DNA of 31,208 nt from a virus: positions 1 through 31,208 of the IMG/VR virus record IMGVR_UViG_3300005295_000048. One strand, written 5' to 3'. The translations under genes and the position numbers were made by a program. Below the pieces are notes generated by a model. It was given only the letters and a program-made list of their open reading frames with translations, made no database searches and was not told the DNA's origin. Positions within the stretch are counted from its first letter, which is position 1; the number at the start of each line of letters is the position of its first letter. This document shows positions 1 through 31,208 of the stretch, one piece after another.

Positions 1-1
1 C

Positions 2-118
2 TGCCACAAATCGGCGGGCGAACAACGCATGGCCGACGCCTTCGCAACCATCACCATCGAACTCGCCGGGCACAAGGACGTCCTTGAGGTGCGGGAGTAC
101 GCCAACGACAGGAACTGA
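2..118 (+). CDS. partial small protein, C-terminal 38 residues
   Basis: An open frame enters from the left edge and stops with TGA at 116-118, directly abutting the next ATG. The visible tail (ending EYANDRN) has no motif I recognise. Spacing and codon use match the following genes, so it is probably the last part of a small phage gene in the same operon. Function unknown. Confidence 0.6.
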   Translation, partial: CHKSAGEQRMADAFATITIELAGHKDVLEVREYANDRN

Positions 119-349
119 ATGACACTAGAACAAGCCAAAGAACTGGAAGCTAACCGATGGAGGCTGCTCAATGACGAGGCTGCCATCATCGATCTCGATC
201 TGAGTGAGCGAGAATACAAACATCTCGTCAACGCCATCCTCGCATGGGGCGAATCGCTCGCAGATTTACGGAGTCACCAATCCGTAGAAGAGCGGATGGT
301 CGCAGCGGCGGAGGCGACGCAACGATACGTAACTGAGAAACGCGCATGA
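119..349 (+). CDS. hypothetical 76-residue protein
   Basis: ATG follows immediately on the stop of the upstream frame. The product is acidic and probably helical, with no signal peptide, membrane segment or recognised motif. Its stop (347-349) overlaps an ATG at 346, which is the expected translationally coupled start for the next gene, although that ATG is out of frame with it. It belongs to the early plus-strand operon. Function unknown. Confidence 0.7.
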   Translation: MTLEQAKELEANRWRLLNDEAAIIDLDLSEREYKHLVNAILAWGESLADLRSHQSVEERMVAAAEATQRYVTEKRA

Positions 350-374
350 ACGCAGAAAGGGTAAGGGTATCTAT

Positions 375-824
375 ATCTCGCACGTAGTTTCATCGGAGGT
401 CATTGTCACTGACCTTGAACTTCTAAAGCGGGCAGTCGCAACGTTCCCTGAATTGGAATGGCGCGAAGGCCAGACAAAGTACGAGTGGGTAGGGCGGTGG
501 TATCGGGATTATCATAAGGAAGATGCGGCGTACAAGCGCGGCATCGATCCAAAGGATTACGGACGGTGCGCCCATGCCATCCACATGAACGGAGTGCGGT
601 TTGAAATCGGCGTGTGCAAACGCAACGACGGGACCGGCTACTCCCTGGTGTGGGACTTCGTTGGCGACGGACACAAGCTCAGCGAGTGCATCGGGAAGAA
701 CGCCGAGAAGCTGATGTGTGAATACGCCAGTCAGTATTGCGAGCAGTATGCGCTGAACGCGGGCTACATCCCGAGCACCACTGAGGATGACGAGTTCATT
801 AGGGTAGAGATGGAGAGAGTATGA
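375..824 (+). CDS. Ycf35-like (DUF1257) protein, start codon uncertain
   Basis: The product resembles the DUF1257/Ycf35 family: an N-terminal SHVVSSEVIVTD segment like the SHFTTIKT start of that family, a central FEIGVCKRNDGTGYSLVWDF segment like its NEDGSYELVADW core, and a C-terminal helix with YASQYCEQYALNAGY. Family function is unknown. The frame is open from 333, but no ATG or GTG precedes the conserved domain. The first TTG, at 453, would remove about a quarter of it. I placed the start at ATC 375, just before the Ser-His, because AAGGG lies about 7 bases upstream. A 1-base error after the coupled ATG at 346 is equally possible. It lies just upstream of a DUF2997-like gene and shares an operon with a Ycf46-like ATPase. 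Confidence 0.7.
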   Translation: MSHVVSSEVIVTDLELLKRAVATFPELEWREGQTKYEWVGRWYRDYHKEDAAYKRGIDPKDYGRCAHAIHMNGVRFEIGVCKRNDGTGYSLVWDFVGDGHKLSECIGKNAEKLMCEYASQYCEQYALNAGYIPSTTEDDEFIRVEMERV

Positions 825-1000
825 AAATGCGCGACGTTAAGAAGCTGCACACAGGAGACGAGGTGTTCTGGAATGACCCGGACGAGGGCACTTGCTCTTG
901 CCACTACTTGATCGGCTCCATCGAAATCAAAGGCGACATCGTATCCATCACCGACAAAAACGGGGATCACCTAGAGTGCTTCGCCCGCGAACTACAATGA
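821..1000 (+). CDS. small 59-residue phage protein
   Basis: ATG at 821 overlaps the upstream TGA by 4 bases and the TGA at 998-1000 overlaps the next ATG, so it is coupled on both sides. The sequence begins MKMRDVKKLHTGDEVFWNDP and looks like a small beta-rich fold in which GDEV marks the first strand; two cysteines lie in a TCSCH stretch. It lies between the Ycf35-like and DUF2997-like genes, which suggests but does not prove a shared role. No known function. Confidence 0.75.
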   Translation: MKMRDVKKLHTGDEVFWNDPDEGTCSCHYLIGSIEIKGDIVSITDKNGDHLECFARELQ

Positions 1001-1191
1001 GCAAAATCACGGCCCTAATCTCAAAGAAATCCGGCAAGGTCCAACTCTCCGTCGAAGGAGTGGTGGGCGAATCTTGCAAGGAACTAACTCGCCCACTCGA
1101 AGAAGGGCTCGGCATGAAGGAGCCGGAGCGGGAACTCAAGGCGGAGTTCTACCAACAGGTGGAGCAACAACAAACCACAGGAAATCAATGA
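997..1191 (+). CDS. DUF2997-like small protein
   Basis: The 64-residue product starts MSKITALISKKSGKVQLSVE and continues through GVVGESCKELTRPLEEGLG to an EFYQQVEQQQ tail. This matches the DUF2997 pattern: a short beta hairpin, a G-x-S-C segment, then a helix beginning with a leucine and proline-rich turn. Function is unknown. From memory, DUF2997 and DUF1257 genes often lie side by side in bacteria, and they do so here with only one small gene between them. The ATG at 997 overlaps the preceding stop by 4 bases and is preferred over the longer frame upstream. Confidence 0.75.
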   Translation: MSKITALISKKSGKVQLSVEGVVGESCKELTRPLEEGLGMKEPERELKAEFYQQVEQQQTTGNQ

Positions 1192-1448
1192 GTGATACCC
1201 CGAGATGGAATCGAGAGGACTCGGCTGACGCAATAGAACAAGGCTGGGAGATCTTCTGCCAAGATGAAGGAGACCCATTCGTTCTCTCCGCAGTGGACGA
1301 GAAGGGCATATTCACGAGCGATGATGAAGCGTGGAAATTCGTTCACGCCAAAGCGAAGGCAGGAGATCAGCTAGCTATTCGGGCGCTGGCTTTCATCAAA
1401 GCTCGCTCGCCAGCGGAACACAAGCGTATCGAAGATCACTGCAAATGA
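1188..1448 (+). CDS. hypothetical 86-residue acidic protein
   Basis: Start ATG at 1188 overlaps the stop of the DUF2997-like gene (ATGA), which decides against the longer upstream frame. The product is soluble, acidic in its first half (WNREDSADAIEQGWEIFCQD) and helical in its second (AWKFVHAKAKAGDQLAIRAL). No membrane segment or catalytic motif is visible. Function unknown; probably part of the same early operon. Confidence 0.7.
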   Translation: MSDTPRWNREDSADAIEQGWEIFCQDEGDPFVLSAVDEKGIFTSDDEAWKFVHAKAKAGDQLAIRALAFIKARSPAEHKRIEDHCK

Positions 1449-1774
1449 AACACACCATCCTAATTAACAAACGAACCGGGATGATCGAATGGCTTGCCCC
1501 GCCCCCATTCAAAGTTCCCGTGCGGAAGCAAACCAGACAGAGGTTCAGTGAGATAATCCCACTGCATCCACTGCCGAGACTTCTGTTCCGCATCCTCCGC
1601 GCAGTGTTCGGGGAGCAAGGGCGGGTTGCCGTCTGGACCCGTAACTGGCTGTGCGTCTGGATCGGGATCATACTCCAAGGCCCGCATCGTGGAGAGACGT
1701 ACATCTCCTGCTTCAGGGGCAGGATCATTGAGTGGGAAAAGGAGCGGTGGTTCTCGCCGCGTTGTGACCTATGA
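1445..1774 (+). CDS. hypothetical 109-residue basic protein
   Basis: Starts MKHTILINKRTGMIEWLAPP and is coupled by ATGA to the gene before it. It is basic and rich in Trp and Arg (QTRQRFSE, FRILRAVFGEQG). The hydrophobic WLCVWIGIILQG stretch reads better as buried strands than as a membrane helix. No recognised family. Its stop overlaps the ATG of the split gene fragment at 1771. Confidence 0.6.
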   Translation: MKHTILINKRTGMIEWLAPPPFKVPVRKQTRQRFSEIIPLHPLPRLLFRILRAVFGEQGRVAVWTRNWLCVWIGIILQGPHRGETYISCFRGRIIEWEKERWFSPRCDL

Positions 1775-1812
1775 TTGTCAAAGCCCTTGAGATCCGAGAC
1801 GCTGCAACGTAA
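1771..1812 (+). pseudogene. 13-codon severed 5' end of the gene resuming at 2372
   Basis: ATG at 1771 overlaps the upstream TGA and encodes MIVKALEIRDAAT, then TAA. The gene at 2372 begins MITKALEIRDSHT, so 10 of 13 residues are identical, but 6 of those 10 are encoded by different codons. The short frame is therefore the original start of that gene, cut off when the endonuclease gene at 1812 was inserted. The break falls after the ACG codon ending at 1809. Confidence 0.75.
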
Positions 1813-2375
1813 TGGCAAACATCAAGCCTTACATCCACGTCATCCTCAGCCGCAACAGGCGGTTCTGCAACGCGTGTAAAAAAGCAAAGCCGCTAACTAG
1901 GAAACACTGGTTCAGAGGCCCGAGGGATGCCTCTGGATTCCAGACCCCATGCAAGGCGTGCTCTAAAATAATCCATGCAGAATATTATAGAAGAACCTCA
2001 ACGAGGCCGAGGCGACAGCCAAGGATTAGCAAGCAGGAGAAGCGCCGAAGAAGGACAGCAAAGCGGGCGGCGCTGAAGCAATCCAATCCAAGACTACTCA
2101 AGTGGATGGAGAAAAACAGCGGCCTAAAATCAACCTACGGAATCACCCTTAGACAATACCGCGAAATCTTCAAATCCCAAGACAGGTCGTGCGCCATTTG
2201 TAAATGTAAAAGACCTAGGCATAAACGCTTTTGGCATGTAGATCATTGTCACAGGACGCATCGAGTACGTGGCATTCTATGTTCGGCCTGCAATGTAATG
2301 CTTGGGCACGCAAAAGAGCACCCAGATATTCTGAGCATGGCTATCAACTACTTAAAGATGAACAAACACAAATGA
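1812..2375 (+). CDS. endonuclease VII-like HNH nuclease, probable homing endonuclease
   Basis: The 187-residue basic protein has an N-terminal zinc-ribbon-like part (FCNACKKAKPL near residue 20, CKACSK near 48), an Arg/Lys-rich linker, then a C-terminal domain typical of the recombination endonuclease VII family: YGITLRQYREIF, CAICKCK, HVDHCHRTHRVRGILCSACN and LGHAKEHPDIL. HVDHCH supplies the metal-binding His/Asp. Codon use (AGA, AGG, ATA, TTA) and base composition differ from the GC-rich neighbours, as expected for a transferred gene. It sits inside another gene whose first codons are duplicated on its far side, the mark of a self-spreading nuclease gene. Its stop overlaps ATG 2372. Confidence 0.85.
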   Translation: MANIKPYIHVILSRNRRFCNACKKAKPLTRKHWFRGPRDASGFQTPCKACSKIIHAEYYRRTSTRPRRQPRISKQEKRRRRTAKRAALKQSNPRLLKWMEKNSGLKSTYGITLRQYREIFKSQDRSCAICKCKRPRHKRFWHVDHCHRTHRVRGILCSACNVMLGHAKEHPDILSMAINYLKMNKHK

Positions 2376-2749
2376 TAACTAAGGCGTTAGAGATAAGAGA
2401 CAGTCACACGTTCATCCCGGTCATTGCGGTGAAGATGGTGCCCAGCCTGATACTCAAAGGCGGGCAACAGGTGGACGATGAAGCTGAGCGATACTTACTC
2501 CGTCGCTCCGGCTACGGATTCGCAAATCCCTGCGTCGTTCTCGTCCGTATGGAGGCCAGCGGCGTTGACCGCAATGCCACTTACGATCCTTTCGCATGGG
2601 GCGGAGGCAGTAGAACAATGACCGTCGCCCATGACTACATCACCAAGAACTTCGACAGCCTGAACTCCGGCGATGTCATCGACGTGGAGTTCATCCTCGG
2701 AGAAACCAAACAACCAAAACAAAGTGAAAGAATAGGATACCCAGTATGA
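2372..2749 (+). CDS. hypothetical 125-residue protein with regenerated 5' end
   Basis: Starts MITKALEIRDSHTFIPVIAV and contains VVLVRMEASGVDRNATYDPF, a DPFAWGGGSRTMTVAHDYI segment and a C-terminal DVIDVEFILG strand. It looks like a globular phage protein of unknown role. Its first 13 codons are a recoded copy of 1771-1809; from codon 14 (TTC, 2411) onward the codon use returns to that of the neighbours. The ATG overlaps the stop of the endonuclease, so it remains translationally coupled after the insertion. Confidence 0.75.
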   Translation: MITKALEIRDSHTFIPVIAVKMVPSLILKGGQQVDDEAERYLLRRSGYGFANPCVVLVRMEASGVDRNATYDPFAWGGGSRTMTVAHDYITKNFDSLNSGDVIDVEFILGETKQPKQSERIGYPV

Positions 2750-2904
2750 GAAAACGACGAAGCCCAAAGCGTGGGCTCTTTGCATCAGTGCCAGTCAAAG
2801 GTCCGCCGTGCTTGAAGTGTGGTGAGAGATTCACTGATGGAAAGAACGGCTATTGGATCTGTCCGCGATGCGGTGACAAGCAGAAGGCTGACGAAGGAAT
2901 ATGA
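2746..2904 (+). CDS. 52-residue zinc-ribbon protein
   Basis: Coupled by ATGA overlaps on both sides. A basic N-terminus (MRKRRSPKRG) is followed by two CxxC knuckles, CLKCGERF and CPRCGDKQ, separated by about 16 residues, which is a minimal zinc ribbon. Such small proteins usually bind nucleic acid or a protein partner. It directly precedes the Ycf46-like ATPase. Confidence 0.75.
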   Translation: MRKRRSPKRGLFASVPVKGPPCLKCGERFTDGKNGYWICPRCGDKQKADEGI

Positions 2905-4436
2905 AATCCCACCTCACCAACCTCATCAAAGCCGGCTACGGCTGCGCCTACTGCGTCACGCACGAGGAACAGCGCGTCTTCGGCGAACTCCTCACCGTCG
3001 CCAAGTCCCTGGACTACGACGTGTGGCAGTGGTCCATCACCGACGGACTCGTTCGACCCACCGGCAAGAAGGAGGACAAGACCCAAGACCCGCTGGCCGT
3101 GCTCGGCAAGTTCATGGACGTGAGCCACACGGACGACGGGCCGGAGGGGAACCTCATCAAGAACAAATCCCTCCTCGTCCTTAAGGACTACCATGCCTTC
3201 CTGCGTGGCAATCCACCGCCGATGTTAACTCGGGCGCTCAAGGAAGCCATTGGCATGGCGCGGTCAACGAACCGCCCCATCGTTATCATCGGGTGTCAGC
3301 TACACCTGCCGCCCGAGCTGGAGAAGGAGGTCATGCCGGTTGAGTTCTCCCTTCCACCCCGTGAGGAACTGAAGGTTGTAGCGGTGGAGATCGCTGCCTC
3401 GGCCAAGCAGGAACTCAATGGGAATTCGGAGGCGATACTCGATGCAGCGGCCGGGTTAACCACGACCGAGTTCGCGGATGCTGCCGCGTATTCAGTGGCA
3501 GAGAAGAAGGAGATCGAACCGGGCATCATCAACCGCATCAAGGCCGAGACGATCAAGAAGGGCGGTATCCTGGAGGTCATCAACCCCGGCGTCACGTTCG
3601 AGGATCTCGGTGGACTACAGGAACTCAAAGCGTGGATCACCAAGCGCAAGAACGCATTCACCAAGAAGGCCCGCGAGTACGGGCTGCCGATGCTGAAGGG
3701 TGTCTGCCTCTATGGCGTGCAAGGCGCGGGTAAGTCATACGCCACCAGGGCCATCGCATCCGAACTCGATTGCCCACTCCTTCGTCTCGATGCTGGCAAG
3801 TTGTTCGGCGGACTCGTCGGTTCCTCAGAGGCCAACGTCCGGGCGGTCATCGCTCAAGTGGAAGCCTTCGGCAAGTGCTGCCTTCAGATCGATGAGATCG
3901 ACAAGGGCTTTGCCGGCATGGCTGGCGGGCACGACGGCGACAGCGGCACCACGAGGCGAGTCATCGGCACCTTCCTCACCTGGATGCAGGACAAGACGAG
4001 CCCCGTCTTCATCATCGCCACAGCCAACGACCTCACCAAGCTGCCGCCTGAGCTGCTGCGCAAGGGCAGGTGGGACGAGCTGTTCTTCATCGACCTGCCC
4101 ACCGTGGATGAGCGCGTGGAAATCTGGCGCGTTCAGATTCGCAAGCACGGCAGGAAGCCCGACGGATTCAGTCTCAAGGCACTGGCTCAGGCCACCGAAG
4201 GTTGGACTGGCGCCGAGATCGAAGCCCTGTTCAAGGAGTCGTTGTTCGCAGCGTTCGAGCACGACGAGGAACCGGATGATGTCCTGCTCCTCGAACTCAG
4301 GCACAACACCGTGCCCCTCTCCAAGACCATGGCCGAACCCATCAAGGCGCTGCGTGACTGGTCCCAAGGCCGGGCACGCTCAGCCTCCGCTCCCGTCGAA
4401 ACCAAAACCGTAACGATGAAAAGAAAGATTGCATGA
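2901..4436 (+). CDS. Ycf46-like AAA+ ATPase
   Basis: The 511-residue protein has a two-part layout like plastid and cyanobacterial Ycf46. An N-terminal non-catalytic half (about 1-220) contains SLLVLKDYHAFL at 90-101 and a PIVIIGCQLHLPPELEKEV segment. The C-terminal half is an AAA+ domain with Walker A GVQGAGKS (272-279), Walker B LQIDEID (328-334), sensor 1 ATAND (373-377), LLRKGRWDELF with probable arginine fingers (386-396) and sensor 2 GWTGAEIEAL (434-443). It should hydrolyse ATP as a ring to remodel a protein partner. Ycf46 has been linked to inorganic carbon use in cyanobacteria; a role in a phage is unknown. The start ATG overlaps the zinc-ribbon stop. FtsH- or proteasome-type AAA is the alternative, but no protease domain is present. 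Confidence 0.8.
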   Translation: MKSHLTNLIKAGYGCAYCVTHEEQRVFGELLTVAKSLDYDVWQWSITDGLVRPTGKKEDKTQDPLAVLGKFMDVSHTDDGPEGNLIKNKSLLVLKDYHAFLRGNPPPMLTRALKEAIGMARSTNRPIVIIGCQLHLPPELEKEVMPVEFSLPPREELKVVAVEIAASAKQELNGNSEAILDAAAGLTTTEFADAAAYSVAEKKEIEPGIINRIKAETIKKGGILEVINPGVTFEDLGGLQELKAWITKRKNAFTKKAREYGLPMLKGVCLYGVQGAGKSYATRAIASELDCPLLRLDAGKLFGGLVGSSEANVRAVIAQVEAFGKCCLQIDEIDKGFAGMAGGHDGDSGTTRRVIGTFLTWMQDKTSPVFIIATANDLTKLPPELLRKGRWDELFFIDLPTVDERVEIWRVQIRKHGRKPDGFSLKALAQATEGWTGAEIEALFKESLFAAFEHDEEPDDVLLLELRHNTVPLSKTMAEPIKALRDWSQGRARSASAPVETKTVTMKRKIA

Positions 4437-4717
4437 GCCGAAAACTACTCTGCCCAGCCTGTGCGCTGGACTACAAACTGCACCCGCAAGACGAGGAGGA
4501 TGGATTCAAGATGCGCAGGGTGGACATCGCCTCCGTCAAGCGCCCTGAGAATCTGGCGATCCAAGTTATCACTGCCGCAGAAATAAGAACCACGCCCGTC
4601 CCATTCCTCGTCTGCGATTTCTGCAACGCCAAGATCGGAGACGGCTCTCCCGCCGTAGCCATAACTATGTGGCGAGAGGAAGAGCCGGAAGAATGGGAAA
4701 GCGAATACACTGTATGA
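4433..4717 (+). CDS. hypothetical 94-residue protein with two CxxC pairs
   Basis: CPACAL near the N-terminus and CDFCNAKIGDG near residue 64 form a split zinc-binding site. The intervening part includes VDIASVKRPENLAIQVITAAE, and the C-terminus is acidic (REEEPEEWESEY). It is coupled to the AAA+ gene by ATGA and to the next gene in the same way. Probably a small zinc-stabilised protein; function unknown. Confidence 0.7.
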   Translation: MSRKLLCPACALDYKLHPQDEEDGFKMRRVDIASVKRPENLAIQVITAAEIRTTPVPFLVCDFCNAKIGDGSPAVAITMWREEEPEEWESEYTV

Positions 4718-4887
4718 GCAGAATCACTCACGAACTCGCCGAAGATCCGGGGCGTGGAATCGTTGCCATCATCTACGTTGATGGCGCGCTCTGGCAGCAG
4801 GGCAGGTTCACCGACAAGCCGCGTGCCGAGAAGTGGGTCAAGCAGCAACGCAAAGGATTACGCCGACAACTAGCACGCAAACCATGA
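4714..4887 (+). CDS. hypothetical 57-residue protein
   Basis: ATG at 4714 overlaps the previous stop. The product contains a strand-rich core, GIVAIIYVDGALWQQGRF, followed by a basic helix (AEKWVKQQRKGLRRQLARK), and looks like a small alpha/beta fold. It ends in an ATGA overlap with the next gene. No recognised family. Confidence 0.65.
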   Translation: MSRITHELAEDPGRGIVAIIYVDGALWQQGRFTDKPRAEKWVKQQRKGLRRQLARKP

Positions 4888-5189
4888 CCAAGAAAAAGAA
4901 ACCTCGCCTCCCCATCTGCGAAAAGATGTGCGCCACCTGTCCCTTCCGTGAAGGCAGCAAGACGGAGTTCCTCCGAACACATCTGGCAATGTCCGCCATC
5001 AACGAGGCGTCCCGCATCTGCCACTCCACCGGATCGAACAACGCCTTCCATCGGCGAACTGGAAAGCCAGAACGTCTGTGCCGTGGCGCGCGGGATGTGC
5101 AACTGAACCTGTTCTTCGCCATGAAATTCATCGAGGCCCCAACAGATGAAGCGTGGGAAAAGAAGTGCAAAGAGATGGGAATACCATGA
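4884..5189 (+). CDS. CPFR-motif cysteine protein, first copy
   Basis: The 101-residue protein starts with a Lys-rich MTKKKKPRLP and carries CATCPFREGS (about 16-25), ICHSTG (about 50-55) and LCRGARD. The order C-x2-CPFR, CH, C-x-GA resembles small DUF6283-like proteins and suggests a metal or iron-sulfur site; that is inference. The next gene has the same motif order, so the two are diverged tandem paralogues. Coupled by ATGA on both sides. Confidence 0.7.
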   Translation: MTKKKKPRLPICEKMCATCPFREGSKTEFLRTHLAMSAINEASRICHSTGSNNAFHRRTGKPERLCRGARDVQLNLFFAMKFIEAPTDEAWEKKCKEMGIP

Positions 5190-5548
5190 GCACTGAACAC
5201 AAAACCCACTGGATACCCAGACACAGGGAGCTGCCGGTGGCTTGCGCATCCTGCCCCTTCCGCGAGGGCAACGATGCCGAGTTCGCCGTCATCGTCAATC
5301 GACTGCGGAAACACGAGGGCCTCAAGCCGGTCGTCCCACACGGCAGCACTGTCAAGCAGGTCCGCTCCAAAGTGCGGGTGGAACTTCTCATGCTGGGCAC
5401 TGGCGAGTTCCACTGCCACTGCACTGCTTACAATGAGGACATGACCAGTAAGCCGCTGCACGCACACCGGCAATGCGCAGGCGCAGCCGAATGGTATCGG
5501 AAGTATTTGACAGACCGCCGAACTCTGACATCCTCCGCTCGTGGTTAA
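5186..5548 (+). CDS. CPFR-motif cysteine protein, second copy
   Basis: The 120-residue product has CASCPFREGN (about 23-32), then FHCHCTAYN and QCAGAAEWYRK. This is the same arrangement as the preceding gene (C-x2-CPFREG, CH, C-x-GA) but with a different spacer. Duplication followed by divergence is the simplest explanation. ATG 5186 overlaps the upstream stop and was preferred over an in-frame ATG at 5153. Function unknown. Confidence 0.7.
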   Translation: MSTEHKTHWIPRHRELPVACASCPFREGNDAEFAVIVNRLRKHEGLKPVVPHGSTVKQVRSKVRVELLMLGTGEFHCHCTAYNEDMTSKPLHAHRQCAGAAEWYRKYLTDRRTLTSSARG

Positions 5549-5747
5549 AAAGACTACAGCAAAGAAACCCAAGACCCTGCTCAACGGGGACTACCTGAAA
5601 CTCGCCCGCCCTCGCAAGCTCCGCCTCTTTGAGATCGACGACAAGCGGATCATCCGCGAGGCCAAGCGCACCGGGCAGAGCTGTGTCGAACTGATACGGC
5701 AGGCGGTGTGCTTCGGACTGGCGGAGTTGCTGGCAACGAGGGAATAA
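5541..5747 (+). CDS. hypothetical 68-residue protein, possibly ribbon-helix-helix
   Basis: GTG start at 5541 lies inside the end of the upstream gene, an 8-base overlap. A basic N-terminus (KKTTAKKPKTLLNG) is followed by a strand KLRLFEIDDKRIIREAKR and a helix SCVELIRQAVCFGLAELL. The strand-helix-helix order would fit a small ribbon-helix-helix DNA-binding protein, but the match is weak and function is unproven. Confidence 0.55.
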   Translation: MVKKTTAKKPKTLLNGDYLKLARPRKLRLFEIDDKRIIREAKRTGQSCVELIRQAVCFGLAELLATRE

Positions 5748-5749
5748 AC

Positions 5750-6049
5750 ATGAGCCCCATCAAACCCGGTCGCTGGAAATCCGCCGACGAACTCCTTGAG
5801 AAGATCGGCCAAGTCATGCGGAGGATCGCCCGCTATCGCATCGCAGCCGAGGCACTGAACGCAAAGTTCAAGGCGGCCAAAGCGCAAGGCAAGGCGTCCA
5901 AACTCTACCTGGACGCCGACCTGAAATCCAAGAAGGCCGACCGCCTTGAGAACGGCTACCTCCAAAAGTTGAAACGTAAACTTGCACAAATGCAGACCGA
6001 ACTCCTCCCGATGGAGGGCAACACGGACACATCCATACCGAAACAATGA
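5750..6049 (+). CDS. hypothetical 99-residue helical protein
   Basis: ATG at 5750, two bases after the previous stop, is a better start than an in-frame ATG at 5708 inside the neighbour. The product is Lys- and Ala-rich and almost wholly helical (MRRIARYRIAAEALNAKFK, LKRKLAQMQTELL), probably a coiled coil. Its TGA overlaps the ATG of the recombination gene at 6046. It may be an accessory to that gene; no direct evidence. Confidence 0.65.
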   Translation: MSPIKPGRWKSADELLEKIGQVMRRIARYRIAAEALNAKFKAAKAQGKASKLYLDADLKSKKADRLENGYLQKLKRKLAQMQTELLPMEGNTDTSIPKQ

Positions 6050-7254
6050 GCACCACAGACCAACCAAATAACGATCCCATCGAAGACGGCCACCTCGAAC
6101 TCGTCGGCTCCGACGCCCTCGCTGCCATCGAGCGTTCGCAAATCGACACACAGATTGCCACCGCCAAGAAGTACCCGCGATCTCCCAAGGCATTCCTGCA
6201 AGAAGCCTCGGGCATGATCTCACTCAACACCGAGGTAGCCGAAGGCTGCAACTACAAGCTGAAGCGCAAGGGCAAGGATGGCATGGTCATCATCGAGGGG
6301 CCGAGCGTTCGCCTCCTTGAGATCGCCGCTTCGGCCTACGGAAACCTGAAGTACGGCAGCAGGACAATCGCCATCGACGGGGAGTTCATCACCGCCCAAG
6401 GCGTCGCCTTCGACCTGGAGAAGAACGTCTCCTCTTCCGTGGAGGTGAAGCGATCCATCAAGGGTAAGTTCGGGAGGTACTCCCAGGATATGATCATGGT
6501 TACGGCCAACGCAGCCGGCGCCATCGCAAGACGCAACGCGCTGAACGGAATCATCCCTCGCGTTTACGTCCAGACCCTCGCCGACTACGCCAAGAAGGTG
6601 GCGCTCGGTGACATCAAGACGCTGCCGGAACGCAGGCAGAAGGCGTTCGATTACTTCACGAAGACCTTGGGCGTCGATGTAAAGCTGGTCCTCGCCTACC
6701 TGGAGAAGAAGGCCGTGGAAGATTGCACGCTGGAGGATGTCGGCGAGCTTCAGGAACTGAAGACGGCGCTGAAGGAAGGGGCCACAACAATCGAAGAGGC
6801 GTTCAGTTCTGGAGCAACGCAGAGCACTGGGCAGAAGCCGCCGCTCGACCCGCCGAAACCAAAGACTGAGGCACCGCTGCCCAACGAAGGGCCGAACAAT
6901 AAGGGGCCGAAGGCTGAGACGCCACCCAAGCCAGCGCCAGCAGAGGTGCCACCAAAACCAGAACCCGAGCCCGCCTTTGAGAACGCAGCGCCAGCGCAAG
7001 GAGTCAACGACGACGAGACAGCTACGCCGCCCGCCGATCCCGAAACCCCACAGCAAGGCATCGGCAAGATCCTGGAGCAGCACGGTGTCCCCTTCGACGA
7101 CTTCACGGATTGGCTCGTCAACACCGGACGGTACCGTGACGCCAAGTCCATGCCGAACATTAACGCGCTGCCGTTCGAGGTGTGCAAGGCGCTCGTCGCT
7201 GACCCGAAGATCCTCCAGAAGGCGTGCCGAATCTATGGAACTAAGCAGGCATGA
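6046..7254 (+). CDS. putative ssDNA-annealing/recombination protein
   Basis: The 402-residue protein has a conserved N-terminal domain (about 1-235) of a family that is common in phages and prophages. Recognisable parts are SQIDTQIATAKKYPRS, GPSVRLLEIAASAYGNLKYG, a QGVAFDLEKN segment, DMIMVTANAAGAIARRNAL and PERRQKAFDYFTKTLGV. A Pro/Glu-rich linker (about 260-340) leads to a small C-terminal domain. To my knowledge the family is uncharacterised. Its position immediately before a RecE-like exonuclease, with a 4-base overlap, makes it a candidate for the RecT role of annealing strands resected by that nuclease. I see no RecT, Erf or Rad52 signature, so this is inference from context. Confidence 0.6.
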   Translation: MSTTDQPNNDPIEDGHLELVGSDALAAIERSQIDTQIATAKKYPRSPKAFLQEASGMISLNTEVAEGCNYKLKRKGKDGMVIIEGPSVRLLEIAASAYGNLKYGSRTIAIDGEFITAQGVAFDLEKNVSSSVEVKRSIKGKFGRYSQDMIMVTANAAGAIARRNALNGIIPRVYVQTLADYAKKVALGDIKTLPERRQKAFDYFTKTLGVDVKLVLAYLEKKAVEDCTLEDVGELQELKTALKEGATTIEEAFSSGATQSTGQKPPLDPPKPKTEAPLPNEGPNNKGPKAETPPKPAPAEVPPKPEPEPAFENAAPAQGVNDDETATPPADPETPQQGIGKILEQHGVPFDDFTDWLVNTGRYRDAKSMPNINALPFEVCKALVADPKILQKACRIYGTKQA

Positions 7255-8117
7255 CCACCCTCCCTCTCGGCCTCGGCTACAACATCCCCGAAGAACTCTA
7301 CCGTTCCGACCACGGATTAAATCAGTCCCTCCTCAAAGCCTTCGGCACTGCCAAATCTCCGCAGCATTTCCTGTGGGAGAAGGAGCATCCGAAGGAGGAG
7401 ACGGACTCGCTGCGTATTGGCAGGTTCGTCGATGCTGCCATGCTCGGCAACGTCAGTAGCTTCTCGCTCAACGATCACTTCGCCGTGTTCACTGGAGCGG
7501 TAAGGCGTGGCAAGGAATGGGAATCCTTCAAGGAGTTCAACGCTGGCAAGACCATCCTGAATCAACAGGAATCCGAGCGGGCAATCGGCGCTGCCGCTGC
7601 TCTCTCGGACCACGAAGATTCACAGCGTATCCTCAAGGTCTGCTCGAAACAAGTGGCGGTCATCGCGGAACCCACCAACATCGGCAGGTGCAAGGGCCTC
7701 ATCGATCTCCTGCCCGATTCCAAGCTCTGCGATCCCCTCCTCCTCGCCTATGCCTTCGACCTCAAGACCGCTGCCGACGCCTCACCTGAAGGCTTCGCCC
7801 GCGCCTGCTATGACTTCGGCTACGACATCCAGGCCGCCTTCTACATGGACATCCTCAATGCCTGTGGTGTTCCGGTGAAGAACTTCGGCTTCATCGTCGT
7901 GGAAAACAAGCCACCACACCTCGTCAAGATTCACTACCTTGAGCGGGAGTCGTTGATTATCCGCCGCGCGCAGGAGAAGTACACCAACTGGGGGATTGCC
8001 TACCGTGAGTGCGTAAAGCGGGACTTCTGGCCCGGCTACGGTGGATCGTGGAGCGAGATAACGTACCGCCCCTGGATGCTGAAGGATGAGGGGTGGCAGG
8101 GGGATTCGTTGGAATGA
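7251..8117 (+). CDS. RecE-like PD-(D/E)XK exonuclease
   Basis: The 288-residue protein shows the RecE/RecB-type nuclease core: GRCKGLIDLLPD with Asp152, FDLKT with Asp170 and Lys172, and a QAAFYMD helix with Gln194 and Tyr198. DASPEGFARACYDFGYD is characteristic of phage RecE-type enzymes. The upstream helix that usually has a histidine reads RIGRFVDAAMLG, with Asp61 in its place. The expected activity is Mg-dependent 5'-3' resection of double-stranded ends for recombination. It is paired by ATGA overlap with the putative annealing protein and precedes the replication genes. Confidence 0.85.
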   Translation: MTTLPLGLGYNIPEELYRSDHGLNQSLLKAFGTAKSPQHFLWEKEHPKEETDSLRIGRFVDAAMLGNVSSFSLNDHFAVFTGAVRRGKEWESFKEFNAGKTILNQQESERAIGAAAALSDHEDSQRILKVCSKQVAVIAEPTNIGRCKGLIDLLPDSKLCDPLLLAYAFDLKTAADASPEGFARACYDFGYDIQAAFYMDILNACGVPVKNFGFIVVENKPPHLVKIHYLERESLIIRRAQEKYTNWGIAYRECVKRDFWPGYGGSWSEITYRPWMLKDEGWQGDSLE

Positions 8118-8242
8118 TTTTCTTCACCGCATCCTCGTGGCGGCTGTTGTTTCTGGTTCATCTTGCCAACAGAACCGCTTGGAAAGGACTCACCGGCACG
8201 CTTGGCTTTTTCCTATTCGCCCAAGCCTCTGCCGGGCGGTGA
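8114..8242 (+). CDS. possible 42-residue hydrophobic peptide
   Basis: ATG overlaps the exonuclease stop in the same ATGA manner as elsewhere and TGA is at 8240-8242. The peptide has hydrophobic stretches (LLFLVHLA, LGFFLFAQA) broken by basic residues, so it could be a tiny membrane protein or a chance frame. It has no downstream partner, since the next gene starts at 8421. Weak support beyond the coupled start. Confidence 0.35.
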   Translation: MIFFTASSWRLLFLVHLANRTAWKGLTGTLGFFLFAQASAGR

Positions 8243-8261
8243 AGAACTTTTACTTGACTCA

Positions 8262-8300
8262 TGACGCTGGCTTAACGAGGCTGCGCGTGCGAAAATAATG
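8262..8300 (+). promoter_or_regulatory. possible promoter upstream of replication genes
   Basis: The gap 8243-8420 holds no convincing gene. TTAACG followed after 16 bases by AATAAT makes a plausible -35/-10 pair, and TTGACT occurs just upstream at about 8253. This would launch the replication protein and helicase separately from the recombination genes. The -35 is imperfect, so confidence is low. Confidence 0.3.
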
Positions 8301-8311
8301 TGACGATGCAA

Positions 8312-8413
8312 CTTCAAAATCCCCAAGTCTTCTCCGGTCGCGCCTTTTCCTGGGTGCATGGTCTTGTTCGTCACTGGCCATCGCAAGCCGGGGAAGACTT
8401 GGGTACTTTGAAG
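8312..8413. repeat. large inverted repeat with 26-base arms before the replication gene
   Basis: The left arm at 8312-8337 and the reverse complement of the right arm at 8388-8413 match at 23 of 26 positions (core CCCAAGTCTTC / GAAGACTTGGG). They enclose a 50-base spacer. The right arm runs to within 8 bases of the ATG at 8421 and abuts the AAGGAA ribosome-binding site. It could be an origin or initiator-binding structure, a protein-binding site pair, or an RNA fold that partly hides the ribosome-binding site. Confidence 0.75.
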
Positions 8414-8420
8414 GAACCCA

Positions 8421-9356
8421 ATGAGCTTCCAAGTGATGGCCTGGGCCATCGAACAAAAGCCGTCCGACTCTGAATCCAAACTCCTCCTGCTCCTTCTGGC
8501 TAACTACGCCAGCCACGAGAACACCTGCTGGCCATCTGTCTCAACCCTGTCGAAGGAGTCCCTGCTCAGCGAGACGACAGTAAGAGATCGGCTCCGCGTT
8601 CTTGCTGGGCTAAACCTAATAGCAATCCAAGAGCGCCGAACTCCGAACGGGGATCTCACCAGCAATCTGTACACACTGTTGGCGGGTGGTCCGCATACGC
8701 GACCACCTACCTCGCCGGGCGATGCACCCCCCTTCGCCGGGCGAACCACCCCCCCTCGCGGCGCGAACCACCCACCGTCTCTTTCTGCGCTGCATCAGGC
8801 TAAGCCACAGCCACAAGCGGGAGCTTCTCCGATTCCGAACCAGTCAGTTGAACCGATCACTGATCCAGAGGGAAAGGAAGCCACCCCCATTAAGGTGGAA
8901 CACAGAGAGGAAATTGAGAAGATGCACGCCTGCTTCCTATTGGAATCACAGCAGGACGCTAACCTCATGGCGTACGGCAGGGAGTGGCTTGCTCTTTGCA
9001 AGTCTGGGTACACGGCTGAGGATGTCAGCATTTTCCTGAAGCACGTCAAGTTTGTGAACTCACAACAGGAAGACCCAAAGTTCAGGCGACGGTTCCACAT
9101 CCCTAAGATGTTCGGAGACATCGCCTGCTTCGACGCTGATCTCGGCTTGGCCAAAGCGTGGTACAGGAACCGAAGGCTGCCACCCACCGCCCGTGAGCAG
9201 GCCCTTGAAGATCTCCGCCCCTCTGTAGACCCCGAACTCGATCCGGCTCGTCTCCGTCCACCACAGCGCGCGGAGGACCTAACGCAGGAGGTCATCAACA
9301 AGCTGATCAATGCGGAGAAGGAGAGGCTCAGGAGGGAAGGGATCAGGACTGTATAA
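8421..9356 (+). CDS. helix-turn-helix phage replication protein
   Basis: The 311-residue protein begins with a winged-helix domain of the phage replication-initiator type: MSFQVMAWAIEQKPSDSESK, then WPSVSTLSKESLLSETTVRD and LRVLAGLNLIAIQE. A low-complexity Pro-rich linker (about 90-160) precedes a helical C-terminal domain (YGREWLALCKSGYTAEDVSI, FRRRFHIPKMFGDI). This is the layout of initiators that bind origin DNA and recruit a helicase. AAGGAA at 8411-8416 is a good ribosome-binding site, and TAA overlaps the ATG of dnaB by one base. The linker DNA (about 8690-8775) contains imperfect CGCCGGGCGA-type repeats. Confidence 0.75.
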   Translation: MSFQVMAWAIEQKPSDSESKLLLLLLANYASHENTCWPSVSTLSKESLLSETTVRDRLRVLAGLNLIAIQERRTPNGDLTSNLYTLLAGGPHTRPPTSPGDAPPFAGRTTPPRGANHPPSLSALHQAKPQPQAGASPIPNQSVEPITDPEGKEATPIKVEHREEIEKMHACFLLESQQDANLMAYGREWLALCKSGYTAEDVSIFLKHVKFVNSQQEDPKFRRRFHIPKMFGDIACFDADLGLAKAWYRNRRLPPTAREQALEDLRPSVDPELDPARLRPPQRAEDLTQEVINKLINAEKERLRREGIRTV

Positions 9357-10804
9357 TGACCCCCGAAGACTTCAGGCACGGAGGCCAGGAGCCAGAGGAT
9401 CTGGAAGATCCGACCCGCGTTGATCGTCAACCGCCTCACTCCACTGAGGCCGAGCAAGGGGTTCTTGGCTGTGTTCTGCTCAGCCCTACTGAATGCCTGG
9501 GTGAATGCGTCCAGAAGATCAAGACCAGCCACGTCTTCTATGACCTCCGCCACCGCACGATTTACGAAACGGCCGTCGAACTTTACGACAAGAAGAAAGC
9601 CGTCGATGTCATCACTATGCAGCAGGTTCTGCGTGACCGGCAGCAACTGGAATCGGTGGGTGGGGTGGCCTACTTGGCATCGCTGCCGGACGCCGTGCCG
9701 AGCGCAGCGAACCTCGGTTACTACCTGGACATTATTCTTGAGAAGGCAATCCTCCGCCGCGTTGCCGGCATCTGCATTGATACCGTCAGCAGGATGTATG
9801 AACTCAACGGGGAACTCTCGATGTTCCTCGACGAGTTCGGCCACGATGTTAATGAGGTTATTCAGGAGGCGCTGGAGCAGGACGGGGAGACGGGGACACG
9901 AACCGCAAAGCAACTCGTCATCAAGGCGCAGGGTACGCTGGAGGAAATCTACCAGAACAAAGGGAAGGTCATCGGGTTGGCCACCGGGCTCGTTGATTTC
10001 GATAATCTCACCGGAGGTTTACGGCCGGGCCACATGGTCGTCATCGCAGCGAGACCCTCAGTGGGCAAGAGCAGTATCGCAATGAACATCGCCGACTACG
10101 TGAGCGTGGACCTGAAGCAACCCGTCGGTGTCTTCAGCCTAGAGATGCCGGCTGATGAGCTGATGCTCCGGATGATCTGCTCGCGCGCACGGGTGAACTC
10201 TCGCAAGGCATCCTCCGGCTGGCTCAGCGATGATGACTTCCCGAAGCTGACGGGCGCCGCCACCAAGCTGATGCCTGCGCCGCTGTACATCGACGACGGC
10301 TCGGGCCTGTCGATCCTCCAGGTGAAAGCCAAGGCCCGCCAGATGCAGCAGCTCTACGGCATCAAGCTCTTCATCATCGACTACATCCAGCTCCTGCACT
10401 CCACGAATCGCAAGGCGCAGAACCGGGAGCAGGAGATCTCAGACATCTCCGGCGGCATCAAGGAGCTGGCCAAGGAACTCAGCGTTCCGATCATCGTGTT
10501 GGCTCAACTCAATCGGGAGATCGAGAAGCGTGGGCCAACTTCAAAGCCAAGGCTGGCGGATCTTCGTGAGTCGGGGAAGATCGAACAGGACGCAGACATC
10601 GTGGCCATGCTCTACCGAATTAAGGAGGAGGAAGGCATCATGGCTCAGTCCGAAACCACGTTGATAAACCTTCTCGTCGCCAAGCAACGCAACGGCCCGA
10701 CTGGAGAAATCCCGCTGATATTCCTCAAGGGCTACACCAAGTTTGAAGGGTCAACTCCTGCGAAGTCTAATGACCCGACGGAGAATTGGCCGGAAGGGAA
10801 GTAG
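9356..10804 (+). CDS. dnaB: replicative DNA helicase DnaB
   Basis: The 482-residue protein has a full DnaB layout. The N-terminal primase-interaction domain contains HSTEAEQGVLGCVL (28-41) and VGGVAYLASLPD (101-112). The RecA-like motor has Walker A AARPSVGKSS (231-240), VFSLEMPADELMLRM, Walker B LFIIDYIQLL (338-347), VLAQLNREIEKR (381-392), DLRESGKIEQDAD (402-414) and the arginine-finger region KQRNGPTG (443-450). It unwinds DNA at the fork using ATP. Walker A has Ser-Val where the usual sequence is Gly-Met, a minor variant. It follows the initiator-like gene with a one-base overlap. Confidence 0.95.
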   Translation: MTPEDFRHGGQEPEDLEDPTRVDRQPPHSTEAEQGVLGCVLLSPTECLGECVQKIKTSHVFYDLRHRTIYETAVELYDKKKAVDVITMQQVLRDRQQLESVGGVAYLASLPDAVPSAANLGYYLDIILEKAILRRVAGICIDTVSRMYELNGELSMFLDEFGHDVNEVIQEALEQDGETGTRTAKQLVIKAQGTLEEIYQNKGKVIGLATGLVDFDNLTGGLRPGHMVVIAARPSVGKSSIAMNIADYVSVDLKQPVGVFSLEMPADELMLRMICSRARVNSRKASSGWLSDDDFPKLTGAATKLMPAPLYIDDGSGLSILQVKAKARQMQQLYGIKLFIIDYIQLLHSTNRKAQNREQEISDISGGIKELAKELSVPIIVLAQLNREIEKRGPTSKPRLADLRESGKIEQDADIVAMLYRIKEEEGIMAQSETTLINLLVAKQRNGPTGEIPLIFLKGYTKFEGSTPAKSNDPTENWPEGK

Positions 10805-10815
10805 AAAATAAAACC

Positions 10816-11067
10816 ATGAAACTATCAACGAAACTCGCACTGGTCTCACTCATCTTAATCATCGCCGGGTTCGTCGCGCTGGCGCTGTATCGAAGCCCAC
10901 AGGTTCAAGGCCCCAAGGTAAAGAAGGAGCCGGAGCCTAAAGTCAGCAGGAAGATCGCCTACGCTCTTGATGTCGGCTACATCGCCGTCATCACGGTTGA
11001 CGGCTCTGAGTACGTCGTCGTCCGTGGTAATAACTGTGTGGCGATTTGCCCGAAGATAGTGAAGTAG
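10816..11067 (+). CDS. small membrane-anchored protein
   Basis: The 83-residue product starts MKLSTKLALVSLILIIAGFV, one N-terminal transmembrane helix, followed by a Pro/Lys linker (about 29-45) and a small beta-rich domain with VITVDGSEYVVVRGNN and two cysteines. It is probably anchored in the inner membrane with the domain outside the cytoplasm. ATG 10816 lies 11 bases after the helicase stop and was chosen over an in-frame ATG inside dnaB. It converges on the tRNA. Function unknown. Confidence 0.6.
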   Translation: MKLSTKLALVSLILIIAGFVALALYRSPQVQGPKVKKEPEPKVSRKIAYALDVGYIAVITVDGSEYVVVRGNNCVAICPKIVK

Positions 11068-11167
11068 TGGGTCAGGAAGGACTCGAACCTTCAACTCCCC
11101 GCGACGGGGCACTTTCCGGTCGGGTTGCAATCCCTACGGATGCGTATGCCGGTTCCGCCACTGACCC
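11068..11167 (-). tRNA. type II tRNA-like gene (Leu-like body, unusual anticodon arm)
   Basis: Read on the minus strand, GGGTCAG at the 5' end pairs with CTGACCC at the 3' end, with A as discriminator. The D arm (GCG, loop with GG, CGC) and its TGGCGGAAC context are like leucine tRNAs. The T arm GAAGG-TTCGAGT-CCTTC is perfect, and CCCCG-TCG-CGGGG forms a long variable arm. CCA is not encoded. The anticodon arm is too long: TCCG pairs with CGGA, then an inner GGG-ATTGCAA-CCC hairpin follows with a bulge and an A-G mismatch. If the inner loop is the anticodon loop it would read UGC (Ala), which clashes with the Leu-like body. About 100 nt in all. Confidence 0.75.
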
Positions 11168-11207
11168 AAATCTTTTAAGCGCATGAACCACGCGCCGCAC
11201 TTGGCCT

Positions 11208-11411
11208 TCACCCCTTCGGCTTCGCTGTGGGATCGTACTCCCGAACCTTGTCTGGGATCACCGCGTTGATGTTTCCGGCCCCTTTGAGCTTGCTCAGTTC
11301 CTTGCCGAGATCCGCCATTGTCCTCTCGAACTTCAGCCGAGCGAGGAACAACGCCTCCTCAGTGGAACCTTGCAGCTCCACGATGATCGTCTGCCGGTAC
11401 GAGACGCTCAT
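11208..11411 (-). CDS. hypothetical 67-residue protein
   Basis: Starts MSVSYRQTIIVELQGSTEEA and continues with a long charged helix (LARLKFERTMADLGKELSKL). No known motif. The ATG overlaps the stop of the gene at 11408-11656 in the ATGA manner, so the two form a minus-strand pair ending at the tRNA. This island runs against the surrounding plus-strand operons. Function unknown. Confidence 0.65.
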   Translation of the reverse strand: MSVSYRQTIIVELQGSTEEALFLARLKFERTMADLGKELSKLKGAGNINAVIPDKVREYDPTAKPKG

Positions 11412-11656
11412 GCCGCGCAGGGTTGCCCGGCTTTGATCGTTCGCACAGCTTCCTGGATGCGGGAGATGTGTGCCTGTGCGTTCTCTCTGCCGTCGGAAAG
11501 AACCAACGACTTGGCTGCATCCTGTTCACTGGGCAGGCAGTTCTTCTCCGCGAAGACCCGGCCGCAGCTACATTCCAGGGTCACACGATAGAACCCGCCA
11601 AGCTCCTGCTTCAGCGCGATGAGGACTGTGTGACCCGGTGCTCGCATATTGCTCAT
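11408..11656 (-). CDS. hypothetical 82-residue protein with CxC motif
   Basis: The product contains FYRVTLECSCGRVFAEKNCL, a possible CxC...C metal site, then a helical C-terminus (HISRIQEAVRTIKAG). It is the first gene of the small minus-strand unit and starts about 50 bases from the divergent Fis-type regulator gene. No family recognised. Confidence 0.65.
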   Translation of the reverse strand: MSNMRAPGHTVLIALKQELGGFYRVTLECSCGRVFAEKNCLPSEQDAAKSLVLSDGRENAQAHISRIQEAVRTIKAGQPCAA

Positions 11657-11706
11657 GGCTGGAATTTAACTTGACCGCCGAAGGAGTCAACTGCAATCTT
11701 GCAACG
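11657..11706. promoter_or_regulatory. divergent promoter/operator between 11656 and 11707
   Basis: The 50-base gap has TTGACC on the plus strand and TTGACT on the minus strand as inverted, interleaved -35-like boxes (TTGAC, 10 bases, GTCAA). On the minus strand TTGACT is followed after 16 bases by TAAATT, a fair -10. The plus-strand -10 is poor. A repressor bound to the TTGAC/GTCAA inverted repeat could control both directions. Confidence 0.4.
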
Positions 11707-11931
11707 ATGTCACGCCGACGCAACTGTAGCATGAACGCAATGGATGCAGCGATGCTCAAGGCGCAGCGCGATGCGTTGAGGCGCGAACTCATCGGTGCCG
11801 GATGGAATATAGCCAGTGCGGCAAAGGCCCTCGGCCGCAGCAGGAGCACAATTTGGAGGCTCGTCCGCAAGCTCGGCTTGATGAAGTCCGGCAGGGTCAT
11901 GGTGAGGAGGTTGGTGAAGGCGCGAATATGA
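11707..11931 (+). CDS. Fis-type helix-turn-helix DNA-binding protein
   Basis: The 74-residue basic product has the C-terminal helix-turn-helix of the Fis/NtrC family: a helix around ALRRELIGAG, then NIASAAKALGRSRSTIWRLV as the turn and recognition helix. Such small proteins in phages are usually transcription or DNA-architecture factors. I chose ATG 11707; in-frame starts upstream would overlap the divergent promoter. It is the first gene of a plus-strand run, and its stop overlaps the next ATG. Confidence 0.7.
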   Translation: MSRRRNCSMNAMDAAMLKAQRDALRRELIGAGWNIASAAKALGRSRSTIWRLVRKLGLMKSGRVMVRRLVKARI

Positions 11932-12074
11932 ACCACATCGAACTCGTAGAAACAGCCAAGGAAGCAATCCAAAAAGTATTCTCGGACACAAGTGTTCCGC
12001 AATCCGACACACGGGCAAGCCTTGAGGAGTTGCGTGACTACCTTGACGAGCTGCTTGACACGCTTCCGGATTGA
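11928..12074 (+). CDS. hypothetical 48-residue acidic protein
   Basis: ATG at 11928 overlaps the regulator stop. The product (MNHIELVETAKEAIQKVFSD...) is acidic and helical, with a Leu/Asp-rich tail (LRDYLDELLDTLPD). No motif. The only evidence for translation is the coupled start and the tight spacing to the next gene (1 base). Confidence 0.55.
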   Translation: MNHIELVETAKEAIQKVFSDTSVPQSDTRASLEELRDYLDELLDTLPD

Positions 12075-12075
12075 T

Positions 12076-12294
12076 ATGGCCCGCTACACACGCGCACAGA
12101 TGGCTGAGGATCTTGTCGAGAGACTTCAGCTTCTCGGTGAAGGCCGCGCGCTCCAGCTCTGCACGCTGCTTATTCCGGAAGTCAAAGAGATCCTGGATCG
12201 CAGGCGGAACGACATGCAGGCTCAGCGTCTGGAGATCGAGCAGGAAGCTTGGGGCTTGCAGTCTGAGCCGAATCCGCCTTACACAAAGCGATGA
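12076..12294 (+). CDS. hypothetical 72-residue helical protein
   Basis: Starts MARYTRAQMAEDLVERLQLL and consists of charged helices (LLIPEVKEILDRRRNDMQAQ). It could be a coiled-coil partner of a neighbour; nothing more can be said. ATG 12076 follows the previous stop by one base, and its TGA overlaps ATG 12291. Confidence 0.6.
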   Translation: MARYTRAQMAEDLVERLQLLGEGRALQLCTLLIPEVKEILDRRRNDMQAQRLEIEQEAWGLQSEPNPPYTKR

Positions 12295-12662
12295 ACCCAA
12301 AACTTAGAAACACAATCAGCATCTTCTGCGCTGTAGGCATCTGCTTTGTGTTGTGGGGCGCGATAAGCGAACGCCAAGAACGCAAGCGACTTGTTCAGAG
12401 CGTGGAGGAATCCACCCGGCAGAATCCCCATTCGCCTCGAACGTCTTACCTTGTTTCAATTCCACAGCCGGGCATCGTCCAGATACGCACCAACGTAGAG
12501 ACAGGCCCAATAATTCCGGAACTGGGCGCCTCCAACAGTATCGCCATCGGTTATGGGGCAGAAGTCACGAGAAGCCGCCAGCTCGTCATAACATGGGAGG
12601 ACGGAACGGAACTTCGGATGGACCTGCCAACGAATACCTGGATCAGGGGATGGCGGCCGTGA
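12291..12662 (+). CDS. hypothetical 123-residue membrane-anchored protein
   Basis: An N-terminal hydrophobic segment (ISIFCAVGICFVLWGAI, about 9-25) forms a signal anchor, followed by an Arg/Glu-rich stretch and a beta-rich domain (VSIPQPGIVQIRTNVE, QLVITWEDGTELRMDL). It is probably anchored in the inner membrane facing the periplasm. Coupled on both sides by 4-base overlaps. No family recognised. Confidence 0.6.
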   Translation: MNPKLRNTISIFCAVGICFVLWGAISERQERKRLVQSVEESTRQNPHSPRTSYLVSIPQPGIVQIRTNVETGPIIPELGASNSIAIGYGAEVTRSRQLVITWEDGTELRMDLPTNTWIRGWRP

Positions 12663-13033
12663 ACTTCTCCCGCGAAGAATATGAGCAAAAGCGCAGAGCA
12701 AGGCCAGACGTGTACCCCGCCGTCGTCGATAAGGCTCGTGGTGTGGTACAGAATCCCATCAGCCAACCGACTCCTGTCGATGAGCCTGTGGCAGAGGTTC
12801 CGCGAGAAGCTCCTCGCCAAGGCCGCGTTCGCATCTGCGTTACGAGCTACCGCCTACGGCTCGCCGACGAAGACAACCTCGCCATTGGAGCAAAGCCTCT
12901 TGTTGACTGCATCGTCGCGGCTGGAATCATCCCTTCGGACTCGCCGATCTGGTGTAAGATCGAACATCGGCAGGAGCAGGTAAACCATGAGCGGGAAGAA
13001 AGAACTGGGATTAGTGTTGACATACCATTCTAA
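12659..13033 (+). CDS. RusA-like Holliday junction resolvase
   Basis: A GTG start at 12659 overlaps the upstream stop (GTGA). The 124-residue protein contains RLRLADEDNLAIGAKPLVDC (about 66-84) followed by AAGIIPSDSPIWCKIEHRQEQ. This fits the RusA family, whose catalytic Asp residues lie in DxDN...K...D and a later DD: here Asp70, Asp72, Asn73, Lys79 and Asp83, with SD at 93-94 in place of DD. It would cut four-way DNA junctions during phage recombination or packaging. The N-terminal 50 residues are not part of the typical domain. Confidence 0.65.
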   Translation: MNFSREEYEQKRRARPDVYPAVVDKARGVVQNPISQPTPVDEPVAEVPREAPRQGRVRICVTSYRLRLADEDNLAIGAKPLVDCIVAAGIIPSDSPIWCKIEHRQEQVNHEREERTGISVDIPF

Positions 13034-13052
13034 CTTGCTATGAACTCGCGCC

Positions 13053-13628
13053 GTGAAACGACGATGCGACCTGCTCACCAAGGAATCCTTCGCCTCATTC
13101 TGTAAGGAAGACCCAATAACTGGATGTTGGAACTGGCAGCGGTGCTGCTACCCAGTTGGCTACGGGGCAGTGCGATTCAACGGGAAGCTGACAGGCGCCC
13201 ACCGCGCAGCCTACGAGCTATGGATTGGACCGATACCGCCCGGCCTGCGCGTCTGCCACCGCTGCGACAATAGGAAATGCGCCAACCCAAAACACCTATT
13301 CTTGGGCACGCAACGAGCTAACGTCCATGATGCGATCAGGAAAGGGAGAATGAAGACGCCGCGAAAGGCATCTGGAATTTACCACGGGCAGGCTCGCTTC
13401 AATCGCAACCAGATCATTGAGATCAGGGCGTGCCCGCTGAGTTCGTATCGCCTTGCTAGGCTGTTCGACGTATCGATCCAGACCATCTCCAAGATTCGGA
13501 AGTCGAAAACATACGCGAAGAACAGTCGTGGCAAGCCGGTTCGATACACCGCAAAACAGATCGCAAATCTGAGGAACGAATCCGAGTTGAGTTCGTGGAG
13601 CCGGGACGGGAGGGAGCGGAGATTCTGA
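13053..13628 (+). CDS. HNH endonuclease with C-terminal DNA-binding region
   Basis: The 191-residue basic protein matches the HNH_3 type: CWNWQ, GYGAVRFNGK, AHRAAYELWIGPIPPGLRVC, HRCDNRKCANPKHLFLGT and ANVHDAIRKGR. The C-terminal third (NQIIEIRACPLSSYRLARLF, DVSIQTISKIRKSKTY) looks like a helix-turn-helix that helps site recognition. The start is GTG 13053. It stands alone between the resolvase and the XRE gene without coupled overlaps. Probably a free-standing homing endonuclease, of a different HNH class from the other two in the window. Confidence 0.85.
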   Translation: MKRRCDLLTKESFASFCKEDPITGCWNWQRCCYPVGYGAVRFNGKLTGAHRAAYELWIGPIPPGLRVCHRCDNRKCANPKHLFLGTQRANVHDAIRKGRMKTPRKASGIYHGQARFNRNQIIEIRACPLSSYRLARLFDVSIQTISKIRKSKTYAKNSRGKPVRYTAKQIANLRNESELSSWSRDGRERRF

Positions 13629-13638
13629 TTGAGCAATT

Positions 13639-13863
13639 ATGAGCAACACCTACCGCCTGCTCGGAAAGTTCCTCCGTATGCGGCGCATCGTTCTTTGGTA
13701 CACGCAAGACGACATCGCCAAGAAAGTTGGGCTCACCCGCACCAGCGTCGTGAACATTGAAGCTGGTCGCCAGCGTATCCGATTGGATCAAGTTGAAGAC
13801 TTCGCTCGCGCGCTGCACTGTAAACCAATTCACATCGCCAAAGCAATTTGGAGTATACCATGA
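13639..13863 (+). CDS. XRE-family transcriptional regulator
   Basis: The 74-residue protein is a single Cro/C1-type helix-turn-helix domain: LGKFLRMRRIVLWYTQDDIA, KKVGLTRTSVVNIEAGRQRI and VEDFARALHC. It likely binds an operator to control phage or neighbouring genes. It lacks the C-terminal dimerisation and cleavage domain of a full CI repressor, so it is more like Cro or an antitoxin-type regulator. Its stop overlaps the next ATG. Confidence 0.8.
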   Translation: MSNTYRLLGKFLRMRRIVLWYTQDDIAKKVGLTRTSVVNIEAGRQRIRLDQVEDFARALHCKPIHIAKAIWSIP

Positions 13864-14273
13864 GCAACTGGAAATTCCTGAACGACCACCGTGCCCGCAT
13901 CGCATCACGCTACGTCCCCCTGCAATACTGCACCGACGATTCCTTCGGGTTCTGCGGACTGTTCCGCTTCCAACTCGACGGCCACAGTGTCCGCTGCGTC
14001 GTCTCGGATGATGGCGGCTGGCAGCACGTCAGCGTCTCACTGGAGCACGAGGCGAAGACCCCAAGTTGGTCGCTCATGTCCAAGATCAAGGAGCTGTTCT
14101 GGGAGCCGGAGGATGCGGTGATTCAGATTCACCCGCCAGCCTCCGAGCACGTCAACATGCACGAGTACTGCCTGCACCTGTGGAAATGCACCGATGGCAG
14201 GGAGCAGCCGCTGCCTCCGTCGATCTACGTGGGAATAAAGGGACTGAAGGTGAAGCCGATTGGGGTACAGTAA
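13860..14273 (+). CDS. DUF7694-like phage protein
   Basis: The 137-residue protein contains WQHVSVSLEHEAKTPSWSLM, SKIKELFWEPEDAVIQIHPP and VNMHEYCLHLWKC. This combination (W-x-HVSVS, PxW, K-x-x-F, VN-x-H, LHLW) is common in phage proteins that I associate with DUF7694. Function unknown. ATG 13860 overlaps the XRE stop and is preferred over an upstream ATG inside that gene. Its stop lies within the first copy of a 16-base tandem duplication next to the IS insertion. Confidence 0.7.
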   Translation: MSNWKFLNDHRARIASRYVPLQYCTDDSFGFCGLFRFQLDGHSVRCVVSDDGGWQHVSVSLEHEAKTPSWSLMSKIKELFWEPEDAVIQIHPPASEHVNMHEYCLHLWKCTDGREQPLPPSIYVGIKGLKVKPIGVQ

Positions 14274-14292
14274 AAATGGGGTACAGTAAAAA
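14261..14292. repeat. perfect 16-base tandem duplication
   Basis: TGGGGTACAGTAAAAA occurs twice in a row (14261-14276 and 14277-14292). The first copy contains the TAA stop of the upstream gene. The second copy runs into the left target duplication of the IS element. Confidence 0.95.
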
Positions 14293-14295
14293 GCC
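14288..14295. repeat. left target-site duplication of the IS element
   Basis: AAAAAGCC at 14288-14295 is repeated exactly at 16224-16231, directly flanking the two inverted-repeat ends. Eight bases is the duplication length expected for IS1595-family elements. Confidence 0.85.
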
Positions 14296-14318
14296 CGGGA
14301 TTATCCCTTTGACAAACC
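14296..14318 (+). repeat. left terminal inverted repeat of the IS element
   Basis: Matches the complementary strand of 16201-16223 at 18 of 23 positions; the inner ten bases TTGACAAACC are identical. The TTGACA (14309-14314) could act as an inward -35 for the passenger, but no clear -10 follows. Confidence 0.85.
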
Positions 14319-14339
14319 CATTTACCACAGAGCAGACTG

Positions 14340-15032
14340 ATGTCCAGTCGCATGGACAAATTCGTCGATATTGCCGTGGACCAATTCCAAAAGGGGTGGT
14401 CCATGCTTAAACAGGCACCTCTTGCCCTTGTTTCAGTGGTCGGGCTAACAGTGTTGGGATGTTGGTTTTATTTCAGAGCGCACATAGCCCATCTGAAGGA
14501 TTTGAATGATACGCTTTCAAAAAGGGTCGATGCCCTTGAGAAGGAAAATAAGTCAACGCATGAGGAAAACGAAAAGATTCATCGGGAGAATCAGGAAATG
14601 GCCGCCAAATTGCGAACGTCTTTCAGAATGGACATTCGTAACGTGAATATCTTCACCCCATCCGGGGTGGTTACCACTAGGACTTGCTTCTTAATGGAGG
14701 TGCGCCTTTGGAATGGGGGTGCATCGAGTGTCGCCAGGAATTGGAGGCTAGAATTAGAATTAGAAGATGGATCTTTGATTGACACGCAAGGCAGTTCGAT
14801 CCCACCGCAGTTGAAATTGGATGGAAAACCAGTCGGTGACTACCCTGATTTATCTGAGTTCACGGCCCGAAATAAAGTCGATACTTTTGCGGAAGGCTGG
14901 CTCATGTTCTGCGGTCCAATCGCGCACGATCTGGCAATCAGGCGAACCAATTCTCTGGTACTGTCAGTGGAGGATGTTCACGGAAAAACCTTCAAATGCG
15001 AGCAACCGTTAAGCGGCCTCTTGTCGCCGTGA
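14340..15032 (+). CDS. membrane-anchored coiled-coil passenger protein
   Basis: The 230-residue protein has a short cytoplasmic N-terminus, one transmembrane helix (about 26-46, APLALVSVVGLTVLGCWFYF), a coiled coil (about 50-95, LSKRVDALEKENKSTHEENE) and a C-terminal beta-rich domain (CFLMEVRLWNGGASSVARNW, SLVLSVEDVHGKTF). The last part resembles domains that sit outside a membrane. It lies wholly inside the IS ends, so it moves with the element, and it is less GC-rich than the phage genes. Function unknown; possibly a host-interaction or defence-related passenger, but no motif supports that. Confidence 0.7.
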   Translation: MSSRMDKFVDIAVDQFQKGWSMLKQAPLALVSVVGLTVLGCWFYFRAHIAHLKDLNDTLSKRVDALEKENKSTHEENEKIHRENQEMAAKLRTSFRMDIRNVNIFTPSGVVTTRTCFLMEVRLWNGGASSVARNWRLELELEDGSLIDTQGSSIPPQLKLDGKPVGDYPDLSEFTARNKVDTFAEGWLMFCGPIAHDLAIRRTNSLVLSVEDVHGKTFKCEQPLSGLLSP

Positions 15033-15034
15033 TA

Positions 15035-15331
15035 TTACTTTTTAGCCTTCTTTGAAGTTGGCGGAGGTGGCGTATTAAGCATCGCCCCTAGGGCATCCTC
15101 AAACTTTAGTGGATGCAGCGTTAGCTTTTCGCGGCTTGGTTTTGTTTTTCGCTTTCGAGTTTTCACGAATCCGTTCAATGAACTCGGCCCGCAATCTTCT
15201 TGCAAGCCGATTCCCTCAAACGCATTGCTTGTAAGTGAGGCGCTTTCCGGCCGCTTGTTCAATCGCGATTTCCATCCGCTGCCCGTCTGTGATTTTCCGA
15301 TTGTTCCAACGGAATTCAACTTCGTGGGCAT
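15035..15331 (-). CDS. IS accessory frame ending in LNTPPPP tail
   Basis: The frame overlaps the transposase C-terminus and stops 2 bases from the passenger stop. Its C-terminal half (KLTLHPLKFEDALGAMLNTP, then PPPTSKKAKK) resembles short proteins encoded behind related transposases. The N-terminal part is out of frame with the transposase and may not be translated. A GTG at the VKTRKRK position may be the true start, giving about 45 residues. Role unknown. Confidence 0.45.
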   Translation of the reverse strand: MPTKLNSVGTIGKSQTGSGWKSRLNKRPESASLTSNAFEGIGLQEDCGPSSLNGFVKTRKRKTKPSREKLTLHPLKFEDALGAMLNTPPPPTSKKAKK

Positions 15332-16175
15332 ACCTTGGAAGATGTTCTCGGCTGACGTGATGCCACGCGCCCATCACCCCGCGCTTGAGCAGCGAGAAGA
15401 AACTTTCGCAGGTATTGACGTGTGAAACACTGCCGTCTGGATTCTTGCGGGCGTACTCGAAAGCAGAGTGATTTACGGCGTCATGTCGCTTGAACAGGTT
15501 TTCAAGCCCGATGTAAACGCCAGCCTGATCGGTGTTGATAACCGTGTCTTTGGCAGCGCACTCGGCGAGGCATGAGCGCAGATTCCTTTGCGTCACGCTC
15601 GGGACAACTTTAGTTCGCGCCTTTCCGTCCCGTTGAACAAGAGCAACGACCGGGGTCTTGCGCAGGTGCTTTGTTCCGTGCTCGCCCTTGCCGCCAACGA
15701 ACGTCTCATCAATTTCGACGGTGCCATTGATCAACTGGGCAAGCGCCCCTTCATTCATCGCGAAGCGAATTCGATGTGCCATGAACCAAGCGGATTTGTA
15801 CGTGATGTCCAGCATCCTATGGAGTTGGTGAGCACTCATTCCTTTCTTGGACGAGCAAAGAAGGAAGATCGCCATGAGCCACTTGCCAATCGGAATGTGC
15901 GAGTCCTCAAAGATTGTTCCGACTGTTACGGTAAATTGCTTGCGGCACGCTCCGCACTTATAAAGCCCTTTGCGAGCCGGGCGCTTGCTATCGGGCTTCG
16001 GCTGGATTGAGTAAATCGCCTTCGACTTCCCATCGTTCGCGCAGTGGGCGCAGACAGGACCGTCAGGCCAGCGAAGTGATTCCAGAAGTTCACGAGCCTT
16101 ATCGTTGTCGGAATACTCCTGCGCCAGCTTGATAAGGTTCAGGTCCGACTCAATTCCCGCTTCATTCGGTTTCAT
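15216..16175 (-). CDS. IS1595-family transposase
   Basis: The 319-residue protein begins with a zinc ribbon (CAHC at 42-45 and CGAC at 74-77, then RKQFTVTVGTIFEDSHIP). The catalytic core is of ISXO2/IS1595 type: VEIDETFVGG with Asp156, NTDQAGVY with Asp216, and HVNTCESFFSLLKRG with Asn254 and Lys264, followed by WHHVSREHLPRYAHEVEFRW. It should cut and join the element ends. On the minus strand TTGACA inside the right inverted repeat lies 17 bases from TAGCTT, a possible promoter for this gene. Length and motifs look intact. Confidence 0.92.
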   Translation of the reverse strand: MKPNEAGIESDLNLIKLAQEYSDNDKARELLESLRWPDGPVCAHCANDGKSKAIYSIQPKPDSKRPARKGLYKCGACRKQFTVTVGTIFEDSHIPIGKWLMAIFLLCSSKKGMSAHQLHRMLDITYKSAWFMAHRIRFAMNEGALAQLINGTVEIDETFVGGKGEHGTKHLRKTPVVALVQRDGKARTKVVPSVTQRNLRSCLAECAAKDTVINTDQAGVYIGLENLFKRHDAVNHSAFEYARKNPDGSVSHVNTCESFFSLLKRGVMGAWHHVSREHLPRYAHEVEFRWNNRKITDGQRMEIAIEQAAGKRLTYKQCV

Positions 16176-16200
16176 GCCACGAAGCTAGTGGTAAGGGCGT

Positions 16201-16223
16201 GGTTTGTCAAGTATATAATACCG
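16201..16223 (-). repeat. right terminal inverted repeat of the IS element
   Basis: On the minus strand it reads CGGTATTATATAC then TTGACAAACC, pairing with the left end at 14296-14318. It is immediately followed on the plus strand by the second AAAAAGCC target duplication at 16224-16231. Confidence 0.85.
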
Positions 16224-16252
16224 AAAAAGCCCGCGCAATGAAGCACGGGCTT
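16224..16252 (-). terminator. Rho-independent terminator of the minus-strand operon
   Basis: On the minus strand AAGCCCGTGC, a 6-base loop TTCATT and GCGCGGGCTT form a 10-bp stem with one G-T pair (16252-16227), ending in a run of five T. It lies 24 bases past the stop of the last minus-strand gene. The IS target duplication coincides with the T-run, so the terminator remains complete. Confidence 0.85.
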
Positions 16253-16276
16253 GGCGACGGGCTCTACACCCTTAGC

Positions 16277-16528
16277 TTAAGTTGGTGTCGGCACGTTATC
16301 CGTCTGGTCATCGAGCGCCTTCGTCTTCGACGCCAGCGAGCCGATGCGAGATTCGAGTGCGTTGATGGTTGCCTGGTCCTCTGGCGATACCGTTCCAGCC
16401 GAGTCCTGCAACTCTTTGATGAGGCGCTTGAGTTCCGTCACGTCGCCCTGAATGCCGTCAACCGATGTACCGATTTCGTCGAGGAACGTGTTAACGCGCC
16501 CGGCGAATGCTTGAATTGCTTCAGCCAT
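16277..16528 (-). CDS. small coiled-coil protein, end of minus operon
   Basis: The 83-residue product is a long helix with heptad character (VNTFLDEIGTSVDGIQGDVT, ELKRLIKELQD, INALESRIGSLASKTKALDD). Such small coiled coils occur in phage structural and lysis regions and in bacterial surface operons. GAAAGAAAC precedes the ATG on the minus strand. A small GCCC-TGTT-GGGC hairpin lies at 16546-16557 upstream. It is the last gene before the terminator. Function unknown. Confidence 0.65.
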   Translation of the reverse strand: MAEAIQAFAGRVNTFLDEIGTSVDGIQGDVTELKRLIKELQDSAGTVSPEDQATINALESRIGSLASKTKALDDQTDNVPTPT

Positions 16529-16582
16529 AATGTTTCTTTCGTTGTGCCCTGTTGGGCGGTTTACCGTTTTACAAAATTACCC

Positions 16583-16846
16583 CTACCCTGTCTGCGCGTC
16601 GAGCTTCTTCAGCCGGGCCGCAAGCTTGGAAACTCGGCCCTCGATTTTATCCAGCAACTTGAAGTCCGCCGCTGAAAGTTGATTCACGATGGCTGCGATG
16701 ATTCGCTGCTCAGCCTCCGCCAAGTCCTGCTTGGTCACGGCATTGCGCTGTCGTTCCTCGCGCTGGGCGGCCAGCTCGGCTGTCAGGCCAACAATCGCAT
16801 CTGCTAGCTGCTCGTTCGGCGAACCACGATCTTCTGGCTTGCTCAT
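16583..16846 (-). CDS. hypothetical 87-residue helical protein
   Basis: Starting at ATG 16846 the product reads MSKPEDRGSPNEQLADAIVG and continues as an Ala/Gln/Glu-rich coiled coil (AQREERQRNAVTKQDLAEAE, LSAADFKLLDKIEGRVSKLA). It resembles the gene at 16277 in composition but not in exact sequence. The longer frame starting at 16882 adds a basic segment and has no better start. Function unknown. Confidence 0.6.
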   Translation of the reverse strand: MSKPEDRGSPNEQLADAIVGLTAELAAQREERQRNAVTKQDLAEAEQRIIAAIVNQLSAADFKLLDKIEGRVSKLAARLKKLDAQTG

Positions 16847-16897
16847 AAACCACAGTCTGAGCCAAGTCCTCAAGGCGCGCAAGTAAGGGATTTCCCC

Positions 16898-17062
16898 CTA
16901 CCTGTGGATGGGATTACCGAAAACGACGTAGCCCAAAATCGCGATGAGTATTAGCACCACGACCCACCGACCACGCCCAAGCAATGGGGACGTGGAGTCG
17001 GGCACAAACGCGCCGATGACCAGGAGTAGCAACAGTAACCAGAATAAAATTTGGAGTATCAT
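16898..17062 (-). CDS. 54-residue protein with two membrane helices
   Basis: ATG at 17062 on the minus strand encodes a first hydrophobic helix (ILFWLLLLLLVIGAFV), a short loop (PDSTSPLLGRGR) and a second helix (WVVVLILIAILGYVVFG), ending at TAG. The two-helix hairpin could be a holin-like or other small inner-membrane protein. It occupies the gap between 16846 and 17069 exactly. No recognised family. Confidence 0.6.
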   Translation of the reverse strand: MILQILFWLLLLLLVIGAFVPDSTSPLLGRGRWVVVLILIAILGYVVFGNPIHR

Positions 17063-17068
17063 AATCGT

Positions 17069-17593
17069 TTAGAATCTGATCCGAATTCCAGCGTTGAACA
17101 GGTAGCTATTTCTGCCTGTCAGGTTGGCATCAATCGCTCCCTCTGCGAACAGTCGCAAGCCCTCCAGCTTTTTGTTCAGGCCAAGCTCGATGCCGGCGCC
17201 CGGCTGGATGCGCCATTCGTCACGTTCAAGGTTGAACGTGCCGCCAAGGAATGTGTAAGGCGACAGGTAGTTGAACGGCATCCTGGCCACCAGCCTCCCG
17301 CCGATGGCCTGCACGGCATGGCCGTTGATGTCCAAACCTTCGTGGCTGACCCTCGCGTCGATGCCCCAGTTCTTGGTGATCTGGTAGCCGACCCCGAGGA
17401 AGTAACCGTCCTCGCTTGTGTTGAAGTCCGGCGTGGTCAGCGACAATCCGGCATCGGCGTACCAGCCGGAAGGCGTGTATGGATCTGTCAACTTTGGAGC
17501 GGGCGTTTCGGCCGCTGGTTTTGGTGCGTCTGCGCTCAAGGTAACGCACGCACTGAGCAACAGACCAGCAATGATGCAAGGAATGGTTTTCAT
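17069..17593 (-). CDS. outer-membrane beta-barrel protein with lipobox
   Basis: The 174-residue protein has a signal peptide ending in a lipobox (GLLLSAC, Cys16), a Pro/Ala-rich linker and an eight-strand-like barrel: GWYADAGLSLTTPDF, GYFLGVGYQITKNWGIDARV, AIGGRLVARMPFNY, LSPYTFLGGTFNLE and RIQPGAGIELGLN. It ends NAGIRIRF, with the terminal Phe typical of barrels inserted by BamA. OmpA/OmpW-like small porin folds are the closest guess. In a phage such a protein could alter the host surface and block superinfection. It overlaps the upstream gene by 4 bases. Confidence 0.7.
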   Translation of the reverse strand: MKTIPCIIAGLLLSACVTLSADAPKPAAETPAPKLTDPYTPSGWYADAGLSLTTPDFNTSEDGYFLGVGYQITKNWGIDARVSHEGLDINGHAVQAIGGRLVARMPFNYLSPYTFLGGTFNLERDEWRIQPGAGIELGLNKKLEGLRLFAEGAIDANLTGRNSYLFNAGIRIRF

Positions 17594-17763
17594 GTTATGT
17601 CGATTGTTATCTTTTTCACGCCGCCTTTGGCAAGCAGCTTTTCAACAACCTCGCCGGCCTCTTTGGCGTCCCTCGGTACCGGCGTATAAAGCTTCCCTTC
17701 CTGATCCTTCCAGGTTGGCTCCGGAGGATTCGGCTCCTCAATGTAGACGATCTCGATTGCCAT
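17590..17763 (-). CDS. hypothetical 57-residue protein
   Basis: ATG at 17763 and a TGA that overlaps the start of the barrel gene (ATGA). The product begins MAIEIVYIEEPNPPEPTWKD, has LYTPVPRDAKEAGEVVEKLL and ends in a strand (GVKKITIDIT), a compact alpha/beta peptide. No motif. Coupling supports translation. Confidence 0.65.
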   Translation of the reverse strand: MAIEIVYIEEPNPPEPTWKDQEGKLYTPVPRDAKEAGEVVEKLLAKGGVKKITIDIT

Positions 17764-17778
17764 CTTAATAGGCGTGTT

Positions 17779-19536
17779 TCACTTCACGTACTGCGCGATG
17801 AACGATCCCGTCGAACCACCGGGAGCGACGATTGTGATGCCCCCGAAGTCGGTTGTGTAGCCGAAATATCCAGCCGTGAAAGCGTGGCCAGAGGCGTCGA
17901 AAGCAACTCCAAGTCCGGCAGAATTATTGAGCGTAGTCGAGCGCCTGCACCAGCGATAGACCGGCTGCGCGTTGCCGGACACGCTCCATCCTGACACGAA
18001 ATAGCCGCTGCCTCCAATGTTCGCGTCCGGCTGCCAGACCGAGCTGTAGACCCCGCTGAAAACAAGCGATCCCTCGGTGTCTATATTTATGCCGTATCCA
18101 GTGTCGCCCGCACTGAGTTGCTCTCCTCCCATCGTTTTCGCCCACAGGTATGTTCCGGTGGGTCCGTACCCCGCAAGGAACAGCGTCGCTCCGGTTCCGC
18201 TAGTGACGGTGCCGCCGCCGAAATTCGCCGTGCCCTTGAAGGTGCCCGTAATAACCGCGTTGCCGGTGTTCGGGTCCGTCGCGATGCCGCGACCAATGGC
18301 CACCTGGCTTGCGCTCATTGCTCGATCCCATCGGTAATCTCCGCTCGCGCCGGAGTACTTTGCGATGAAGCCGTCGTCGGTACCGGTACTCGTTCGGACG
18401 CCGCCGCCGAGGTCTGTCGCAATCGAGAAGGAGCCAGTAATCCACACGTCTCCAGTGCGGTCCAAGGCCATCGCGTAGGGTGAATCGTTGTTCGGTCCTC
18501 CCCATCTCTTGGCCCATTGGTTTACACCCGTACTCGAATACTTGGCCAGCGCGATGTCGTAGTACTGGCTGCCGTTACTCAGAAGCACGACGGCACCGCT
18601 ACTGTTGGTGCCGAAGCTCGCGTTGAAGGATTGAAAGCGGGCCGTTAAAACTATGGCGTCAGAAGCGTCCACGGAAACGCCGACAGCCAAGTCCTCCCAC
18701 GGCCCGCCAAATCTTTGAGACCATTGATGAACACCCGAAGGCGAATACTTGGCGAGAAAGATGTCAGTGTTTCCAGCGTTGGTCAGAAGCGTGCCGCCAA
18801 GATTCACTGAGCCTTGAAAGTGCCCAGCCACGACGATGTTCCGCTGGCTGTCAATCGCGACCCCACTGGCTGAATCGTTTCCGTTGCTCCCGAGCTGCTT
18901 GACCCACGCCAGATTTCCCTGCTGCCCATACCTCGCAAGGAAGGCGTCGGAGGCGGACACCGAAGCCGTGCGCGGCCCGTTGCCGAAGTTGATTGTGCCT
19001 TGGAACGAGCCAGCCGTCACAGATTCCCCCGATGCCCTATCCACCACCACGCCGTTAGCACTGGCGTTGTCGAAGAACGTGCTACCGAGCGCCGGAGTAA
19101 CCCAGCGAAGCGTTCCTGGAGGCTGGCCCTGCGTCGTGATGACTCTGAAGAACGCCGTCGTGAACCCGTATGGCGCAGGATTGGTGACGGAGTGTTGCGT
19201 AGTGCTGGGTCCGAAGTTCGCCCACGGCGAAAGGACATCCGGCCGGGATTGAGTCTGAAATGGCGGCGTGCCATTGATCCACGTCAGCACGATCTTGTTG
19301 CCCGATTGCACCTTCGCTGAAACAACGGCGAAATCCGTCGGGTTATAACTTGGAGCCACCGCCGTCGGGGCGGCTGTCTTTGGAGCCACCTTCGGCTCAT
19401 ACTTCAAGCCGGAAGGCAACGGAGGAGGCGGAACCTTCGTCGCAGATTGCCTCGCCGCAGCAGATCGCTTCGGCGTTTGTTTGCAGCCCGGCATCACTAT
19501 CATCAGGAGCGCCAGAAACCAGAGTAACTTTTTCAT
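17779..19536 (-). CDS. large lipoprotein with SBBP-like beta-propeller repeats
   Basis: The 585-residue protein has a signal peptide with lipobox MPGC (Cys18), a Pro/Ala linker, a beta domain (IVLTWINGTPPFQTQSRPDV, TAFFRVI) and then at least seven repeats of about 55-65 residues. These follow the pattern GV-x-D-x-x-G-x-x-V-x-G-x-F-x-G-x-x-NFG followed by D-x-F-[LI]-A-x-Y and W-x-x-x-x-GG, typical of SBBP/beta-propeller lipoproteins. It should be a surface-exposed or periplasmic anchored propeller that binds a ligand or partner. Such proteins are common in Verrucomicrobiota-like genomes but unusual inside a phage operon. It overlaps the holin-like gene by 4 bases. Confidence 0.8.
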   Translation of the reverse strand: MKKLLWFLALLMIVMPGCKQTPKRSAAARQSATKVPPPPLPSGLKYEPKVAPKTAAPTAVAPSYNPTDFAVVSAKVQSGNKIVLTWINGTPPFQTQSRPDVLSPWANFGPSTTQHSVTNPAPYGFTTAFFRVITTQGQPPGTLRWVTPALGSTFFDNASANGVVVDRASGESVTAGSFQGTINFGNGPRTASVSASDAFLARYGQQGNLAWVKQLGSNGNDSASGVAIDSQRNIVVAGHFQGSVNLGGTLLTNAGNTDIFLAKYSPSGVHQWSQRFGGPWEDLAVGVSVDASDAIVLTARFQSFNASFGTNSSGAVVLLSNGSQYYDIALAKYSSTGVNQWAKRWGGPNNDSPYAMALDRTGDVWITGSFSIATDLGGGVRTSTGTDDGFIAKYSGASGDYRWDRAMSASQVAIGRGIATDPNTGNAVITGTFKGTANFGGGTVTSGTGATLFLAGYGPTGTYLWAKTMGGEQLSAGDTGYGINIDTEGSLVFSGVYSSVWQPDANIGGSGYFVSGWSVSGNAQPVYRWCRRSTTLNNSAGLGVAFDASGHAFTAGYFGYTTDFGGITIVAPGGSTGSFIAQYVK

Positions 19537-19847
19537 GTTGTCATCTTTCTGTTGTCCACCACTTTTTGCTTGGCCTGATGCTCCTTATACTTCCGTTCGG
19601 CCTCTTCGGCGAGTCGTTGATAGGATTCAATATCTGGATTCTGGTCAGCCAGTGTGCGGGCCGACACCATACCGATCATGAGCTGCTCCCCCATCTGGGA
19701 GTTGACCAGCGTGTGAGTATCTTGAATGATCTTGTCGCGTTTCGCCTCGCGCTTTCTGCTGACCAGATAGTTGCACACCGCGATCACCATCGACTGGGCC
19801 GCTGCCGAGATGCCAGCAATTAAGGCGACTTGAACAGCGTCGGTCAT
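19533..19847 (-). CDS. holin-like single-helix membrane protein
   Basis: From ATG 19847 the 104-residue product begins MTDAVQVALIAGISAAAQSM and continues VIAVCNYLVSRKREAKRDKI. This is one N-terminal membrane helix followed by a strongly charged coiled-coil tail (YQRLAEEAERKYKEHQAKQK). That layout occurs in some phage holins and spanin-like proteins, but no endolysin is visible nearby. The upstream extension to 19901 overlaps the neighbour and was rejected. Confidence 0.6.
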   Translation of the reverse strand: MTDAVQVALIAGISAAAQSMVIAVCNYLVSRKREAKRDKIIQDTHTLVNSQMGEQLMIGMVSARTLADQNPDIESYQRLAEEAERKYKEHQAKQKVVDNRKMTT

Positions 19848-19849
19848 TC

Positions 19850-21049
19850 TCAAAAAGGCACCGCAGTCCCGGTCAACCCACTCGCCGCCGTCACGGCCCA
19901 TCCCGGCTGAAGCAGTACGGTCATCGTGCCAGTGAACGTAGTCGCTGGGACAATGGTCGTGCCCGACCTGTTCTTCTGAGTGACAGCCACGGCAGTTCCG
20001 TTCAAGTACACCACTTGGTTTATGACCTGATTGTTGGTGTATCCGCTTCCTCCAACTGCGTTGGTTGCCAAGGTGGAGTAGCTTGCGAAGCCGTTGGTGC
20101 CAACATAATACCCAGGCGTGACAGCCTTGACTATCGCTGCATTTCCAAGCGTCATTGTATCGTTTTCGCCGACAAAAGCACCTGAGCCGACCGCAGTGGC
20201 ATTGCTGAGCCCTGCGATTGCGGTTGCTGCATAACCAATAAAGGTGCAGTTGGTAAGTTGTGGAATACCTAAAGCGACTTGGTACCCAACGCCCACGTTA
20301 TTCTGAGCATCCTCAACATCCCGTAAGCTCTCGTATCCAACCCCGGTATTACGCGCTGTAGCAGTGGTGATAAACCCCATACTTTTTGAGCCTATTGCGG
20401 TGTCTCTTGTAGCACTGGCATTTTGGTCCAGCGTGCCGTATCCCACTGCGGTTACATCATTCGCCGTCGTAATGATGTCCATCGCATCTCCACCTACGCA
20501 GACGTTCTGTCCTCCGGTGGTAAATATGACCATCGCCTCGTAACCGATAGCCACATTAAGGCTTCGGAATTGGTTGGCATTCAAAGCTCGTGTTCCAAGA
20601 ACCGAGTTATTTTCTCCATCCCGTAGGTTTTGCGCAGCCTGGAATCCAACCACTGAGTTGTGTGCTCCTCCATCAATACGCTCCAATGTGTTATGGCCAA
20701 TCCCAACATTTTCAATGGCGGTCACACTGCCATTCGTCATCGACTCATTACCAATCGACACGTTGTTGTAGGCATTCGCAGTCGTGTGCATCGCCCTGTA
20801 GCCGACAGCGATGTTGTTACTCTTTGTGTTCGCCTTGAGCGCCGATGGGCCTATCCCGATGTTGCTGCGGCCAATTGAAATGTTGAACACCGTTCCAGTT
20901 ACACCGAGGGTTGAAGTCGATCTCTGTTTCAGATTGAGGGTATCGTTTGTCCACGGGATCGCATTGAACATGTCGGTGAACGACGGATTCGCGGCGCTCA
21001 GGCTGAGCACTGACGAAAGTAAAAAGAGAAAGGTCAGGATTCGTTTCAT
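19850..21049 (-). CDS. secreted beta-roll fibre-like adhesin
   Basis: ATG 21049 overlaps the upstream stop (ATGA) and yields a clean Sec signal peptide (MKRILTFLFLLSSVLSLSAA). Residues about 60-300 are a run of short repeats with a G-x-x-[AS] turn: NIGIGPSALKA, NIAVGYRAM, NVSIGNESM, NVGIGHNTL, NSVVGFQAA, NSVLGTRAL, NVAIGYEAM and others, each about 14-25 residues. This is the YadA-head/left-handed beta-roll pattern also found in phage tail fibres, usually trimeric. A C-terminal beta-sandwich-like domain follows (VVYLNGTAVAVTQK, TFTGTMTVLLQPGW). A signal peptide on a fibre-like protein is unusual and implies export rather than virion assembly. Confidence 0.75.
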   Translation of the reverse strand: MKRILTFLFLLSSVLSLSAANPSFTDMFNAIPWTNDTLNLKQRSTSTLGVTGTVFNISIGRSNIGIGPSALKANTKSNNIAVGYRAMHTTANAYNNVSIGNESMTNGSVTAIENVGIGHNTLERIDGGAHNSVVGFQAAQNLRDGENNSVLGTRALNANQFRSLNVAIGYEAMVIFTTGGQNVCVGGDAMDIITTANDVTAVGYGTLDQNASATRDTAIGSKSMGFITTATARNTGVGYESLRDVEDAQNNVGVGYQVALGIPQLTNCTFIGYAATAIAGLSNATAVGSGAFVGENDTMTLGNAAIVKAVTPGYYVGTNGFASYSTLATNAVGGSGYTNNQVINQVVYLNGTAVAVTQKNRSGTTIVPATTFTGTMTVLLQPGWAVTAASGLTGTAVPF

Positions 21050-21270
21050 ACCCATTGTTGGCTTGGTACGTCCCATTGGAAAAGACTTCCACCACCGGTA
21101 GGGAACGATACCGCTGGTTTGGTTGGGTCTGTTGGAGTCGGCTGATCTTGGAAGACCTGCTGCGCCACAGAGCCAGAAGCCCCTCCGCCGCCCGCGCCTC
21201 CAAGATCCAGGCTCGGATAATCTTGGCGTGGCCTCGGTATCGGGTCCGGGTCGTAGTTTAATTCAGGCAT
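21046..21270 (-). CDS. MPELNY small protein, copy 2
   Basis: The 74-residue product starts MPELNYDPDPIPRPRQDYPS, has a Gly/Ala-rich centre (GGAGGGGASGS) and ends SLFQWDVPSQQWV. The neighbour at 21278 shares the MPELNY start, the RPRP-like segment and a W-rich end. The two are diverged tandem paralogues. No function known; the W-x-x-x-x-x-W-V end suggests a small binding motif. Confidence 0.6.
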   Translation of the reverse strand: MPELNYDPDPIPRPRQDYPSLDLGGAGGGGASGSVAQQVFQDQPTPTDPTKPAVSFPTGGGSLFQWDVPSQQWV

Positions 21271-21277
21271 AAGATGT

Positions 21278-21481
21278 TCAGATTTGAATCCAGGAGCTGC
21301 CGTTGGCCGGCCAGACCCACCTCGTCAGACCAACTGTGTTGAGGTGGAAATTTGTCACTCCAGTATTGGCGGGCGGGATCGTCGGGTTCACTGGTCCGTC
21401 ACTCAGAATACTTAGGACCAGCCTGGCATAGCTCCGAATCGGAGTCGGCCTTGGCCGAGCGAAGTAGTTCAGCTCTGGCAT
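21278..21481 (-). CDS. MPELNY small protein, copy 1
   Basis: The 67-residue product starts MPELNYFARPRPTPIRSYAR and ends TRWVWPANGSSWIQI. Start and end match the next gene (MPELNY; W-x(n)-W), while the middle differs. It sits between the gene at 21490 and the second copy. Function unknown. Confidence 0.6.
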   Translation of the reverse strand: MPELNYFARPRPTPIRSYARLVLSILSDGPVNPTIPPANTGVTNFHLNTVGLTRWVWPANGSSWIQI

Positions 21482-21489
21482 GTCGCACG

Positions 21490-22035
21490 CTACCCAGTGG
21501 GCTTCGCGTCCGTCAATGCCTTTTCTTTATCGTTAACGTTGGGCGCTGGCGACACCGCCACCACCACTGGCTGCCCGGCCGGGAAGGCGATCCGCATGTC
21601 ATTACTGCCGCCCTTGCTGCCGGCCTCCTTTGCTGCCTCCAGATGCGATTGCCCCACCTCGATGATCTGCTTGTTGAACCGGAGCTGTGTGGCCCGAAGC
21701 TCAGCGATGACGTTCGCGTTGACCTTCGGATTCTCTGTGAGCAGCCGGTCAATGTCCTCCTGAATCGCCGCCACCGCCCTGTCCGCGTTGTCCCCCGCAC
21801 AGTGCAGACGCCCATGCCCAATCATCTTCACGCCCCACTTCTCAATCTCTATGCCAGCCTCGGCCAGCAACCTGGCCTTGACTCGCATGGTCCGCGTGTT
21901 GAACTGCTGACGGATGCGGGCGATCTCCTTTTCCTCGGTGGCCTTCCGGGCCTTGATGAGGGCCTTCTTGTCGATCTCGATCTCGGCGGGCGGCTGCTCG
22001 ATGATCTCCACTGGTAGTTCTTTTTTGTCGCTCAT
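21490..22035 (-). CDS. hypothetical 181-residue protein
   Basis: The N-terminal 70 residues are charged and helical (IEIDKKALIKARKATEEKEI, ARIRQQFNTRTMRVKARLLA). The middle has KWGVKMIGHGRLHCAGDNAD, the C-terminal part VIAELRATQLRFNKQIIEVG, and the tail is Pro/Val-rich. It does not resemble a small terminase or scaffold closely enough to name one. It follows the 465-residue gene by a 3-base gap. Function unknown. Confidence 0.65.
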   Translation of the reverse strand: MSDKKELPVEIIEQPPAEIEIDKKALIKARKATEEKEIARIRQQFNTRTMRVKARLLAEAGIEIEKWGVKMIGHGRLHCAGDNADRAVAAIQEDIDRLLTENPKVNANVIAELRATQLRFNKQIIEVGQSHLEAAKEAGSKGGSNDMRIAFPAGQPVVVAVSPAPNVNDKEKALTDAKPTG

Positions 22036-22038
22036 GGT

Positions 22039-23436
22039 TCAATCTCTCTTTTCGTCCACCCCGGATGATTCCCCTCCAGCCGTTGAGCAAGGAAGCATTG
22101 ATTCCCTGGCAGCTTCGCCTTCGCCGGCATCCAGCAGAGGCAGCCCACCGGCTCCGCGATCCCGGTCGAGGAATTCCTCCAGACTTCTTGGCTCCTCGCG
22201 TTCCCGCACGTCATTAACTCCCTGTGAAAGAGTGGACACCTTGGGCACTTCAACAGCCGGCGAATGTACAAGGAGCGGCTCACTCTCCTCCGCGCGGGCA
22301 GAGAAACCATGAGTAGGCGGAACAATATGGACGGGAAGGTCACGAAGATTACGGCCATGCGCTCGCGCCTTGATGCCGACAGTCTCAATAAAGTGCAGGC
22401 CGCCAGTCCTGCTGCTCTGATGAATGCGAGCGAACGGCAGACCGATCTTTTTGCGATATGCGCGTAGAATCTCCAGGATGTTTTCATAGAGCCGCTCCAC
22501 GGCTTTCTCGTAGTAGCTCACGTACGCCGTGTTCCCACAGGATCGATGCTTCGTCTCCAGCCTGCTCACCTCTTTCTCAAAATGCTTCGATGTGAGCACC
22601 TCGATACTGTAGTCCACGCGGCTCAGGGTCCGGAAGCCCTTCTTGGTTTTCTGCTCCCTCCGAATCGCCACGTTATGCGGAGAGCAAAGAGTCTCAGGAA
22701 GCCCGGCAGTGCTATCGTGAGCGCTATCGGTCGTTGCATATCCATCCTCCTTGAGATGTTTCAGAAGTCCGAGCTTCCTGAGTTTGAAGCAGACGATCTC
22801 CTTCCAGTTCGCCCGGAAGGGTACGGCGATGAGCTTGATGAAACCAAGGTCCATGACCCGATGCTGTGACACCATGAAATCCGCCGCCACCTTGTTGAGT
22901 CCGTCGATGACGATCTTCACCACCGAGCTTTGAAGTCCGCACTCCTCGGCGATTTGCTGGATCAGCAGCCGGTCGTGCGCTCCGCTCTTCAGGTGGTTGG
23001 GTTGCTTGCTCCCATCTTCCGCACCGAATGGAATCCGCTGGCCGGGAAGCTCTGGCGCCTTGCTCTCCTTGCCATCCCAGCGGTAGTACCGTTCCTTGGT
23101 GATCCCTGCTGCCTTCTTCAGCAGGGCGGGCACCACTTCCTTGCGGACGAGCCACTGGTTCTGCCGTTCAAGACTGCTCAGCTTATCGTGCGCCTCGAAC
23201 AGCGCCTTGAGAACAAAGCTTGCTTTGTAGTGTGGGCAGATCGCCGTGAAGATCATCGCATACTCAATCCCGGTGTCGGTCGCCATCTTCCAGTCCACGT
23301 AAAGCGGGAACCTCCATTGAACCTCGCCCTTCTCGTCGGGCTGCCCCTCCGCATACCACAGTTCCCGATCCCCGACTCCGGCTAGGGTTGCCATGGGCTC
23401 TGGCTTCGGGTCCGTATTGTTACTGTCGCTGTCCAT
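22039..23436 (-). CDS. large orphan protein, 465 residues
   Basis: From ATG 23436 the protein contains PLYVDWKMATDTGIEYAMIF, a helical stretch and then IAEECGLQSSVVKIVIDGLN with VMDLGFIKLIAVPFRANW (about 162-211). That piece recalls the HU/IHF fold in its order (xxxGL...VxxVIDxL...LGFIKL), though weakly. A later region has SRVDYSIEVLTSKHFEKEVS and a coiled coil with VSYYEKAVERLYENIL. The C-terminus is long and acidic/Pro-rich, probably disordered. It heads the minus operon. No family recognised; the HU-like reading is inference. Confidence 0.65.
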   Translation of the reverse strand: MDSDSNNTDPKPEPMATLAGVGDRELWYAEGQPDEKGEVQWRFPLYVDWKMATDTGIEYAMIFTAICPHYKASFVLKALFEAHDKLSSLERQNQWLVRKEVVPALLKKAAGITKERYYRWDGKESKAPELPGQRIPFGAEDGSKQPNHLKSGAHDRLLIQQIAEECGLQSSVVKIVIDGLNKVAADFMVSQHRVMDLGFIKLIAVPFRANWKEIVCFKLRKLGLLKHLKEDGYATTDSAHDSTAGLPETLCSPHNVAIRREQKTKKGFRTLSRVDYSIEVLTSKHFEKEVSRLETKHRSCGNTAYVSYYEKAVERLYENILEILRAYRKKIGLPFARIHQSSRTGGLHFIETVGIKARAHGRNLRDLPVHIVPPTHGFSARAEESEPLLVHSPAVEVPKVSTLSQGVNDVREREEPRSLEEFLDRDRGAGGLPLLDAGEGEAARESMLPCSTAGGESSGVDEKRD

Positions 23437-23513
23437 CAACAAAGACGTTGACAGAAAATCGGCTCCCGGCAAGAGTGCCGTTGTGAGTCGGATGCGACTC
23501 ACTGAAAACCCTG
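23437..23513. promoter_or_regulatory. divergent control region with palindrome
   Basis: The 77-base gap separates the minus operon from the plus operon. It contains TTGACA at 23449-23454 on the plus strand with AAGAGT 17 bases later (weak -10), a CGGC-AAGAGT-GCCG hairpin (23467-23480) and a perfect 8-bp palindrome GTGAGTCG-GATG-CGACTCAC (23483-23502) just before the ATG at 23514. The palindrome is a likely operator for the divergent promoters. Confidence 0.5.
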
Positions 23514-24005
23514 ATGAGTGCCACACTTCGCGGAGCCAAACGCCGTGAGGCGGACTTCTACGCCACGCCAGAGTCGGCGTTCAAGCCGCTGCTGCCATTC
23601 ATCCGGCAGATCGGAGCCGTCGTGTGGGAGCCCGCAGCCGGCGATCTTCGATTGGTTAACTGGATGATCGAGGGCAGCATCCAGGCGGCCGGTTCAGATT
23701 TGAATATGGGCTACAACTTCCTGCACGATCCGGACAGGATGGCTTGCGTTGTCACCAATCCCCCATTCTCTCTCGCGCTAGAATTCTGTGACCACGCCAT
23801 CAAGCGTGCGCTGCATGTTTTCATGCTGCTCCGATTGAACTTCCTCGCCTCTCGGAAACGCCGAGCTTGGTGGAATTCAAACAAGCCCGACGCCCTCTTC
23901 GTCCTCAGCGAACGCCCATCGTTCACTGACGACGGCAAGACCGACGCCACCGACTACGCCTGGTTCTACTGGGGCAATGTTCACAAAGGGTTTTATTTTC
24001 TGTGA
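23514..24005 (+). CDS. phage DNA N6-adenine methyltransferase
   Basis: The 163-residue protein has an SAM-binding segment VWEPAAGDLRLVNW (38-50), SDLNMGYNFL and catalytic motif IV TNPPF (81-85) followed by FSLALEFCDHAI. READFYATPE near the N-terminus and DYAWFYW near the C-terminus are typical of the short phage Dam-like family. It would methylate adenine in phage DNA, possibly to evade restriction. It is the first gene of the right plus operon; its TGA overlaps the GTG of the next gene. Confidence 0.8.
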   Translation: MSATLRGAKRREADFYATPESAFKPLLPFIRQIGAVVWEPAAGDLRLVNWMIEGSIQAAGSDLNMGYNFLHDPDRMACVVTNPPFSLALEFCDHAIKRALHVFMLLRLNFLASRKRRAWWNSNKPDALFVLSERPSFTDDGKTDATDYAWFYWGNVHKGFYFL

Positions 24006-24373
24006 CCCTCGCCCAAAAACTCGACCGTCTCCCGCCCTGCATCTGTCGGCTCTTAGCCAAGAGCAACGGCGAGCTGATGACCGACGCCGAACTGATGAGA
24101 CGAATGCGCTGCGGCAAGGATAAGCTCCGACGGATTGTCGAATCCAGAACGTGGGACGGGATCGCGGTGCAGGACGTTGACGATTTTCTTAAAGCCTGCG
24201 GCCTCACTTGGTCCACGCAGCGTCGCCAGATCTGGGGCTTGAAGAGGGCCGTCGAAAAGGGCCTTGAGGGGATTCGCCGCATGAAGCATCTCAAGAAACC
24301 AGTGGCCCAGAAGGCGAGCCGCGTCCTTACCTTACTCAAACGCACGGAAGAAATTCTGAAGAACTCGCAATGA
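24002..24373 (+). CDS. hypothetical basic helical protein (123 residues)
   Basis: GTG start overlaps the methylase stop. The product has MTDAELMRRMRCGKDKLRRI, VQDVDDFLKACGL and a Lys/Arg-rich C-terminus (GLEGIRRMKHLKKPVAQKAS). The CGKDKLRRIVESRTWDGI segment looks like a helix-turn-helix. It lies directly before the recombinase with a 4-base overlap, so it may be an accessory DNA-binding factor such as an excisionase. That role is inferred from position only. Confidence 0.55.
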   Translation: MTLAQKLDRLPPCICRLLAKSNGELMTDAELMRRMRCGKDKLRRIVESRTWDGIAVQDVDDFLKACGLTWSTQRRQIWGLKRAVEKGLEGIRRMKHLKKPVAQKASRVLTLLKRTEEILKNSQ

Positions 24374-25377
24374 ACGAACCCAAGCTCATCGCCGACCACA
24401 CTGAGATCCTCCCGGAACTCGCCCCGGCGCCACTCAAGAAGGCGGCAACGCTGTCGAATCTCTGGGGCACCTTCGTCGAATCGAAAAACCCAGCGCCCAA
24501 CACGACGCACAATCTACGGTTCATCGGTAAGAGATTCCTTGGCTACTTCCGCGAGCAGGAACTCACGGTTCAGTCCATGGTGAATTGGTGCAAGTACGTC
24601 CGCAGCATCAAGAATAACTCCGGCAAACCCATCTCGGCCTCTCGTGTCCATGACATCCAATGTAAAGTCCGGAGCTTCCTCAAGTTCATCCAAAAGCTCG
24701 GCTTCATTAAGCATCCACTCTGGGAGTTTGTTGAGATACCACGGATGCCGGACCCAAAGATGCCAGAGATCGTTTCCGATGAGGAATATCAGCGCCTCAA
24801 GGATTTCCTGAAGGACGCCGAGCGCTGGCAGTGGGTACTGTGGATGTGCATCCTTGGCTACCGCACGGGCATGAATCTTCAGGACTGTGCTCACCTGCGC
24901 TGGGAGAACGTCTTCCTCAACGACACCTCCGAGTCCTACATCGACATCCCGCGCATCAAGCTGGAACGCTTCGGCGAGAAAGCTGTGTGCCGCATCCCCA
25001 TTGTTCCCGGCTCCGACGTTCACGAGTGGCTGCTGAAGCTGAGGAAGGTGGAGAACTACAAGCGCGCCGACGGTCTTAACTACGTGCATCAAGACTGCCC
25101 AGGTCTCTACTCTTGGGGACAGCCGTGCGGCCAGCGCATGGGGCGCAGCATCGTTAGTCTCTTCCGGCAGTGCGGTATCAACAACGGCAAAAGCTTCGCC
25201 TCGTTCCGAAGAACCTTCGTCAGCAACTTGGTCAACTCCGGCATGGACTACGCGCTCGTCTGCAAGATCACGGGGCACACGAATATCAAGATGCTGCTGC
25301 GCTACCTCCGCCCAGATCGCAGGGCGCTCCAGGATGGAGTGATGAAGGCTCAGCAGTACGCGGAGGAAAGAACATGA
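24370..25377 (+). CDS. divergent tyrosine recombinase/integrase
   Basis: The 335-residue protein has a SAM-like N-terminal core-binding domain (LWGTFVESKNPAPNTTHNLR, about 31-50) and a catalytic domain. Lys197 lies in IKLERFGEKAVCRIPI. FASFRRTFVSNLVNSGMDYA carries Arg280, followed by KITGHTNIKMLLRYLRP with His303 and the nucleophile Tyr312. The first catalytic arginine is expected in TG-x-R-LxD, but the sequence is TGMNLQD, with Asn169 in its place; Arg165 lies one helical turn earlier. The box II His is Ala277. It is either inactive, uses Arg165, or belongs to a subfamily with shifted residues. No att site was found. Confidence 0.8.
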   Translation: MNEPKLIADHTEILPELAPAPLKKAATLSNLWGTFVESKNPAPNTTHNLRFIGKRFLGYFREQELTVQSMVNWCKYVRSIKNNSGKPISASRVHDIQCKVRSFLKFIQKLGFIKHPLWEFVEIPRMPDPKMPEIVSDEEYQRLKDFLKDAERWQWVLWMCILGYRTGMNLQDCAHLRWENVFLNDTSESYIDIPRIKLERFGEKAVCRIPIVPGSDVHEWLLKLRKVENYKRADGLNYVHQDCPGLYSWGQPCGQRMGRSIVSLFRQCGINNGKSFASFRRTFVSNLVNSGMDYALVCKITGHTNIKMLLRYLRPDRRALQDGVMKAQQYAEERT

Positions 25378-25826
25378 AGACTCACGAATCCAAAAAAGAA
25401 CTCTCTCCCGAGGAAGACGTGAAGAACGTCATGGCCCAAATCAGGGCCATGGAAAGCGGACTGCCAAAACCTGCCGGCGGAGAAGATCCTACAACATCGG
25501 CAACACCCATCCCTGCCGAGGCGGAGGCCCCTTCGCCAGTTGTTTCTCCGCCGGCAACCCAGACCCCACCCTCTGCGCCAAAGGCACCAGACTGGCTCCA
25601 CAGCGTCGTCGAGGTCACATCGAGAGACTCCAAGCACTTTGGCCAACTCTTCCGTCTCGGCGACATCCAGGCCGGCAAGGCCCACGGCTACATTCTCAAG
25701 GAACACGGCGGGCGGGAGTTTATCACCGTGGCCGCTGACCACATCACCACCATCGGGAAGCCGAAGATCAAGGCTGGGAGATGTTGCAGTGACCGGTGGG
25801 TGTCTGAACACAGGGAGGTAAAATGA
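25374..25826 (+). CDS. hypothetical protein with Pro-rich linker (150 residues)
   Basis: ATG 25374 overlaps the recombinase stop. An acidic N-terminal helix (MKTHESKKELSPEEDVKNVM) is followed by a Pro/Ala linker (about 40-80) and a small beta domain (HFGQLFRLGDIQAGKAHGYI, REFITVAADHITTIGKPKIK). No catalytic motif. It begins a run of three small coupled genes of unknown function. Confidence 0.6.
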   Translation: MKTHESKKELSPEEDVKNVMAQIRAMESGLPKPAGGEDPTTSATPIPAEAEAPSPVVSPPATQTPPSAPKAPDWLHSVVEVTSRDSKHFGQLFRLGDIQAGKAHGYILKEHGGREFITVAADHITTIGKPKIKAGRCCSDRWVSEHREVK

Positions 25827-26026
25827 ATACTTTCAAGGCCGCCGATCCGGATAAGATCAAGTTCATCCTCAGCCTGACAATGACGCTCGAAGAGTGGCGT
25901 ATGATAAGGGATCAAATCAAGACAAGCGTATGGCCAGCAGGGAGAGTGCGTGAGGAAATCTTATCAATGATCGAGCAGGCCGAGAAAACGTACTATCCAC
26001 AGTACCAACCACCGAAAGAAGAATGA
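25823..26026 (+). CDS. hypothetical 67-residue protein
   Basis: Coupled by ATGA on both sides. The product contains FILSLTMTLEEWRMIRDQIK and an Ile/Met helix (REEILSMIEQAEKTY). It resembles short phage proteins with a single helix-loop-helix; no function can be assigned. Confidence 0.65.
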   Translation: MNTFKAADPDKIKFILSLTMTLEEWRMIRDQIKTSVWPAGRVREEILSMIEQAEKTYYPQYQPPKEE

Positions 26027-26259
26027 GCAACCGAATCGTAGACCTCAACGGCGCTCCTGCCAAACCTGAGCCGCCAAACGTTCCTGAGATGATTGAAACC
26101 GCCCGCGCCCGATGGAAGCTCGGTGAAAAACACAAGGGCTTTGAGACGCTGTGCGATGCCATGCAGCTTCTGGCGAAGGGCGTGGGGAGGAATATCCTGG
26201 ATGCGCAGAAACTGGATGCGGAGCTGAAGGAGTTAAAGCAGAAGGTTACACCGAGATGA
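26023..26259 (+). CDS. hypothetical 78-residue helical protein
   Basis: Starts MSNRIVDLNGAPAKPEPPNV, then helices ETARARWKLGEKHKGFETLC and ILDAQKLDAELKELKQKV. No recognised motif. Coupled to the preceding gene and to the nucleotidyltransferase that follows. Confidence 0.6.
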   Translation: MSNRIVDLNGAPAKPEPPNVPEMIETARARWKLGEKHKGFETLCDAMQLLAKGVGRNILDAQKLDAELKELKQKVTPR

Positions 26260-26735
26260 TTATAGAAAAGATCTACGACTCCGCCAGCCATCTGGCGAGG
26301 GATTGGCCTGTGTTTGAAGACAAGCGCGCGATTTGTTTTTGCAGCGGCGTATTTGACACGCTTCACAGGGGTCACGTCGAGTTGCTGCGCAGAGCGTTTA
26401 ACCAACCTGGATACATTGTTGTGGGCATCAACAGCGACGCATCCGTGCGGAGGATAAGGGGCGAAGATCGGCCCATCGTGAATCAGGCAGACAGGGCGTT
26501 CATGCTGGCCGCGTTGCAGCTCGTCCACTCCGTATTTATCTTTAATGAGGACACTGTGGTTGAGAGCCTTAAAATCCTGCGGCCAAGAACCTGGGTAAAA
26601 GGTGGCGACAGAAATCTCGAAACCCTGGACCAAGAAGAGCGCAGAACCGCCGAGGAGATCGGAACGAAGATCGTCTTCATCCCGAGAGTCGGCGACTACT
26701 CCACGACGGAGATAGTGAGGAGGATGAAGGGATGA
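26256..26735 (+). CDS. HldE/RfaE-type nucleotidyltransferase (ADP-heptose synthase domain)
   Basis: The 159-residue protein matches the C-terminal domain of HldE: GVFDTLHRGHVELLRRA (31-47) with the HxGH nucleotide-binding motif, VVGINSDASVRRIRG, RPIVNQADRAFMLAAL, VHSVFIFNEDT, LRPRTWVKGGD and DYSTTEIVRRM. It would transfer AMP (or CMP) to a sugar phosphate such as heptose-1-phosphate to give an activated sugar. The kinase domain of full HldE is absent, so it would rely on a host kinase or a different substrate. It opens the glycan cassette with the GT9-like and other transferases downstream. Confidence 0.85.
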   Translation: MIIEKIYDSASHLARDWPVFEDKRAICFCSGVFDTLHRGHVELLRRAFNQPGYIVVGINSDASVRRIRGEDRPIVNQADRAFMLAALQLVHSVFIFNEDTVVESLKILRPRTWVKGGDRNLETLDQEERRTAEEIGTKIVFIPRVGDYSTTEIVRRMKG

Positions 26736-26785
26736 AAGAGAGCCTTGACACTTACGACACGCGGGCGGCACTGTCGCCACAATGA
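26732..26785 (+). CDS. 17-codon leader frame before the AP2-HNH gene
   Basis: ATG 26732 overlaps the HldE-type stop and encodes MKESLDTYDTRAALSPQ, ending in a TGA that overlaps the ATG of the endonuclease. It may be a short coupling peptide or a chance frame. TTGACA lies inside it, so it may instead hold a promoter. No similarity to the start of the gene at 27501 was seen. Confidence 0.3.
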   Translation: MKESLDTYDTRAALSPQ

Positions 26786-27504
26786 TCAACCTTCCCCTAA
26801 GAAATGGCGGGTTCACCTCAATCGACAATGAAGATCTTACGCTTGTTAAACCATTCAAGTGGCGCAGGCAGCCGAAGCCAAGCGGCAAGAGTTACGCCAT
26901 TACACGCCTAGTCGCGAACGGCAAGGCAACAACACTCAGGATGCACAGACTGATAATGCACGCCGCCAAAAACGCCGTAGTCGATCATATTAACCACGAC
27001 GGACTCGACAACCGGAAGGCGAACCTTCGCATCGTCAGTGTTGCCAAGAACAACTACAATCGCCGGAAGCTGAAACTCAAAACGTCAAAGTTCAAAGGGG
27101 TACATCAAACGGAGCTTGGTTATTGGAAGGCCGGGCTGCGGCTCAACTACAAGCAGATTCACCTCGGCACATTCGATAGTCAAGAACTGGCGGCAGCCGC
27201 TTACAACCACAAGGCTAGACAAGTATTCGGGCAGCACGCCTGCCTCAATGCTGTTCCAAAGAACCTCGAAGCTAAAGCGGTCGCCATCTCCGAAAACCCG
27301 AAGAAGAAGCGCGACCCAAAGTCGAAGTACTTGGGCGTATACTTGGCCAAGGTTGGCAAGCGTCGATGGTTCGTCAGGGCGCGCACCTCGGAGGGGAAGC
27401 TGTTTTATGTAGGCTCTTACTTCACTGAGCTGGAGGCAGCAAAAGCGTACAATGCAGTTACACTGGCAATTCACGGAGCTTCAGCAAAGGTCAACAAGCT
27501 TTGA
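26782..27504 (+). CDS. HNH endonuclease with two AP2 domains
   Basis: The 240-residue protein starts with an HNH domain: RMHRLIMHAAKNAVVDHINH and DGLDNRKANLRIVSVAKNNY. Two AP2-type DNA-binding domains follow: KFKGVHQTELGYWKAGLRLN with HLGTFDSQELAAAAYNHKAR, then KYLGVYLAKVGKRRWFVRAR with YVGSYFTELEAAKAYNAVTL. AP2-HNH proteins are homing endonucleases widespread in phages. The gene fits exactly between HldE-type and GT9-like genes, and its TGA overlaps the TTG start of the latter. It probably landed at that start codon. Confidence 0.9.
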   Translation: MINLPLRNGGFTSIDNEDLTLVKPFKWRRQPKPSGKSYAITRLVANGKATTLRMHRLIMHAAKNAVVDHINHDGLDNRKANLRIVSVAKNNYNRRKLKLKTSKFKGVHQTELGYWKAGLRLNYKQIHLGTFDSQELAAAAYNHKARQVFGQHACLNAVPKNLEAKAVAISENPKKKRDPKSKYLGVYLAKVGKRRWFVRARTSEGKLFYVGSYFTELEAAKAYNAVTLAIHGASAKVNKL

Positions 27505-28265
27505 ACACTTTTCGCCATGCTGGGGATCGTGGAGATCTCCTCGCGGGATTACCCGTGATTCGATATTTCGGGGGCGGTGTGCTGTACATAGAGGCGGCGC
27601 CGTACACGCGGGAATTTCTCACGCCGGACAAGTGGTGTGGCATCGATCTCCTGCTCAAGCAGCAGCCCTACATCGTCGATGTTCTCCCGTGGGAGAACCA
27701 GAGAGTAAGCTACGTGCTCAACGACTTTCGGGCTCACATGTTCCGCGCCCTGCGAAAGCTTCACGTCAATCAGAACACCGACCCTGCGCTCCTGCGGAAA
27801 TCGCTCGTCGATTGGCAGCTCGAAGCCCACGGCGTTCCGTACACTGAGAAGGACAGGGCGTGGTTGAGCGTGGAGCCGAATCCCGTGGCGCCCGTGGTCA
27901 TCAACCGCACTGGCCCAGGCCGCGCGCCGCACCACGTTTACCACAATCCGAACTTTCCGTGGCACCGCGTCTGGCAGAAGTACCGCGAGAAGGCGGTGTT
28001 CATCGGGACACCGGAGGAGCACAGGGTTTTTTCGGCGACGTGCGGAGACCTGAGATATTTTCCGACAAAGGATCTGCATGAGGCTGCCCGCGTGATCGCT
28101 GGAGCGGAGTTGTTTGTTGGGAACCAGAGCGTTTGTTTTTGGATCGCGGCCGCGATGCACAAGCCGCATGTGCTGGAAGTATGGGCCTCCGGCCCGAATT
28201 CATGCGTTTTTTACCCCGGCGCGGTTCACGGGTGGAACATCGACGTTGAACTGCCGAACCTATGA
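27501..28265 (+). CDS. GT9-like glycosyltransferase
   Basis: The 254-residue protein resembles ADP-heptose:LPS heptosyltransferases (GT9) in the FRHAGDRGDLLAGLPVIRYF start (4-23), AVFIGTPEEHRVF (165-177) and ELFVGNQSVCFWIAAAMHKP (203-222), which bind the nucleotide sugar. At about 250 residues it is shorter than classic two-domain GT9 enzymes. The start is TTG, within the stop of the AP2-HNH gene; the native ATG was probably lost when the endonuclease inserted. Paired with the HldE-type gene it suggests heptose-like sugar transfer, target unknown. Confidence 0.7.
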   Translation: MNTFRHAGDRGDLLAGLPVIRYFGGGVLYIEAAPYTREFLTPDKWCGIDLLLKQQPYIVDVLPWENQRVSYVLNDFRAHMFRALRKLHVNQNTDPALLRKSLVDWQLEAHGVPYTEKDRAWLSVEPNPVAPVVINRTGPGRAPHHVYHNPNFPWHRVWQKYREKAVFIGTPEEHRVFSATCGDLRYFPTKDLHEAARVIAGAELFVGNQSVCFWIAAAMHKPHVLEVWASGPNSCVFYPGAVHGWNIDVELPNL

Positions 28266-28600
28266 GCGAATACAAAGAAGTCCCAGTCGAAGCGGCGAAG
28301 CAAATCGCCGAAGCTTACAGCAAGGACATCGTTGTCATCAACTGCTACAGCCGTGAGCACAATCTCCTTCACTCAACAACCTATGGCGTCTCTCCGGCGG
28401 ACAAAGTATCAGCCGCGAAAGCTGGCGAGATTATCGCCAAGGCGCTCGGTTCAGATGTGAGCCGCCTAACCGAGTACGAGGACTTCCGAAAGGATCTCAA
28501 CGCTGGAAAGCAGCGGGCTATGGAGGAGGCGATCAAGAAGCACCTTCCTGAAATGGACCCCGAGATGGCGCATGACTTTAGAAAGGCGCTTGGGCTATGA
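28262..28600 (+). CDS. hypothetical 112-residue protein
   Basis: The first half (VPVEAAKQIAEAYSKDIVVI, REHNLLHSTTYGVSPADKVS) resembles a short domain common in phage proteins, with a conserved HxTTYG segment followed by an Ala-rich helix. The second half is a charged helical tail. Function unknown. Coupled to both neighbours by 4-base overlaps. Confidence 0.65.
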   Translation: MSEYKEVPVEAAKQIAEAYSKDIVVINCYSREHNLLHSTTYGVSPADKVSAAKAGEIIAKALGSDVSRLTEYEDFRKDLNAGKQRAMEEAIKKHLPEMDPEMAHDFRKALGL

Positions 28601-29337
28601 GTTCAATCGCCATGTGCTGTAACGCGTACCAGGACGCCGCTGCCCTGCGCGGACTGCTGGAGACTTCCGCTCCTTACTTTGATCAACTCTACGTGATCCA
28701 CTCTGGCCCCGGCGGCGCTTACTCCACTGACGGAACGATTGAGCTGTGCCAAGAGTTCGGCGTGAAGCTCGACTTCGATGACATCCAGCGAGGCTACGGG
28801 GCGATCAGGACGAAGCTCCTCCACAAGTGCGAATGCGACTGGGCCTTCATCCTCGATGCTGATGAACGCTTCTTCCCACTCCTGCCCGTCATCACCTGCT
28901 CTGGCGACGAGAAGTACCCGGACGTTCCGAACCCAAAGCTCACTGTGGAGAAGAAGGCTGACGTGATCAACCAGGGCGCCCACGTCAAGAACCTAATCAA
29001 CAACCGAGAGACGATGGCGCTGAGGTCCACGCGCCGCCACTGGTTTGATTTCGCGATGACGAGGCCGTCCCAGAACTTCCACAAGATCCATGATCACCAG
29101 CTTCGCATAGTTCGGAACCATCCGATGATAGCCTACGAAACTGACAGGGTGATGCACGAGAAACTTACCGACGCGCGCACCGGAAAAGATCCGAAGTACG
29201 TGGCTCAGGACGAGCAGGGCGGCCCGTTCCATGATCATTTCCATCTTCACTTCCGCCGCACCCAACCCGGCCACAAAGAGTTTAACGAGATCAACTACGC
29301 CCGCCTCTCACGCGGGGAGAAAATGCTGACACGATGA
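28597..29337 (+). CDS. GT2-like glycosyltransferase
   Basis: The 246-residue protein begins MSSIAMCCNAYQDAAALRGL and contains LYVIHSGPGGAYSTDGTIEL, GYGAIRTKLLHKCECDWAFI and LDADERFFP (86-94). DADE is the DxD metal and sugar-nucleotide site of GT2-type enzymes. The C-terminal part includes HDHQLRIVRNHPMIAYETDR and DHFHLHFRRTQ. It likely transfers a sugar from a nucleotide donor; donor and acceptor unknown. Confidence 0.75.
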   Translation: MSSIAMCCNAYQDAAALRGLLETSAPYFDQLYVIHSGPGGAYSTDGTIELCQEFGVKLDFDDIQRGYGAIRTKLLHKCECDWAFILDADERFFPLLPVITCSGDEKYPDVPNPKLTVEKKADVINQGAHVKNLINNRETMALRSTRRHWFDFAMTRPSQNFHKIHDHQLRIVRNHPMIAYETDRVMHEKLTDARTGKDPKYVAQDEQGGPFHDHFHLHFRRTQPGHKEFNEINYARLSRGEKMLTR

Positions 29338-29528
29338 AAAGAACAATGGAAGACTACCGTGTGGTATCCGATGGAGAGGTCTTTCGCGTGCAGCTTCGGG
29401 AGCGCATCCTCTTCTTCAATTCTTGGTTCGATGTCACAAATAACTTGAAGACTCGCGAGGAAGCCGAGAAGTGGGCCGATCACTTTGCCAAGGTGTTCGG
29501 CACAAAGGGAAAGTTCCGACCCGTATGA
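29334..29528 (+). CDS. hypothetical 64-residue protein
   Basis: Starts MKRTMEDYRVVSDGEVFRVQ and reads as a beta sheet followed by a helix (TREEAEKWADHFAKVFGTKG). No motif. It is coupled on both sides inside the glycan cassette, which suggests but does not show a related role. Confidence 0.65.
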   Translation: MKRTMEDYRVVSDGEVFRVQLRERILFFNSWFDVTNNLKTREEAEKWADHFAKVFGTKGKFRPV

Positions 29529-30193
29529 GAACCCTCCTCTTCACCGGCTACAATCAAGCCTACGCCCCGCTGGCTGAACTCACCACTCCGCTCATGCAGG
29601 CTTACGCCAACAAGCATGGGTTCGAGTTCATGTGGTACCCGGATTCCTTCCTGAAAATTCCGAACTCGATTTACTGGGTTGGTGTCGCTGGCGCCCTGCA
29701 TGGCCTTAAGGAATGTGATCGCGTCATCTATTTGGACGTGGACCAGATGATCACGAACCCGGAGTTCGAGGTTGGCCTGCCCGGATTCGGCTTCCACGTC
29801 TCACAGGACTGGGGCGCTGACGCCGTAGAGCCCTGGCATTTCTCCATGTGCGGATTCGTGGCCCATCGCGATTGCGTCCCGCTCTTCGAGGAGTGCCTTG
29901 CGATGGAGCCGGAGTGGAGGGACAAGCCCTTTGCAGAACAAGGGCCGATGAGGGACGTGATCCGCAGAAAGACCGAAGGGCTGAAGCTTGTCGATAGAAA
30001 ACCCGGCGAGCCAGACGGCGCTTTCATCAACATCCATCCACGACGGAAGTTCAACGCAGTGCCGGACGAAGTTTGTCCCGGCCAGGTGCCCGAGCCGTGG
30101 GCTGCCGGCGATTTCGCCTGTCACCTTACAATGTTGCCCATTGAGAAACGCATCGAGCTGTTCCACGAGATTAAGAAACAGGCTGGGATATGA
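29525..30193 (+). CDS. DxD-type nucleotide-sugar transferase
   Basis: From ATG 29525 the 222-residue protein reads MRTLLFTGYNQAYAPLAELT, YWVGVAGALHGLKECDRVIY and LDVDQMITNPEF with the DxD site (71-73). The C-terminal half has EQGPMRDVIRRKT, DGAFINIHPRRKFNAVPDEV and ACHLTMLPIEKRIELF. The layout fits GT34- or GT8-like galactosyl or glycosyl transferases. The longer frame from 29471 is rejected because it overlaps the neighbour. Substrate unknown. Confidence 0.75.
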   Translation: MRTLLFTGYNQAYAPLAELTTPLMQAYANKHGFEFMWYPDSFLKIPNSIYWVGVAGALHGLKECDRVIYLDVDQMITNPEFEVGLPGFGFHVSQDWGADAVEPWHFSMCGFVAHRDCVPLFEECLAMEPEWRDKPFAEQGPMRDVIRRKTEGLKLVDRKPGEPDGAFINIHPRRKFNAVPDEVCPGQVPEPWAAGDFACHLTMLPIEKRIELFHEIKKQAGI

Positions 30194-30738
30194 CCAAAGA
30201 TAAACTGCATCTCGGCTGCGGTCGCTGCTACCTGCCACCCGAACAGGGCTGGATCAATATCGACTTCTTCACTTCTGGCAAGGCGGACGCCTACTACGAC
30301 GTGACTAGCCTGCCGTATGACAAGGAATCGTTCTCGCTTCTGTATGCGTCGCATCTGCTTGAGCACGTCCACAGGTTCGCCGTGGTCGCCACGCTCGCTC
30401 ACTGGCGCAGTCTGCTCAAACCGGGTGGCATCCTTCGCCTTGCAGTCCCGAACTTCGCCGCCATCGTCGAATGGTATCGCCGCACGGGGAGCCTTGATGA
30501 TGTGATGGGCCTGCTTTACGGCCGGCAGGACATGCACCTGAATCGCCACACTGTTGCCTTCGACGAAAAGACTCTCACCCGCGATCTTCGCAAGGTCGGA
30601 TTTATGGACATTCGTCCTTGGGATTGGCGTAAAACAGAGCACGCGGACTACGACGATTTTTCGCGCTGCCGGCTCCCACACATGTCCCAATCCGATGACG
30701 CCCTCTGGATGTCCCTCAATCTCCAAGCCATCAAGTGA
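30190..30738 (+). CDS. SAM-dependent class I methyltransferase
   Basis: The 182-residue protein has motif I LHLGCGRCYLPP (6-17), GWINIDFF, FSLLYASHLLEHVHRF (48-63) and LLKPGGILRLAVPN, the signature of a Methyltransf_11-like fold. ALWMSLNLQAIK closes the domain. In a glycan cassette it may methylate a sugar or its linkage, though it could act on another small molecule. Coupled to both neighbours. Confidence 0.8.
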   Translation: MTKDKLHLGCGRCYLPPEQGWINIDFFTSGKADAYYDVTSLPYDKESFSLLYASHLLEHVHRFAVVATLAHWRSLLKPGGILRLAVPNFAAIVEWYRRTGSLDDVMGLLYGRQDMHLNRHTVAFDEKTLTRDLRKVGFMDIRPWDWRKTEHADYDDFSRCRLPHMSQSDDALWMSLNLQAIK

Positions 30739-31208
30739 ACCCCATCGTCTTCCACGACCCGCCAAACGGCCCATACGCTCACGAATACCTGACCAAGGTA
30801 TTCTTCAAGGGGATGGCCCAGTGGTTGTACGCGAACGGCAGAGCCCACATCGAGGACAATCGCCTTGAGAAAATCCATAACGCCATCGTCATCACTAGCG
30901 CTGATTACCTAAACCTCCCAACCATCGCGAAGCTCCACAACAACGGCTGTAAGATCGTGGCCTTTTCCTGCACCGATTCCAGCTACATCTCCCAAAACTG
31001 TCGAACCTCGTTCGCCTTAATTAATATCGATCTTGTTTTTGCCTTGACCGGAATACAAAAAGTCAACGAGGGCCACGAGATGGTCGTGGATCGCGACTTC
31101 AACGTCTCCCTCGAAAAGCGTGAGTTCCTTCCGTCGAAAGACTGGCACGCCTTTGATTACATGCGGAAGGCTGGCCGCATCCAGTCTCTGCCCTACGTCC
31201 ACTGGCTA
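30735..31208 (+). CDS. partial glycosyltransferase-like protein
   Basis: GTG 30735 overlaps the methyltransferase stop; the frame is open to the right edge (158 codons). It reads NPIVFHDPPNGPYAHEYLTK, IHNAIVITSADYLNLPTIAK and LHNNGCKIVAFSCTDSSYIS, then CRTSFALINIDLVFALTGIQ. The sequence GCKIVAFSCTDSS followed by DLVFALTGIQ looks like the Rossmann-like part of a GT-B enzyme. Assignment rests on this and on the cassette context. Confidence 0.6.
   Translation, partial: MNPIVFHDPPNGPYAHEYLTKVFFKGMAQWLYANGRAHIEDNRLEKIHNAIVITSADYLNLPTIAKLHNNGCKIVAFSCTDSSYISQNCRTSFALINIDLVFALTGIQKVNEGHEMVVDRDFNVSLEKREFLPSKDWHAFDYMRKAGRIQSLPYVHWL

Follow-up and report, generated by a model that had tools for sequence, protein, structure and literature searches.

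The window, a linear fragment of 31,208 bases that makes up a complete IMG/VR entry (IMGVR_UViG_3300005295_000048), carries phage replication genes on its left (AAA ATPase, exonuclease VIII, replication initiator, and DnaB) and integrase, methyltransferase, and glycan genes on its right. A sister record, IMGVR_UViG_2162886007_000175, is identical wherever compared and extends 5.6 kb beyond the right end of the window with further glycan, methyltransferase, and radical-SAM-like genes. No capsid genes were recognized by eye in this extension, and the structural module of the window phage is thus unseen so far; the AAA ATPase, tried as a lineage marker, returned no relatives. A gene at 14340-15032 (plus strand) encodes a transmembrane (TM) segment, a coiled coil, and a further domain, with a weak match to Rz-like spanins. 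The tyrosine integrase gene (24370-25377, plus strand; phrog_1, 1.2e-26) indicates that the phage may be temperate.

Organization of the gene run

Between these genes, a run on the minus strand extends from approximately 21481 down to 16277 (Table 1), farther on both sides than the interval 17069-21049 in which an earlier note, made from the DNA sequence, had described an operon of exported and lipidated proteins. Two short proteins beginning MPELNY are followed by a fiber, a membrane protein of a family that we named LVNS in this analysis, a propeller, a 57-aa protein, a beta-barrel, a 54-aa membrane protein, and two coiled-coil proteins. The contiguity and coupling proposed earlier were borne out by ATGA 4-nt overlaps at three junctions, namely stub/fiber (21046-21049), LVNS/propeller (19533-19536), and 57-aa gene/barrel (17590-17593). 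Two or more small membrane proteins had also been expected; inside 17069-21049, LVNS is the only clear one, and the second, the 54-aa protein, lies just outside. No promoters were identified in a scan of the run, and we infer from its neighbors that the operon is late.

Table 1. Minus-strand gene run and adjoining features (window positions)
Feature	Position	Strand	Remarks
181-aa protein, upstream	21490-22035	-	same strand; candidate kit neighbor only
67-aa MPELNY protein	21278-21481	-	second stub-like gene copy; W-rich C terminus TRWVWPANGSSWIQI; begins MPELNY like next gene
74-aa "stub" directly before fiber	21046-21270	-	no export signal; C terminus DPTKPAVSFPTGGGSLFQWDVPSQQWV
Fiber-like YadA-type beta-roll, Sec signal	19850-21049	-	true start 21049, MKRILTFLFLL...
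LVNS protein	19533-19847	-	one N-terminal TM helix, basic stretch, HTLVNSxMxxQL ... EHxxKQxxVD
Propeller lipoprotein, MPGC lipobox	17779-19536	-	FN3/Ig-like region at N terminus, then SBBP beta-propeller
57-aa soluble protein, coupled to barrel	17590-17763	-	no TM
Lipobox outer-membrane beta-barrel	17069-17593	-	BAM-type C-terminal NAGIRIRF
54-aa two-helix membrane protein	16898-17062	-	L088 homologue
Coiled-coil protein, 99 aa (or 87 aa from 16846)	16583-16882	-	no relative found
83-aa coiled-coil protein	16277-16528	-	last gene of run; phage homologues
Terminator-like hairpin AAGCCCGTGCTTCATTGCGCGGGCTTTTT	16224-16252	-	read by eye; not flagged by automated scan

The predicted Sec and lipoprotein signals confirmed that the run encodes exported proteins. 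The fiber-like beta-roll has a type I Sec signal, MKRILTFLFLLSSVLSLSA, at its coupled start, followed by a mature sequence ANPSF... and YadA-like repeats; its predicted processed N terminus is ANPSFTDMFNAIPW... (ANPSF... or AANPSF...). The fold matches phage tail spike families (phrog_4636, 3.8e-20; phrog_6002, 1.9e-19), these matches being repeat based, and the Sec signal sets the protein apart from virion fibers of tailed phages, which normally lack one. The premise that virion fibers normally have no signal peptide appears fair, given that all 12 annotated tail or fiber proteins of named phages (eight records matching the window fiber) scored below our signal threshold; a signal-bearing fiber found no match among named phages.

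The two lipoproteins were also as described earlier. The propeller has a lipobox, MPGC, and an SBBP domain (PF06739, 2.5e-9), with CylK as its best solved match (PDB 7FH6, E 1e-28). The barrel has a type II signal (LLSAC) and an OMP_b-brl domain (PF13505, E = 5e-9, above the curated cutoff), and its C terminus, NAGIRIRF, fits the BAM beta-signal (zeta-x-G-x-x-phi-x-phi), making an outer-membrane site likely by established rules. The residue after the lipobox cysteine is K in the propeller (MPGC-K) and V in the barrel (LLSAC-V), so that both lack the Asp at +2 and are predicted to be outer-membrane directed, under a rule that applies to E. coli only. Such an outer-membrane-directed lipobox, found in both, is the one expected of Llp/Cor-type superinfection-exclusion proteins. 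Compared with Lom/Ail-type proteins, the barrel has the outer-membrane beta-barrel domain and a lipobox in place of a type I Sec signal; PF13505 was its sole family at E <= 0.01, and it did not fall into the Lom/Ail family.

Phage relatives of the run

A pattern based on HTLVNSxMxxQL identified the same short membrane protein, in some cases as partial copies, in 20 other phage records, and the window protein shares the N-terminal TM helix, this motif, and H..KQ..VD. Basic residues after the helix place its C terminus in the cytoplasm. LVNS (window gene and L087-L149) thus appears as a widespread family of phage membrane proteins; it has no entry in Pfam or PHROGs and no match in named phages. 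A profile search that recovered all of its positive controls (9/9 phage records) gave no LVNS match in the 396 Acidobacteriota and 398 Pseudomonadota genomes sampled (794 in total).

Several LVNS phages have counterparts of further window genes as well: a propeller in G020 (28% over 382 aa), the fiber C-terminal domain together with the 54-aa protein in G003, and the 83-aa protein in G018. The last 61 aa of the fiber are 41% identical to a signal-bearing 1510-aa protein (L136/G003). The 54-aa protein matches its L088 homologue at 41% over 53 aa (E 3e-6), with a similar protein at 6611-6775 of G020, and the 83-aa protein has homologues in L104/G018 (33% over 79 aa) and L171 (43% over 79 aa, E 7.5e-15). 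A TerL gene could be recognized in G020, G010, and L141, records in which signal-bearing fiber genes are also present. Given LVNS in phages only, the relatives of other window genes in LVNS phages, and TerL, the region is phage DNA as judged from these comparisons. The possibility that would have undone the earlier reading, host chromosome flanking a phage, was ruled out by the phage-only occurrence of LVNS, a stub junction shared with a phage (L177, below), and the identical second contig, in which the region sits within phage genes. Database searches found no relatives of the 67-aa MPELNY, 57-aa, and 99-aa proteins; an MPELNY pattern search returned the sister contig alone, the remaining matches being unrelated, and a direct search of viral contigs for relatives of the 585-aa, 408-aa, and 174-aa window proteins returned only the identical sister contig. 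The G020 propeller gene (L110, 3744-5817) seems to be split by a frameshift, and its upstream piece starts MDINRRKFIGSSIGFGALL, a twin-arginine-like signal.

Export signals in a capsid-defined lineage

The search proposed with the original description was made, and it showed that gene sets of this kind occur repeatedly in other phages. Signal peptides were called with a heuristic of our own rather than SignalP, calibrated only by its rate of approximately 1% upstream of the capsid gene; it missed several obvious signals, and the counts are therefore probably low. In LVNS phages, signals were present in 17/46 proteins of at least 150 aa encoded within 6 kb upstream of LVNS on the same strand, versus 11/277 elsewhere (p = 1.6e-9). 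G020 has five signal-bearing genes nearly in a row, of which the heuristic overlooked one (264 aa).

To keep the signal trait itself from guiding the choice of phages, these were then sampled by the putative capsid protein of G020 and G010, which was assigned by position and size and has no match in PHROGs, PDB, or named phages. This yielded 44 loci, mostly in records of 55 to 58 kb, of which 39 were usable. Among the larger proteins, signals occurred in 44 of the 114 with genes after the capsid gene and in 2 of the 211 with genes before it, with a p value (8e-21) that is a guide only, since related phages share genes and the proteins are not independent. The low rate before the capsid gene, obtained with the same heuristic, indicates that the window signals exceed chance.

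Short stub proteins with the motif CDPxxLLxxAKCxxCxPxG, some with a W-rich tail, are encoded between the capsid gene and the fiber, and none of 68 has a signal. In some phages, the stub domain instead forms the N terminus of a larger fiber or lectin that lacks a signal. A LamG lectin, for example, is separate and signal bearing in L096, L143, and L184 and is fused to the stub without a signal, at the same locus, in L173, L174, and L175. G020 also encodes a signal-bearing right-handed beta-helix protein, and small lipoproteins and proteins with one or two TM segments cluster around LVNS in many phages.

The window stub lacks the CDP motif, and the capsid gene of its phage is unseen; the C terminus of the stub is 48% identical over 44 aa (E 6.5e-6) to the 89-aa stub of L143/G010 and 62 to 70% identical over 23 to 24 aa to those of L181 and L177. 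In L177, which belongs to the separate, capsid-defined lineage and whose contig has the putative capsid gene, a stub ending GGGSLQQWDVASASWV shares an ATGA overlap with a signal-bearing fiber, and the DNA across this junction differs little from that of the window (CAATGGGACGTA...ATGGGTATGAAA), which indicates that the window operon belongs to the arrangement of stub plus signal-bearing fiber.

Other features recur beside this arrangement. Genes like those of glycosyltransferases, methyltransferases, cytidylyltransferases, and radical-SAM enzymes are clustered in the window (25823-30738, plus strand) and in L006 (1-6800), and similar glycan clusters lie 5' of the portal-like gene in further members of the lineage, G010, G018, and G020 among them. 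An IS1595-type transposase gene (15216-16175, minus strand) has no inverted repeats of at least 14 nt in its vicinity. In the capsid-defined lineage, one phage (L189, L216 = G826) contains a 49% identical copy of the gene, which suggests that it may be a recurrent phage passenger and not a chance insertion. Host assignment through this transposase was dropped, its best matches being only 55% identical and scattered over many phyla; from sequence style, a Verrucomicrobiota host is suspected.

Discussion

Export of the window proteins in a diderm host is close to certain, as predicted from their signals. It is scarcely credible that the signals are artifacts of wrongly chosen start codons, or that the region is host DNA. 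Although the signals were predicted only heuristically, for 34 of 53 signal-bearing genes in the capsid-defined lineage, the start codon coincides with a 4- or 1-nt overlap with the preceding gene, which argues that the starts are real, and the second contig sets the region inside phage genes. In addition, one fiber family varies in its hydrophobic core while keeping the sequence after it, AQPAPPIxRxPLTTN (similarly QPVLRSPLTTN in G018; predicted processed N terminus QPAPPILR...), a pattern expected of selection on an export signal. Fibers of 991 to 1810 aa (L181, L182, L184, L188, L197, L200, and L201) have a conserved 65-aa stretch, MTIPDKYAFWRWP..., in frame before the hydrophobic segment; since this stretch is kept ahead of the core, the hydrophobic segment of the AQPAPPIxRxPLTTN family may be a membrane or signal anchor, with part of the protein in the cytoplasm, and not a signal that is cleaved off.

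Export signals on fiber-, lectin-, and barrel-like late proteins, as seen in this soil phage and many uncultivated relatives, are unusual and suggest either action at the envelope or addition to the virus outside the cytoplasm. We favor, with a probability slightly below one-half (about 0.47), a model in which the distal part of a tailed-phage late operon encodes an exported envelope kit acting on the infected cell. The nonexported stub would be translated first, its stop codon overlapping the start of a fiber sent out by Sec, and the small membrane protein, the lipid-anchored propeller, and the lipid-anchored barrel would follow. Fiber, propeller, and barrel would end up in or outside the outer membrane, a placement predicted for the lipoproteins by K or V, and not D, after the lipobox cysteine. 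There, they could occupy the glycans or proteins that serve the phage itself as receptors, or alter them, which would limit progeny readsorption and superinfection and ease release, much as T5 Llp acts from the periplasmic side; for the barrel, lambda Lom is the counterpart. Such a kit would probably limit readsorption or aid release, and surface display, put forward in the earlier note as possibly serving superinfection exclusion, adhesion, or phage spread, is a plausible candidate function. Envelope action is favored because two of the three exported window proteins are lipid anchored, one of them a barrel; because relatives add lectins and a beta-helix; and because some relatives have a fiber-like tail-side gene without a signal (627 aa in G824, 482 aa in G825) that could serve the virion, so that the exported set may be additional. 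However, the exported proteins occupy the usual position of fiber genes and share domain types with stub-fused versions, which would fit virion parts as well, and in G822 nearly all large fiber-like proteins bear signals, leaving few other receptor-binding candidates.

These last points raise the alternative that the signal-bearing proteins are the real receptor-binding fibers, which after export would fold either in the periplasm or at the outer membrane, docking on the stub of the finished virion at or after lysis. Translational coupling of the stub to the fiber behind it, the architecture uniting stub and fiber or lectin in one signal-less polypeptide, the conserved post-signal sequence, and the shortage of other fiber candidates in G822 are all consistent with this. 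Nevertheless, we consider it rather unlikely, since several of these genomes have the signal-less tail-side gene and the lipid-anchored propeller and barrel of the window would stay tied to the envelope; moreover, we know of no tailed phage that assembles its fibers in that way. Two-compartment assembly as a trait of the lineage, with fibers split into a cytoplasmic virion stub and a Sec-exported part attached outside, is likewise doubtful.

The remaining explanations would place the proteins in the envelope for other purposes. Captured host genes for an adhesin, a lipoprotein, and a barrel might change the surface of a lysogen, as would suit the tyrosine integrase, the abundance of SBBP propellers among bacteria (one Acidobacteriota genome has 38 matches to SBBP), and the precedent of lambda Lom, an outer-membrane protein linked to altered lysogens (PMC3342100). 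This is improbable, given that the genes share one directon with the stub and LVNS rather than standing as isolated cargo, that the absence of LVNS from the sampled bacterial genomes makes prophage carriage rare in the sampled phyla, and that capsid-defined relatives keep the arrangement across many genomes. Still less can be said for proteins that mainly break or clear envelope and extracellular polysaccharide, as beta-helix depolymerases and spanin-like lipoproteins would. The small lipoproteins and TM proteins around LVNS and the beta-helix protein of G020 point that way, but the window has a separate Rz-like spanin candidate; propeller, YadA-type fiber, and LamG are binding folds; and the predicted cytoplasmic C terminus of LVNS is unlike a spanin, making this very unlikely.

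A widespread soil lineage without a named relative carries export signals on its most variable binding proteins, beside signal-less versions with the same domains. Either these phages remodel the surface of the dying host cell on an undescribed scale, or they finish their virions outside the cytoplasm, and both readings affect the annotation of fiber genes in environmental phages. Assembly of tailed phages is taken to be a wholly cytoplasmic process. For binding proteins of the lectin type, one survey has read the lack of a signal peptide as support for a phage origin (PMC6199706). Single cases of exported phage proteins are already known; in the open-access literature searched, we found no description of a lineage with systematic export signals on genes in fiber position.

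Comparison with known systems sets the window apart in several respects. Its fiber is 29 to 36% identical in the repeat region to the YadA-repeat fibers of the marine phages Roseobacter CRP-1, Pelagibacter HTVC111P, and Methylophilales Venkman, which, unlike the window fiber, have no signal peptide at their N termini. Among named phages, a propeller match was found only in Leptospira phage LE1 (SBBP type, 27.5% identity over 62%), where the neighboring genes differ, and CylK, a biosynthetic enzyme, resembles the window propeller in repeat fold only. Lambda Lom, an Ail/OmpX-like protein encoded near tail-fiber genes, is likewise a phage-encoded, exported outer-membrane beta-barrel beside fiber-type genes; its fiber neighbor, Stf, is not known to have a signal. 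Unlike Lom, the window barrel has a lipobox and sits in a coupled run with an exported fiber and a lipoprotein propeller. T5 Llp is a periplasmic lipoprotein that blocks the receptor, and Llp/Cor-type proteins are phage lipoproteins that act, as the window lipoproteins would, in the envelope of the infected cell (PMC9586334). Llp, however, is small and such proteins act early; of the two window lipoproteins, one is a 585-aa propeller and the other a barrel.
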